A stretch of 64,000 bases of DNA from Diacronema lutheri (taxonomy: Eukaryota > Haptophyta > Pavlovophyceae > Pavlovales > Pavlovaceae): assembly GCA_019448385.1 (NCBI GenBank), contig JAGTXO010000070.1, positions 62,001-126,000 of the forward strand. The letters run 5' to 3'. The translations under genes were made by a program, and so were the position numbers. The notes beneath the pieces were generated by a model. It did not search any database. It was not told the DNA's origin and saw nothing but the letters and a program-made list of their open reading frames with translations. Position 1 is the stretch's first letter. Each line of letters starts with the position of its first letter. Shown in pieces: positions 1 through 64,000 of this stretch.

Positions 1-1005
1 GTAGACAACAGCCTCGGTGCCGATGGCCTGGGAGAAGAAGGCGATGGCAAGGCCGCGCCAGATCATGCCGCGCAGCACACCGTCCTCGTGCCACAGCACC
101 TGCCGCCAGCTGCCCGAGTGCTCCGAGCGCGCGGCCGCCTCGCGCTCGCCCTGAATGTCTGCGAGGAACTTGTCCGCGGCAAGCGCGCTCGTGTAGAGCG
201 CGTTGAGCGCGCTCAGCGCGGTGCGGTCGCGCCCGACGCCGACGAGCCAGCGCGGCGACTCGGGTACAGCCCAGATCACGAGCACGATCAAGACGGCCGG
301 GACGCCGCCGACGGCGAACATCCACCGCCAGCCGCTCGGCGTGTGCAGGAAGACAAGGCCCGACGAGTACCCGAGCAGGATGCCCAGGTTGGTCGAGCAG
401 TCGGAGAGCGAGACGAGCATGCCGCGCTGCGCCGCCGGCACGAGCTCCGCCGTGAACACGGGCGCGACGACCAGCGCGAAGCCGACGCCGACGCCCTGCA
501 GCGCGCGTCCTGCGAAGAGCAGCCAAAAGCCCTGCGCTGCTGCGATCGCGAGCGAGCCGACGAGGAAGAAGAGGTTGGCGATGCAGATGGCGAGCTTGCG
601 CCCGCGTGCCTCGGCCACGTAGCTCGCGAGCACACCTCCGAACGCTGCCGCCACGTTGGTCACGCCAATCGACAGCTCCTGCTGCACGCCGCTCAGCCCG
701 AGCGCGGGCCGCATCGTGAGCATTGCCGCGGCGATCACGCCCTGGTCGTAGCCCGAGAGGACGGACGAGGCGGCACTGACGGTCACTGCCTTGAGTACCG
801 ACGAAAAGTCCGCGCTCGACGAGAAGGACGGCGCCGCCTGCAGCTGCGACGTTGACGGCGCCGTGCGCACGGACGTGGCGCGCCGCACGATAGACGTCGG
901 GCGAGTCGACTCGCGGACGGCGGCGGAAAGGTCGGAGTGGACCGAGAGGTCTCGGTCGACGATAATCGCGCCAGGGATCAGGCTCGCGAGCGCGTCGTGG
1001 CCCAT
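1..1005 (-). CDS. MFS sugar transporter, C-terminus beyond the window edge
   Basis: Major facilitator superfamily transporter of the monosaccharide/polyol type, a multipass membrane protein importing a sugar by proton coupling. The minus frame is open from ATG at 1005 to base 1, giving 335 residues and no stop, so roughly the last third is missing. Seen: a polar N-terminus of about 65 residues, then GYDQGVIAAAM near residue 82 (family G-[YF]-D-x-G-V-I), a GR-K loop after the second helix, ALQGVGVGFALVVAPVFTAE (sugar-transporter signature) and PESPRWLV near residue 245 before the central loop. These motifs are diagnostic for the family. The substrate cannot be told. The start is the first ATG, 170 bp from the ATG of the divergent gene, across an AT-rich gap. 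Confidence 0.87.
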   Translation of the reverse strand, partial: MGHDALASLIPGAIIVDRDLSVHSDLSAAVRESTRPTSIVRRATSVRTAPSTSQLQAAPSFSSSADFSSVLKAVTVSAASSVLSGYDQGVIAAAMLTMRPALGLSGVQQELSIGVTNVAAAFGGVLASYVAEARGRKLAICIANLFFLVGSLAIAAAQGFWLLFAGRALQGVGVGFALVVAPVFTAELVPAAQRGMLVSLSDCSTNLGILLGYSSGLVFLHTPSGWRWMFAVGGVPAVLIVLVIWAVPESPRWLVGVGRDRTALSALNALYTSALAADKFLADIQGEREAAARSEHSGSWRQVLWHEDGVLRGMIWRGLAIAFFSQAIGTEAVVY

Positions 1006-1175
1006 AGCGCCCCTCGCGCTCAACGGCGCCTTTGGCTTTTCTTCAGCCTCTGCGTGTTTTTTGGTTTTAAATTTTTTTGGATTATTTTTATTAATTTTTC
1101 AAAAATCATGCCGGGAAGCCGGGCTCGGCGGCGGCGGTGGCGCCCTGGTTTTGAACGTGCGCAGCTTTGACTCCG
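1006..1175. promoter_or_regulatory. AT-rich divergent promoter region
   Basis: The only strongly AT-rich stretch nearby (about 1048-1108, with T runs and attattttta) lies between two divergent start codons, 1005 on the minus strand and 1176 on the plus strand. In such GC-rich DNA this composition fits a shared promoter. No defined element can be named. Confidence 0.35.
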
Positions 1176-1955
1176 ATGCTGACGACGCGCGTGCCCGCGC
1201 AGCTGCGGAGCGCGCCGGCGCGGCCGCGGCTCGTGCTGATGGGTGGATACACGCCGCCACGCTCGCCCGGCGCCTTCGGCCGCCGCGAGGGTCTCCGCTC
1301 CGCGACCACGGCCGAGTGGCAGCGCACCGTCGGATGCGCAGCGCCGCGTGGCGCCGCGCGCGCCGCGGACGATGCGCTGCTCGAGCTGACGGCGCGTGAC
1401 GGCGCGCTTTGGCGGGCGCTTGCCGCCGCCACTCTGCTTGCGCCCGAGCCGTGCGCCCTCCTCGTCCACCTGCCCACGCTTCGGCCCGTCGCGCTCGGCG
1501 GCGCGGGCGCACCGGCGGGCTGGCACGTGCTCGTCGCGGACGCGGATCGGCCGCTCGCGCGGCGCGAGCGCGCGCGCGTTGTGCTGGTCGATGCGCTTAC
1601 GCGCGCCGCGATCCTCGAGCGCGCAGGCTTTTGCAAGGCGCAGCGCCCGCTCCGCCGGCCGTCGATGCGCGCCGAGGCGCCGATGGCGCCGCCCGCCGAC
1701 ACGGCCGCCATCGTCGGCGTCGCGGTCGGGAGCGGCGCACCGCGACTGCGCACCGATGCGCGCGCCGTGCTGCGGTACGCGGCGCCGGCGCCGACGCCGC
1801 GCCGGCGCGACGACGCGCCGCGCCCCACGCCCGCCGCGGCGCCGCGCTTTGCCGAGGTGCGGCCGGTCGGCGAAGAGGCGGGTCGCCTGCGCTTCAGCCG
1901 GAGGCCCGTCGCGCACAGCGGCCGGATCCCGCACTCGATCAACTCGCGATTCTGA
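1176..1955 (+). CDS. hypothetical protein, 259 aa
   Basis: I do not recognise this protein. The plus frame from ATG 1176 to TGA 1953-1955 gives 259 residues rich in Ala and Arg. It shows alternating hydrophobic and charged segments in the middle (for example LLAPEPCALLVHLPTLRPV and WHVLVADADRPL) and a basic, Pro-rich end. It has no clear signal peptide, membrane span or known motif. Support is the AT-rich leader, an AT-rich trailer (1956-2050) and the absence of a better frame. A 5' exon cannot be excluded: GTGCGCAG occurs just upstream at about 1157. A long minus-strand frame covers the same bases but lacks any recognisable sequence. Confidence 0.45.
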   Translation: MLTTRVPAQLRSAPARPRLVLMGGYTPPRSPGAFGRREGLRSATTAEWQRTVGCAAPRGAARAADDALLELTARDGALWRALAAATLLAPEPCALLVHLPTLRPVALGGAGAPAGWHVLVADADRPLARRERARVVLVDALTRAAILERAGFCKAQRPLRRPSMRAEAPMAPPADTAAIVGVAVGSGAPRLRTDARAVLRYAAPAPTPRRRDDAPRPTPAAAPRFAEVRPVGEEAGRLRFSRRPVAHSGRIPHSINSRF

Positions 1956-2056
1956 ATGTTGAAAACATTTTGTTCATCAGGGTAATCATCATGAACTGTG
2001 TCATCATGAACGAATAAAGAATACCCCCATACGTGATTTATTTTCCTCGCACAATC

Positions 2057-3250
2057 ATGGGCGTCGGAGACCGGTTTCGCGTGACGATGGAGCCCTCGGG
2101 GTCTCCGCTCCCGCCATCGCGGCTCCCGCGCGAGGCGCATGTGGAGCTGCGCCTGCCGCTGTGCACGCGCGCCGACGCGAGCTACCTTCAGCCGGGCGTG
2201 GCCAAGCTGCCGCAGCTCGGCGCGAACTGGCGGACGACCGTGTTCCCGTCGCTCCTCCCGTCGGGCCGCGACGAGGTCGCGCGCGTGGAGGAGTGGCTCG
2301 AGCGCGCGGTGCGCGAGCGCGAGCAGGGGCGCACGGCGGGCTCGCTTCACGAGGAGCTCAGCGACGCCCGGCGTATCGCGTCGCTCTTCGAGGCGCTCTC
2401 CACCGGGCTGCACGAGCTGTGCCGGCAGGTGACCGTCCAGTGCGCCGACCGCGGGCGCGTGCTCTGGCGCGTGTGGTGTCTGGCGACGCAGGTCGTCGAG
2501 CAGCTGCTCGCCGTGATTGAGGCGGCGAAGCGCGCCCGCGGCAACGCGTTGACGTCGGAGCAGACGCGCGTGCGCGAGGCGGACGAGGCGGTCGCGTCGC
2601 TCACGCGCGAGCTCGGCGCCGCGAGCGCTCGCGCTGACGCTGCTGAAGCGACGGTTGCAAAGCTGCGCGCGCGGCACGACGGGCTGCTCACCGAGGGCGA
2701 GCGGTTGCAGCAGCTTGTCGCCGAGGTGCGCGCCCTCATCGCCAACCGCGACGAGCTGCACGAGGCGCTGCGCGAGCTGCGCGAGGCGGGCGCGACGAGC
2801 GCGGCTCACACCGACACGTTGCTCGCGCAGCTCGCCAAGCAGGACAAGGCGCTCGCGCAAGCGCGCTTCGAGCGGCAGGCGGCCGACGAGACGGGCTGCG
2901 CGCTACGTGCACGCGTGGCCGACCTCGAGGCCGCCGTCGAGTTGCGTGACGCCGACGCGCGCCGCGCGGCCGCCGAGCTCGCCGAGACTCGCCGGCAGCT
3001 GCAGCAGGCGGCCGCGCGCGCGCAGGCGGCGGCTGCCGCGGCGGCGCTCGCCGAGCGGACAATGGCGGCGGCGCTCGATGCGAGCAAAGCGCCCAATAAA
3101 TCGCCAGCCAAGAAGAAGCCGCCGTCGGCGTGCGCGTCGAGTGGGGGCGGCGCGGCGGTGGCAGCGCCAGTGACACCCGCGCCGCCTGCACCGCCCGCGC
3201 CGGCGTGCGTGTTGGGCTCCTCGCTCGCCGCGCCGTCGGTCGGGAGATGA
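2057..3250 (+). CDS. axonemal dynein light chain (p28/AXDND1-like) domain protein
   Basis: Probable flagellar protein related to the inner-arm dynein light chain p28 (DNALI1) and AXDND1. Residues about 110-160 hold the family core: LFEALSTGLHELCRQVTVQC followed by ADRG and LWRVW. This matches the known pattern of a 'FDELIRQVT..C.ERG.LL.RV' helix. From there to about residue 340 the sequence is a long Ala/Arg/Glu-rich coiled coil with heptad spacing, ending in a Pro/Ala-rich tail. At 397 residues it is longer than p28 (about 250), closer to the AXDND1-like group. The ATG at 2057 follows an AT-rich leader; a GTG 24 bp upstream in frame was not used. In the cell it would act in the axoneme, assisting dynein heavy chains. 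Family assignment is from motif similarity only. Confidence 0.65.
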   Translation: MGVGDRFRVTMEPSGSPLPPSRLPREAHVELRLPLCTRADASYLQPGVAKLPQLGANWRTTVFPSLLPSGRDEVARVEEWLERAVREREQGRTAGSLHEELSDARRIASLFEALSTGLHELCRQVTVQCADRGRVLWRVWCLATQVVEQLLAVIEAAKRARGNALTSEQTRVREADEAVASLTRELGAASARADAAEATVAKLRARHDGLLTEGERLQQLVAEVRALIANRDELHEALRELREAGATSAAHTDTLLAQLAKQDKALAQARFERQAADETGCALRARVADLEAAVELRDADARRAAAELAETRRQLQQAAARAQAAAAAAALAERTMAAALDASKAPNKSPAKKKPPSACASSGGGAAVAAPVTPAPPAPPAPACVLGSSLAAPSVGR

Positions 3251-3367
3251 CGCGTGCGCTCCGCGTGCATGGCGCATGCCGACGTGCGTCCGAGTGTGCC
3301 GTCAACGGCACTCGCTCGACGCCTCCCCTCGGACTTTATAAAATTTTGAGTTTTTAGGCTTGGCTCG

Positions 3368-3682
3368 TCAGAGCGACGCGTCCATCACAACCGCCTCGAA
3401 GAGCTTCGGGTCGTACGCGTTGAGCGCGGAGAGGCTGGCCGGCGCGGCGTCGCGCACACGCTTGAAATGGGCCGTGAGGAAGCGGAATGCCGCCTCATCC
3501 AGCTCCGCCAGCCCGCACCGGCGCGCGGCGACGAGCCGGTCGGCCACGTTCGCAACGCTCAGGCCGGCGATGCACCGGCAGAGCGCGTGCTCGGCGAGGT
3601 GTGCGAGCTCCATCTCGCGCGCCTTGCTCAGCACCTCGACCAGGTGCTCCTCGCTCAGCGCGGACAGGTCGTCCGTATAGAT
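3368..3682 (-). pseudogene. BTB-domain gene, 3' fragment cut by mobile element
   Basis: The minus frame ending at TGA 3368-3370 encodes the second half of a BTB/POZ domain and the start of a BACK-like helical region. It begins with IYTDDLSALSEEHLVEVL, then has two helices with the usual spaced Leu/Cys pattern and ends ...LFEAVVMDASL. BTB proteins commonly are Cullin-3 substrate adaptors. Upstream of the IYTDD segment the frame enters sequence shared with element copy 2 (from 3674), which has no BTB similarity, so the N-terminal half is gone at this junction. I searched the minus strand to the right and found no N-terminal BTB part. The fragment itself is open and unbroken, so the loss looks recent. 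It is probably non-functional. Confidence 0.65.
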
Positions 3683-4081
3683 GGTCAAGCCAAATCCGAT
3701 CAGGGGCACGATCGAGCGCCCCGAGTGCAGCGCGGGCCATTCGGAAGGACGTCCTTGTGAGGGAGCTCTTCGCGTTTGGCGAGCGGGGGAGCACGACGCG
3801 CAGCGTTGCTGCGGCGGCGTGCGGGCGGCGAGCAGCGGTCGGGCTGCTCGCGACGAGGCCGGAGCAGACGGCGCCGTGGCCGCCGGCGCAGGTGACGCGC
3901 GCCGACGAGCCGTAGCGAGCGTCCGTGATCCGCACGGCGGTTGGAGCGGGCCGGCTGGTGCGGCGCGCTCGGCCACGGGTGGCGGCGTGCACGGGCGTGC
4001 CGAATGCGGTACGCGTCGCCAGCCGCGCGCGACCTGGGCAGAGCCCGCAAAGCGTCGACCGCTGCGCGGCTCGGCCGTGCG
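3674..4081 (-). ncRNA. candidate Fanzor omega RNA region
   Basis: The non-coding stretch lies between the Fanzor stop codon and the element end, in the position where TnpB/Fanzor guide RNAs are known to lie (3' of the nuclease, scaffold reaching the element end). It is kept almost unchanged in both copies although it encodes nothing recognisable. It contains a perfect 8-bp stem with 8-nt loop (GCGAGCAG at 3828-3835, CTGCTCGC at 3844-3851), present also in copy 2. If correct, the guide would be read from host flank just beyond 3674. Two differences near the end are a 2-bp indel at about 3715 and an A/G change at 3741. This call is positional inference; transcription is unproven. Confidence 0.4.
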
Positions 4082-7000
4082 TCAACGCCGGCCGCGCTTC
4101 GGCCCGCGCGCGCTGCCGCCGCCGGCACTGGCGCTGGCAGCTCCGCGGGCGGGGGTGCGGGCGCGAGCGCCGCCGCCGCCACCGCCGCCGCGCCCGCCGC
4201 CGTCGTCGCCACCGCCGTCGCCGCCGCCGCCTCCCCCGCCGTCATCGTCGTCGTCGCCGCCGCCGCCTCCGTCTCCGTCGCCGTCGCCGTCGCCCTCGCC
4301 GCCGCCGCCGTCGCCGCTGGCGTCGTCGTCGTCGTCGTCGTCGCCCTCGTCGTCGCCCTCGTCGCCGCCGTCGCCCTCGTCGTCGCAGTCGTCGCCCTCG
4401 CCGTGCACCATGCGCTCCTCACGCTCCCACACCTCGCCGCGCGCCCACCAGGCGAGCACGAGGGCAAAGCGCTCAGGCGTCGACGTGGTGTCGCGCCCGG
4501 CCGCGCGCGCCGCAATGTCGTGCACGTCGTAGAAGATGTTGCGCGCGGCGTTGTAGTCGCGGTGCACGGGCTTCTTGCCGCCGTTGCACGCCGGGCAGAT
4601 GACGAGCGCGTGCACCGTGCGCGTGCCGCCCTTTGCCACGGGCAGGCGCGGGTTCTGCGCGAGCTCCGCGCCGCAGCGCTGCAGCCTGCCGCCCTTGGCG
4701 AGCCGCGGCATCGAGCAGTGCATCGACGTGTACGGCTCGGGTACGAAGACGGCCGCGACGCCGCGCCGCCGCAGCTCGCGCAGCAGCCCCACCTGGAAGG
4801 CGGGCGGCGCGCCCTTGGGCTGCGCGCCCTTGTGGTCGTGCAGCCACTTGCCCACGCACACGAGCAGCCGGTCGCGCGTCACGCCGTCGACGCAGTGCGC
4901 CGCGATGAGCGCCTCGGCGACGCGCGCCGCGTTGGACCGCCCGCCGCTGTCGCGCCGCCAGCGCTCCTTGCGGCGCGCCGGCGCGTCGTACACGTGCTCG
5001 GCGGCGCGCTCGCGCACCCGCGCGCTCTCGCGGTGGAAGGCGATGTATTTGCCCGCGTCGAGCACCTTGGCGCTGTGCGCCTCGCCAAGCCGCGCCTCGT
5101 CCGCCTCCACGCTGAACTCCTCGCCGCGCCCGTCGGTGCGCACGCGCCGCCGCGCCGCGTTGGTCTTGGCCGTCTCGCGCGCAAAGCCCGCGGCGCGCGC
5201 GCGCGCGCGCTGCGTGAACTGCCGCCAGACGGCCGCCCGCCCGACGTGCGCAGAGTAGGTGGTGATGTTGCCCATGTTCGGGTCGGCCGCGACGACGACC
5301 GCCTCCTCGATGTCGATCGCCCGCCGCAGCTCGGAGCCGAGCGCGACGGCGATGCGCCCGTCCGGCCGGCGCCAGCGGTGCAGGACGCTCGAGCTGCCGG
5401 CCGGCGCCTGCGCCTTCGGCACGAGGACGGTCGCGACGGCGTGCACGGCGACGCCATCCGTCACCACCGACGTGACGGGCTGCCGGCCCGGGAGCGGCAC
5501 GCGCGGCAGCGGCGCGAGGCCCACCCACGAGCGCCGCGCGTGCCACGGCAGATCGGCCGGCGGCCGCTCGCGCCCGGCGTAGTCGAAGACGCGGTTGGAG
5601 ATGTCGAAGCGCGTCGCGAAGACCGCGTACCTGACGCGCACGTCGGACATTGGCGGGACAAACGAGCCGCCTTGAGCGGTCCACTTGATCGGCTCGCCAT
5701 CGTGGTCGCGCAGGTCCAGCGCCTTGAGCCGCGCGCGCAGCTCCTTGCGCTCGTCGTCCGGGAGCGTCTCCCAGATGGCGTTCGCGGTGAGGCGCACGTT
5801 GCGCGGCACCTGCGCGCAGCGCGCGGCGCGCGAGCGCGCGGGCGCGTGACCAACCTGGCCGCGGGGCGGCGCGCACGGCGGCGGCGCGCGCGCTTGGGCG
5901 CTCGGCGGCGGTAGCGGCAGCCGCGCCTCGCGCGCACATTGTGCGTGCGCAGCGGCGCCACATTGTACCGCGGCGGCCGTCCGGTCAGCTGCGTGTGGAT
6001 GTGCGCGAGCCGGCAGAGCAGCGCCTGCCCCTCGGCCACGTGCTGCAGGGTGCGGATCTGCACGAGGAAGTAGCGCGTCGTGTGCCGGTCGTAGTTCCAC
6101 CTTTTCGTGGGCGTGCACTTGTAGTCGATCTTGTGGAGGACCATGTCGGGCAGGTGGCGGTCGAGCGCGGCGGGGCAGCCGACGCGCGCGCCCTCCACGT
6201 CGCCGCGCAGCAGCCGCTCGCACAGCTCGCGCACGCGCGCGTTTCGCTGCATCTCGGGCAGCGCGACGAGCGCCTCGTCGCGCTCGACTGCCGCGCGGAC
6301 GACGTCGCGGAGCAGCCCGTTCACGACGCGCGATGGGTGCATCAGGCACGCGGTGGACACCTGCGTCGCCTCCTCCGCGAGGATCTTATCGAGGCCCACC
6401 GCGCAGACGGGCTGGACGCCGTCGGCCATCTCGCCGACGGCGCGCGCCGTCGCCGCCTTGGTCTGCGCGGCGGCTTGCTCGGCGGGCTTGCCTCGGGCCG
6501 CTGCACCGTACGTGCTCACGTCCTTGTGCCAGCCGATCGCCGAGAAGATCGCACGGACGGTTCCCTTGTCCATCGTGGTCGACGTGTGCACGCTTGTCGA
6601 CGGGCCGCCCGACGCCGCGCCGACGGCCTGCGCGCTCGCCACCGCAGCCTCGTCGCGCACCACCTTGTTGATGGCGCGGTACGCCTGTGTCGTGAGCCTG
6701 TGCACGGCCGCCGCGATGCGCCGCAGCTCCTTCCGCGCACCGGGCTGCGCCGTCACCGCCTGCGGCCCCGCGTTGAGCGTCGAGCGCTTGACCACGAAGC
6801 CCGGGAGCACGCTGCCGCGCGTGCGCGCCGTCGCGCCGCCGGCGGCGCGCGCGCTCGGCGCAGCGGGCTCGTCCACGCGCGCGCGCTCGACGCCGCGCGC
6901 GCGGGGAACGCTCGGCGCGCGCGCGCCCGCGGCGTCGCGCGCGCTCGCGGCAGCACCCGCCGCGGCGCGCTTGCCCGCGGCGCCCGACACGCCGTGCGCG

Positions 7001-7170
7001 CGAAGCGGCGCCGACGCCAATGCCGACGCCGCGCCCGCGCCGCCGCTGCCGCTGCCCGATCCGCCCGCGCGCCGCTTCTGCTCGTCGCGCGTCTTGCGGA
7101 ACTGGGCGACGAGGTCGCTGCTCACGTTGGCCTCAGGCTCCCACGTGTCGGCGCTCTCGTCGTAGCCCCG
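4082..7170 (-). CDS. Fanzor: Fanzor (eukaryotic TnpB-like RNA-guided nuclease), copy 1
   Basis: RuvC-fold nuclease of the Fanzor/TnpB family. The frame is open from just after TGA 7171-7173. Exon 1 runs to 5938, a 128-bp intron (GTGCGCG...GCGCAG, 5810-5937) follows in phase 0, and exon 2 is 5809-4082. The first ATG is at 6573, giving 787 residues; 7125 is only a GTG. Counting from that ATG: RuvC-I Asp388 in VVAADPNMGN, RuvC-II Glu570 in VFVPEPYTSMHCS, zinc knuckle Cys577/591/617/620, RuvC-III Asp630 in VHRDYNAARNI. All are intact, so the enzyme is probably active. The end is an unusual Asp/Glu/Gly repeat tail and a basic KRGRR tip. Upstream of the ATG the frame holds the second half of a chromodomain (GYDESADTWEPEANV), continuing the giant frame. 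Both copies share this layout. Confidence 0.88.
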
Positions 7171-10100
7171 TCACCTGATCCGGAACTGGAACGTCACCTT
7201 CTTGCCCGCCTTGCGGCGCTCGTCGACGACCGCCTCGACCTCGTACGTGCGCGCCTCCTCGTCGACGCTCGCGCCCGCCGCGCTCGCGCCCGTGTCCGGC
7301 CACCCAGCGACCGTGCCGCCCAGCCTCTCGGCGGCCGCGCGCAGCTGCCGCTCGCGCTGGGCGGCCGCGGCGCCTCGCGCGACCAGCGCGGGCAGCATGC
7401 CCGCGCCGCCCGCGAGGCCGTGCGCGCCGACGCTGGCGGTCATCAGCGCGTCGAGGCACGCGAACGTTGCGAGCGCACGCGCGCCATCGTCGCCGCCGCG
7501 CGGCTGCGAGCGCACGACGGGCGATGGCTGCGGCTCCCCCTCGGCCGCGAGCAGCGGCCAGATCGCACTGGCCAGCGCGACGGCATGCGCGCCGACCGCG
7601 GCGGCCACGTCCGCGTCGAGCGGCGCAAAGTCGTAGCGCACGAGCGCGGCCGGGCGCGAGTCGTCCGTCGGCCGGTCGGCGACGAGCAGCCCGACCGGGC
7701 GCGGCGGCTCGCCGGACGGCGCGGCGACGGGCACGCAGAGGAGCACGACGAGCAGGCGCGGCGTGCCGCCGAGCAGCGCGCGCGCGGCATCCGCCCCGTC
7801 GGCTCCGCAGCGCGCGGCCGCGGCGAGCAGCTCGGCCGCGCGCGTCGGGCCCAGCGCCGTGCGCGCGTCCTTGCGCGCGCGTGCGCGCGCCGTGTACGCG
7901 GCGCAGGCGTCGTCGAGCGCCGCCGCGCTGGGCGCGGTGCCAGTCGTCGCCCACGCGCGCAGCGCGTCGCGCACCCGCGTGACGATCGCCTGGTCGACTG
8001 CCGCCTCGCCGGCAGCGTGCGCCGGCGCGCACGCCGGCGGTGCGGCGGCAGGCGCGAGCGCGGGCGCGCCGTCGGCGCCGTCAACGCCGACGGCGCCGTC
8101 GGCGCGCCGCCACGCGAGCTTCGCCTCGATCTGCTGCCGGACGGCGTGGCAGTGCCGGTCGATGCCGCGCGCGTCGTCGAGCGCGGCCAGCGCGTCCTCA
8201 GCGGCGGGACGGTCGCTCGCGTCCGCGACGGCCTGCAGGCAGAGCAGCGCGGCCGCACGCGCGTTGCACGCGCTCTGCGGCTCGGGCGCGAGCGCGAGCT
8301 CGAGCTCGAGCGGCGACGCGCCTCGCGCCGCGGCGATCGCGTCCATCAGCACGTCCAACCGCTGCACCAGCGCCCTGTGCGCGTCGCGCGGCGCGCCCGT
8401 CGACGGCGCGCGCGAGCGCGTCGCCACGAGCCCGAGCGCGCGCGCCGGCGCGCCCGCCGGCGTGTGCAGCACGAGCAGCGCCGCGCCCGCCAAGCTCGCG
8501 TTGCGCGTGACGAGCGCGAAGATGCGCGACGCCTCGTGCGCGCCCACCGACGCCCAGATCGCAGCGCGATCGGCGTCCGTCTGCGCGTCGCACAGGTCGC
8601 GCACGTCGTCCGGCGCGAGCAGCGCGCCGCCGCCGGCGGAGCGCGCGACGATCGCCCGCGCCTCCGCCACGAAGACGGCCTGCGGCAGGTCGGCGTGGCG
8701 CGCGTCGACGATGGCGCGCGTCGCGTGCACGCCGAGCTCCACGCCGCGGTAGAAGGCGCGCGCGTTGGCCGCGCGCGCGTGCGCCGGCCGTCCGTCCGCG
8801 TTGCGCCTCGCGCGCGCCTGCTTGCTCGTGCGCGCGAGGCCGTCGCGTGGCGGTGGCGGCAGCGTAGCGAGGAAGCGCGCGGTGGGCGGCGGCGCGCGCA
8901 CGCCGCGCTGCCGCCGTGCGATGGCCGCGAGCCGCCGGCCCGCCGCGCTGCCGCCCGCGCCGACGTGCTGCCAGCGGTTGAGCGCCGCCGGTGGCGGCGG
9001 CGGCGGCGGCGCGGCGGCGGGCGGCGGCGCGACGGCGGGCGGCGGCGCGGCGGCGGGCGGCGGCGCGGCGGTGGGCGGCGGCGCGGCGGCGGGCGGCGGC
9101 GCGGCGGCGGGCGGCAGCGGCGGCGGCGCGGCGGCGACGGCAGCACCAGTCGGCTTGTCCGCCCACGCACCCGAGACTCTGTCCCAGACCTTGCCCCATG
9201 GCGCGCGCCCACGCGGCCGCGCGAACTGCCCCGGCTCGAGCGCCTGGCCGCGCTTGGCGGCGGCGGCGGCGGCAGGGGGCGGGCGGCCGGCGCGCCAGTC
9301 GAAGACAGGTGCAACCGTGGCGGCAGGCGCCGAGTGCCGCGCGTCGGTCACAGAGCGCGTGGTGCGCGCGGCGACCGTGGCACGCCTGGCGGGCGGGCGG
9401 TGAGCAGCGCCCGCCGGCGCGCCGGCGGGCGCGGCCGCCTCGAGCCCGGCGGAGGCGCCGCGCTTGCGCTTGCGCGTGCCGCCGCGCGTGCGCCTGCGCG
9501 CGCGCCCGCCGCGCGCCCGTTCGGCCTGCGCGTCGCCAGCCGCGTCGCCGGCCGCGTCGCCGCGCCGCACGTAGACGACCGCGAACGCCTCCTCGCCGGT
9601 CCCGTCGACGCCGCCGCGCGCGCGGCGCAGGACCGACCGCCACTGCAGCCGCCGCGCGCGGCCGGGCTCGCACGCAAACCAGCGCCCACCGCGCCTGACG
9701 ACGGCCACAAAGTCGTCGTCGCGCCGCCCGCGCCGGCGCGTGCGCAGCAGCACGCACTGCACGTCGAGCCAGCCCTCGTGCCAGTCGGCCGTGCTGGGGG
9801 CGACGCGAATCGACTGCGGGAGCTCGACGCCAAAGCCGGCGAGCCGCACGATGTGCGCGACGATGACGCTCGAAATGGCGGGGGCGCTCGACGGGTCGCC
9901 CGCTGCAGCGAGCACCGCCCCGCCCCAGTGCTCACGCGTGACGCAATCCGCGTCCTCGACGTGCACGTGCGCCACGCTCGCGCCGAGCTGGTGCAGCAAC
10001 GCGCAGATGTCGGCGTCGACCGTCCTCTCCTCCTCGGCCGCCTCGGCCGTGCCGCGGGCGGCGGCGTCGCCTGCCGGCTGCCCGAGGTACGCGATCGCCC

Positions 10101-13100
10101 GCTCGACGGCCGCGCGCTCCGCACGCGCTGCGCTGTCGATCGCCGCATTGCCGACGGGCGCGCGCAGCGCCGCGATCGCGTCTTGCAACGCCGTCGCGTC
10201 GCCCGTCGCCGCCGTCGCCGCCACCGCCGCCGCGCTCGCGGTGCCGTGCGCGACGGCGTGCAGCGCGGCGGCGCGCGCGGCGGGGATGCGCCCGTCCAGC
10301 GCGAGCACGAGCGGCGGCCCGGCCGGCGTCTGCTGCCGCCGGTGCCGCCGGCTCGCAGCCGGGTGGTCGGCGCGCGCGCGCTCGAGCCGCGCGCGCCGCT
10401 CGACGACGCGCGCCCAGAAGGCCTGCACCCTCGGCTGCGCGAATGCAAGCCAGCCGACGCCGCGCGTCACGACGTGCACGACGATCCGGTCCTCGTGCCT
10501 GAGGTACTGCACGTAGAGCGCTTTGCGCACGCCGAGGACGTGCATGCCGAGCTGCAGCTGATCGCGGTGCGGCTGCGGCGGCCCGTCCTCGTGCGCCTTG
10601 GCGTCCGCCTTGGTGAGCGTCTTCACCTCGACGAGGACCTGCTCGTTGTCTTCGGGGAGGATGGCGAGCCCGTCCGGCGAGAAGGCGAACGGCGCGCTCT
10701 TGTCGTGCGGGTCCGCACGCACCATCGGCAGGTTGCACACGACGGTGATGCCGTACGCGGCCGCCAGCTTGCGCAGCGCGACGGCCTCGCCGAGGATGCC
10801 CGCGGTCGTCGCCTTGGTCCGCACCTCGCGCCGCCGCCGGTGCACGTACTCGTCGGTGAGCGTCTCGTGCGCGACGCCGGCGTTGTCGTTCACGACGTCG
10901 CCAACCTTGCTGCCCGTGACCTCCTCCCATCGCTCGTCGTGCCAGCGCGGGCTGCGCTGCGCGGGCGCGCCCGCGCCGACGGCGTCGAGCACGCGGCGCA
11001 GCGCTGTGCCGTCGGGCGCAGCAGGCACGCGCGCGCGGTCCTGGGCCTCGCGAGCGTCGAGGACGCAGCCCGTAGTGGAATCTTGGGGTAGGTCGAGCTT
11101 GCTCGCCTCGCCGTAGCGGCTCTCCAGCTGGCGCGGTGCGTCGGCAGGGCCGCCGTCCGTGCGCGCACCCGACGCGCCCGCCAGTGCACGGGGCGCAGCG
11201 TCCGAGGCGCCCGCCGCGCCCGCGCCGCCGCCAATCGCGCCAGCGCACGCGCGCGCCGCGACCTGCGGACGGCCAGCCGCAGGGACCTCGTCCGCTCGGC
11301 CGGCCGCTGCGTCGGCCGTCCGCTTGGCCACCTCGCGCACGTCTCCGAGCGCGAGCGTGGCTGGCGCCGTCGAGCTCCCGTGGCGTTTGTTCCAAAACTC
11401 GAGCAGCCCGCCAAGGAAGGGCGTGCCCGTCGGGCGGTCCTCGGGCACCTCCGCCAGGATCGCGTCGACGCGCAGCGCGGCCGCCACATCGCAAAACGCG
11501 CGCGCGGCGCGCGCCATCCGCTCGGCGCGCGCGCCGCCGTCGTCCGCCGCGCGGCGGATGGCGTGGCTCACGTGCGCGACGCGGAGCGAGACGACGGCGT
11601 GCGCCGGCGCGTCGGCGCCCGTGCCGAGCGTGTGCCGCCGGATGGCCAGCTGCCCATCGCCCATGCGCGGCGGGAGCGACGCGCACGCCGCGACGGTCGT
11701 CTTGCCGGCCGCGCTGTCGCACAGCCAGCTCGCCTCGCCGCCGCCCGCAAACTCAAAGGTCGCGAAGCCCTCGCGGCCGAAAAGCGCGACGAAGTGGTCG
11801 AGCACCGCCTTGTTGATCGCGCGCGCCGCCGGCCGCGTCGATGCGCCGCGGGCAGCGCCACCCGCCGCGCCGCGCGCATCGCTGCACGTCGCAGGGCAGG
11901 TGCAGCCGGACGCGCGCACGCCGTCCGACCGCGTCCGCGGCAGCTCGAGCTCGCGCACCTTGGGGCAGAACCAGAGCGGGTTGGACGCCTCGAGGCACAG
12001 CACGACGAGCCGCCCGTCCGTGCCGGCCAGCGCGCGCGCGTCGCGCAGCAGCTCGACGGCGAGCTCGGACGTCGCCGCGTGCACCGCCGGCTCGCCCGTC
12101 GCGCGGTCGGGCGGGAAGAGGCCGCCGCCGACGAGCGGGCTGGGGCAGCGGCCGAGCATCACGAGCAGCGGCGGCGGCGGCGTCTGCGGCGCCTGCTGCC
12201 CGACCGCAGCCGCCGTCAGCCCGGCCAGGTCGGAGCTCGTGCGGAGGGCCTTGAGCGCGACGCGCGAGCCGGTGCCCGCCTGCTCGGAAAACGTGGCGAG
12301 CATGGCGCACGTGCTCGCCCTCGCGCCGCACTGCCAGCTGACGCGCGCGAGGAGGCCTTCCAGCGTGTCGTTTTCGCGCGGCCGCGTGACCGCGTCGAGC
12401 GCCGCCGAGTCGAGCTGGAGGCTGCCGGGCGTGACGCACAGCACCGCCTCGTGGTAGGCGCGCAGCAGCTCCCTCGGCAGCTGCTCGGCGGGCGTCGCCG
12501 CCTGCCCGCCCACCCACCGTGCACCGTGGCCGCCGTCGCCCGCGCCCGCGAGCCGCACCGCCGGCCCGCCCGTGATCGCCGAGGTCGGTGGCGTGCCGAG
12601 CGCGTCGACGAGCGCGCGCACGGGCGCGACACGCCTGCGCGCAGCGTCCGCGCCGACGGCGAGCGCGGCGATCCGAGCGCCCTCCCATGCGCGCTCCCTC
12701 GCGTCGTCCCGCGCGGCCGCCGGCGCGGCGCCCGGCCGCGCGCCGGGCGGCACCGCGCACGCCGCCGCGACGACCTCCGCGCGCGCGCCGGCGGCGTCGG
12801 GCGCGTGCAGCTGCGCGAGCGCGCCAGAGAGCGCGGCGGCCGAGCGGTAGCGGCCGTGCGCCGCGACGAGCGCGTAGAGCACGCGCAGCGCGGCCACGCC
12901 CGCCTGGTCGGGCGCGTCGTCAGCGATGCGCTCGACCTCCCACGTGCGCGTGGGCGGCGGGCTGCCGTCGGCCGGGTCCGGACGCAGCGCCCACGCGCGC
13001 TCGACGATCGCGTTGAACACGTCGCGCGCGGCGCCCTCGTCAAACTCGGCGGCGCCCGCCGCGTGCGCGCACCACCCGTGCACGCGCGACGTGGGCGCGT

Positions 13101-14653
13101 CCACGGCGCGCTGCACGACGAGCACCGCCGGCCGGTCGACGCAGCCGAGGCTCACCGCCGCGTGCTTGCCCTCGAGCAGCGCCGCCGCCGCAGCCTCGAC
13201 CAAGGCGTCACCAGGCGCGTCGCCGACGACGACGGCACAGCCGTCGCCGTACTCGGCCTGCATCGCGGCGACGCACGACGCGACAAAGTCGCCGCCCGCG
13301 GCCGCCGCGTGTCGCGCCGCCAGCATCCGGCGCGCGATGGCAAGCCAGACGTACTCGGCCGGCGCGCGCGCGGCGCGCGCGCGAGGCGCGCCGGCCGCGC
13401 CGCGTGCGCCCGCGCGTGCGCCTCCAGCGGCCGCAACGGCCGAGGCGGCTGGAGCGGCGGTGAGCGTGCGCCGCGCGCGCTTCGCCGGCCGCGCGATGGG
13501 CGATGCACCCGCCATCGCCCCGCCCGCAGCAGCCGGTGCGGCCGCCACAGCGCCCGCCGCAACGCCACTCGTCACGACGCCCGTGGCGGGCGGCGCGGCG
13601 TCGGACGCGGCCGCCTCGACGGGCGTCGCGCAACTACCGCCAGCGGTCGCGGACGCGCCCGGCGACGCGTCGGCGAGGAGGTGGCGCAGCACGCCGCGCG
13701 CGAGCGCGACTCGCACGGCGAGCGTCAGCGCGCGCAGGCGGTCGGAAGGCGAGGCGTCGCGCTCGGCGTCGGCGGACGTGGCGGCAGCAGGCGGGGCGGC
13801 GGGCGGCACGGCGGCGGACCGGGCGGCCGCCGGCGCAACCTCGTCGGCCTTGGCCAGCCAGACGAGCCCGGCGACTGCGAGCACGACGCTGTACGCGCCG
13901 ACATCGTCACCCGCAACGCGCGCCAGCCGGGCGTGGGCGTCGGCCTCGGACACGGCGACGTGGAAGAGCACGTCGTCGCGGGCAGCTTGCTCGGCAAACT
14001 GACGCAGCTGCTTGGCCATCGTCACGCCGGCGACGCACGCCTCGCCCGCCTCTGCCTCGACCTGCTCGTCCTGGCCGATGGCGGACGCGCCGGCCTCGGC
14101 GCCACCGTCGAGTGTCCGGCGGCGCTCGAGGGCGAAGCCACGCACACAGACGCTCTGGAGGCCGCCGAGCGCGCCCGCCTTCTCGTGCAGCGCGCACGAC
14201 AGCTCGACCACCGAGTCCACGCGCCTCGCGGCGGCGCCCCCCCGCTCGCCGCGCGTGGCCGCGCGCACGACGAACACCGTGAATTGCGCGCGCTTCGCCG
14301 CGCGCGCCGACGCGCACGCGTGCTTCAGGAGCCGGCAAAGCGCGGGCCTTTGCGCCACTGCGCCCCGCGTGCACAGCAGCAGTTGGCCGCGCTCGTCGCC
14401 CAGCTCCTGCTCGACGGCGGCCTCGAGCGCGTCGTCCGTCAAATCGCCGTGCTCCGTCGAGGCGAGCGCGCGCGCAGCCGCGAGCGCCAGCTCGCCTGCG
14501 CCCGCGCGCCGCCGGCGGCGCGCACCGGCGGGCGCGTGCGGCGCCGACGCGTGTGACGACGCCGCCGCGTCCGCACGCGCACACGCGGCGCGCAACGCCT
14601 CACGCGCCGAGGCGGCCGCGCGCGCCCTGGGCGCGAGCTTCAAGAACGTGCGC

Positions 14654-14749
<96 letters not shown>

Positions 14750-17700
14750 TCGCCCTCGTCGCCGGCCGGCGGCGGCGGTGGCGGCGGTGGCGGCGCGGCC
14801 ACGGCGGCGGCAGCAGCGGCGGCGGCGGCGGTGGCGGCGGCGGCGGCGCCCAGCGCGGGCGGCGGCGGCGTGGCGGCGGCGGTGGCGGCGGCGGTGACGC
14901 CAGCGGCGGCCTTGGCGCCGCGCGTCTGCGGCGGCGTTTCGGCGCGATCGGGGCTGCCCCCGCCACGCACCGCGCTCGTGACCGCGCAGACGCCGCCCGG
15001 CGCACGATCGCTGGCCGCGCCGGTCAGCGCGACGCGGAGGCGCTCGCCGACAGCGTACATGTCCGCCACGCTGAACGTGCGCGGCGCGGACGAGCAGCCC
15101 GCCGCGGCGAGCGCGTCGTTGAGCGCGCCCACTATCGCGAGGCCGCACGTCGCGCCACGCTGCGCCGCCTCGTTGAGCAGCAGCGCGCGGCGCACGCGCG
15201 AAATGTCGAGACCCGCCGCGTGCAGCGTGGCAGTTATCGCCTTGGCGAGCATGAGCGCCTGCCTGCAGGGCGACGCGAGCGTGTCGACGAGCACCGCGTC
15301 GTAGCGATGCTCGCCCGCGCGCGCGACGCGCACAAGGCGCAACGCGGTGAAATGGCCGGAGGCGAGCTGCGCGCCGTCGTCACCGCCCGCGCCGCCGCGC
15401 TCGTCCGACGGGCTCCACACGCCGATGACAGCCTGCGTTGTCGCCTCGCTGCGCAGGCGGTGCAGCAGCGCGGCGCGCTCGGCGCCGTCCTGGAACACCG
15501 CGGGTTGCGCGGCGAGCGGCACGTGGCAGACATGCCCGCCGCCGGCCTGCCCGTGCACGCGCAGCACGACCTCGCAGCACGCGTCGACGGTTGAGGCGAG
15601 CATGTCGCCGCTGGCGATGCGCTCCACCTCTGCCTGCGGGAGGCCGGCGCTCGCGGCGGCGGAGGCCAGCCGGCGCGCAGCCGCGTCGCCCGCCCACGCA
15701 AGCAGCGCCGAGTTGGCGGGTTGGAGGGGAAGCTCAAGGGCGGCTGGTTCGGTGGCGGTAGCCTCGTTGGCAACGGGCACGTTGGCGGTGCGCACGTTGG
15801 CGGCGGGCGCGGCGGCGATGGCTGGTGGGGCGGAAGACACGCCCGCGGCGGCAGGCGCGGACGCGACAGCGGCAGCGACTAGTGGGGCGGGGAAAACGCC
15901 GTCGGTGGCTGGCGCGGAGGCGAGTGCAGGAGCAACTAGTGGGGCGGGAAAATCGGCGGCAGGCGCGAAGGCGGATGCAGCAGCGGCTAGTGCGGCGGGG
16001 AAAACACCGTCGGCGGCAGGCGCGAAGGCGGATGCAGGAGCGCCCAGCGGGGCGCAGAAAACACCGTCGGCGGCAGGCGCGAAGGCGACAGCAGCAGTGG
16101 CCAGTGGAGCGGAGGCGCAGGGCCACGCGCGCGCCAGCCGTGCAAGCCCAAGCCGCGCGCGAGCGACGCACGCGCCGATGGCCGAGGCGGCGGCGCAGGC
16201 CACGACGTGGCCTGGCACCGGTGTGGCCAGCCGCTCGCGGGTGTGCACGTCGAGCCGCGCCCCACGCCAAGAGCGGCGGCGCGCTGAACGGAGGCGCGCG
16301 ACCCCGATCGATCCGCCCGCGCACGCGCGCGCCGGCTCAGTGTGGCCAACGCGCGCCGCTATGCAAGGCGCGCGCGCGATAACGGCGGCTGTCGGCCGTG
16401 GCGTGCGCGTGGCGGCGCCGCGGCGACGGGCGCGGCACACGAGCCGCTCGGGCGCGCCGCCGCCGCGCGGCACGATGTCGAGCAGCACGGTCACGCCGCG
16501 CGCGCGCGCGACCGCCGTGCACGCGAGCCGCACGGGCAGCGGCGGCCCGTCCGGGCGCGCGAGCGCCGCCACCTCGGCGTCGGTGAGGCTGTGCAGCTCG
16601 CGGCGCGCGCGCGCGAACGCGGCGATGTCCGCGCGCAGCTCCGCGTCCGTGCCGAGCGCGGCACGCGCGTGCACGGGGAGCGACGCGCGCAGCGCGTGGA
16701 GCACGCCGCCGCGCGCGCCGCGCGGCGCCGGCGCGCGCTCGCGCTCAGCGCGCGCGGCGCGCGTGAGCTCGCGCACCGCGCGCGCGAGATTGCGCCGCGC
16801 GGCCGCGACGGGAGGGCTAGGTGCGCGCGCGCGCCGGTTGTAGCGCGGCCGCGCCGAGTCGAGGGGCGGCGGACGCGGTGCGTACGCCGCGGCGCGGCCC
16901 GCGCGCCAAAAGGCCGGCGGCGGGCGCAGCTCCGTCGCGTCGACCGCGGCCGCGAGCGCGCCGAGCGCGGCGTCGCTGTCGCCCGCCGCGTCGGCCGCGT
17001 CGACGAGCACGAAGAGCGCGCCGAGCGCGCGCGACGCGGCCGCCTGCGCGGCGGTGGGGCGGGCGCAGGCAGCGACGCATGCGGCCGCCATGCCGCGCGC
17101 CGCGGCGAACGCCGGTGACGTGACGGCCGCGCCGATGGCAACGGCGGCGGCGGCGACGGTCGAGGCGGCAGCGCCGGCGATGGAGGTGGCAGCGGCGGCG
17201 GCGCTTGCCATCGCGCGGCGCGCGAGACGCGAGGCGCCACCGACCGCCGCCGCCGCAGCGCGCGCTGCGCGCGCGCCGGTGGCGCGCATCGTCGCCGCGC
17301 CAGGCGCCGCCGCGCCGACGCCGCCGGCGCCCGCGCCGTCGCCGCTCTCGGCCGTGCAGGGCTCCGATGGCGAACCCGGCGTGCGCTGGCGCGTGATGCG
17401 CGCGCCGAGGCGCGCGCTCCGCGCCGCGCGGCCGGCGACGTCGAGGAAGCGCCGTGCGCGCGCCGCGCGCAGGCCACGCGCGCGCGGCGGCGCACTTACA
17501 GGCGCCGAGCGCCGCGGCGCGCACGCCGGCGCGTCGCTGTCGGGTTGCGCAGCGCGCGCGCGGGAACTCGGCGCGGCGTGTGCGGGCGGCGGGCGCGCGC
17601 CCGCGCGGCGCAGAGGCGCGAGGCGCCGGCCGCAGACGAGGCGTGTGCGCAACCAGGACGGCGAGGGCCGCAGGGCGCCGTCGACGTCGCGCATCGGCGG

Positions 17701-20700
17701 GCCGCGAGCCCGCCGCGCAGCCGTGCGGCGCGCGCGAGGCGCTCGGCGGCGCGCGCGCCGCACGGCGCGCGCGGCGGCGCGCACGCCAGCGACGGCTGCG
17801 GCCACGCCGCGCGCCAACACGGCCGCGGCGTGCGCCATCGCACCGAGCACGGCGCGTGGCGCGCCGAGCAAGCGCAGCAAGCGCGACGCCGTCGCGCGCG
17901 CCGGCGCACCGTGTGCAGGGGCCTCGCCAGCGCCAGCACCGACGCCGCCATCGCCGCAGCCGCAGGTGGCGTCGCCGCCGCCGCAGGCGTCGCGACGGAC
18001 GCCGCCGCCGCCGAAACAATCGCCGCACACGTCGCCGCCGACGTTGCCACCCCAGCCGCCGTTGCGTGCGCAGGTGGCTGCGGCGCGTGCGTGCGGGAGG
18101 CGTGCCGTGCGGCGCGCATCACACGGGCTGCGCGACGCGAGCGACGCCGCCGGGGTCCCCGCTGCGCCAGGCGCGCCGTGCGCGCCAGCCTCGCCGGCCT
18201 CGCCGGCGCGCGGTCGCGCGCTCGCCTCGACGTGGCCGCCTCCGCCGCCATCGCCGCCGTCGAACCGGGCGGCGGAGGGCTGCCGCTCGAACCGCTCGTC
18301 GGCGTCGGCCGCCACCGCCGCCTCGCGCTCCGCCGCCGCGGCGGCCGCACGGCGCGCGTGGCGGAGCGCGCGGCCGCCGTCCGCTGCGCGGCGTGGCGGC
18401 GCGGGCGCCGCCTTCGGCGCGCGCGGCCCCTCGGCGCGCTCGCGGAGCACGGCGAGCGGCGTGCCCGTGGCGACGCTCGTGCAGACGCGCCGCAAGGCGG
18501 CGCTTACGCACGCGTGGACGACGCGCGCCGTCCGCTTGTCGGCGGCGCGCGCGGCGCGGCGCGCGGCCTTGGCGGCGGCCTTTTTGGCGCGCCTCTGCTC
18601 CGCCTGCTCCGACAGCGCGCGCGCCTGGCGCTCGGCTGCGAGCGCGTCCTCGGGCGAAACGGTCGGCCTCGGCGGCCGCGCGCGCGCGCTGCGACGCTGC
18701 GCGCTGCGGCGGTCGGACGGCGGCTGCCGCGGCGGCGAGGACGGCGAGCGCGAGCTCGGCGTGGGCGACCAATCGCCGCTGACGGTTGCGAGCGGCGCAA
18801 ACGGGTTGTCGTCCCCGCGCCCCGCGGCGTGCGACAGTGCACGCGGCGTCGGGCGCCGGCCGACCGCTGGCGGGCCCCACTCGGACGGCGGCTCCGAGGG
18901 CGAGCGCGCCGTCGGCGCCGCGCGTTGCGCGGCCGGCGGCGCCTCCCGGTCCAGCGCCGCCTGCTCTCTCGCCGCGGCCTGCTCGTCACCCTCCGGCACG
19001 CCACGCGGCGCGAGCACCGCGGTGGCGCAGCGCGTCGCGTTGAGCAACGCCGCCTCCATCTGCCGCACGCTGGCCTTGGCGCACGCCACACCCTGTCTCG
19101 CCCGGCGCAGCGCCTCGTGCGCGCGGCGCACATCCGCGTCGGCATCTTCGCGCATGCCAAAGTGCGCCTGTTGCAGCCGCAGGTCCGCAGGGCGCCCCTG
19201 CGCGCGAGGGGCACGGGCGCGGCGGCGCGCGGGTGACGGAGCTGGCGCGCCGTTCTGCGCTGCGCGCACGCCAATCGACGGGCGCGCGCGCGGCGGGGCG
19301 CGCGCGCGCGCGCGCGCGCGCGCTGCCTACCCAGCCGCCGGCCGGCTCGCGCGAGCGCGCCAGCTGCTCCGCCGCCTCGGCGTCGAGCACGCGCTGCTGC
19401 GCCTCCTCCTCGCCCAGTGCAGCGAGGTGCAGCCGGCGGGCTGCCTTGCGGCAGTTGCCCTCCGCCTTGCCCACGGCCTTGCGCGCCGCGTCGACGGGGT
19501 CGTCGTTGGCTCTGGCGCGCCTGCGCTTGCCCTTGTCGGCGGGCGGCGGCTCGGCGCGCTGCGGCGCGCCGAGCGCGTCGTCGGCTCCGCGCGCGGCCGC
19601 CCGCGGGCGGCGGGCCCCAAAAAGCGCACCGGTCGCCGTGCGCGCCGCGCAAGCAACGACCAGCGCTGACATGCCGGCGAAGACCGCACCGCCCAGCGCC
19701 ACGGTTGCCACGATGCGCAGCGTCCCGTGCGCAGGCCGCGCTGCCTCCGCCGCTTTGGCGGCCTCGCGCGCGCGCGCATCGGCGGCTCTCATCTCGTGCA
19801 GCAGCCCGGCCGCGCCGCTCGCGCCGTCGCGGCCGCGCGCGAGCTCGCACAGCACCGCCGCCGCGCGCCGCGTGGGCTCGCGCGCGAGCAGCTGCGCGCC
19901 GCCGTCGGGGCGCAGCTTCTCAACGAACTCGGCAAACGTCGCGTCGCGCCAGAGGGACATGCGGAAGGCCCTGTGCACCGCCCCCTCCTGCTCGCGCATC
20001 CGCCGTGCCGCCCGCCTGCCGTCGCGCGCGTGCGCGTGCGCGGCCGCGTCGACTCCCGCGACGCCGCGCTGCGCGTCGCGCGCGGCCGACGACGGCGCCG
20101 CCGCGCTGCCCGCCAAGGGCGCCGCAGCGGCGACGCGCGCGTGCGGAGCGACGGGATCGCCGGCGGCCGGCGGCTCGGCGCGCTGCGGCGTGCCGTTTGC
20201 TCCGCGCGCGGCCGTCCCGGGGGAGATGGCCGCGATGGCGCCGCCAGCCGCGCCGTGCGCCAGCCACGCGCATAGGCTGCCGACGAGCTCGCCGAAACCC
20301 CCGACGGTCGCCGCGGCGGCGAGTGCGCCGGGCTTGCCGGCCGACAGCGGCTCGCGAGCGTCGTCGTCGCAGCCGCCGGCACCCGTCTTGGCGAGTGCGT
20401 CGCGCTCGCCCTCGACGCCCGCCACGACCGCCGCCCCTCCGTCGTCCGCCGCGCCGGCCGCGCGCGCGGCCGGGCGCAGAGGAGGCGTGCCGGTGCAGCC
20501 GTCGCCGCTCGTCTTCGCCGTTTCCTCCACCTTGATCGCTTCGTCGCCACCTGCGCCATCTCCGACGCCGGGGCCCTTGGTCACGCTTGCCGCCATGCGC
20601 GCCGTGCCCGCCGGCCAGCCCGCCGACTGCTCGAGCGCGGCGGCGAGCGGCGCGACGCGCGTCGACTCGGGCGCGCTCTCGTCATCGGGCTCGAGCGCGT

Positions 20701-23005
20701 TGTGCAGGCGCGCGAGCGCGCGCTCGACGGCCGCGGCGCCACTGCCGGGGGCGCGGCTCGCCGCGCGCACCGCGCGCCGCCAGGCCGGCGCGAACATGAG
20801 CGCCGACTCGAGCGCCGCGAGCGCGCGCGCCTCGCGCGCGTCGCTCGCGCCGAGGCGCGGCGGCACGCGCGCGGCGCCGCGCGGCGCGGTGCCTCGGAAG
20901 CGTGGGCTCAGCGTGTAGGCGAGGTGCTGCGGCACGCCGCGCGCCTCCGCGCGCGCGCGTCCGTCCTCGACCTCGCGCCGCGCCTTCGCGATCGCCGGCG
21001 TGGCGCGCGCGAGCCAGTCGGGGTCGGCGGGCAGGTGGATCACGACGAGAATCGGCGCCCAGTCCAGCCGCGGGTTTTTGTGACGGTCGGGCACGACCCA
21101 CACGAGCAGCACCGTGCCCTCCGCGCCGCACGCCGCCTCGTAGATCCTGGGCTGCGAGCGCCAATCGGGCCTGACGCGCAGCGCCCGCGCGTGGTCGATG
21201 GCGGCGGCGCGGTCGCCATTGAAGTGAACCGTCGTCACCTCGCCGATGACGGACCGGCCGGACCGCCAGCAGAACACCGCGTCCGCCGACCCGCCGGCGA
21301 TGGCCGCGAGCGATTCGGGCGCGGCGAGCCGCGGCAAGCCCTCGAAGGCGGCAAAGTCCTCGTGCGCAGTGTACACGCCGCCCCAGCCGTCGTGCGCGTA
21401 CGCGCGCGCGGCCGCTCGTACCGCGCGCGGCTGGTTCTCCACGCCCGACGTCATGTGCCGTGTCGTCCCCGCGAAGCCGGGCTCGCCCAGCTCGGCCCGC
21501 ACGACGGTACCGTACCCCGCGCCCTGCGTCGGGGCGGCGAGGTGGTGCATGCCCGCGCCGGTCACGCCCTCCGTGCGCTGCCGCGTGACGATCGTGCCCG
21601 TCGCGTGCGCGAAAAGCGTGTCGACCACGGCGGGCGCGCGCCCGCTGTTCGCCCGCAGCCGCGCCCTGCCCGCTTTTAGCTGCTCGGGGTCCTTGGCGTC
21701 GTACACGCGCGCGTCCGCGTCGCCCTCATCAGGCGCAGTGTAGACGCAGCGGCGTTCGAGCGGCGCCGAGCCACCGCCGTCCGCCGCCGCCGGCGAGGTT
21801 GGCGCCGCGCCCGCCGCCACCGCGCTCGTCGCCGCCGTGCCCGTCGCCACCGCCGCAGCCGCCGCGCCCGCGGGGTCGTCGTCCCCGTCCTCCGCGCCCT
21901 CCCCGTCGTCAGCGGTGGTGGCGTCGCCATCGTCCCCGTCGCCCTCGCCCCCGCCGAGGCTGCTGAATGGTCGGGGCCCCCACGCCGAGGCGGCGCGCCG
22001 CTGCGGCGCACGCGGCGGTGGCGCTCGCGACGGCGGCCTTGGCGCCGCCGCGCCGCGCGGCCTGGCCGCCGTCGACAGCGCGCGGCCTGCAGCGCCCGTG
22101 AGCGCGTCGAGCGCGGCCGTGCGTGCGATGCGGTCGTCGGGCGCGCGCAGCGCCGCCTCGACGGCCTGCAGCAGCCCGTCGGGCGCGGATCCGCCGACAC
22201 TGGCATCGCACGCCTCGGCGAGCCGCGCGGCCTCGGCGAGCCGCGCGGCCTCGCGGGTGAACGGGCCGAAGCGCCTGGCGCGGTCGCCGAGCAGAGCGCC
22301 GATGGCGGCGCGGAGCGTGCGCGCGCGGGTCTCCTCGTACGCGGCCGTCGTGAGGCGCGCGAGGCGCGCGTCCAAAGCCTTCTTGATGTCGACAAGGACA
22401 CTCGCGCGGCGGCCGTAGAGCGTCGATGCGCTCGCCACGACCTCGGCCGCGACTGTTGCCGCGGCGAAGCAACACGCGGCCCCACTCTGCGGGGGCGCCT
22501 TGAAGGCATCGATGGGCGGCGCTGTTCTGCCGATGCGCTGCGCAAGCTTCTTGATGAGCACGCCGGCCGCCGTGGCGTACGCCGATTCGCCGTTGCCCAA
22601 GGTGCGCGAATCGGCGAGCAGGGCGAGCGCGGCGCCGGGCGGCGCGCCGCGCTGCGCGGGCGGCGCGAGGAGCAGGTACGCCGCCGTCCAGTGCACGAGG
22701 CCGCTGGACGCGCGGAGGCAGAGCGGTAGCACGACCACGAGCACCTGCCCAAACCGGTCCGCATCCGCGCATGCTTTGCGCAGGTTGCGCAGCGCCACCT
22801 TGAGCGCATGCTGCGAGCACCCCGTGTCGCCCAGCATAACCCTGCTCGTGCCGAAATCCGCGTAACGCAGCAGGGCGATGAGGCAAGTGGATGGGACCAC
22901 GTGGGGGTGGGTATCTCCCGGCGACAGAATGGTGCTGAGGGCCAGCGAGAAACTGTCCGAGCCGCCCCGCCCGCCGCGCAAAGCGTCCTTCACGGAGTCC
23001 TCCAT
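7171..23005 (-). CDS. giant multidomain element protein (two Ulp1-like proteases, YqaJ-like nuclease, chromodomain)
   Basis: Two very long minus frames are joined in phase 0 by a likely 133-bp intron (19198-19330, GTAGGCAG...CGCGCAG), giving about 5,233 codons from ATG 23005 to TGA 7171. Domains in order: an Ulp1/C48-like cysteine protease at about 30-190 (His105, Asp132, Gln173, Cys178/179); long low-complexity and coiled-coil stretches; a second Ulp1-like domain (His2507 in GHFTAL, Asp2530, Gln2571, Cys2576); a run of about 30 Ala; a YqaJ/lambda-exonuclease type PD-(D/E)XK core (Glu4029, Asp4067 in SPDGL, Glu4082-x-Lys4084); Pro/Ala repeats; and half a chromodomain (YEVEAVVDERRKAG). Adenain/Ulp1 enzymes often process proteins, so self-cleavage is possible but not shown. 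A region after the first protease is conserved-looking but unassigned. More introns or upstream exons are possible. Confidence 0.75.
14655..14748 (-). repeat. GCC trinucleotide run encoding poly-alanine
   Basis: An uninterrupted (GGC)n run on the plus strand, read on the minus strand as about 30 consecutive GCC Ala codons inside the giant element protein, between the second protease-like domain and a helical region. It keeps the frame. Such a run is expected to be length-unstable and may be imperfectly assembled. Confidence 0.85.
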
Positions 23006-25715
23006 CTGCAGACTGTGGGCACGTCAGTGTCCGGATGGCGGCCCGGATGATACTTGGGAGAATTTACATGATGCCCTGGAGAATGCCCCGCTCTCCCACA
23101 ACCAGGACCCGCCAGCGCGCCGAGCCTACTCGTTTGCCCGCGCCGCCTCTCTTTGCGCGCCCGAGCGCGGCCTCCGAGCGCGGCCAACGTCCTCCGGGGG
23201 CGTGCATCGTGGCTGCTCGGAGGGGCTGCGACGCGGCGAAAGCTCGCTGCGCGGCCGCAACGTGAGCGCGCGCGCGCGGCCGCGCGCCGGCCTGCGCTGC
23301 TCTGCACGGCCGCGCGCCGGCCTGCGCAGCCTCGTCGCGCAGCGTGAGCGCGAGCGCGCGCGAGGTGAGCTCGGCGGATGGGTGCGCGGCGGCGTTGGCG
23401 GCGGGTGCGGCGGCAGGCTGGGCGGCGGGTTTGGACGGAGAGTGTCGGGGAAGAACGGGGCGCATCCTGGCTGGGAGTTGGACGGCGCCCACCACGCGCT
23501 GGCGGATCCTGGTTGCCACCACCACCCCCCCCCCCCCCCCCGGAGACGAGGACCAGGGGCATGGCCGACTCGCTGCGCCGCACAGCGCGCGGCGCGCGGC
23601 ATGCTGCGCGACCTCAAGCACATCCAGCCGCGCTCCGCCCACGCAACGCGCGCAATGCCGCGTTGCACTGCAGGTGTGCACGTGCGGCTCTCACGCGCAC
23701 TGTGTTGCACGAACGGCATCACGCCACCGAGCTGCGTCCGGACCACGCGCCGCGCGCAGGCGACCACACAGGGGCGCGCCGCGCCGCGCGTGCGCGCCCT
23801 CGCAACCGTTGCAGCACGCTCTGCCTTGCACTGCGCCGAGCCGCCGCGCGCTGTGCGCGTGCATGCAGGGCGCACGCGTGCGACGAAGCGCGCGCGCGGC
23901 GAGGCGCGCGGGCGGCTCGCTGCGCGGGCGGCAACGCGCCCAGCTGCGCCCAGGCCAGGCGCGCGCCCGCGAGTGCCACCGGGACGCACTGCCCCCGCCG
24001 GGGTCGCCGCGCGCTCTGTGTGTGCGCTCGCGCGCTGCGAGCGCGGCGGAACGTTCGTGCATGGCGCGAAGAGCGCGGCACCCGAAGACGGCTGCCCCGA
24101 GCCCGCGCCGGGTGGCAGCGAGCGGCGGCACCTCCTCGGCGAGCCCGCCCCGCGCCTTCCCCTCCACGTGGCGTTTTGAGGCAGACGGACACGCGCCCAC
24201 ACTGCGACTGGGCACGCTGCTCGAGGCAGACACGCACCCAACGCGCGCGCACCACGCGCCCGCGTCGGCGGGCCGGTGTGAACGAGCGAGAGCTCGGTGT
24301 CGCCAACGGGGGCACGGGCGCGACTTCGGTCCGCCTCTCGACGGACGCAGGCGACGCTGCCGGGAACTTCCCCGACGCCTGCACATCCAGGGCTTCGAGG
24401 TACAGAGCTGGGCAACAGTGCCGCTCGTCACCGATGAGGCGGCCAAGCTCGCTATCCTTGCTGCCCTCGGCTCCACCAAACAGCCGGGCGACCCAACGGT
24501 TCGTGATCGCCTGGCCGCCAGGTGCGAACCGCGCCCGTGCAAGCGCTTCACCCGCATTCTCCGCCCCGCTGCGGACGTCCGCCTGCCGGCCGCGAACACG
24601 GCCGGTGCGCGTTGCCGCCTGGCCCAACACGAAAACCCGCCCGCCCCCGAGGCCGCAGGTCCTACCTGCCCAAGCGCAGCCCAACGGCACGCAGACAGCC
24701 CGCCTTGGCAACCGACTCGTGCGCGAGCGCTCCGCCCTCCACAAGAGCCTGCCCCACGCCACCGCCGACGCGGAGCCAGCGCAGCCGACGCCCCTCCGCG
24801 ACGCTCGCGCCGCAAGGCGCAAGGGCCCCGGCGAGACGGCGTCAACCAAGCCCGCCGCTGGCACAGCGCCGGCACCCGGAGCCCACCCCAAGCCCCCGCG
24901 CACGCCTCGCCCCCCCCCCCCCCCCCCCCCCCCCCGATCGGCGGACCGATTGCGTTTTGGTGCGCCAGGCTCAATGCGCCATCGCGGTGGCGGGCCCGCA
25001 GACGCAGACGCTGACATGCCCAACGCTGGGCACTGAGGCCGCAGGCCGGCCCTCCTGGACCTGGCGGGCGAGCTGCCCGCGCAGCGGCCACGCGAGCCTC
25101 GCACTGACCGTGGCGGTCGCTGCCACCGTGATAGCTGCGGGTGCGGCGGCCTTGGCCCCAACCCCATCATCCGTCTTCATCCCCGCCCTGCTCGCGCTCG
25201 CGGCCTACGTCGGCAATCCCTGCACCGGGATCCGCCCCGCGAAGTCCACACAAGACTTCTCCGTGCTGCACGCCAGCCGCGCGCGCCGACGCGCGCCGCT
25301 CCCACACGCTCACCTCCGTTTCCGCGGGCGGCCCAACGCCCCCCCCCCCCCCCCCCCCCCCTCCCCCCCCCCCCCCCGGCAGGCGGCCATCGAGCCGCAT
25401 TAGCACACCCGCCCGGGGCCTCCCGCCGCACCCGCAGCGGCTCGGCGCCTTGAATCCTCCCGTCCCCCGGGGTGAGGCCTTCAACCCGGGCCCAGCGCGC
25501 TCCGACTGCCTCACGCGCGCCAGCGCCAACCTCGGCGGCATGGTAGACCCCGAGCGAAAAGCCGCACTTCTCGCCGTCCTCGTCAGGCGCAAGTACGTTA
25601 TCCTGCTCCTACTGCCGACGCGGCTCCCGCGCGCGCGGACTACTACGCCGGGCAGATCGCCGCAGACGCACGTGAGTGCACACGTGCGGACAAGGCGCAC
25701 ACGCTCGACGTCCAG
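23006..25715. other. 2.7 kb without a recognisable gene; poly-C tracts
   Basis: Between the start of the giant element protein and the end of the USP-like gene I see no recognisable protein in any frame. Long frames exist on both strands, but they are Arg/Ala/Pro-rich and look like GC-rich noise. One plus-strand stretch (about 25098-25250) would encode two hydrophobic segments (SLALTVAVAATVIAAG and IPALLALAAYVG), which could be a fragment of a membrane protein. Pure C tracts lie at 23525-23541, 24910-24935 and 25339-25377. The region may hold the promoter, 5' exons or right end of the element; none can be marked. Confidence 0.4.
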
Positions 25716-25932
25716 TTAGCGCACGTGCACGTGCGCGCCACTGGTCACATTTGAGCGTCCGTGCTCGCCCACAGCGTCGCCATCCACAAGATGCGCGCTG
25801 GAGCCATCCAAGCAGGGCTCTGCCTGCTCGGCTTCCGCAAGGCAATTTGGGCCGCGGACAGCGGGCAGCGGACGGCGTGCGCGTGCGAGGTGCGAAAGGA
25901 GGAAGAAGGTAGGGAGAGTGGTGTGTGTGTGT

Positions 25933-25971
<39 letters not shown>

Positions 25972-27395
25972 CGGCCGCCGGAGACGAGGACGCACTCACC
26001 GCTGTTGGCAATGCGCGCGTCACGGAGACAACTTGGCGGGCCTCGCGCGCAGCTGGGCCGATCGCCGCCGTAGAGATGTCTGCAGCCGTCTCCGCGATGC
26101 CGATCGTCGCATCTGTTGGCACCGCTGCCATCTGCCGCACCCGCGGCCAGGCTGCCGGCAAGGTCGGCGCGTCGGGCTCCGAGCTCGGCCACGCAGGCGA
26201 TGCGGCCGACGGCGGTGACGCTGAGCCCGGCGCCGGGTCCAACGGCTCCACGTCGAGCCGGCTGTGAACGAGCATGCTCGCACCACTTGCCCACGCCAGC
26301 GCGTCGGACTCAGGCACGTTGTAGATCTGCGCGGGCAACGCGCGTGCGTGCGGCAGGCGCGCGCGCGAGCTTTCAGGCCACGCGCGCGTGCCGCGCGGGA
26401 GGACGGGGCGGTCGCGGCTGCGCTCGACCGCCGGTCGCGGCACCGAGCGACCGTGCGCGCCGCCGCACGTTGTAGTCGTCGCACGGAAACCAAGCCTCGT
26501 TGCGGAGCACGATGGCGACAAGGTGCCCGCTCATCGGCCCCTCGCCCACGTGCACCACGCCGGCGACGGGGAGGTGGTCGCGCCCGCCGAGCAGCAGCCG
26601 CGGCGCGCACACGAGCGCGCGGTTGTTCTTGCACTGCGAGCCATTGCCGCGCGTCGTGCGCGGCGCCTCGACAGCGATGCTGGCTGGCGTGAGCACGCCC
26701 GAGTGGCCCGCGTTCGTGTGGCGATCCCGCGGCGGCCCAGCGGCGCACCCCAGAGCGTGTGCAAGCGCGCGCGCCGCATCGCCGCCGACGCTGACGAGTA
26801 CGGCGATGCCCTCGCCGGCCTCTGAAGGCACGGCGATCTGCTCGAGCACTGGCCCGACGCGTGTGTCGGCTTCAAAGGCCGCAGCGAGCCCGGGCACTCG
26901 GCCGAGCAGCAACCGGAAGAACTCAGCGGCATCCTGCGGCGTCCTTCGCGCGCCACGGCCCGAGATGACGTCGATGACGGACACAAGACACAGCCGTGTC
27001 GGCGCCCTGGTGTCCTCGATCAGCGTGCCAAAGTCCCGAAAACGCGCCCTCTCGACGCTGTTGGCACGGCGCGAAGCGGAGCGAAGCATCGCACGGAGCA
27101 CGTTCAGGGCGAAGAGCGATTGCATAAGGACGGTCGTGTAGCACGCGTTGCCCTCGTTCTTCGCGCCTGCGCCGCGCCGCGCAGCGCCGGGTGTGCGGGG
27201 TGCGCACGCACGGTTTGCGGCGGGGTGGAGGGAGGCTGGCTGGGCGCGCGCCGAGCCCGGCAAGCCGTGCAGGCGCTCACCACGCGGCACGCCGGGCACT
27301 CTCACCGGCCACATCGGGCCGTCAAACGCGTCTTCCACAGGCTGCCGACCGACGACGTAAAACTTGCTCAAGGCGCCGCGCCGTGCGCGCGCCAT
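25716..27395 (-). CDS. ubiquitin-specific protease-like (C19) peptidase
   Basis: Peptidase of the USP fold, which removes ubiquitin from proteins. The model has three exons in phase 0: 27395-26469, 26326-26000 and 25823-25716, with introns of 142 bp (GTGCGG...CGCAG) and 176 bp (GTGAGT...CAG, holding a G34 tract). About 453 residues. Seen: the Cys box NEGNACYTTVLMQSLF (Cys85, family N-x-G-N-x-C-Y), TPQDAAEFFRLLL (family QDAxEF), the His box HVGEGPMSGHLVAIVL with His291 and WFPCDDYN (Asp306/307), then DALAWASGASMLVHSR, matching the closing USP strand. It is shorter than most USPs, and the first 75 residues may include an unspliced intron. It lies in the repeat-rich block; whether it belongs to the giant element is unknown. 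Confidence 0.67.
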
Positions 27396-28640
27396 GCGCG
27401 CGCTGTTGCGGGCTGCGCAGCAGGGACGACGGGGGAATTGGCGAGCGAGGGTTGGGCGCAGATCAGCGTGGTGGCGCGGCAAGACGAGCGCGCGCCGGGC
27501 GCCTGGCGCGGAGGCGCCCCGCGCGAGGACGCGAGCCGCTTCTCGCACCGGACGGGCGCCCACGCGCAAGCCGGCTTTCGAGGGCTGGTGGATGGTGGCA
27601 GATGCCGAAACGGACACATGGAATGATGCGTCGGCGGCGCGAGCGCGGGACGATCTTGCCCGGGCAATTGTGCGCACGCTGCCAGCGCGCGTATGCGTGC
27701 GCATGCAGCGGGCGGCGCGCACGTTGCGCGTGACGGGGCGCCGAGCGGCACACCGGCGGGGACGCGCTCGCCGCTGCCGTGGCATCGTACGCTGCCTGCG
27801 TGCTGGCCCGCACGCACGTTGCCGGCGCGAGGGGACGGCGAGTGCGCCTCGGCCGAACAGGCGCGAACGTTACGCCCGAGCGCGTGGCCGGGCCCCGCCG
27901 ACTGCACGCAGCGCCGGCCCAGGCGCGCACCCGCCCGACGCGGATTTGGACGACGCATCGACCGGCACGCCGAGCGTCTGCGCCCGCCTCGCGGCCGGTC
28001 GCGCCGGCCCCTCTTCGGCCCGAGGCCGCACGTGCGCCGCGCGCCGCTTCGGCGCGCGGCGCGGCGCTCCCGGAACGCGCATGGCACACGCGCGGTGCGC
28101 GGGCACGCCCGCAACGCGCCATTCCAGCGCGAGCAGTTCGGCAAGCTTGCAGCGCGCGAGCAGCCGGGCATGTGCCGCGGACACACAGTTCGCTGTGTGC
28201 GCCGGCCGCGACGACACGGCGTAGCGGCGCGAGGCTGGCCGCCGGGGCCACGGGCGTCATCGTGGCGCGACGCCATGGCATGAGTAACAAATCCATGCCG
28301 AACGCGCTGTACGGCCACGGCGTGTCGGATCCGCCCCGCAGCCAGGACCGCATTTTCGCCCGGCCGCGCAGCGGACCACGGCGCGTTGTGCGCGCCCGGC
28401 GCGAGTGGTGCGAGTGGCGGGCCAAGCCGCGTCGCCCACGGAGCCCGCCCCCGGCTCGGCGGCACCGCTACCGCTTGCTCGCCGGGCCACGCACCGCCGT
28501 CGCCGCCGCTGCGCGCTTGCCCAGCTTGCCGGCAGGCGGCGGCGGCGGCGGCGGCTGCGGTTGCGGCAGCGGCGCGAGCGCGACGCCGGACGGCGGCAGC
28601 GCCGACGGCACGCGCGCGGCGGCGACCCACGCGGCGGCGG
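27396..28640. other. 1.2 kb without a recognisable gene
   Basis: The stretch lies between the USP-like start and the end of the decayed helicase. Long Arg/Ala-rich frames occur on both strands, but none has a recognisable motif, and codon content looks the same in all frames. On the minus strand it directly follows the helicase remnant and may be its decayed Ala-rich tail. No repeat or RNA was recognised. Confidence 0.4.
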
Positions 28641-30530
28641 GCAGCGCGCCGGCTTGAGGCCCCTGCGCGCCCTAGAAGGGCGCGCAGGTACGCGGGCCAG
28701 TCGCGCGGCGCGCGGTGTTGGCGAGCACCCGCCGGCTGCGTGTCGGCCGCGAGCGGCGCGACGGGCGTCGCGCCGGCGGGTGCTGGGCAGCACCGCGCGC
28801 CGGCGTCGCGCCCGCCGCCAGCGCGCCGCCCGCCGCCGGCGCCGCGCGCGCCGTCCGAGCCGCGCCCGCCGCGCCCGCCGCCACCGCGCGCCGCCGCCGC
28901 GCATTCGCGCGCGGCGGCGACGGCGGCCGCGGCGAATGCCGCCGCCGCCGCCGCCGCCTCGCCACCGCTGACCGCGCGGAGCACCTCTTTGAAGACGACG
29001 GTGCGCGTCACATGGTCCGGGCCAAGCGCAAAGCGGATGCGCGACGCGTGCCCGACGCGCGAAGCGGCCACGTAGAGCTGGCCGTGCGTGAAGCACGGCT
29101 CGGCGAGCCACACGCCCGCGCACCCGAGCGCTTGACCCTGCGCCTTGTTACGCCGGCCGCACCGGGAACTGGCGGTGCAGCCATGCAAACGCGAACGTGC
29201 CCTCGTCGGGCGAGTGGTGGTCGATGCGCGCGATGAGCACGGTGCTGTCGCGCCCGGCGGCCGCGCCGGGGCGCGCGCACTCGAGCAGCCGGCCGCCGGC
29301 GCGCACGCCGCGCACGACCAGCCGCGTGCCGCTGCACAGCCCCTCGCCGAGCGAGAGGAGGCGAGTGGCTACGAGCTCCGCCGGGTAGGCCGAGACGCCT
29401 CGGGCAGCTGCACGGGATCGAGCGGGAATGCGCCGGGCATGGCCCCCGCAGGCGGCACCGCCGCGGGAAAGGCGCCGTCGCCGAGGCTGCGCGGCAGCTT
29501 CGCCCACTCGCCCGCGCCGAGCGCGTCGCCCGTGTCGCGCGCCGCGTTCGAGGCGCGAGAGTTCTCGACCAAGGCGTACGGCCGATCGTGCTGCCACGAT
29601 GCCGAGTACTCGAGGCAGGAGCGCACGATCTGCGCGCGCGAGCCGCGCCGCACCACCGGCAAGCACTGGCAAAAGTCGCCGGCGAGCAGCAACGTCTTGC
29701 CGCCGAAGCGCTCGTCGACGCCCGTCACGTCGCGCAAACACCGATCGAGCGAGTCGAGGCGGCCCCGCTTCTGCATCGGCGCCTCGTCCCCCACGATCAT
29801 TCGCCGCGGCGGCCACGGAGCGCCCGCGCTCGGAGCGCGGCACGCCATTGAACGGCTTGCCCGTCCGAGTCGGCGCCGACGGGCACCTTGAAGGTCGAGT
29901 GGAAGGTGCGGCCGTCGGGCAGCAGCGTGGCGGCGACGCCCGAGGACGCGCACACGACGACCGCGTGCCCATCCGCGCGCACGGCGGCGATGATGGCGCG
30001 CTCGACGAACGTCTTGCCCGTGCCGCCCGGCGCGTCGCAAAAGTGCAGCCGGTCGCCCACGCCGCGCAGCGCCGAGTCGACGACCGCGCCGTGGAGCGCG
30101 CGCTGCTGGCCGGTCTCGGCCATCGCCGCGCGCGCCGCCGCCGCGCTCGCAGCCTGCTCGGCGCGATCGTAGCCCTGCGCGCGCGCGAGCTCGCGCCCGC
30201 CCGGCCCGGCCGGCGCGCGCGCCGTGCGCAGACCGGCCACCGCCGCGAGCGCCGCCGCGCGCTCGCGCTCGTCGGGCACGTACAGCCCCGTGGAGTCGAA
30301 CGTGTCGGCCCAGGCGGCCACGCTGTACGAGGCGAAGGCGTCCGAGCCGGGCTGCGGCCGCTGCTCGGCGCGCTTCGGGAGCATGACCCCGCACACGTTC
30401 CACTTGGTGCCAAACATCGAGCCCGTGAGCCCCGTGTAGACGCAGTCGAGCTGCGTGGCGATGGCGCAGACGTCCTCGTGCCGGATCTCGTCGACCGGTT
30501 CGCCATCCGTGGCGTCCAGGATGGCGACTG
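28640..30530 (-). pseudogene. decayed PIF1/Helitron-type helicase
   Basis: Remnant of a PIF1-family DNA helicase of the kind fused in Helitron transposons. The pieces are in the right order but in four shifting frames. First comes LDCVYTGLTGSMFGTKWNV, then Walker A APGGTGKTFVERAI (about 30000-30035) with ASSGVAATLL and HSTFKVPVG. A frame change near 29810 leads to VGDEAPMQKR (motif II) and LLAGDFCQCLPVV (motif III). Another change near 29390 leads to LGEGLCSGTRLVVRGV and LHRQFPVR. The last, near 29160, leads to NKAQGQALG, EPCFTHGQLYVAASRVG and VVFKEVL, the classic Helitron helicase ending. Parts between motifs III and V are missing. The shifts are too close together for introns, so the gene is dead. 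No HUH Rep domain was found upstream, where a MITE now sits. Confidence 0.78.
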
Positions 30531-30681
30531 CGCCCGGGCCGTGACGCCGCGGCGTCGTTCGGCTGCGTCACGGAGGAGCGCCATCCGTGCGCCACGGAGG
30601 AGCGGCAGGACCACGACGCGGCGTGACGCTGGACGACGCCATGCTGTCGAGGCGCCATGCTGTCGAGCCGCCATGCTCCGA

Positions 30682-31005
30682 GGCGCCGCCGCTTTCTAAA
30701 AGGGTGTAGGGTGTAGGGTGTAGGATGCAAAACAAGCCCTCCCCACATTTGGGCCCGACGTCACTCCTTCTTCCGTCACAGCGTCATTCCTTCTCCCCCT
30801 ATGGGACTTTCATAACCGTACTTATCCTACACCCTACACTATGTAAATACTTAGAGAATAGATCCATCCTACACTAAGTAAAAGTACTCGTATGTGAGTA
30901 ACGTCACGGCTTCGAAGAAGGAATGACGTCGGGCCCAAATGTGGGGAGGGCTTGTTTTGCATCCGACACCCTACACCCTACACCCTTTTGAAAAGCGGCG
31001 CCGAA
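30682..31005. mobile_element. palindromic MITE-like element with TGTAGGG repeats
   Basis: Two arms of about 95 bp are near-perfect reverse complements (about 30682-30779 and 30905-31005). Both start GGCGCCG, then AAAAGGGTGTAGGGTGTAGG, then share GCAAAACAAGCCCTCCCCAC and a GGGCCC core. The 125 bp between is AT-rich with no coding frame and further CCTACACCCTACAC pieces (about 30826-30841 and 30867-30876). This is the form of a non-autonomous DNA transposon or fold-back element. The TGTAGGG units resemble telomere repeats. It lies just upstream of the decayed helicase. No clear target duplication was found. Confidence 0.72.
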
Positions 31006-31417
31006 GGTGGGAGGAAGCCACCCGTATGCGCGCGTTTGAACGTGCGCGGACGGCCGTTGGCTTCGCGCCCTTTCGCCCACGGTTTGCGCGCCAACGGACC
31101 AGTCCTCCGCAGGCGCCGCGCATCGTCTCAGAGGCGGTCGGTGTGGTATGCCGCGCGCATCGTCAGCGCCGCGGCGTCGAGCTCGGCGGGCGAGGGCGCG
31201 TACGTGACGCCGCTCAGCACCTCGTCCGCGCCCGCCCTCGTCGCGCTCGCCGCCTCCGCAGTGCGCGCAGGCGGCTTCGTGACGGCACGCGAGGCCACGC
31301 CGCGCGCTGCAGGTGCCTTCGCGCGCTGCATCGTCTGTCTGCCGGTCCGACGCGCTCTGCTCTGAACGAACGGACGGCACGCCCGACGAGATCTCGTCGC
31401 GTGCTCGCTCGCACAAC
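31006..31417. other. 412 bp without a recognisable gene
   Basis: The stretch lies between the MITE-like element and the decayed plus-strand gene. Frames are open on both strands but carry no recognisable motif, and no repeat is evident. Confidence 0.35.
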
Positions 31418-32318
31418 ATGTACCCCCAGAACGTCTCCGAGCTGCTGCCCGACGAGATCTTCGGCGACGAGCTGCTCGTCGACCGGCACTACCGCGTGCG
31501 CATCCTTCAGCGCGTCGCCCGCCGCCGCGATGCGGCCGAGGCCAACTTTTGGCTCGACGGCGGGCCCGCCGACTCGGTCGTCGGCGCGTGCATGTGCGGC
31601 CGAATCTACGCGCTCAAGTGCATGGGCCGGCTCGTCCGCGGCGCCCGGATCCTCGCGCTGCTGCGCAAGAACGTCGCGCTCGCCACGTGCCGCGCGCACC
31701 TCATGGGCCACATGCTCCAGCGCATCGTCGGCGACAGCGGCGTCGCGCGGCTGCTGCAGCTGGTTGCAGCTCGTTCGCGTGGATCACGACACGCTCAACG
31801 CCGAGCACCAGGCCTTGGAAGCACAGCATGACACCGGCCAAATCATGCGACGGCATGTGCGCGCGCGCCGACGCGCTCTCCAAGGACCTCGCACGGGCGC
31901 ACGAGCACGCTCACAAGCTCGATGGCTATCTGGTGTAATGCAGCGAGCGCCTCCGTGAGAGTGACTCTTTCAACGGAGCGCTCAAGAACCTGATCACGCG
32001 GTGCAGCATGAGATGTGCTGGCTCCACGCCGAGATGTCGTCGCTCGTTGCGAGTTCGCCCGAGGCTTACGCGAACGACAGCGAGGCCACCGACTTCGAGG
32101 ACCACGGCGTGTGCGTCGAGTTCGATGTCTTCAACCGCGACGGGGTCGAGGGCGCGCCCGTGCCCGCGACCGCGCCCACGAAGGCAGAGCCGGGCATCGA
32201 GTCCGAGTGCATCGCGCCCGCACAGGCAGAGCCGGGCAGCGAGTCCGAAGCGTCGCGCCCGCGCCCGCGCACGCGCCCGCGCCGGCAGAGCCGCGCACCG
32301 CGCACCGAGCCCAAGTGA
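31418..32318 (+). pseudogene. decayed unknown gene, frameshifted
   Basis: I do not recognise the product. The plus strand reads well as protein in pieces: MYPQNVSELLPDEIFGDELL to about 31760, with balanced composition and helical stretches. A frame change then leads to VDHDTLNAEHQALEAQHDTG, another to ADALSKDLARAHEHAHKLDG with a TAA at 31936-31938, then SERLRESDSFNGALKNLITR. A last change near 32000 leads to HEMCWLHAEMSSLVASSPEA and an acidic, repeat-bearing end with (TKAEPGIESE / AQAEPGSESE) copies, stopping at 32318. The codon choice and composition differ from the random frames around, so this was probably a gene, now broken by small indels. Confidence 0.4.
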
Positions 32319-33369
32319 GCCAACATGCTGTCGAGGCGCTGGTTCCGGCCACCGGCGCATCGAGGCGCTGGCTGCGCAGCACGGCCGTGCGCGACACCCG
32401 CAGCTCGGCCAACGGCAAGTAGCGCGCCGGCGCAGCGCACGGTATGCCGCGGCGAGCTCAGTCGCGAAGAGTGTCCGACTGGCCGCGCCCTCCACGGGGT
32501 GCACGCGCACTCGGCGCGGTCCGGTCAGTCAGAGGGCCTCAGCTTGCGCGATGCCAGTTGCGATCCCCCCCGGAATCCGCCATTCTATTCTACTCTGCGT
32601 CAATCACCCAAGCCCTTCCGGTCGCCCGCATTCCGGGGTCGGTAACTCCGTCGGCCCGGCTCGGGCCCTCCGTCCGCCGCGCCCGCTCGACCCCGAATTC
32701 TACTCAAAATCGGCCGGTCAGGAGGGGGGTCTCGGTCCTAGGCTCGTCCTAAGCATCGCTCCGACCCCTCGAGCGCTCATTGCCTGGCTTTTAACCCTTG
32801 ATTGTACGACCCGGGTCGTACTCTCAGCCTTACACTGGCCGGACCAGCCCGGACCGCGCCGTATATAGATATACTAACGACGCTTACAGGCGCGTCGGAG
32901 GGGCGCGCACGGGGCCGAGGCTGGACAAACGGAGCGAGCGAAAGGGCGCACGCAACATCAGGCCGAAATCAGGGCGTCGACCCTGTGCACGCCGGCAGCG
33001 GGAACGGCCGGGACGGCAAGGACGCGGCAGGACGCGTTATGGGCGGACACCCGCACACGCCTGTCCAACCCTCGCCCGCCCCGTCGCCGCGCCGGAAGCA
33101 GAGGCCGTCCACACCGCCGCAGGCGTCCACATCCGCCTGGATGCCGTGAGCCGCGTGGCGGTGTGGCGGCGCCTGCCCGCGCGCCATCTGCGCGCGCGCG
33201 AGCAGGAGCTGCGCGTGCCCACGCACGACGCACGCGGCGAGCGAAAATGGGACGCCTCGTGCTGTCCAGACAGTCAGCCTGTCCTGCTGGTAGAAACAGC
33301 CTCCAGGGAGACAAAGGGGGGCGACGCGTGCCGGCGCGTCGAGCACGCTCCGGGCCCCCTCTGACTGAC
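32319..33369. other. 1 kb without a gene, except a SINE-like repeat
   Basis: Lower-GC, mixed sequence with no recognisable protein on either strand. It contains the SINE-like repeat at 32870-32978 and a TATA-like tatatagatata just before it. The last 200 bp precede the stop of the coiled-coil gene and are probably its 3' flank. Confidence 0.4.
32870..32978 (-). repeat. SINE-like dispersed repeat, copy A
   Basis: About 109 bp matching 40813-40925 almost base for base (one 4-bp indel near the start and a few changes). Shared landmarks on the plus strand are TATACTAACGACGCTTACAG at the left edge and CAGGCCGAAATCAGGGCGTC at the right edge. The flanks are unrelated. No target duplication is obvious at this copy. 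Confidence 0.72.
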
Positions 33370-33652
33370 TCACTCTGCGATCGTGCCGCTGCTCTGCTGG
33401 CGCGGCGGGGGAGGCGGCGGCGGCCTGTGCATCGCAGGGGCGCTGCCCGCGCTGGTCCACACCGAGACGCCGCCATCGCCGCCCGCCGAGCGGCCGACCG
33501 TGCGCTCGGCCGCGCCCATGGCGCCACCGGCGCCGCTCGCGCGCCTGCCGAGCGTCGACCACGGGAAGGCGCCGTTCCACACGGAGGCGGGCGCCCGTGG
33601 CGCGCCAACTTGCGCCACGCCTAACGTGCCGCTAACGGCCGGCGTACCCGTG

Positions 33653-33689
<37 letters not shown>

Positions 33690-35754
33690 CACCACCGCCG
33701 TCACCACCGCCGCCGCCTCCATCGGCCGGTGCTTCGCGCTCGACGGCCCACTTAACATCGGCCTCGTCCCCGCCGCAAATGTCCTTCGAGTCGACATGCG
33801 CCTCACCGCCGCCATCGCTCGCGCCGCGCGCCGGCGGATCGGACACGTCGGCACGCGGCCCCGGCTCTGGCGCGCCGTCGGGCGCGCGCGGCGGCGGTGG
33901 CCGCGCGGCCCAGCTCGGTTGCGTGACAGTCGCGCGCGCCCAGTCGGCGAGCGCGGCATCGCCAGCCGCCTCGTCCTGCGCGAGCGGTTGAAGCGCAGAA
34001 AGCGTCGCAGGCTCGCACAGCGCGCCGGTCGCTCGCGCCGCGCGCAGGCCGTCGGCAAAGCCGTGCGCTTCATCTGCCGCCTCCGCCCCCGCCCCCGCCT
34101 CCGCCTCCGCCTCTGCCTCCGCCTCCGCCTCCGCCCCCGCCTCCGTTCCCGCTCCGGCCCCGTTGCGCGCGCCCGCCCCATCGGTGTGCGCGCGCGCGCG
34201 CGCGGCCGCAACGCCGCCTGCGCTCGCCGCCGCCTCGCCTTCCGCGCCGACGGACGGCCGTGTGCGTGCCGTCGGCGACGCGCGCGCGCCGCCCGCCGCG
34301 CGCGGTGGCGACGGGCTTTGCTGCGCTTGCCACGCGACGGCGGGCGAGGCGGTGCCGGTGCTGTCGCCCTCGCCGTCGAGCTCGCGCGCGCCCTCCGGCG
34401 CCTCCGCGAGCTCCTCTCCGTCCGCGCCGTCGTCCGCAGCCCCCTCAGCGCGCGCGCCGCCGCGCGCGTCGCGGCCGCTCGGCGGCGCGGCGCGCGAGCG
34501 CGTGCCGCGCGCGCGCGCCTCTGCGAGGAGGCGGTGCGCGGCAAGCGCGTCCCTGCGCGCCTCCTCCTGCTCGCGCTCGCGCTCGTACTGCACGCGCTCG
34601 CGCAGGCGCAGCGCCTCCGCCTCCGCCGACGCGAACAGCCGGCGCGCCGACAGTTCAACCGTCGCGCACAGAGCGCGCGCGAGCGCGCCCGTTGTGCTCG
34701 CGCGCGCCGGCGCGGCAGCGCGGGCGGCGGCGTCGGCGGGCGCGCCGGGTGCCACGTCGCCCGCCGCGGCTGCCACGCCGCTGGCCGCCGCCGCCACTGC
34801 CGCCGCGCGCTGCGTGTGCGCGATCGCATCCGTAACGGCCGCCACTTCCCTCCCCAGCATCGTGAGCTCAATTTGAAAAGAGCGGCAGCGGCGCCTCTCG
34901 GCGCGGCGGCCCTCCTCCGAGGCCTCGGCGTGCTCGCGCGCGCGCGCCGCGTCGACGCGCCGCGCCGCCACCTCTGCCTCCAGCTCGCGCACGCGCGACG
35001 CCATCGTGTTTGCCGCACCCTCCGCAGCGGCCGCGACGCCCTCCGCCGCGGCCGCGCGAGCGCGCTCGGCGCGCGTCGCGCCCTCCGCGTCGAGCAGCCG
35101 GCGGACGACAAAGTCGGTGCGCGCGTCGGCGGCAGCGACACGCGCCTCAGTGTCGTCCAGCTCGGCGCGCAGTCGGCAGCACAGCTGCGCCGCCTCGGCG
35201 AGCCGCTCGAGCAGCCGCGCGCGGTTCTCGCCGAGCAGCGCGTGCGACGCATCGAGCGAGGCCTCGAGCTCGGCCACTCGCGCGCAGAGGGAGGCGGCGA
35301 GCGGCGAGGCGGCGAGCAGCTCCGCGCCATGCGAGACGAGCAGCGCGCGCAGCTCCTGCTGCCGACGCGACGCCTCGGCACGCTCGATGAAGTCGGGAGG
35401 GTCGTCGTCGTCGTCGTCGTCGTCGATACGCCCGCCACCGGCGACGTCACTCGCCGGCGCGGCGGAGCTTGAGGCGCACACGCCGGCGGACGCTGCCGCC
35501 TGCGCAGCGCGCCGCGCGCGCGCCTCCGAGCGCGCCTCGACGCGCGCGCGCGCCGCATCCTCAGCCGCGCGGAGCGCCGAGATCGTGCCGAGCAGGCGCG
35601 CGGAGTGCGCGACAGCGGCGGCGGCGCCGGCGGAGAAGGAGTTGGTCGAATCTGTGAGCGGGACGGGCACGAGCATCACTTCCGCCCGCGAGCACAGTCG
35701 CTGCAGCACCGCCTCGGCCAGCTCCCGCTCGTCGACCCCGCACATGGCGGCCAT
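33370..35754 (-). CDS. coiled-coil protein, function unknown
   Basis: The minus frame from ATG 35754 (another ATG at 35745) to TGA 33370-33372 gives 794 residues. I do not recognise a family. The first 60 residues (MCGVDERELAEAVLQRLCSR...) are compact and possibly folded. An acidic Asp run occurs near residue 115 and a long coiled coil rich in Arg, Glu and Ala spans about 130-460. The C-terminal 300 residues are low complexity, with Pro/Ser/Gly and Ala-Glu repeats. This resembles structural or ciliary coiled-coil proteins, but that is a guess. Its start is 98 bp from that of MTFP1 on the other strand, so the two share a promoter region. Confidence 0.6.
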
Positions 35755-35852
35755 TTTTGCCGCCCTTGGCAAATCCGCTTTCATTTTCAATAGGCGGCGT
35801 TCTGACGTCGCCCAGGCCACCGAGTACAAGACCTCCGGCGTCGGGGGTGCAC

Positions 35853-36515
35853 ATGGCCGACCACCCGGGCGATCCGCACAAGCCGACGATTGAGGTCATC
35901 GCCGAGGGCCAGCAGGAGCCGTATGAGCGTTACCTCGGCTTTGGCCGCTCGCTCCGCCAGGTCTTCGCCGTGAGCACCCGCGCCGTCGGCGAGGGCGCGC
36001 GATATGTTGCGTACTCGTCCGATGTCGGCGAGGCGTTCCGGCCGATTGTGCCTCGCTGGGCCGTCAACGCCACGTACGGCATCGCGATCGCATACATCGT
36101 CGGCGACGTCGGCTACACTTCGTACCGCGAGGCGCAGAAGCCCGACGGCAACGTCACGCGCGCGACGGCGCACGCCGCCACCTTCCACGCGTGCGCGTCG
36201 CTCGTGGGCCCGGCCATCCTCATCCATCAGACCGTCCACTTTGCGCAGTCCGCCGCGAAGCGCTCCGGCCGCTTTGTGCGCTGGGGGCCGACGCTCACGG
36301 GCCTCGCGCTCATCCCCTGGCTGCCGCGGCTGCTCGACGAGCCGGCGGAGCACGCGATCGGCTGGGCGTTTGACGCGTTTTGGCCCGTCGAGGGCGGCGC
36401 AGGCCACCACGGCCACTCGGGCGGCGGCGCGCACGCTGGCGTCGAGCCGGCGGCCGAGTCGATCGCGCAGCTTGCCATCCGGGGCGGCGCCCGCTCGACG
36501 AGCTACAAGACCTGA
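35853..36515 (+). CDS. MTFP1: mitochondrial fission process protein 1 (MTP18) homologue
   Basis: Inner-membrane mitochondrial protein known to promote fission. ATG 35853 to TGA 36513-36515, 220 residues, single exon. The family hallmark VRYVAYSSDVGEAFRPIVP type segment is present (here ARYVAYSSDVGEAFRPIVPR near residues 48-67), followed by a helix (YGIAIAYIVGDVGYTSYREA). Next is a second hydrophobic region with FHACASLVGPAILIHQTVHF, then RWGPTLTGLALIPWLPRLLD with a final helix, the same order as in animal and plant MTP18. A Gly/His-rich tail of about 40 residues is extra. The N-terminus is not a strong presequence. An AT-rich trailer follows the stop. The homologue call is firm; function in this organism is inferred. 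Confidence 0.86.
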   Translation: MADHPGDPHKPTIEVIAEGQQEPYERYLGFGRSLRQVFAVSTRAVGEGARYVAYSSDVGEAFRPIVPRWAVNATYGIAIAYIVGDVGYTSYREAQKPDGNVTRATAHAATFHACASLVGPAILIHQTVHFAQSAAKRSGRFVRWGPTLTGLALIPWLPRLLDEPAEHAIGWAFDAFWPVEGGAGHHGHSGGGAHAGVEPAAESIAQLAIRGGARSTSYKT

Positions 36516-36646
36516 GACTCCACGTGGCGTCTCTCTCCTCTTTTTTCCCCTCTGGTGTTGTGTGACTTGCGTTGGGAACGGGGTGAACGCCGGCACACAC
36601 GTGCAGTCAATGCAGTTGCGAGGCGAGGGATGGAGGGGGTGGCTGG

Positions 36647-37919
36647 CTATTTGCTCTGGCGCCCGCCGCGCAGCAGCGGCTTGGGCGGGTGCGGGAAGGC
36701 CTGGCCGCGCGGGCAGCGCAGCTTGAGCCGGTCGGGGAGCATCGTCGGCGCGCCCATGCCGCCGAGCTGCGCGCCGCTCGCTGCCCCCCCGTCCGCGGGC
36801 GGAAAGAGGCCACGAATCAATGCGAGGTTGAGCGCACGGTAGACGCCCGTCTTCGGCCTGAAGTGGACGTGGTCGTGGTAGGACGCGTTGGTCGGCGCGA
36901 GCGCGTTGGTGAGCTTGCCCGCTTGGAAGACGGCGGTCCGCCCGTCTGGGTCGCCAAAGGCTTTTAGCGCGCGCGTGTCTGGCTTGGCGGTCGAACGGTC
37001 GCGCGCCTTGGTGGTCGTCTTCCAGACGGCGCAGCCCTCGGGCCCGACCGCGTCGAGGGCGGCGTCGCGCAGCTCCTCGTAGAAGCGCGCGTTCCTGCTC
37101 AGCGTGTTGTGCCAAGCGCCTTGGTTGACCACCAGCACGTGCGGGTGGTGCTTGGCGACGATCTCGCGCAGCGCCTCCGTCCATGACATCCGCCAACGTA
37201 GCGAGGCGAAGGGCTCGAGCGCCTTGACGGGCGGCGGGATGACGCTGCGCACCGCGGCCGGGCGTGCAGGCTCGCTCCCGTATTCGCCGCGCAGGTGACC
37301 CTCCACCCAGTGCACGTGCAGAACCTGCATGAAGCTCACGTTGACGTCGCACGCCTCCGAGCGGAAGTACCTATTCTCGATGAAGTGCTCCTTCTCGACG
37401 TCGGCCTTGCTCCGAGCGGGGTGGCAATCGCACGCGTGCTCCTCGGGCGAGAGCTCCGCGTGGCTGCCGCGCATGCTCGCCTCGCGCTGGTCGGCGCCGA
37501 GCGCACCTGGCATCCACGTGTCGTACGCGAGCGGGTTGTTCACCTCGCGTTCCGCCCACTCGCCGAGCGAGCCGTCGCCACCGCCGCCGTGCTTGAGGCT
37601 GTACAACAGGTCGAGCACCTGGTAGCGCGTCAGCGAGTCGCCGCTGAAGAAGAGCGACGTGCCCGGAGGGATGCACGCCGTGCACCTGCGCGCGCGGGAC
37701 GCGTCGATTGTCACGCGCGCACGCCGACGGAGAGCACTGTCCACGCGCCCGCGTGCGAAGGGCGCGAAAGCGTTGGCGTGTGGACGCGCGCTGCACGCAC
37801 CTTCCAGGGACGTCATTGGGCCCGCAGATGCAGCACTGCGCCGCGTTCCAGGCGCACGCCGGCCGGCAGAGCCAGCAGCACGCAGCGCCCACGGCCGCCA
37901 GGCGGAGGAGGAATCCCAT
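36647..37919 (-). CDS. secreted PC-esterase / SGNH acyltransferase-like protein
   Basis: Enzyme of the PC-esterase (TBL/CAS1-like) SGNH group, whose members add or remove acyl groups on glycans in the secretory pathway. Two exons: 37919-37801 and 37685-36647, with a 115-bp intron (GTGCGTGCAG...GCGCAG) joined inside an AGG codon, 385 residues. Exon 1 is a signal peptide (MGFLLRLAAVGAACCWLCRP) plus a Cys-rich start. Exon 2 opens CTACIPPGTSLFFSGDSLTR with the GDS block (Ser57), then RMSWTEALREIV, VVNQGAWHN and the closing Asp311-x-x-His314 in YHDHVHFRP, completing the catalytic set. The exon join restores a natural C-x-x-C. A frame extending the exon-2 ORF upstream to 37816 is open but lacks a signal peptide. 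Confidence 0.82.
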
Positions 37920-38379
37920 CAGACGTGGTCGTTGGTCGGCCGTCCACACACCTTCGAACTGGTTTCTGTGCGAAGGATATCTCATTTCCATACTAATTAC
38001 CGGAAAATTTCATGGCAAAATATAGGTTATGGGCATATGGACACGGCGAGGAATGCTCCTCCCAGGGCGGGAAAACGGCGGCGCTGTGAAGAAACGGGAT
38101 CGAAAGAGGCGGCTCGCCGGAGCAAGCGCGGCCCCACGCCGGCGGGTTGCGGCCACCGCGGTGGCGCGCGGCGGCGCGCGCCGTTGCGCCACAGCCCTGC
38201 GGCCGCCGCCGGCATGAAAGGGGGGGGGGGGGGGGGGGGGGGCTCCCCCCCCCCCCCCCAATGCGGTTGCGCGCACGGGCGCGCAGCGCCGCAGTGGCCG
38301 TGCGCGGCTCGCAAGTCGCAACGCGGCAGACGCCGCCGCCGCTTCCGCGCCTCTCGGCGGCCTCATCCACCTCACACCG
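37920..38379. other. intergenic region with G-run/C-run palindrome
   Basis: No gene seen. The first 120 bp are relatively AT-rich and fit the promoter of the minus-strand PC-esterase gene. The rest is the 3' flank of the glutaredoxin-like gene. A G23 run followed by C15 lies at 38220-38259. Confidence 0.45.
38220..38259. repeat. G23-CT-C15 mirror tract
   Basis: An uninterrupted run of 23 G is followed by CT and 15 C. As RNA or single strand it could fold into a G:C hairpin or a G-quadruplex. It lies in intergenic DNA between two minus-strand genes. Confidence 0.8.
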
Positions 38380-39261
38380 TCACACGGCGCGTGCCGCGTA
38401 CGTTTCGGCCAGGTAGCTGACGATCGCCGCCGACTCTTCGATCGAACGGCCGGTGCTCCGGTCGACGAGGCGCGGGCATTGCGTCGAGCCGCCCGTCTCG
38501 GCGGCCATCGCCGCGCGCCTGCGCGAGCCCTTGCCGACGGAGCGCAGCTCGTACGGCAGGTCGAGCTCGCAGAGCACCTCGCGCACGAGCCTGCAGAATT
38601 GGTTGCCCTCGTAGGAGTACAGCACGAGCGCGGCGGGCGCGCGCGGCGGCGCGACGGCTGCTGCGCTCGCGCTCACGCGCGCGCCACGGCCGGCGCGCAG
38701 CAGCGTCGGCACGAACGCGCCCGCGGTGGAGAGCGGCGAGAAAAAGTCGGCGGACGGGAGCGGCGAGCCTGCGCCATAGCGCGCAAGCAGGTGCTCGATG
38801 ATGTCCGCCGACTCGTACAGCGCGACCGAGTGCGCATCGTCGACGAGGAACGGGAATTGCGCCTTGCCGCCGCGCGCGAGCACCTCGGCGCGGTGTCGCG
38901 AGCCGCGCGCGCAGGGCACGATGGTCACGACAAGGTCGAGGTAAGTGACCACCTCGCGCACGCGCCGGCAGAACGGGCATGCCTCGAACTCGAAGAGCGT
39001 CAGCGCCGGCGAGGGCGTGGGCTCGGCGAGCGGCGCGAGCCCGGGCGTGCCGTCGGCGAGGCGGTCGCTCACGCGCACGCCATACTGCAGCCGCGCCACC
39101 GACGCGAGCCCGCTCGTAAGCGTGTCGAGCGGGCCGACGCGCGGCACCGCCGCGCGGCCATGCGCGGGGAAGAGCATCACCAGCGCCGCAACTCGTCCCC
39201 GCCATCCGCACCGAGTTCCCCGCAAAAGCTTGGCGACACTACTGCAACTCATCGCCGCCAT
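38380..39261 (-). CDS. tandem glutaredoxin/GST-N-domain protein, probably organellar
   Basis: Thioredoxin-fold protein with two GST N-terminal/glutaredoxin-like modules, as in plant and algal proteins of the GST_N_3 type. ATG 39261 (alternative ATG 39252) to TGA at 38380, 293 residues. Residues 1-40 look like a transit peptide. Module 1 has LFEFEACPFCRRVREVVTYL (Cys95, Cys98), the cis-Pro motif QFPFLVD and LYESADIIEHLL. Module 2 has LYSYEGNQFCRLVREVL with only one Cys (Cys223) and CPRLVD plus IEESAAIVSYL. The second site has therefore lost the first catalytic Cys. The role is probably redox or glutathione binding. The start codon is only 26 bp from the start of the divergent dynein light chain gene. 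Confidence 0.77.
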   Translation of the reverse strand: MAAMSCSSVAKLLRGTRCGWRGRVAALVMLFPAHGRAAVPRVGPLDTLTSGLASVARLQYGVRVSDRLADGTPGLAPLAEPTPSPALTLFEFEACPFCRRVREVVTYLDLVVTIVPCARGSRHRAEVLARGGKAQFPFLVDDAHSVALYESADIIEHLLARYGAGSPLPSADFFSPLSTAGAFVPTLLRAGRGARVSASAAAVAPPRAPAALVLYSYEGNQFCRLVREVLCELDLPYELRSVGKGSRRRAAMAAETGGSTQCPRLVDRSTGRSIEESAAIVSYLAETYAARAV

Positions 39262-39287
39262 CGTGGCGGACCGGATCGGCGGTTTCG

Positions 39288-39789
39288 ATGGCAGGCGACA
39301 CCGCGCAGGAGCACGCCCTTCGTCCCCAGTACAAGGATTCGTTCCACCCGGCGCAGGCCAAGGAGATCCTGAAGCAGGTGCTAGAGGGGGAGCTCAAAGA
39401 CAAGACGTACAATCCCGAGCTCACCTCGCAGTGGTGCCGCGCCATCGCCGACGAGATCAAGAAGAGGCTCAAGGAGCTCAACCTGCCGCGCTACAAGTAC
39501 GTTGTCAACGTCGCGATCGCAGAGCAGCGCGGCGAGGGCATCAGGATAGGGTGCCGCTGCTTCTGGGACTCGGACACCGACGCCTCAGCGCAGGAGGTGT
39601 TTATGAACGTGCGCGCCGGCGTGCGTGTCGCGGTCGCGTGCGCGACCCATGGCGCGCGAGCGAAGCGGTGGAGTGGCGTTGGCCGCGCTGAGGCGCATGC
39701 GCGCGCGCTGCCTCCGTCTGCCACCTCGTGGCGCCCATCAGGAGTCGCTCTTCTGCTCGGCGATCGCGTTTGGCGTGTACCTGTACTGA
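39288..39789 (+). CDS. Tctex1-type dynein light chain (DYNLT family)
   Basis: Light chain of cytoplasmic or axonemal dynein. Exon 1 is 39288-39608 and exon 2 is 39742-39789, with a 133-bp intron (GTGCGCGC...CATCAG) in phase 0, 122 residues. Exon 1 gives the family core: HPAQAKEILKQVLEGELKD, YNPEL, RYKYVVNVAIAEQRGEG, RCFWDSDTD and QEVFMN. Exon 2 supplies the last strand, ESLFCSAIAFGVYLY, which is the usual family ending and proves the splice. Without splicing the frame would run on to 39839 in unrelated sequence. The closest group appears to be the TCTEX1D/DYNLT2 ciliary type. With the p28-like gene it supports a flagellated stage. Confidence 0.88.
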
Positions 39790-40127
39790 TCCAGAAGGGA
39801 GGGGGGGGGGGGGGGGGGGGCGAACTGAGCCGCGACTGACGCCAGTTTTGCAGCGCATTTCATTCAGATGGCCTGCGGTGTAGCTGCTCGGCCGTGTGCT
39901 GTGCGGCTGTCGCACCGCTGGTGTCCGCACAGCGCACTGCTCACGGCCGGCAACGCGGCGGCTGTGTGCGCGCCGCCGCGCACACACAGTATGCACCGCC
40001 GCGCACTCTGCACGTCGCTTGTCGGCGTGCAGAGTCCGAAAGGGCTCAGTGGACGTCCTGACTCCCAACCCCCCTCCGCCCCGTTCATGAATCTGCACCG
40101 CCGTCGGCGCGTCGCTCGCGCTCGATT
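39790..40127. other. intergenic, convergent gene ends, G20 tract
   Basis: No gene recognised. A run GGGAG20 lies at 39797-39820 directly after the dynein light chain stop. The rest is the shared 3' flank of the plus-strand dynein gene and the minus-strand mL40-like gene. Confidence 0.45.
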
Positions 40128-40787
40128 TTACGAGGCGCCGCCCGGCGCGCCACCTGCCACCTCCTCTCCGGCGCGCTGCGCCGTCGCGCGCCGCTTGCGC
40201 TCGGCCTCGGCTGCACGCTGCGCGGACGCCTGCTCCTCGAGAATGGCGGCCTCGGCAGCTTCGACCTTCGCCGCGAACCCGTCAATGGGCGGCGTCTCCG
40301 TCGGCTTGAGCACGTCAAACGGGAAGGCCTGCTCATACCACGGCAACTGCTCAAAAGGCGTCTCCGCCTCGGCGCGCAGCGCGGGCGGCAGCGCGGCGAC
40401 GGCCGCGCGCCGCAGCCGGATCAGCTCGCCGAGCCGCTGCACGCGCGCGCGCTCCTCGCGGAGGCAGTTGCGCGCGTACTCCTTGGTGGCGGCCTGCATC
40501 TCGGCAAGCTCGGCCGCTGTGCGCTCCACGACCACCGCCTTGCCGTCGCCGTATAGCGCCGTGCGCAGCACGCCGAGGTAGGCCGTCTGCTCGCGCGAGA
40601 GTGGCGCGTCGGCCTCCTTCTTGCTCTTGAATTTGCCGCCCTTGCCGCCGCCCTTCGTGCCGCCCTTGCCAGCCGACGCGCCGGTGCCGCGCGTGCGCTC
40701 CTTCGCCACCGCTGCAAGCGCGCGGCTCGGCGGCGCGAGGCGGAGCGCACTGGCTCGCCATCCCAGAAGCCGCGTGCACACCTCCAT
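40128..40787 (-). CDS. putative mitochondrial ribosomal protein mL40-like
   Basis: Single-exon minus frame, ATG 40787, 219 residues. The N-terminus (MEVCTRLLGWRASALRLAPP) is a plausible mitochondrial presequence, followed by a Lys/Gly-rich stretch. A long helical region follows (TKEYARNCLREERARVQRLG, IRLRRAAVAALPPALRAEAE), and then FPFDVLKPTETPPIDGF. The order of basic linker, helix and 'FPF...TPPI.gY/F' resembles large-subunit mitoribosomal protein mL40, and length is right for it. The match is short, so this is tentative. The last 40 residues are a charged Ala/Glu coil. A SINE-like repeat lies 26 bp upstream of the start. Confidence 0.45.
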   Translation of the reverse strand: MEVCTRLLGWRASALRLAPPSRALAAVAKERTRGTGASAGKGGTKGGGKGGKFKSKKEADAPLSREQTAYLGVLRTALYGDGKAVVVERTAAELAEMQAATKEYARNCLREERARVQRLGELIRLRRAAVAALPPALRAEAETPFEQLPWYEQAFPFDVLKPTETPPIDGFAAKVEAAEAAILEEQASAQRAAEAERKRRATAQRAGEEVAGGAPGGAS

Positions 40788-40812
40788 TATTACACTCTCC
40801 TCTTTTTACTTT

Positions 40813-40925
40813 TATACTAACGACGCTTACAGGCGGGTCAGCAGGAGGGGCGCGCACGGGGCCGAGGCTGGACAAACGGAGCGAGCGAAAGGGCGCACGC
40901 AACATCAGGCCGAAATCAGGGCGTC
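40813..40925 (-). repeat. SINE-like dispersed repeat, copy B, with 13-bp target duplication
   Basis: Second copy of the 32870-32978 repeat. It is flanked by exact 13-bp direct repeats TTTTTACTTTTAT (40803-40815 and 40930-40942), a target-site duplication of the kind left by LINE-type machinery. On the minus strand the A-rich duplication lies at the 3' side. The right duplication abuts the stop codon of the RHD3-like gene (40943), so the insertion is in its 3' UTR. Confidence 0.75.
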
Positions 40926-40942
40926 CACATTTTTACTTTTAT

Positions 40943-41144
40943 TCAGTCTGACTGAGAAAATTCGGCGCCCGCGCCCGCAGCCGAGTCGTCGGGCTCCGCA
41001 CCCGCAGCAGCGGCCGCCGGCGCCGGCATGCGCGTGCGCCTCGCCTTGCTCGTCGCAGCGACGACTTTGGTCCTGCGCGCGCCCACGGCTTCTTGCGGCC
41101 CAGCCGCCTCCGCGCCGGCCACGCCGGCCTGCAGGGCACGGCAG

Positions 41145-41182
<38 letters not shown>

Positions 41183-44100
41183 GCGAAGAGGAGGGGAGGG
41201 GAGGGGGAAGGCGAGGGGGGGAATGAAAGAAGGGGGGGGGGGGGGGGGGAGGGGGGGGGGTCTCAGCCATCTGATCGGCAGCAGCTGCTCGACGCGGCCG
41301 CACGCGCGCGCCGCTCCAGCGCCGCCTCTCGCCGCGCTGCTTCCCCCCCCCCCCCCCCCCCCCCCCCCCTTCCCCCTCTTCTCCCCTACCGCTCACCATG
41401 GCGAGAAGACGCTCGGCGGTGCGCGCTGCGCCCGGCGAGACGAGCGACATGGCGCCGAGGACGACGCGCGGCCCGACGCTCTTGGCGATCACGATGAGCG
41501 CGGCGAAGGAGAAGGCGGCAATCGAGAGCAGTTGCACCACAAACGAGGGCATCAGGAATGAGGGCCTGAAGGGGAGGGGGGGGGGGGGGGGGGGGGGGTG
41601 CAGATTATGGAAGGGAGGGGGAAGGGGGGGGGGGGGGGGGGGGGAGGAGGAGGATGGTGTGCAGATTATGGAAGGGGAAGGGGGGGGGGGGGGGTAAGCT
41701 ATGGGGGGGGGGGGGGGGGGGGGGGGAGGGGGGAGGGGGTGCAGATTATGGAAGGGAGGGGGAAGGGGGGGGGGGGGGGGAGGAGGATGGTGTGCAGATT
41801 ATGGAAGGGGAAGGGGGGGGGGGGGGGGGGGGGGGGGGGGAGGAGGGGAAGGCACCGGGCGAGACGCGCGCGCACATCAAGTTGAGCAGCTCGCGCAGCA
41901 GCACAAAGCCGACGAGCGCAAGCATCCATAAGGGCGCACGCGCCTTGGGCGTGAGCGCCTGCTGCGCCTGCGTCGCGCCGAGGTAGGCGGAGCGCGCCTC
42001 GAGGATCAGGTTCTGCAGCAGCCCAACCTTGGTCGCCTCGTCAACGAGCGTCACTTCCGGGAACTTTCCGTCGGCGGGCAACGCGCTCATCAGCTCGAGC
42101 AGCTTGCGCGCGCCGTCCTGCGCGGCGGTGCACGCCGCGTTCACATCGTCCGTCCGCTGCCACACGCGCGGCAGGCCCGCCTCGTCCAACTTGAACGCGG
42201 CGTCGAACCGGCGTCGCATCTTGTCCTGCACGTGCTCCGCCTCCGCGCGCGCGGCGCGCACGACCGCCGCGCGCGACTCAGCGCCGAGCTCTGCGAGCGC
42301 GGCGGCGAGCGCGCGGTCTGGCACGCACAGCGTGCGCAGCTCGGCCGCCAGCTCGGCGCTCGCGTTGAGCAGCGCCGCCGCGCGGCCCTTTGCGATGCGC
42401 GCCCACATGTCGACGGGCGCCGCCTTGAGCAGCGCGAGCGCGCGCGGCTCGATGCGTTGCGCCAACGCCTCCTTCGCCTGCGCGAGCGTCGCGTCTGCCG
42501 CCTCGCGCCGCGCGGCCGCGTCGAGCCGCGCGAGGCGCTGACGCAACGTCGTTTCGCCCGCCGCGAGCACCGCGCCAAAGTCCCAGCCGCCGCGCGCGGC
42601 GGGCGCCGCGTCCTTTGCGATCGCCGCGTACGCCGACGCGGCCGCCGCCTCGGCGCTCAGCACGCGGTCTGCAAGCTCGAGGTCGCCCTTCTCCGCGGCC
42701 GCCGCAAGTGCCGCACCGTGCACGCGCTCCGCCCGTCGCACAGCCGCCTCAAGCTGCCGCTCGAGGACAGAGGACGCTGCCTCGGCGAGGCGCGCGCGCA
42801 CTTCGGGCCGTTTCGCGTCCGCCACGCGCCGCTCGTACAGCGCGGCAACGCGCTCGAATTTGCCGATCGACGCGTTGAGCAGCGCACCGAGCCGTGCGCC
42901 CAGATTTGCGACGGGCTCGCCGCCCGCGAGCAGCGCGCGCACGAGCGGACCGGTCGCGTTGCGCACGGCGCCGACGGCGGCGTCGGCCACCTCGGCGCAG
43001 CGGAAGCGGGCGAGCATTTCGCGTTGCGAGGGCAGGTCGAGGTCGCGCTCGGCGCAGATCGTGCCCCATACTGACCTACGCGCACGATGGGGAGGGGGGG
43101 GGGGGGGGGGGAGGGTTGCGTCGAGTGCACTGCGCGCGCGTGCGGTTTAAACAAGAGCGGGACGGCAACAGAAAGCGGGACGCGCACGGCTCGCGCGAGG
43201 CGCGCGCGCCTGGTGAACGGTTCAAAGCCGTCGGCGGGCACGGCGGGCACCTCGGCCGCGCGCCACTCGAGGAGCGGCCTGAGCGCGCCCGCCTCGGCCT
43301 CCCATTGGCTGCGCTCGAGCTCGTAATGCGGAAGCGATGCGATTTGAATATCAAAATGCTCGTCCAGGCTGCTGCTCGTAAGCAAAGCGGGTTTGGGCAC
43401 CTCCGCCCAGATAGCCGCCAAATCCGCACGCACCATTTCCTCGAGCGCGGCCAGGGGCGTCACCTGCCGCACGTGGTCCCTACACAGGAAGACCAATCGC
43501 CGCTTGCCCGCGCCAAAGAGCCTCAGATGCACCTCGATGATCGTGCTGTTTTCATACGCGGCGGCGGCAGCCGAGGGCGACGCGCGGCGCGCGCACGCAC
43601 CGCACCGGCCGGCGCGCGGCGCGCTCTCGTCGGCGCGAGGGCGGCGCGCGCGCACGGCCACGGCGCCGCGCGGCTGGCGCCGCGCCGGCGTCGCCCTCGC
43701 GCCGACGCGCGCGACGCGCGCACCGGAGAAGGTGCAGGTTGGCGGCGTTGTAACGGCCGAGGTCGTGGACCCACAGGTTGATGACGAGCGTGTCGCTCAC
43801 CGCGAGCGCGAACAGCGCGCTCTGCCGCTCGAAGGACTTTGAGTCCTCGCCGCCCTCGCGCGAGTCGGTGCCCTGCATGTCGAGGACGACGACGTCGCAC
43901 GCCTTCGCCTTGCCGACCCACGCGCCCTTGGTGGTCTGCGAGCGGCCGCGCGCGGCGTCCATCACGTCGAAGCGCGTGCCGAACAGCGCGTTCAGCAGCG
44001 TCGACTTGCCCGACGACTGCGGGCCGAGCACCGAGACGACCGAGTAGCGCGCGTCGCGTCGCATCCCGTGTGACGCGAGGTACTTGGAGAGCGACGCGTT

Positions 44101-44433
44101 TGTGTACCCGCCGTGCTCGTCGAGCAGCTGGATGAGCTGGCCGTCGTCCGCACCGCCACGCAGCGCGCGCACCCTCCCGCCCGCCCAGCGCACCTCGCCC
44201 TCGCCGTCCGCGCCCGTGCACGCGTCAACGTCGCCAAACGTGGACGCGCACGCGGCCGTCGCGACGTCGTGCGCCGGCGGGCGCGCCGAGAGGCGCGGCG
44301 GCGCGGGCGAGGCGAGGCGGCTGAAGACCAGACGCGAAGCTGCGCCGCGCGCGCTGTGCTCGCGCCGCGACTCGGCCCTCGCCCCGCCGCACGCCGCGGA
44401 CGCGGCGAGCGCGAGCAGCCACGTGTGCGCCAT
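40943..44433 (-). CDS. SEY1: RHD3/Sey1-type dynamin-like GTPase (ER fusion)
   Basis: Large GTPase that fuses ER tubules. Exons fitted in phase: 44433-43724, 43545-43219 (or to 43210 with a GC-AG intron), 43075-41876, 41565-41397, then tentatively 41336-41304 and 41128-40943; about 874 residues. Exon 1 has [16 protein letters not shown] (P-loop, 137-152), [18 protein letters not shown] (G3) and [15 protein letters not shown] (G4). The join to exon 2 gives [16 protein letters not shown]. Exon 3 opens [19 protein letters not shown], the family motif, followed by the helical stalk. The end of exon 3 and exon 4 form the paired membrane hairpin ([19 protein letters not shown] and [20 protein letters not shown]). 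The tail is hydrophilic. The introns around exons 4-6 are built of G tracts (C tracts on the coding strand). Confidence 0.87.
41147..41850. repeat. G-tract array in introns of the RHD3-like gene
   Basis: At least eight G runs, some over 20 long, are separated by short units such as aggaggatggtgtgcagattatgg and gaagggagggggaag, which recur two to four times (41598-41850). They fall in the introns between exons 3-4, 4-5 and 5-6. On the coding strand these are long C tracts. The structure is a GC-only minisatellite with homopolymer expansion; run lengths in the assembly may be inaccurate. Confidence 0.8.
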
Positions 44434-44606
44434 GGAGGTGCGCCGCGAGGGAAACCTTTTACCTTTCTAGTCTGAGAAGACGCGTATGGACTATGGAGGG
44501 GTGTCTCAAGTGAGGCGCGGCGGACACTCTCAACTCGCAGTCGCAAAGTCGACAGGTCCGGCGCGGTCCTGCCCTCCTCCAAGCGAGCCCCATGCAAACT
44601 GACGCT

Positions 44607-47600
44607 TCACGCTGCGATCGGCTGCGACGCCGCGCGCGACATGCCGCTTCCCGCGCCTTCTGCTGCCAGACTCACCGCTCCATGCGGCGAACCCGCCAAG
44701 CCGCCGGCCCTCTGCTTCTCGGCGACGACGCTCGCGACGAGAGCGCGCACCTGCCCCTTGATCTCCTTGCGCTCCATGCCGAGCGCTACGGCGAGGTGCG
44801 CGAGCAGCGGCTTGAAGGTGACCGCCCAGCCGTGCTCGTCGATGTACGCCACCAGCTGCACCAGCCCCCAAGAGGTGAGCGGAGCGAGGGAGGGATGGGA
44901 GGGATGGGAGGGATGGGAGGGATGGGAGGGATGGGAGGGATGGGAGGGATGGGAGGGATGGGAGGGATGGGAGGGATGGGAGGGATGGGAGGGATGGGAG
45001 GGATGGGAGGGATAGGAGGGATGGGAGGGGGGGGAGAAGGGGGTTAGCGGCGTGCTGGCGTGCGCGCGTGGAGCGAGCGGTCGTGTGCCGCGTCGCGCGG
45101 GGCGCATGCGCGCGACAGAGAGCTGCCCGCAGCGCCGTGCGCGCCCCCCGCTTCGCTTTGCTTCGCTTTGCTTCGCTTCGCGCCCGCGAGCGGCGCACGG
45201 CTCTGGCACGCTGGGACGCTGGGACGCGGGGACGCAGGGACGCACCTCAGCGCGCAGCCTGCGCTCGAGCGCAGTCCGCTCATCGCGCGTGTCGTCAGCT
45301 GAGCCCTCCGCGCAGGCAGGCGCCGCGTGTGCGCGCGGTTCTGAGTAGTAGCGCGGTGCAGCGCCCCGCTGCCCCTCGCCGCCGGCCCCCGCGCCACCGC
45401 CGCCTGCGCCCGCCGGCTCGGACGCGCGCGGCGTGTGCGTGGGCGCGCGCGCCACAGCCTCGTCGCCACCGGCGGCGCTCGGCGGCGGTTGCGGCCGTTT
45501 CATCGGCTGCTGCACGTCGCGCGGCGAAGCCATGCGCTCCGTGGCTGCCGCAACGGGCGCGGGCTTCGACTCGGGCCGTGCGGAGGATGCACGCGGCGGC
45601 TCGACTGGCTCAACCAGCTCGTCCGGCTCGTCCGGCTCGTCCGGCTCAACCAGCTCGTCCGGCTCGTCCGGCTCGACCCGCTCGTCCGGCTCCGGTGATT
45701 GCGGCGACGGTGATGCCATGCCCGGATGCGACGGCAATGGCGGCGGCTGCGGCGGCGGCACCAGCGGCTGGCGCCAATCGTCGCCACCGCCGCCATCGCC
45801 GTCGCCATCGTGCCCGTCTTGGACAAGGTCGAGGCTCACACGCCGCACCCGCCTGCGCGCCGGCCTGCGCACCGCCTCTCCGTCCTCGTCGCTGTCGGCC
45901 GCGGGCTCGGCGTTCGCGCCCGCCTCGGCGTGCGCGCGCGCCGATAGCGCGCGCGTCGCCGCCTCGCGCGCCGCCGTCGCCGCGGCGGGTGCGGCCGTTG
46001 GCGTCTCGCCCGCGCCGTTGGTCCCACTGCCGCGCGCGCGCGCCGCGTTGGTCACGCGCGGCGTGTGCGCGCTCGCCTCGAGATTGGGCGCGAGGCCGTG
46101 CGCGCGCGCGAACGGTTCGAGCAGCTGCGCGTAGCTGGGTGCCGGTCGCAGCAGCCGGTACCACGCGTGCTTGGTCCGTGCAAAGAGTGCGCGCACGTCG
46201 CCACCGTCGCCGCTCGCGGTGGCGGCGTCGAGCGCGGGCACAGTTCGAATCCGCAGCTCACGCACACGGCGGAGCTCGACGGGCACCAAGCTCTCGCCGC
46301 GCTCGTCCGCCGCCCAGCCCGTCATGTATAAATGATCGGCGTGCTGATGCACGCCACCATCCCCAGCGGCCACCGAGCCGCCCGCGGAGGCGCGACCGGC
46401 AAGCAAGGCGTGCGAGCGCACGGCGAGTGCGTCCATCGCCACGGCTCGGCCCGCCGCATTGTAGAGCACGAAACGAGCGAGGCAGAACGTGCGGCGCGTG
46501 TCGCCCGCGCCCGCGCCGCGCGCGTCGGCCGCGCCGAGCGCAACGGGCGGCCGGCCGCGGCTGCCTTCGAGTCCGGGCAGCGGGTCCGGCGTCGACGTGA
46601 GCTCGCTCTCTGCGATGCCGCGCTCCGCGGGTGGCATGCCGTCGACGGCAAAGGCGAGCGCACCGCTCGGCGCCGCCATCGTGCCGCCGTGCGGCGCGCG
46701 CGCGGCCGCGGCGGGATCGCCTGTGCGCTGTGCGCTACCCTGCGCCTTCTCTGGCGCGGCGGCGGCCGGCTGAAGCGGCGGCGGTGGCGACGACGGCGGT
46801 GGCGACGACGGCGGTGACGACGACGGCGGCGGCTGTGGCTGCGGCTGCTCGACGGCCGTGCGCTTGCGCGGAGGCGCGCGGCCGCGCTGCGATGCCGCGC
46901 CCGCCCGACCGGTGTGGCGCGCCGTGTCGCGTTCGGCGTGGCTCTGCTCGGTGCCACGGCCGCCGCCGCCATCGTCGTCGTCGTCATCGTCGTCGTCATC
47001 GATGATCACGGCCGGCTTGCGCGCAGCCTTGGGCGCGGGCTGCGCGCGCGCCGCGCTCGGTGGCCGCTTTCGCCCGCCTTTGCCACTCGCAGGCGCGACG
47101 TGCACGTCCGGTCCGGTCGGCGAGCCGTCGGCGGCGGCAAGCTCGGCCGCGCCGGCTCTCGTGGCCTCGACAAGCTGCGCGCGCAGCTGTGCCGCCTCGC
47201 ATTTCGCCGCAACGAGCTCACGGGCGGCCACCGCCGCGCAGTCCGCCGCCTGCGCGCGCATCTCCGCCTCGCGATCGCGCAGGACGCGCGCCGCCGACGC
47301 CGCGTGTGCCGCGAGCTCGGCGGCGTGTGCCGCGCGCAGCCCGTCAAGCTGCGCGCTGAGCACACCCACCCGCCCGTCGGACATCTGCGCGCGCTCCGCA
47401 CTCGTGCGCTCGCGCGCACGCGCGAGCGCGAGCTCGCTGCGCGCGCCGTCTCTCTCCGCGAGCGTGGCGTCTCTCTCCGCGAGCGCGCCGTCTCTCTCCG
47501 CGAGCGTGGCCGCGAGCCGCGCACGCAATGCGGGCAGCTCCGAATTGACGAGTTCCTGCTCGGCGAACGCGCGCACAAACCTGCGCGCGCGCGCGCGCGG

Positions 47601-47735
47601 GGGCGGGCGCGCGCGCGGGGGCGGGCGGGCGGGCGGCGCGGGCGGGCGGGCGGCGCGGCGGGCGCGTCGCGCGGTGAGCGGGCAGCCGACAGCGGCCGCG
47701 CATCCGACGAAACAGGCGCGCATCCGACGAAACAC
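44607..47735 (-). CDS. RFTS (DNMT1 replication-foci) domain protein
   Basis: Two exons, 47735-45246 and 44855-44607, joined in phase 0 across a 390-bp minisatellite intron (GTGCGTCC...GGTGCAG), about 912 residues. The N-terminal 50 residues are Arg/Pro-rich and the true start may be further in. A coiled coil follows to about residue 190, then acidic and basic disordered stretches. Residues about 415-540 resemble the replication-foci targeting domain of DNMT1-type methyltransferases: ARFVLYNAAGRAVAMDALAV, a Gly/Ala loop, VPVELRRVRELRIRTV and TKHAWYRLLRPAPSYAQLLE. No methyltransferase motif is present. The final exon reads LVAYIDEHGWAVTFKPLLAH and a helical end. A chromatin reader or adaptor role is possible; function is unproven. 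Confidence 0.62.
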   Translation of the reverse strand: MFRRMRACFVGCAAAVGCPLTARRARRAARPPAPPARPPPRARPPPRARARRFVRAFAEQELVNSELPALRARLAATLAERDGALAERDATLAERDGARSELALARARERTSAERAQMSDGRVGVLSAQLDGLRAAHAAELAAHAASAARVLRDREAEMRAQAADCAAVAARELVAAKCEAAQLRAQLVEATRAGAAELAAADGSPTGPDVHVAPASGKGGRKRPPSAARAQPAPKAARKPAVIIDDDDDDDDDDGGGGRGTEQSHAERDTARHTGRAGAASQRGRAPPRKRTAVEQPQPQPPPSSSPPSSPPPSSPPPPLQPAAAAPEKAQGSAQRTGDPAAAARAPHGGTMAAPSGALAFAVDGMPPAERGIAESELTSTPDPLPGLEGSRGRPPVALGAADARGAGAGDTRRTFCLARFVLYNAAGRAVAMDALAVRSHALLAGRASAGGSVAAGDGGVHQHADHLYMTGWAADERGESLVPVELRRVRELRIRTVPALDAATASGDGGDVRALFARTKHAWYRLLRPAPSYAQLLEPFARAHGLAPNLEASAHTPRVTNAARARGSGTNGAGETPTAAPAAATAAREAATRALSARAHAEAGANAEPAADSDEDGEAVRRPARRRVRRVSLDLVQDGHDGDGDGGGGDDWRQPLVPPPQPPPLPSHPGMASPSPQSPEPDERVEPDEPDELVEPDEPDEPDELVEPVEPPRASSARPESKPAPVAAATERMASPRDVQQPMKRPQPPPSAAGGDEAVARAPTHTPRASEPAGAGGGGAGAGGEGQRGAAPRYYSEPRAHAAPACAEGSADDTRDERTALERRLRAEVRPCVPASQRPSVPEPCAARGREAKQSEAKRSGGRARRCGQLSVARMRPARRGTRPLAPRAHASTPLTPFSPPSHPSYPSHPSHPSHPSHPSHPSHPSHPSHPSHPSHPSHPSHPSHPSLAPLTSWGLVQLVAYIDEHGWAVTFKPLLAHLAVALGMERKEIKGQVRALVASVVAEKQRAGGLAGSPHGAVSLAAEGAGSGMSRAASQPIAA
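44884..45032. repeat. GGGATGGGAG minisatellite in an intron
   Basis: A tandem array of a 10-base unit (gggatgggag and close variants), about 15 copies. It lies wholly within the intron of the RFTS-domain gene near its 3' splice site. Read through, it would encode a Ser-His-Pro repeat, which is the reason for an artificially long frame here. Confidence 0.85.
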
Positions 47736-47809
47736 CGCCTAGGGCACAGGAGGAACAAAGGTGGAGACGGGAGGCGGGATACGCACGGCGCTGTGCGGTG
47801 ACGGTGGCG

Positions 47810-48892
47810 TCACGGCGCGCACGGGTTGGTGCGTAACGCCTCTCGAGCGGCAGCGCGCTGCACGTCAATGTCCGCGCGCGCCGCCTCGTTCGCGGCGCGC
47901 GCCGCCTCCTCCTCGGCGGCGAGCCTGAGCATGTTGATGCGCACAATCCGCGAGACGAGCTGATGCTTGTTGCCGGTCACGGGCAGGCCGAGGGTGGCGC
48001 AGTGCGACTTGAGAGCGCTCAATCCGAGCCTCATCAGCTGCGCATACTCCGCGCACGGCTCAGCGGGCGGCGGCGGCTGCGCCTGCGCCTGCGCCTGCGC
48101 GCGCGCGTGCAGCTCCGCATGCTGCCGCCGAACAAATGCCTCGCGCTGCCGCCTTATTTCCGCCTCAGCTGCGACCCTTTCCGCCTCAACTCTGTCGCGC
48201 TCGGCTCGGGCGGCCGCGGCGTCGAGCTGAGCAAGAAGCGCGCCATGGGCCGCGCGGCTCGTCGGGTCGGTGAGGATGGCGCGCGACTCGGCGAGCGCCT
48301 TGAAGGCATCGGTCGCGCGCGCGTCCGCGCACTTGTCCGGGTGGCACAGCATCGACAAGCGCCGATACTGCTTGTCGACGTCAGCGACGGGCGCGTCGCG
48401 CGCGAGCCCGAGCTGCGCGTAGCGGTCGAGGCCACCGTTCAGGAGGCGGGCGATGGCGACGGAGGCCTCGGTGATGCAATCGTCGAGCCCGCGCGCGCCC
48501 GCGCCCGACGCCTGCCGCTGCGGCTGCGGCTGCGGCGCGCGCGGCGGCGCCTGCGCGTGAGGCGCGTCCGGCGGCACGTTCTCGTCCGGCAGACCGTGCG
48601 CGCCGGCGGACGCGCCCGGGCGCGGCGCGAAGCCGGCGGGGTTGGCGCCCGGCGTGGCGCGCGGCGCATCGGGAAACGGCGAGTCCGCCTCGCGCGCGCC
48701 GCCGTTCGCCGCCTCCGCCTCCTGCTCGGCGCGAATGCCGGATTCGAACGCGTCAAAGTCCGCACCGAGGTCCGCGCAGAGGGAGCGCGCCTTGCGCGCG
48801 AGCTTGGCGGCGCGGCCGAGGTCGCAGCGCGCGCGCGCGTCGCGCGCGAGCTCAAACGCCCGCTGCGCCTCCTCGCGGTTCGCCGCGCTCAT
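47810..48892 (-). CDS. J-domain (DnaJ-like) protein with SAP motif
   Basis: HSP70 co-chaperone type protein. ATG 48892 (start MSAANREEAQRAFELARDAR) to TGA at 47810, 360 residues, one exon. The N-terminal 45 residues resemble the helical 'EEA.RCL.IA....GD...A.+...KA..L' start of DNAJB12/14-like proteins. A Pro/Ala linker follows, then the J domain at about 156-218 with DRYAQLGLARDAPVADVDKQ and the catalytic HPDK near 184. A charged helix comes next, then a SAP-like helix pair at about 287-320 (LMRLGLSALKSHCATLGLPV and GNKHQLVSRIVR), which in other proteins binds nucleic acid. A longer frame to 49189 exists but would run into the promoter of the divergent membrane-protein gene. No transmembrane span is seen. 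Confidence 0.8.
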   Translation of the reverse strand: MSAANREEAQRAFELARDARARCDLGRAAKLARKARSLCADLGADFDAFESGIRAEQEAEAANGGAREADSPFPDAPRATPGANPAGFAPRPGASAGAHGLPDENVPPDAPHAQAPPRAPQPQPQRQASGAGARGLDDCITEASVAIARLLNGGLDRYAQLGLARDAPVADVDKQYRRLSMLCHPDKCADARATDAFKALAESRAILTDPTSRAAHGALLAQLDAAAARAERDRVEAERVAAEAEIRRQREAFVRRQHAELHARAQAQAQAQPPPPAEPCAEYAQLMRLGLSALKSHCATLGLPVTGNKHQLVSRIVRINMLRLAAEEEAARAANEAARADIDVQRAAAREALRTNPCAP

Positions 48893-49048
48893 CCGCACCC
48901 GCGCGCGACGCCCGTGTGGTGCTCGAGGTGGGGTCGAGTTGAGCCCAGTCGCTCCCTTCCCGCCCCTGTTGGACCCGCCCCGACACACTCGCATTTCCAC
49001 CGGTCGTCCGACTGTACGCGTCCATCGGCGCTCAACTTTGAAGTTGCC

Positions 49049-50711
49049 ATGAGCGGCTTGGTGAGCCGCGCGAGGGAGGCGGGGAGCAAGGTGGCGTCCC
49101 TCGGCTCGAAGGCCAAGGAGCAGGTGATCTCGATCGAGCAGCGCGCACAGCAGGTCGCCCTCGAGAAGGCGCGTCTCGCCCAGGACCACGCGCGCACGGT
49201 GACGCGCAACCGGATGCGGTCCGTCGCCGAGCGCTCGGTCGACTGGGCGATCAACCGTTCAGCGGCGACGTTCCGCGCGTCGCTCGTGGAGGAGAGCGCG
49301 CCGCGGGTCATCCGCGACTTGGCGCACAGCGTCTTTGATGCGCTCTGGCCCGACGTCGCGTTCGAGATCAAAGAGAACGTGCTCGTCTCGATCCACGAGA
49401 GCATCGACGGCTACGCGCCCGCGTGGCAGGTGCGCAGCCGCCGGCGCGCGCGCGCGCGCGCGCGCCCACCGCGCGCGCGCGCGCGCGCCCACCTCGGCGC
49501 GCGCGCCGCTTGCGCCGCCGCCCGCCCGCGCGCAGGAGCCGGCCAAGGTGGGCGGTTTGCGCGCAGTGCGCGCGTGGTTCCTCTACTCGTTCCAGCCCTT
49601 CGACGCGAGCGGCTTCCGGCAGTTGCGCTGGCCCTCGTACTGGCTGCTGCTCGCGTGGTCCGCGTGCCCCTATTACGGCGCGCAAGGCGTCTTCTGGCTC
49701 GTCAGTGCGTGCCGCTCTGCCGCCCCTCCACCCTGCCGCCCCTCCGCTCTGCCGCGTCGCGCCGGCTGGCGACGCGCGCGCCGCGCGCTGCGCTGACCGG
49801 CCGTGCCCGCGCCTCCGCGCGCAGTGTTCGTGCTGATGGACCGGTCGGACGAGTACACGCTCGTCAACTTTGCGCTCTCGTTCAAGGCGCTGCAGTTCGT
49901 CACTTTGGGCTTCGCCGGCCTGCTCGTCGGCTGTGCAACATACCACCTCTGCCTGACTGCGGACATTCATCGCATCTCGTGCGACACTGACGGGCCCGGC
50001 CAGCAGCGCGACTTCTTCTTCCAGTTCGGCGCCTTCTGGCTGCAGTCGACGCTCGTCTGGGCCGCCTTCCTCCTCCTCCCATACTCGGCGCGATACGCCG
50101 GTTCGCAGGCACATGCCATCGACGAGGCGGCGGCGGTGGGCACGCTCGAGGACGTGACAGCGGACGCGAACGGCGCGCTGCCGCCGCAGCCGGCGGCGAA
50201 CACGACCTACCGCGAGGACGCGGGCGGCTACCTGCGCCGCATGGTCGTGTACGACGTGCTCTGCTTCGCGCTCGTCAGCGCGTGGGTGTGTGCGTACGGT
50301 GCGTACGCCGGGGCGCTGACCGCCGGCGGCCAGACGCACTGGCAGTTCCGCGCGACGTGCTTCTTCGCCAAGACGGTGTACGGGCTGCTCTCCTTCCCGT
50401 TCATCCCCTTCGTCCTGCCGCCCTTCAACTCGATCCTCACGCACGCCAAGCCCACCGCGTACGACCAGGCCGGCACCGCCGTGCCGCTGCTCTCCGCGCG
50501 CGAGCGCGCGGAGAAGGAGCGGGTCGAGCGCGGCGAGCCGGCGCGCCCGCCACCAAAGCCGGGCGTCTACGCCAACGTGAAGTCTGGGCTCGCGCACGCG
50601 GGCGGCGCGCTCAAGGGCGCGGGCAGTGCCGCGCGCAACCGTGCGCTCGGGATGCGCGGGCGCGGGCAGCGCGCCGCCGAGGCGGAGATCCCCGTCGACG
50701 CGATGCTGTGA
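49049..50711 (+). CDS. conserved multipass membrane protein, function unknown
   Basis: Three exons fit exactly: 49049-49429, 49536-49704 and 49825-50711 (introns GTGCGCAG...CGCAG of 106 bp and GTGCGTG...GCGCAG of 120 bp, the second splitting an ATG codon), 478 residues. The N-terminal 127 residues are amphipathic and soluble (SRAREAGSKVASLGSKAKEQ, FEIKENVLVSIHESIDG). Exon 2 has AVRAWFLYSFQPFDASGFRQ and the first spans. Exon 3 has MFVLMDRSDEYTLVNFALSF, FVTLGFAGLLVGCATYHL, FGAFWLQSTLVWAAFLLLPY, VVYDVLCFALVSAWVCAYGA and a span near LLSFPFIPFVLPPF, so about six helices and a basic tail. I recall no function for such a family. The three-way splice fit makes the gene model strong. Confidence 0.8.
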
Positions 50712-50801
50712 GGGCCGGTCGCGCCGGATGAAGTGCCGTGGGCAGATCCCCGTCGACGGGATGCTGTGAGGGCCGGTCGCGCCGGATGAAGAGCCGTGGG
50801 C
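50686..50801. repeat. 58-bp tandem duplication covering a stop codon
   Basis: The segment starting AGATCCCCGTCGACG is present twice in tandem (50686-50743 and 50744-50801) with three or so changes. The first unit contains the last codons and TGA of the membrane protein gene, so the second is a copy of gene end plus trailer. Confidence 0.8.
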
Positions 50802-50905
50802 ACCTCGCATCTGTGTGCGCCGGGGCGCACGTCTGTCTGGTCCTGACGAGTGGGCGCGGGAATCGAGAGATCAGGCCGTTTTCAATTTTCAAAACTTGAC
50901 ATCGC

Positions 50906-51333
50906 CTACAGCGAGGCCCCGTGACCATATGGGCCTCTCTCCCCTGGCCGCGCGCACTCGGACGCACCGCCGCCCGCTGCCGCCGTGCGCGCAGCCGCCA
51001 CGCCGCCACCCGCGAGCGCGGCCCGGGCGCTCGCTCCCCGATGCCCAAGCGCACCGCCGCCTGCGCCGCGCCAACCGCCGCACGCGTCGCCCTCCACGCT
51101 GCGCGCGACCGCCCCAACAGCCGCGCCCGCCGCCGCGCCGTGCGCCCTGCCGGGCGGCGCGCCGCGCGCCCACGCGCCGCCCGGAGATGACGAAGACGGC
51201 GACGAGTGCGGCGACGCCGCGCACGACCAGCGCGCGCTCGCGCTGCCCGCGCACGGCTGCAGCGGCACCGGCGGCGGCGGCGGCAGCGCGCGCACGCCCG
51301 CGCCCACCTCTGCGTCCACCTCTGCGCCTGCCT

Positions 51334-51375
<42 letters not shown>

Positions 51376-54011
51376 TGCCAACGCTGCCGGCGTGCGCCGC
51401 GCGCGCGGACGGCGCCGGGATGTTGATCGGCCCCGACGGCGGGGCGCGGCTCGCGCGCGGCGTGCTCGCCGCGACGCCCACGGCCCATGCGCCGTGCAGC
51501 AGCGGCGGCGGCGGCGCGCTGCGCGGCGCATCGCCCGCCGCGGCCGCGGCGGGCGGTGCGGGCAGCGGCGGCCCCAGCGGCGGCCCCGTCGCAGCAAAGC
51601 CGCGCGAGACCACATCGGCGAGAGAAGGTGCGGCCCGCCTGCTGCTCGTCGCCATGTCCCACGCGGAGCGCCATTCGTCGGTGACGCTGAGTGACACGCA
51701 TGCGTCACCGTGCGCGTACGCGCCCGCCGCCCAGCCGCCGCCGCAGCCGTAGCCGCCGCCGCACGCCGCGCGTTCTGCCGCGCCGTCGTAGCCCGCGGCG
51801 GCGGCAGCGGCGGCGGCAGCGGCGGCGGCGGCGCGCTCGCGCGCGGCGCGCTCCGCCCGCTCGCGCGCGCGCAGCTCGGCGCGGCGCGTGAGCTCGGGGG
51901 CGAAGGCGGCGCGCGTGCGCTGCGAGACTGCAGCGAGCAACGCGACCTCGTCGCACTCGCAAACGCCCATAATGGCACGCAGCGGAAGATGCGCGCACGC
52001 GCGCAGCCGGCGGCGTGTCTCCGCCGTCTGCGCGACGGCCTCGATGCGCGCGATGGGCAGGCGCAGCTGCGCCGGCATCGCCGCCGCGCAGCCATACTCA
52101 CAGCGGAGCAGCCGCGCCTCGAGCGGCGCCAGGAAGAGGCGTTGCCCGTCGGCGCACTGGAAGGCCACTTGCCATTCGCGCAGGGCGCCGCGCGCCTCGA
52201 GCGCGTGCAGGAGCGGCGGCGGCGCGTCGCCCACGCCGCCGCGCACCGTCGCGACGGGCGGCAGTTCGATGCGCGCGGGCGCCGTGCCGAACGGCGCGGG
52301 CGGCGCGGCGGTCGTCGGCGCCGGCGGCGCGTGCGCGCGCCCGCGCGTGTCCGCGTCGGCCGTGTCCGCTTCCTCCGCCTCGAGGGCGGCGCGGAGGGAA
52401 CACACAGCGAGAGGCGTGGATTGCGGGCTTGCGATGGTAGGCGGTGCGGACACGGTCGGCGGCGGCAGCAGCGGCGGCCATGCTGAGGCTGCGCTTGCAC
52501 CGCGCGCGCCGCCGCCGGTCGTCACCGCACCGCCGCCGCCGTCGCCGTCGCCGCCATCGTCGCCGCCGCCGCCGCCGCCGTCGCGCGGGCAGGCGGCGGC
52601 AGCGCGCGCGGTCTCAGCGGTGTGCGCCACTTCCAACTCACCACACCACATCTCTGCGGCCGCCGGCCCCGCCCAGCGTGCGTACCTCGCGCGCAAGAAC
52701 TCGGCGGCGAGCCCGACGTGTACCTCGCTCTGCGCGTCGCCCTCTGAGATCGCGCAGCGCGCCGCGCGCGCGAGCTCCGCCGCCTCCGCGCGCGCGAGCG
52801 GGCGGAGGTCGGAGAGGATCGAGAAGGGCGCGAAAATCGCCTCGCCCTCGCACCACAGGGGCGGGCCGCGCGCGCGGAGGGACGGCAGCTGCGCGCATGC
52901 CGCGTCCGTCGCTGCGGCCAACGGCGGCGGCGGCGCGGGCGCGGCCGCGCCGCCGGCCGCTGCGGCGTCGAGCTGTGCGCCGAACTGCGCGGCCGCGTGC
53001 GCGCGCAGCTCGTCGTCGCGCAGCGGGCACGCGCAGCCGCAGCCGAGCGCGCTGTTCGCCCGATCGGACACGATGGCTGGCAATGGCGGGCGTCCTGAGC
53101 TCGCGCGCACGGGCGATGCGGCGCGGTCGCCGTCGGGTGCCGCGCGCCACCACAGCTTGACGAAGCGCACGATGGAGGCGGCGGCGGTGGTTGCGCGTGC
53201 CGCCGCCGCGCCACCACCCGCCGCGCCGCCGCCCGCCGCCGCGCCGCCGCCCGACGGCGCGGCGGCGGGTGGTGGCGGCGGCGATGCAGCGGCGAGCGCA
53301 GGCGAGAGGGGCGCGTGTGGCTGGACGCCCGCGGGCGATAAGGGCGCGTCGCTCGACGCCGCGCTCGTCCAGCCGCACTCGTCCACCGCCACATCCGCCT
53401 CCGCGCCGACGCCGTCGACGGCCGCCGCCGGCGCGCCCGGCGCGGGCGCGCCGGCGCCCGGCGCACCGTTTGAGGTCGGTGCTGGTCGCACGCGGTGCTC
53501 GCGCGCGGCCCCGCGGCGCGGCGCAGGCGCGGGCGTGGGCGCGGGCGCGGGCGCGGGCGTGACGCGCCCGACCACGTCAACGCGCACAGAGCGCAGAAAG
53601 TCCGCGCCGAGCGGCTCCGAACAGATCGGGCAGCGCGCTCGGGAGGCGGCGCCCGCGCCGCCGCCGGCCGCGCCGCCGGGGCTGCCTGCCGTGCGCTCGC
53701 AGCCGTCGAGGAGGCGGGTGATGCACGGCAGGCAGAAGACGTGCCCGCACTGCGTCACCTGCGCACACACCGCGCAGTCGGCTAGGCAGATCGGGCAGCC
53801 CGCATCCTCATGCGCAATGAGCCTCACCTGCCGCACGGCCTCCCATGGCGCGGCGCGGTCGGGGCACGCGCAGAGGCGCTCGAGCTCGGCAGGCGCGAGC
53901 GCGCGCGCGTCGAGCACGGTATGCGCGTGCGCGTGGATGTACTGCCCGCGCCCATACGCGCCGTCGACGCTGCCTCCACCACCGCTCGCGCCGCCGCTCG
54001 CGCCGCCGCTC

Positions 54012-54063
<52 letters not shown>

Positions 54064-54388
54064 GCTCGCCACCATCGCGCCGGCCGCGCCCGCCGCCGAG
54101 ATCGCGCCGGCGTGCCGAATCGGGCGGCGTCGGCGGGTCTGGCGCGCGCGGGGGGAACGAAAAGTTGAGCAGCTGGCTCGCGTCCGCGATGTTGGCACGC
54201 GAGGCGCGCGCGCGCGCGCCGGCCGGGCCGCCGCGCGCGCGGCCAGCCCTCGCCTTGCCGCCCGAGGCGGGCTGCGCAAGGGCGGCGCGCGCGGCCTCCT
54301 CCGCCTCCTCGAGGTCGAGGGACAGCTGCAGCGCGAGCGCAAACGCGTGGTCCTCGTCAAACACCTCGCCCGCCGGTGCCGCGTCCAT
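50906..54388 (-). CDS. RNF10: RNF10-type RING finger E3 ubiquitin ligase
   Basis: Minus frame, ATG 54388 (MDAAPAGEVFDEDHAFALAL) to TAG 50906-50908, 1,160 residues, no intron needed. An N-terminal helix DEDHAFALALQLSLDLEEAE fits a ubiquitin-interacting motif. QLLNFSFPPR and YGRGQYIHAHAHTVLDARAL then lead to WEAVRQVRLI and the RING at about 197-255 (CPICLADCAVCAQVTQCGHV, FCLPCITRLLDG, ARCPICSEPLGADFLRSV), the same order as RNF10. Further conserved parts are WCEGEAIFAPFSILSDLRPL, FLRARYARW and LFLAPLEARLLRCEYG, again as in RNF10. Long Gly-, Ala- and Pro-rich stretches make it larger than the animal protein (about 810). A 17-Gly run occurs before the RING. The UIM is an unusual addition. Confidence 0.82.
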
Positions 54389-54634
54389 CACGCCACCGCG
54401 CGCCACGCGCCGGTCGTCGACGCCGCGCAAGGCGCACCGTCACACGCGCGTTTTTGGGTCTGGGGCGGAGCTCTGTGCAGGCGGCGTTGTCACTTTGTCA
54501 ATCCTCAGTCAGTGAGTCAGTCAGGGCTGTGGGACTCTCGGGCAAGCGCGGCTGACAGACCAGTCTGTGGGCTCGAGTCGGCGAGGCGCAAAACTCCAGA
54601 GGGTGACGAGAGCGAGGTCCGCGCGCCGTGCGGC

Positions 54635-55431
54635 TCACGCGTCCACCTGCTCCTTCTTGGGCTTGTCCTCGTCGAGCGCGCCCCGCGCATCCGACTCGCC
54701 CGCGCCAACGAGCCGCACGTTGAGCTTCTCGTTCTTGAGCTGCTTGGGCACGTCCTCCTGCGCGGCGCCGGGCACCTTGACGACGACGCATCCGTCCCTC
54801 GTCTCCGCCTCCACCATCTCGGGCTTGGCCACGTTGACGGGCATGATGACCGCCCGCGTCTTGGTGCGACCTTTCTCGCCCTCCGAGCCCTTCACGGTCA
54901 GCACGCCCGAATCCTTGTCGTACGACACGTCCACGTTGGAGAAGTGGCCCATGCCATCGAATGTTACGGTCATATCCTGCGCAACGCACACGGCGCACGG
55001 CCGACGCGCGAGTCCGCGGCCGACGCAGCGCGACGGCGGCACGTTGGGCATCTCCAGCTGCGCGGCGCATTACCGACGGGGCGTGGCGGCGCGCGGCGTG
55101 CGCGCGCGCGGGCACGCGCCTTGGATTCGTCGTCGACCTGCACGTGGACGAAGGCGCCGAAACCGCGGTCAAGCTGTCTGAGCTCGCGCGCGAAGTCCTC
55201 CTCCAACAGCCGCGGGATGAGCGAGAAGGGCGTGTCGAAGACGCTTGGCCGCGCGCCAAGGACGCGCGAAAACATCGAGCTCGAGACCAGCGAGCGCGCG
55301 TGGACGGGGCCGCGCGCGAGAGACGCGGGCGCGCGCATGACGGCGGACAGCATCGCGCGGCCAACGGCCGGGAGCGCGCCCGTCGCAGAGCGCGGCACAG
55401 CCGAGAGCGCGAGCAGAGACGCGGAAGGCAT
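54635..55431 (-). CDS. organellar small heat-shock protein (HSP20/alpha-crystallin)
   Basis: Holdase chaperone of the sHSP family. Exon 1 is 55431-55120, exon 2 is 54976-54635; the join in phase 0 uses a GC-AG intron of 143 bp (AAG|GCGCGTG...GCGCAG|GAT), 217 residues. A GT donor at GTCGACGACG, 15 bp before, would also keep phase. Exon 1 starts MPSASLLALSAVPRSATGAL, an Arg/Ser/Ala-rich transit peptide of about 60 residues, then VFDTPFSLIPRLLEEDFARE. Exon 2 holds the crystallin strands DMTVTFDGMGHFSNVDVSYD and SGVLTVKGSEG, and PEMVEAETRDGCVVVKVP with a charged tail. The usual I-x-I tail motif is replaced by VRLV. The start is 52 bp from that of the divergent coiled-coil gene. Confidence 0.77.
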
Positions 55432-55483
55432 CGTCTTGGCCGGCCGGCGGACGGACGGGGGGGCGGTGACAGTTTCAAACGCG

Positions 55484-56679
55484 ATGGCGCCGTACGACGC
55501 CGTCGGCCCGGAGCTCGCAGCACGCGCGAGCGACACCATCGGCCCGCGCCGCGCGTTCGCCGCCGAGCGCGACGAGCTCGGCACGGAGCACGCTCGAGCG
55601 CTCGCCGCGCTACGCGCCGAGCTCGAGGACGCACAGCGCGCCGCTCGCGCCGAGCGCGAGCGCGCCGAGGCGGCGGCGCGCGCAGGCGAGGCGGCGCAAG
55701 CGCAGCTCCGCCGCGCAGTACGCGACACGAACGCGGCGCGCGCGGCGCTCGGCGACGCCAAGGAGCTGGCGCGCGAGGCTGATGCCCGTGCGCGCGATGA
55801 CGCGGCCGCACTGGCCAAGGCCGATGCCCGCGCCGAGCGCGATGCTCGTCGGCTCGAGCGCCTTGGCGCGCAGCTGATCGACGCGCGGCGCGCGCGCGCG
55901 CGCGGCGCGCAAAGCGAGGCGGGCAGCGCCGAGCCGAGCGCGTGCAGCGCCGCGGCAGACGAGGCTGCGCTCGCGCGCGCGCGCGGCAGGAGCGCTCATG
56001 CCGCGCAGCTCAAGCAGCTGCGCGCAGCGCTCGCGGCCGCCGAGGCTCGTGCGCGGCGCGCGGAGGCGGCGGCCGGCGCGGCGTTGGCGGAGTGGCCGGG
56101 GAGGCCTACGTCGGCGCCGCCCGAGCGCGCGCGGCGCGCGGACGGCTCGGCGGTGGCCGCCGCGCTCCGCAGGCGCCTCGATGCCGCCACAGCCGACGCT
56201 GCGCTGCTGCGGTCGGCGTTACGCGCCTCGCGCGAGGGCGCGGACGCGCGCGTCGCGAGCGTGCGCGCCGAAGCGGACGCGCGCGAGACGGAGCTGCGGC
56301 TCGCGCTCGCGGAGGCGCGTCGTGCCGAGCGCGTCGCGCACGAGCGCGCCGCCGCCGAGATTCGAGCCGCGCGCGCCGAAGCGCGGAGCGAGCTGGCGAA
56401 GAGCGAGGCGGCGCGCGCGGCTGCAGTCCGCGCGACGGACCGCGCGCTGCGTGCGCGCACGGGCGGGCTCGCGCTCGCAGACGCGGCGCAGCTCTTCGCG
56501 GGTGGCGTGGCGCTCCCGGACCATGCGGACGCGGGGCTCCCGGACCATGCGGACGCGAGGCTCCCGGACCATGCGGACGCGGGGCTCCCGGACCGTGCGG
56601 ACGCGGGGCTCCCGAACCGTGCGGACGCGGGGCTCATCGTGGGCGCCGCGCGCCCCGGCACGGGCGACGGTGACAGCGA

Positions 56680-56710
<31 letters not shown>

Positions 56711-57193
56711 CGCCGCCGCGTGCTCGTTGGACGGCGGCAGACGCCGCGCCCGCAGGCGCCGCCGCCTGCTCGCCCTGCCCGCGCGAGCGCGGCAGTTGAC
56801 ACGGTGCACCCCTCGCGCCACGAGCCGCGCGCCGTTGCGGCGCTCGCGGCCGAGGCGCGTGACGCGCACGCGCGGCTGGGCGCGCAGGCGGCCGAATTTG
56901 AAAAGGAGCGGCATGCGCGTGGCGCCGAGCTAGCGGCGGTGCAACGCGACGCGTCCAGCGCAAAAATGCTGCACGCGCGGCGATTCGCGGCCGTCGAGGC
57001 GCGCGCGGCGCAGGCGGTGGCGAGCGCGCAGGCGCGCGCGGACGCGGCGGACGCGCGCGCGCGCGGCGCGCGCGCCGACGTGGGCACGGCGCGCGCGGCT
57101 GCGGCGGCGGAGCGCGCGGAGGCATTGCGCGCGCGCGAGGCGTCCCATCTCGCCGCGGTCAAGCGAGTTCGATCGGGCCGCGTGGGCGCATGA
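55484..57193 (+). CDS. coiled-coil protein, function unknown
   Basis: Plus frame, ATG 55484 to TGA 57191-57193, 569 residues, rich in Ala, Arg and Glu. Residues about 20-345 form a nearly continuous coiled coil (for example ELEDAQRAARAERERAEAAA). A repeat of five octapeptides G-L-P-[DN]-[HR]-A-D-A at about 343-383 interrupts it, then a Gly run and Pro-rich linker, and a second coiled coil from about 450 to the end. No domain is recognised. Such architecture is common in cytoskeletal and ciliary scaffolds, but nothing proves it. The longer open frame reaching back to 53810 runs through the sHSP and RNF10 genes and is not used. Confidence 0.57.
56513..56632 (+). repeat. five 24-bp coding repeats
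   Basis: Five tandem copies of ctcccggaccatgcggacgc plus four bases, with C/G and A changes only at a few places. They encode an LPDHADAG-type octapeptide in the coiled-coil gene. The period is a multiple of three, so the frame is kept. Confidence 0.85.
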
Positions 57194-57339
57194 CCGCGGT
57201 CTTGTCGGCTGGCCGCCCTGTGGACGCCCCCCGCTTGACTCAACCGAATGCTCATCATGTCCTGCTTGTCCGACTTCGTCTCTGAAGTCAAGCCAAGCCA
57301 GCTCCATCTCACTTCTCACTTTTCAAGCTTTCCTTCCCC

Positions 57340-57914
57340 ATGGCCCTGCTGTTCGCGGTGGCGTGCGTGCACGCGCAGACCGGCGGGTGCGGGCCGTCCC
57401 CGCAGCTGCGCTGCGGCACCAACGTAAACGGCACTCTCGGTCCGTCTTCGCCCGCCTACGTCGTTGAGCTGCGCGCGGGCGACGCGGCGCGCGCGGCCAG
57501 GCTCTCGACGTGCGGCTCGTCGGCCGACACGGTGCTAGAGCTCTTCAACGTTTGCCCGCTCGAGGAGGGCGCGCGGTATGTGCTGCGCGACGACGACGGC
57601 TGCTCGGCGTCTGCCTCGCCGTTTGCCTCCCAGCTGCGCCTAGACGGCGCGGCGCTCGCCGGAGTTCGATGGGTGCGTGTGTCCGCGTACGTCGGCGGCA
57701 GCGCGGGCGCATTCACGCTGCGGCTTGAGTGCGAGAGGGCGGCCGTGGCAAGACAACCGGTGCTGGCGCTGGCGCAGCCGCTGCGACCGCCGCCAATGCT
57801 TTCGCCACCGCCGCCGCGACCGCCGCCGCCGCCGCGGCCATCACCGCCGCCGAGACCGCCGCCTCCACCGGTGCCGCCGCCGCCACCGCCGCCGCCACCG
57901 CCGCCGCCGCCCCA

Positions 57915-57946
<32 letters not shown>

Positions 57947-58254
57947 TGCCGTCGCCGCCGCCGACGCCGCCGCCGCCGTCGCCGCAAATGCCGCAAATGC
58001 CGCCTCCGCCGACGGCGCCGCCACGACCGCCGCAACCACCGCCGCCGCCACCGCCACCACCGCCGCCGCCGCCACCGTCGCCAACGTCGGCGTCGGCATT
58101 GACCCTGCCACCCCCAGCCGCGCCGCCGAGTGCGCCGACAGGCTCGTCCGCGCTGCTCGACTCGATGCGCCGAAGCGCATTGCGCAGTACGAACGCGGCG
58201 GCGGCGTTGCTCGTGATGACTGGCGTCGGCGCAGCCATTCTCGTGGCCAGCTGA
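57340..58254 (+). CDS. secreted proline-rich protein with PPC-like N-terminal domain
   Basis: ATG 57340 to TGA 58252-58254, 304 residues. A short signal peptide (MALLFAVACVHAQ) is followed by a Cys-bearing beta domain to about residue 132: AYVVELRAGDAARAARLSTC, ADTVLELFNVC, YVLRDDDGCSASASP and RVSAYVGGSAGAFTLRLEC, which follows the strand order of pre-peptidase C-terminal (PPC) domains. Residues about 145-265 are an almost pure Pro stretch with Pro-Ser/Pro-Gln breaks, like hydroxyproline-rich wall or scale glycoproteins. The end (AAAALLVMTGVGAAILVAS) is a hydrophobic anchor fitting GPI attachment. A cell-surface role is inferred. Element copy 2 begins 16 bp after the stop, leaving the coding part whole but removing its 3' flank. 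Confidence 0.68.
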
Positions 58255-58269
58255 GTGCGGCACACACTG

Positions 58270-58675
58270 CGTATAGATGGTCAAGCCAAATCCGATCAGG
58301 GGCACGATCGCGCCCCGAGTGCAGCGCGGGCCGTTCGGAAGGACGTCCTTGTGAGGGAGCTCTTCGCGTTTGGCGAGCGGGGGAGCACGACGCGCAGCGT
58401 TGCTGCGGCGGCGTGCGGGCGGCGAGCAGCGGTCGGGCTGCTCGCGACGAGGCCGGAGCAGACGGCGCCGTGGCCGCCGGCGCAGGTGACGCGCGCCGAC
58501 GAGCCGTAGCGAGCGTCCGTGATCCGCACGGCGGTTGGAGCGGGCCGGCTGGTGCGGCGCGCTCGGCCACGGGTGGCGGCGTGCACGGTCGTGCCGCGCG
58601 CGGCACGCGTCGCCAGCCGCGCGCGACCTGGGCAGAGCCCGCAAAGCGTCGACCGCTGCGCGGCTCGGCCGTGCG
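58270..58675 (-). ncRNA. candidate Fanzor omega RNA region, copy 2
   Basis: Counterpart of 3674-4081, with the same stem-loop (GCGAGCAG ... CTGCTCGC, about 58422-58445). Differences are few, the main one a cluster near 58588-58602. The inferred guide would start in host flank just below 58270 and so differ completely from that of copy 1. Transcription is not shown. Confidence 0.38.
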
Positions 58676-61600
58676 TCAACGCCGGCCGCGCTTCGGCCCG
58701 CGCGCGCTGCCGCCGCCGGCACTGGCGCTGGCAGCTCCGCGGGCGGGGGTGCGGGCGCGAGCGCCGCCGCCGCCACCGCCGCCGCGCCCGCCGCCGTCGT
58801 CGCCACCGCCGTCGCCGCCGCCGCCTCCCCCGCCGTCATCGTCGTCGTCGCCGCCGCCGCCTCCGTCTCCGTCGCCGTCGCCGTCGCCCTCGCCGCCGCC
58901 GCCGTCGCCGCTGGCGTCGTCGTCGTCGTCGTCGTCGCCCTCGTCGTCGCCCTCGTCGCCGCCGTCGCCCTCGTCGTCGCAGTCGTCGCCCTCGCCGTGC
59001 ACCATGCGCTCCTCACGCTCCCACACCTCGCCGCGCGCCCACCAGGCGAGCACGAGGGCAAAGCGCTCAGGCGTCGACGTGGTGTCGCGCCCGGCCGCGC
59101 GCGCCGCAATGTCGTGCACGTCGTAGAAGATGTTGCGCGCGGCGTTGTAGTCGCGGTGCACGGGCTTCTTGCCGCCGTTGCACGCCGGGCAGATGACGAG
59201 CGCGTGCACCGTGCGCGTGCCGCCCTTTGCCACGGGCAGGCGCGGGTTCTGCGCGAGCTCCGCGCCGCAGCGCTGCAGCCTGCCGCCCTTGGCGAGCCGC
59301 GGCATCGAGCAGTGCATCGACGTGTACGGCTCGGGTACGAAGACGGCCGCGACGCCGCGCCGCCGCAGCTCGCGCAGCAGCCCCACCTGGAAGGCGGGCG
59401 GCGCGCCCTTGGGCTGCGCGCCCTTGTGGTCGTGCAGCCACTTGCCCACGCACACGAGCAGCCGGTCGCGCGTCACGCCGTCGACGCAGTGCGCCGCGAT
59501 GAGCGCCTCGGCGACGCGCGCCGCGTTGGACCGCCCGCCGCTGTCGCGCCGCCAGCGCTCCTTGCGGCGCGCCGGCGCGTCGTACACGTGCTCGGCGGCG
59601 CGCTCGCGCACCCGCGCGCTCTCGCGGTGGAAGGCGATGTATTTGCCCGCGTCGAGCACCTTGGCGCTGTGCGCCTCGCCAAGCCGCGCCTCGTCCGCCT
59701 CCACGCTGAACTCCTCGCCGCGCCCGTCGGTGCGCACGCGCCGCCGCGCCGCGTTGGTCTTGGCCGTCTCGCGCGCAAAGCCCGCGGCGCGCGCGCGCGC
59801 GCGCTGCGTGAACTGCCGCCAGACGGCCGCCCGCCCGACGTGCGCAGAGTAGGTGGTGATGTTGCCCATGTTCGGGTCGGCCGCGACGACGACCGCCTCC
59901 TCGATGTCGATCGCCCGCCGCAGCTCGGAGCCGAGCGCGACGGCGATGCGCCCGTCCGGCCGGCGCCAGCGGTGCAGGACGCTCGAGCTGCCGGCCGGCG
60001 CCTGCGCCTTCGGCACGAGGACGGTCGCGACGGCGTGCACGGCGACGCCATCCGTCACCACCGACGTGACGGGCTGCCGGCCCGGGAGCGGCACGCGCGG
60101 CAGCGGCGCGAGGCCCACCCACGAGCGCCGCGCGTGCCACGGCAGATCGGCCGGCGGCCGCTCGCGCCCGGCGTAGTCGAAGACGCGGTTGGAGATGTCG
60201 AAGCGCGTCGCGAAGACCGCGTACCTGACGCGCACGTCGGACATTGGCGGGACAAACGAGCCGCCTTGAGCGGTCCACTTGATCGGCTCGCCATCGTGGT
60301 CGCGCAGGTCCAGCGCCTTGAGCCGCGCGCGCAGCTCCTTGCGCTCGTCATCCGAAAGCGTCACCCAGATGGCGCTCGCGGCGAGGCGCACGTTGCGCGG
60401 CACCTGCGCGCAGCGCGCGGCGCGCGAGCGCGCGGGCGCGTGACCAACCTGGCCGCGGGGCGGCGCGCACGGCGGCGGCGCGCGCGCTTGGGCGCTCGGC
60501 GGCGGCAGCGGCAGCCACGCCTCGCGCGCACATTGTGCGTGCGCAGCGGCGCCACATTGTACCGCGGCGGCCGTCCGGTCAGCTGCGTGTGGATGTGCGC
60601 GAGCCGGCAGAGCAGCGCCTGCCCCTCGGCCACGTGCTGCAGGGTGCGGATCTGCACGAGGAAGTAGCGCGTCGTGTGCCGGTCGTAGTTCCACCTTTTC
60701 GTGGGCGTGCACTTGTAGTCGATCTTGTGGAGGACCATGTCGGGCAGGTGGCGGTCGAGCGCGGCGGGGCAGCCGACGCGCGCGCCCTCCACGTCGCCGC
60801 GCAGCAGCCGCTCGCACAGCTCGCGCACGCGCGCGTTTCGCTGCATCTCGGGCAGCGCGACGAGCGCCTCGTCGCGCTCGACTGCCGCGCGGACGACGTC
60901 GCGGAGCAGCCCGTTCACGACGCGCGATGGATGCATCAGGCACGCGGTGGACACCTGCGTCGCCTCCGCCTCGAGGATCTCCGTGAGGCCCACCGCGCAG
61001 ACGGGCTGGACGCCCTCGGCCATCTCGCCGACGGCGCGCGCCGTCGCCGCCTTGGTCTGCGCGGCGGCTTGCTCGGCGGGCTTGCCTCGGGGCGCTGCAC
61101 CGTACGTGCTCTCGTCCTTGTGCCAGCCGATGGCCGAGAAGATCGCACGGACGGTTCCCTTGTCCATCGTGGTCGACGTGTGCACGCTGGTCGACGGGCC
61201 GCCCGACGCCGCGCCGACGGCCTGCGCGCTCGCCACCGCAGCCTCGTCGCGCACCACCTTGTTGATGACGCGGTACGCCTGTGTCGTGAGCCTGTGCACG
61301 GCCGCCGCGATGCGCCGCAGCTCCTTCCGCGCACCGGGCTGCGCCGTCACCGCCTGCGGCCCCGCGTTGAGCGTCGAGCGCTTGACCACGAAGCCCGGGA
61401 GCACGCTGACGCGCGTGCGCGCCGTCGCGCCGCCGGCGGCGCGCGCGCTCGGCGCAGCGGGCTCGTCCACGCGCGCGCGCTCGACGCCGCGCGCGCGGGG
61501 AACGCTCGGCGCGCGCGCGCTCGCGGCGTCGCGCGCGCTCGCGGCGGCACCCGCCGCGGCGCGCTTGCCCGCGGCGCCCGACTCGCCGTGCGCGCGAAGC

Positions 61601-61764
61601 GGCGCCGACGCCAATGCCGACGCCGCGCCCGCGCCGCCGCTGCCGCTGCCCGATACGCCCGCGCGCCGCTTCTGCTCGTCGCGCGTCTTGCGGAACTGGG
61701 CGACGAGGTCGCTGCTCACGTTGGCCTCAGGCTCCCACGTGTCGGCGCTCTCGTCGTAGCCCCG
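58676..61764 (-). CDS. Fanzor: Fanzor (eukaryotic TnpB-like RNA-guided nuclease), copy 2
   Basis: Second copy of the nuclease, complete. Exon 1 reaches to 60532, the intron is 60404-60531 (128 bp, same borders as in copy 1) and exon 2 is 60403-58676; first ATG 61167 (787 residues). The RuvC motifs ADPNMGN, VPEPYTSMHCS and HRDYNAARN, the four zinc Cys and the acidic tail are unchanged. Differences from copy 1 lie mainly in the N-terminal half, for example DESTYGAAPR for DVSTYGAAAR and LTEILEAEAT for LDKILAEEAT, and at the start of exon 2, AASAIWVTLSDDE for TANAIWETLPDDE. From there to the end I see no residue change. Both being open, without nonsense changes in the nuclease, suggests recent activity or selection. 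Confidence 0.88.
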
Positions 61765-64000
61765 TCACCTGATCCGGAACTGGAACGTCACCTTCTTGCC
61801 CGCCTTGCGGCGCTCGTCGACGACCGCCTCGACCTCGTACGTGCGCGCCTCCTCGTCGACGCTCGCGCCCGCCGCGCTCGCGCCCGTGTCCGGCCACCCA
61901 GCGACCGTGCCGCCCAGCCTCTCGGCGGCCGCGCGCAGCTGCCGCTCGCGCTGGGCGGCCGCGGCGCCTCGCGCGACCAGCGCGGGCAGCATGCCCGCGC
62001 CGCCCGCGAGGCCGTGCGCGCCGACGCTGGCGGTCATCAGCGCGTCGAGGCACGCGAACGTTGCGAGCGCACGCGCGCCATCGTCGCCGCCGCGCGGCTG
62101 CGAGCGCACGACGGGCGATGGCCGCGGCTCCCCCTCGGCCGCGAGCAGCGGCCAGATCGCACTGGCCAGCGCGACGGCATGCGCGCCGACCGCGACGGCC
62201 ACGTCCGCGTCGAGCGGCGCAAAGTCGTAGCGCACGAGCGCGGCCGGGCGCGAGTCGTCCGTCGGCCGGTCGGCGACGAGCAGCCCGACCGGGCGCGGCG
62301 GCTCGCCGGACGGCGCGGCGACGGGCACGCAGAGGAGCACGACGAGCAGGCGCGGCGTGCCGCCGAGCAGCGCGCGCGCGGCATCCGCCCCGTCGGCTCC
62401 GCCGCGCGCGGCCGCGGCGAGCAGCTCGGCCGCGCGCGTCGGGCCCAGCGCCGTGCGCGCGTCCTTGCGCGCGCGTGCGCGGGCCGTGTACGCGGCGCAG
62501 GCGTCGTCGAGCACCGCCGCGCTGGGCGCGGTGCCAGTCGTCGCCCACGCGCGCAGCGCGTCGCGCACCCGCGTGACGATCGCCTGGTCGACCGCCGCCT
62601 CGCCGGCAGCGTGCGCCGGCGCGCACGCCGGCGGTGCGGCGGCAGGCGCGAGCGCGGGCGCGCCGTCGGCGCCGTCAACGCCGACGGCGCCGTCGGCGCG
62701 CCGCCACGCGAGCTTCGCCTCGATCTGCTGCCGGACGGCGTGGCAGTGCCGGTCGATGCCGCGCGCGTCGTCGAGCGCGGCCAGCGCGTCCTCAGCGGCG
62801 GGACGGCCGCTCGCGTCCGCGACGGCCTGCAGGCAGAGCAGCGCGGCCGCACGCGCGTTGCACGCGCTCTGCGGCTCGGGCGCGAGCGCGAGCTCGAGCT
62901 CGAGCGGCGACGCGCCTCGCGCCGCGGCGATCGCGTCCATCAGCACGTCCAACCGCTGCACCAGCGCCCTGTGCGCGTCGCGCGGCGCGCCCGTCGACGG
63001 CGCGCGCGAGCGCGTCGCCAGGAGCCCGAGCGCGCGCGCCGGCGCGCCCGCCGGCGTGTGCAGCACGAGCAGCGCCGCGCCCGCCAAGCTCGCGTTGCGC
63101 GTGACGAGCGCGAAGATGCGCGTCGCCTCGTGCGCGCCCACCGACGCCCAGATCGCAGCGCGATCGGCGTCCGTCTGCGCGTCGCACAGGTCGCGCACGT
63201 CGTCCGGCGCGAGCAGCGCGCCGCCGCCGGCGGAGCGCGCGACGATCGCCCGCGCCTCCGCCACGAAGACGGCCTGCGGCAGGTCGGCGTGGCGCGCGTC
63301 GACGATGGCGCGCGTCGCGTGCACGCCGAGCTCCACGCCGCGGTAGAAGGCGCGCGCGTTGGCCGCGCGCGCGTGCGCCGGCCGTCCGTCCGCGTTGCGC
63401 CTCGCGCGCGCCTGCTTGCTCGTGCGCGCGAGGCCGTCGCGTGGCGGTGGCGGCAGCGTGGCGAGGAAGCGCGCGGCGGGCGGCGGCGCGCGCACGCCGC
63501 GCTGCCGCCGTGCGATGGCCGCGAGCCGCCGGCCCGCCGCGCTGCCGCCCGCGCCGACGTGCTGCCGGCGGCCGAGCGCCGCCGGTGGCGGCGGCGGCGG
63601 CGGCGCGGCGGCGGGCGGCGGCGCGACGGCGGGCGGCGGCGCGGCGGCGGGCGGCGGCGCGGCGGTGGGCGGCGGCGCGGCGGCGGGCGGCGGCGCGGCG
63701 GCGGGCGGCAGCGGCGGCGGCGCGGCGGCGACGGCAGCACCAGTCGGCTTGTCCGCCCACGCACCCGAGACTCTGTCCCAGACCTTGCCCCATGGCGCGC
63801 GCCCACGCGGCCGCGCGAACTGCCCCGGCTCGAGCGCCTGGCCGCGCTTGGCGGCGGCGGCGGCGGCAGGGGGCGGGCGGCCGGCGCGCCAGTCGAAGAC
63901 AGGTGCAACCGTGGCGGCAGGCGCCGAGTGCCGCGCGTCGGTCACAGAGCGCGTGGTGCGCGCGGCGACCGTGGCACGCCTGGCGGGCGGGCGGTGAGCA
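61765..64000 (-). CDS. giant multidomain element protein, C-terminal part, copy 2
   Basis: Open minus frame from the window end to TGA 61765-61767, 745 codons, matching the last part of the copy 1 protein. It shows the Pro/Ala repeats (PPPAAAPPPTAAPPPAAAPP type), a long Ala-rich region with HAAGEAAVDQAIVTRVRDAL and LLGGTPRLLVVLLCVPVAAP, and the half chromodomain YEVEAVVDERRKAGKKVTFQ ending FRIR. The in-frame TGA is in the same place as in copy 1 and is followed by CGG GGC TAC. A handful of substitutions separate the copies, none breaking the frame. The upstream domains (YqaJ, Ulp1) would lie outside the window. Confidence 0.78.
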   Translation of the reverse strand, partial: AHRPPARRATVAARTTRSVTDARHSAPAATVAPVFDWRAGRPPPAAAAAAKRGQALEPGQFARPRGRAPWGKVWDRVSGAWADKPTGAAVAAAPPPLPPAAAPPPAAAPPPTAAPPPAAAPPPAVAPPPAAAPPPPPPPAALGRRQHVGAGGSAAGRRLAAIARRQRGVRAPPPAARFLATLPPPPRDGLARTSKQARARRNADGRPAHARAANARAFYRGVELGVHATRAIVDARHADLPQAVFVAEARAIVARSAGGGALLAPDDVRDLCDAQTDADRAAIWASVGAHEATRIFALVTRNASLAGAALLVLHTPAGAPARALGLLATRSRAPSTGAPRDAHRALVQRLDVLMDAIAAARGASPLELELALAPEPQSACNARAAALLCLQAVADASGRPAAEDALAALDDARGIDRHCHAVRQQIEAKLAWRRADGAVGVDGADGAPALAPAAAPPACAPAHAAGEAAVDQAIVTRVRDALRAWATTGTAPSAAVLDDACAAYTARARARKDARTALGPTRAAELLAAAARGGADGADAARALLGGTPRLLVVLLCVPVAAPSGEPPRPVGLLVADRPTDDSRPAALVRYDFAPLDADVAVAVGAHAVALASAIWPLLAAEGEPRPSPVVRSQPRGGDDGARALATFACLDALMTASVGAHGLAGGAGMLPALVARGAAAAQRERQLRAAAERLGGTVAGWPDTGASAAGASVDEEARTYEVEAVVDERRKAGKKVTFQFRIR

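Follow-up and report, generated by a model that had tools for sequence, protein, structure and literature searches.

A 29-kb mobile element of Diacronema lutheri in which a Fanzor1 nuclease appears to be coupled to a YqaJ-type exonuclease

The window, the 64,000-nucleotide stretch of Diacronema lutheri DNA analysed here, holds one complete copy and part of a second copy of a mobile element, of which about 193 loci were found on 80 of the 103 contigs of the genome. Its minus-strand coding region fits a single gene of about 6,220 codons with two GT-AG introns, which comprises two C48-like parts, a YqaJ/RecE exonuclease, a chromodomain and a Fanzor1. The best explanation, to which we assign a probability of roughly 0.4, is a 29-kb DNA transposon that has recently expanded to some two hundred copies, a giant element which inserts at CTATAC-like sites and is copied by Fanzor cutting and exonuclease-driven recombination. 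The observation made in an initial annotation of this DNA proved largely real but wrong in extent, and its interpretation is partly supported, namely as a mobile element with a Fanzor coupled to YqaJ and chromodomain. The Pif1 and ubiquitin hydrolase stretches, the true 5′ end, the copy number and the introns are additions to that annotation, which named no mobility enzyme; none was detected in the frames scanned here either.

Results

Extent, copies and ends of the element

3675..32868, minus strand: mobile element copy 1, 29,194 bp
58271..64000, minus strand: mobile element copy 2, continuing beyond the window end, 99.2% identical to 3674-9406
32861..32868, minus strand: 5′ terminal word CTATATAC (minus reading), containing the CTATA repeat
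32804..32821: perfect 18-bp palindrome, 47 bp inward of the 5′ end, occurring once in the window
3675..3680, minus strand: 3′ terminal word CTATAC (minus reading), read at left-end loci

The left breakpoint of copy 1 is common to copy 2 and to all 29 other left-end loci read (30 with copy 1), the right breakpoint at 32868 is the same in three further copies, and the flanks differ at 28 element sites. The two ends recur in many copies, which supports the mobile element that had been proposed initially from two loci, both of which are present in the window. The end given to the unit at that time, 23005, is the ATG of the giant gene, and the true element end is 32868. The copies with paired ends (n = 20) form two length classes, 29.1-29.3 kb (15 copies) and about 21.45 kb (5 copies). 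The shorter class lacks about 7.7 kb yet keeps both ends, so the missing part is probably dispensable in cis.

At left-end loci with flanks (n = 28, copy 1 included), the terminal bases were TATAC in 27 cases and TACAC in one, and the bases beyond were random. CTATA stands as a direct repeat at both ends in three of four copies with both flanks read; in C37 the 5′ terminal word is the variant CTATGTAG and the 5′ end reads CTATG. No matched duplications flanking the element were found alongside this repeat, and comparison of the first and last 600 bp revealed only short internal matches and no terminal inverted repeats. An imperfect palindrome lies near the 3′ end, and hairpin-capable stretches occur near both ends. 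An empty allele of the C37 site was not found. Across the joined window site the host frame reads YIYTDDL, which we took to be BTB-like, a reading without support from Pfam.

Several contigs start at the element 3′ end. Telomere targeting was rejected because, among the TTAGGG matches listed of 212, those on such contigs lie far from this end (e.g. in C29), and because breaks in the assembly at a long repeat can account for the contig starts. A LINE-like origin was discarded as well: the two ends were about equally frequent among first-look candidates (268 vs 275, about 40 scored per end), and no reverse transcriptase match occurred in the scanned frames.

A giant gene with two introns

19331..23005, minus strand: exon 1, ATG at 23005, open frame with predicted splice site
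19198..19330, minus strand: putative GT-AG intron 1, 133 bp, with a (GC)n run, restoring the frame
5938..19197, minus strand: exon 2, from open frame and GC by codon position
5810..5937, minus strand: GT-AG intron 2, 128 bp, separating the N-terminal part of the Fanzor from its RuvC exon, junction as in KFE25_006464
4082..5809, minus strand: exon 3 with Fanzor RuvC, TNB domain, acidic tail and stop, from Pfam TNB and alignment

Two long open frames are found on the minus strand, one of 4,051 codons (7171-19326) and one of 1,345 codons (18986-23023). Base composition predicts about 36 stops over 4,051 codons; the frame has only its terminal one, and the other five frames over this stretch contain 9-40. 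Third-position GC tracks the minus strand between 23.0 and 4.1 kb, apart from two 300-bp steps at about 15.9 and 17.7 kb. The gene model of the public protein KFE25_006464 is chimeric and comes from another copy of the element.

The single long minus-strand frame of the initial annotation is borne out by the 4,051-codon frame but is interrupted twice, by a shift near 19.2 kb, where the candidate intron 1 sits, and by an in-frame TGA at 7171-7173, which is present in both window copies. A frameshift mutation at about 19.2 kb was set aside, since many copies are open for about 4,500-4,620 codons and the intron fits. A few copies read through this region, for more than 5,200 codons. For the TGA, an alternative genetic code was rejected because 149 of 150 scored copies are without an in-frame stop at the site.

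Among copies, 7 of 32 substitutions were synonymous (29.5% expected). The synonymous share was 13-38% in 25 of 26 comparisons (28-29% expected) and 50% in the one with two differences; L036, one of the 26 compared loci, was aligned across 96 Fanzor codons only. These proportions are near neutral and thus show no selection on the protein inside the Diacronema lutheri genome. No Rfam family matched over the whole element.

The Fanzor and its coupling to the giant frame

3675..4081, minus strand: noncoding stretch reaching the 3′ end of the element, the expected place of a guide RNA, by position only

Judged from the sequence, the Fanzor would be the last part of the giant gene. Its RuvC part is reached from the giant frame via intron 2, and an N-terminal-like stretch lies inside that frame; the minus-strand Fanzor seen initially was found, but it does not simply follow the giant frame as a separate unit. 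Pfam TNB matches at 4535-4774 (2.7e-6, 27.9 bits vs a cut-off of 26.3), accompanied by weak matches in other libraries (NCBIfam TnpB 0.025, PHROG transposase 0.32, PDB Cas12f1 0.42). All residues of RuvC had been reported for the Fanzor, and the D and E, TSxxC, the four cysteines and RD are indeed present. The exon 3 translation agrees with the Fanzor1 motif (D187, T372-S373, C376/390/416/419, R428-D429), a pattern of the form D-X(125,275)-[TS][TS]xx-C4 zinc finger-X(5,50)-RD that the available text of PMC3627910 gives for Fanzor and TnpB alike. A Fanzor relative shows 45-50% identity with invariant catalytic residues. The structure predicted for exon 3 from three sequences (pLDDT 38.4) was not used.

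Throughout the genome, 96 of 104 scored Fanzor matches lie at a constant distance from a match to the chromodomain or to YqaJ, and the remaining eight have no partner among the scored matches, which were best candidates only. This spacing upholds the proposed coupling over a Fanzor and a giant frame on separate elements. In the 3′ stretch (3674-4084) no unusual RNA fold was detected (z-score -0.91).

C48-like parts, exonuclease and chromodomain

22469..22693, minus strand: C48-like catalytic set 1 (HW ... DS ... QSGAACC), by motif only
15142..15354, minus strand: C48-like catalytic set 2 (HF ... DT ... QRGATCG), by motif only
10393..10968, minus strand: YqaJ / RecE / lambda-exonuclease domain, by PHROG, Pfam and NCBIfam profiles
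7093..7245, minus strand: chromodomain (Pfam Chromo), with the TGA inside it in copy 1

The nuclease core of YqaJ type described initially was recovered by profile, with matches to the PHROG RecE-like exonuclease (1.9e-17), the NCBIfam lambda-exonuclease family (1.5e-7, 31.6 bits, not reaching the cut-off of 68) and Pfam YqaJ (3.5e-4, 21.3 bits, just below the cut-off of 22). The chromodomain was likewise recovered, at 6.5e-13 in Pfam with the TGA read as a residue and otherwise at 0.0011, below the cut-off. For the two C48-like sets, the H-D-Q-C order of the motif does occur twice, but no peptidase profile matches in the giant frame (Pfam, PHROG, NCBIfam). The motif pattern, composed after both sets had been seen, has exactly two matches in the giant frame and none in 112,889 residues of the other open frames of the window of at least 50 aa; two or more matches arose in 2 of 2,000 shuffles. 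Set 1 had no PDB sequence match at E <1, and the predicted structure of set 2 was too poor to use.

Protein searches retrieved no match for set 1 among 8,000 scored candidates and no giant-length YqaJ relatives among 1,672. BLASTP gave no significant match for duplicate YqaJ or C48 modules (E 0.12 and 0.32).

The 5′ third and the search for a mobility enzyme

23006..32868, minus strand: 5′ third, no steady coding track, with helicase and ubiquitin hydrolase stretches
29465..30108, minus strand: Pif1 helicase, divided between two frames (Pfam PIF1 2.7e-23 and 6.5e-19)
26901..27167, minus strand: N-terminal part of a ubiquitin carboxyl-terminal hydrolase domain (Pfam UCH 5.4e-9) in a 498-aa open frame

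In the scanned element frames, Pfam detected neither a recombinase or transposase domain nor the Polinton set (PolB, integrase, capsid genes), which also lacks the support of inverted repeats. A Helitron Rep (HUH) domain was not found in the element. A simple and weak scan for the H-R-Y pattern in element frames of more than 150 aa gave three chance-like matches, none of them convincing.

Discussion

In the preferred reading, the giant gene would be translated into a single protein of some 6,200 residues or into a few products, cut up by the C48-like parts. A recombinase, provided in trans or by a domain that escaped detection, would join the element to CTATAC-like sites. The Fanzor, with a guide RNA from the 3′ end, would cut unoccupied target or donor sites, the YqaJ exonuclease would resect the cut and so allow the element to be copied in by recombination, and the chromodomain may tether the complex to chromatin. 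Cut-and-copy by TnpB is a published parallel and, in the accessible part of the source, is suggested for Fanzor too (PMC10432273). TnpA-linked guide-nuclease systems resemble the element in a guide nuclease near the 3′ end which adjoins the flank, whereas no TnpA was found here and the nuclease appears to form the end of a giant frame that also encodes an exonuclease. In those systems the guide is copied from the flank next to the nuclease. As CTATAC is kept at the 3′ junction beside the flank, a flank-copied guide with a CTATAC motif would direct cutting of the resident copy as well.

The algal giant DNA transposons KDZ, EnSpm and Sola reach about 30 kb and, like our element, are numerous and carry accessory genes, and mobilisation in trans has been proposed for them (PMC12477816, as far as its text is available), whereas terminal inverted repeats and a DDE transposase were not found in our element.

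A somewhat unlikely alternative is a rolling-circle element of Helitron2-like type with a decayed Rep-helicase, in which Fanzor, YqaJ and proteases are cargo and mobility is supplied in trans. The Pif1 helicase inside the element, the hairpin-capable stretches near both its ends and the lack of inverted repeats argue for it, as does the likeness to CRe-1, 2 and 3, Helitron2 elements of Chlamydomonas which are algal too, carry an intron-containing Fanzor1 and hairpins near both ends, and likewise lack ordinary terminal inverted repeats (PMC3627910, available text). That text does not name protease, exonuclease, Ulp1 or chromodomain for these elements, which insert at TTTT rather than CTATAC sites and differ further from ours in that no Rep was found here. 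Helitron_like_N (PF14214) matches only once in the genome, at C63:35738, on a contig without a listed element copy; the helicase frame is broken in both variants read; the ends, CTATATAC ... CTATAC, have neither 5′-TC nor CTRR-3′; and a CTATA direct repeat at both ends is not expected. Of the asymmetric inverted repeat typical of Helitron2 ends, only a 6-bp match was seen by eye. With subscription papers mostly outside the search, no report was found of YqaJ together with a Helitron, or of a eukaryotic transposon joining Ulp1, chromodomain and helicase.

A tyrosine-recombinase element, Crypton- or Starship-like, with a short core common to the target and a recombinase too diverged to be seen, is unlikely. 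Starships, which are large, and Cryptons have a short direct repeat at both ends and a target core. CTATA at both ends agrees with this, and the two ends differ within C37 and C42, as could be the case with a heterologous core but not with target duplication. Against it, the H-R-Y matches of the weak scan were chance-like and no Pfam recombinase match appeared in the scanned frames.

We consider it improbable that the element represents a transposase-free class, in which Fanzor and a RecE/lambda-type exonuclease from one self-cut giant protein would open and resect DNA and the CTATA ends would anneal with CTATA in the target. If true, movement would consist of programmable cutting and exonuclease-annealing recombination. 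Phage YqaJ, RecE and lambda exonucleases share the nuclease domain by profile, whereas here it is embedded in a eukaryotic giant frame and no annealing protein was identified.

An endogenised virus or virus-like element is highly improbable. Large DNA viruses carry proteases, RecE-like nucleases, helicases and Fanzors, and the domain set is similar to such gene content. Haptophyte viruses with Fanzors are reported in the accessible part of PMC3627910, but capsid, polymerase and packaging matches were absent from the scanned frames and one YqaJ and one Fanzor query, each able to reach no more than close relatives, retrieved none from viral contigs. That the element reflects a duplication in the assembly or a chance reading of GC-rich DNA is hardly conceivable: at least nine contigs start within about 35 bases of the element 3′ end and a GC of 69-82% makes long open frames common, but a long repeat would give the assembler contig ends at the element, and different flanks at 28 sites, fixed lengths, no stop inside against 36 expected and the profile matches speak against it.

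The Diacronema lutheri genome is 22.9% repetitive, and LTR and LINE elements make up 36.5% of the masked bases (PMC8379373, available text). With 193 copies and a mean of about 27 kb, the element would amount to an estimated 12% or so of the genome, supposing every copy to be complete, and may thus account for a large share of the repeats. If a recombinase is truly absent, it may represent a new kind of transposition. A eukaryotic RNA-guided nuclease and a resection nuclease appear to be coupled in one gene, which would make the role of Fanzors for their transposons testable.

Extent and ends of the element

DNA self-comparison of the window, which spans 62001-126000 on contig C21, revealed that 58270-64000 repeats 3674-9406 with 99.2% identity, and further copies were found in the genome searched, which comprises 43.49 Mb in 103 contigs. 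The left breakpoint, at the 3′ end of the element, is common to the 30 left-end loci read, including the window copy (two of the 30 lie at contig edges), and copies on contigs C37, C28 and C50 match the window up to 32868 and then stop. Because the same left and right breakpoints recur across copies, the element is delimited as follows.

3675-32868, minus strand: mobile element, copy 1, with breakpoints common to other copies at both ends

Twenty copies with both ends paired comprise 15 of 29,060-29,341 bases and five of 21,435-21,488 bases; pairing was done by hand from coordinates, with about 40 ends scored per side out of 268 left and 275 right first-look candidates. The 21.45-kb class (5 of the 20) has kept both ends and lacks approximately 7.7 kb. 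In its member at C4:1055336 the missing stretch lies, by coordinates, upstream of YqaJ and perhaps includes the start of the giant gene.

Read on the minus strand, the element begins with CTATATACGGCG and ends with GACCATCTATAC. The word at the left end, followed by random sequence, is TATAC at 27 and TACAC at one of 28 loci including the window copy, a count that excludes the two of the 30 loci at contig edges, which read TATAA. On this side only, the next 20 bases have a GC content of 50% versus 74% further out, and insertion thus seems to favour AT-richer spots. No flank duplication beyond CTATA was present in the four copies read on both sides; the C37 copy carries CTATG at its 5′ end, and in the C37 and C42 copies the two ends disagree. 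No terminal inverted repeats were found in the element, and a perfect 18-bp palindrome is located 47 bases from its 5′ end.

Giant gene and its domains

GC content by codon position outlines a single coding track on the minus strand that extends from 23.0 to 4.1 kb; two steps within it deviate from the pattern. The frame of this track shifts near 19.2 kb and 5.85 kb. At the second of these, the public D. lutheri protein KFE25_006464, a chimeric model including a SAM-domain stretch and built on another element copy, fuses THN to VPRNV.

19198-19330, minus strand: putative intron 1, GT-AG, 133 bp, restoring the frame, with a (GC)n run inside
5810-5937, minus strand: intron 2, GT-AG, 128 bp, at the THN/VPRNV junction of KFE25_006464

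The placement of intron 1 is tentative, since several alternative AG sites are likewise in frame. The predicted spliced gene comprises 6,220 codons. From N- to C-terminus, the order is a C48-like set, a stretch without assignment, a second C48-like set, YqaJ, chromodomain and Fanzor. Profile matches point to YqaJ and the chromodomain, and a TNB profile together with motif residues that a relative about 50% identical has retained argues for the Fanzor; the two C48-like sets are candidates recognized by a motif test. Structure predictions for the second C48-like set (mean pLDDT 42.5) and Fanzor exon 3 (38.4) were too low to count as evidence.

Both window copies carry a TGA within the chromodomain (7171-7173 and 61765-61767). 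A stop at this position is absent from 149 of the 150 scored copies, a set to which the second window copy does not belong, and its presence in both window copies suggests local copying or conversion. The two copies sharing it are about 55 kb apart.

In the 5′ third of the element, an open frame contains a ubiquitin hydrolase domain, and a Pif1 helicase is broken across two frames in both the window variant and the variant on contig C4. Upstream of its helicase, the latter has roughly 1.1 kb of additional sequence (L058 8077-9168), without counterpart in the window variant and containing an unassigned open frame. Helitron Rep has a single match in the whole genome, on C63.

Copy number and genomic spread

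Matches were scored for 104 of 411 Fanzor, 150 of 286 chromodomain and 131 of 241 YqaJ candidates, and merging them gave 193 places on 80 of the 103 contigs. Matches implying 3′ ends less than 900 bases apart were taken as one place, a rule that may count a copy twice when it contains a larger indel or an inversion; the number omits copies left unscored, and the 150 chromodomain places alone provide a firmer floor. The many sites with common ends indicate that the element, with the anatomy described here, is mobile. The Fanzor is coupled to the giant frame: 96 of the 104 scored Fanzor places have a chromodomain or YqaJ match at the expected spacing. These 104 form two identity groups: 86 match at 95-97%, and 18, both window copies among them, at 100%. 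At least nine contigs (C1, C5, C6, C10, C12, C26, C29, C83 and C91) start within about 35 bases of an element 3′ end, as expected where an assembly breaks at a repeat.

Copies at 12 of the 30 left-end, 6 of 12 chromodomain and all 8 YqaJ loci were compared with the window. Substitutions are close to neutral proportions, and in the compared stretches indel lengths are divisible by three, apart from a single 29/1 pair. This pattern fits a young burst and does not bear on the function of any single copy.

Neighbouring sequences

A 116-bp repeat at 40813-40928 and 32870-33018, which we take to be introner-like, has GT-AG-like ends and short flanking duplications; there are 487 first-look candidates genome-wide, most of the best 40 scored near 99%, and the C37 element copy houses a relative. 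Long poly-G tracts together with 82- and 133-bp repeats occupy 41146-41848. Outside the element, open frames on the minus strand (44610-47738 and 50909-54439) show a DNMT1-RFD match below and a RING match above the cut-off.

Proposed mechanism and relation to known elements

In the proposed mechanism, the giant product would be processed as a polyprotein, a guide RNA would direct the Fanzor, and resection would be followed by copying of the element. Its weak point is the CTATAC kept beside the flank at the 3′ junction, since the element must somehow avoid cutting itself.

Each component has a precedent: Fanzors carried by transposons, giant transposons in algae, and YqaJ nucleases. No report of their combination was found in the literature searched. 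The element is not assigned to Helitron, Crypton, KDZ or Polinton, and we treat it as a new form of Fanzor-bearing DNA element.
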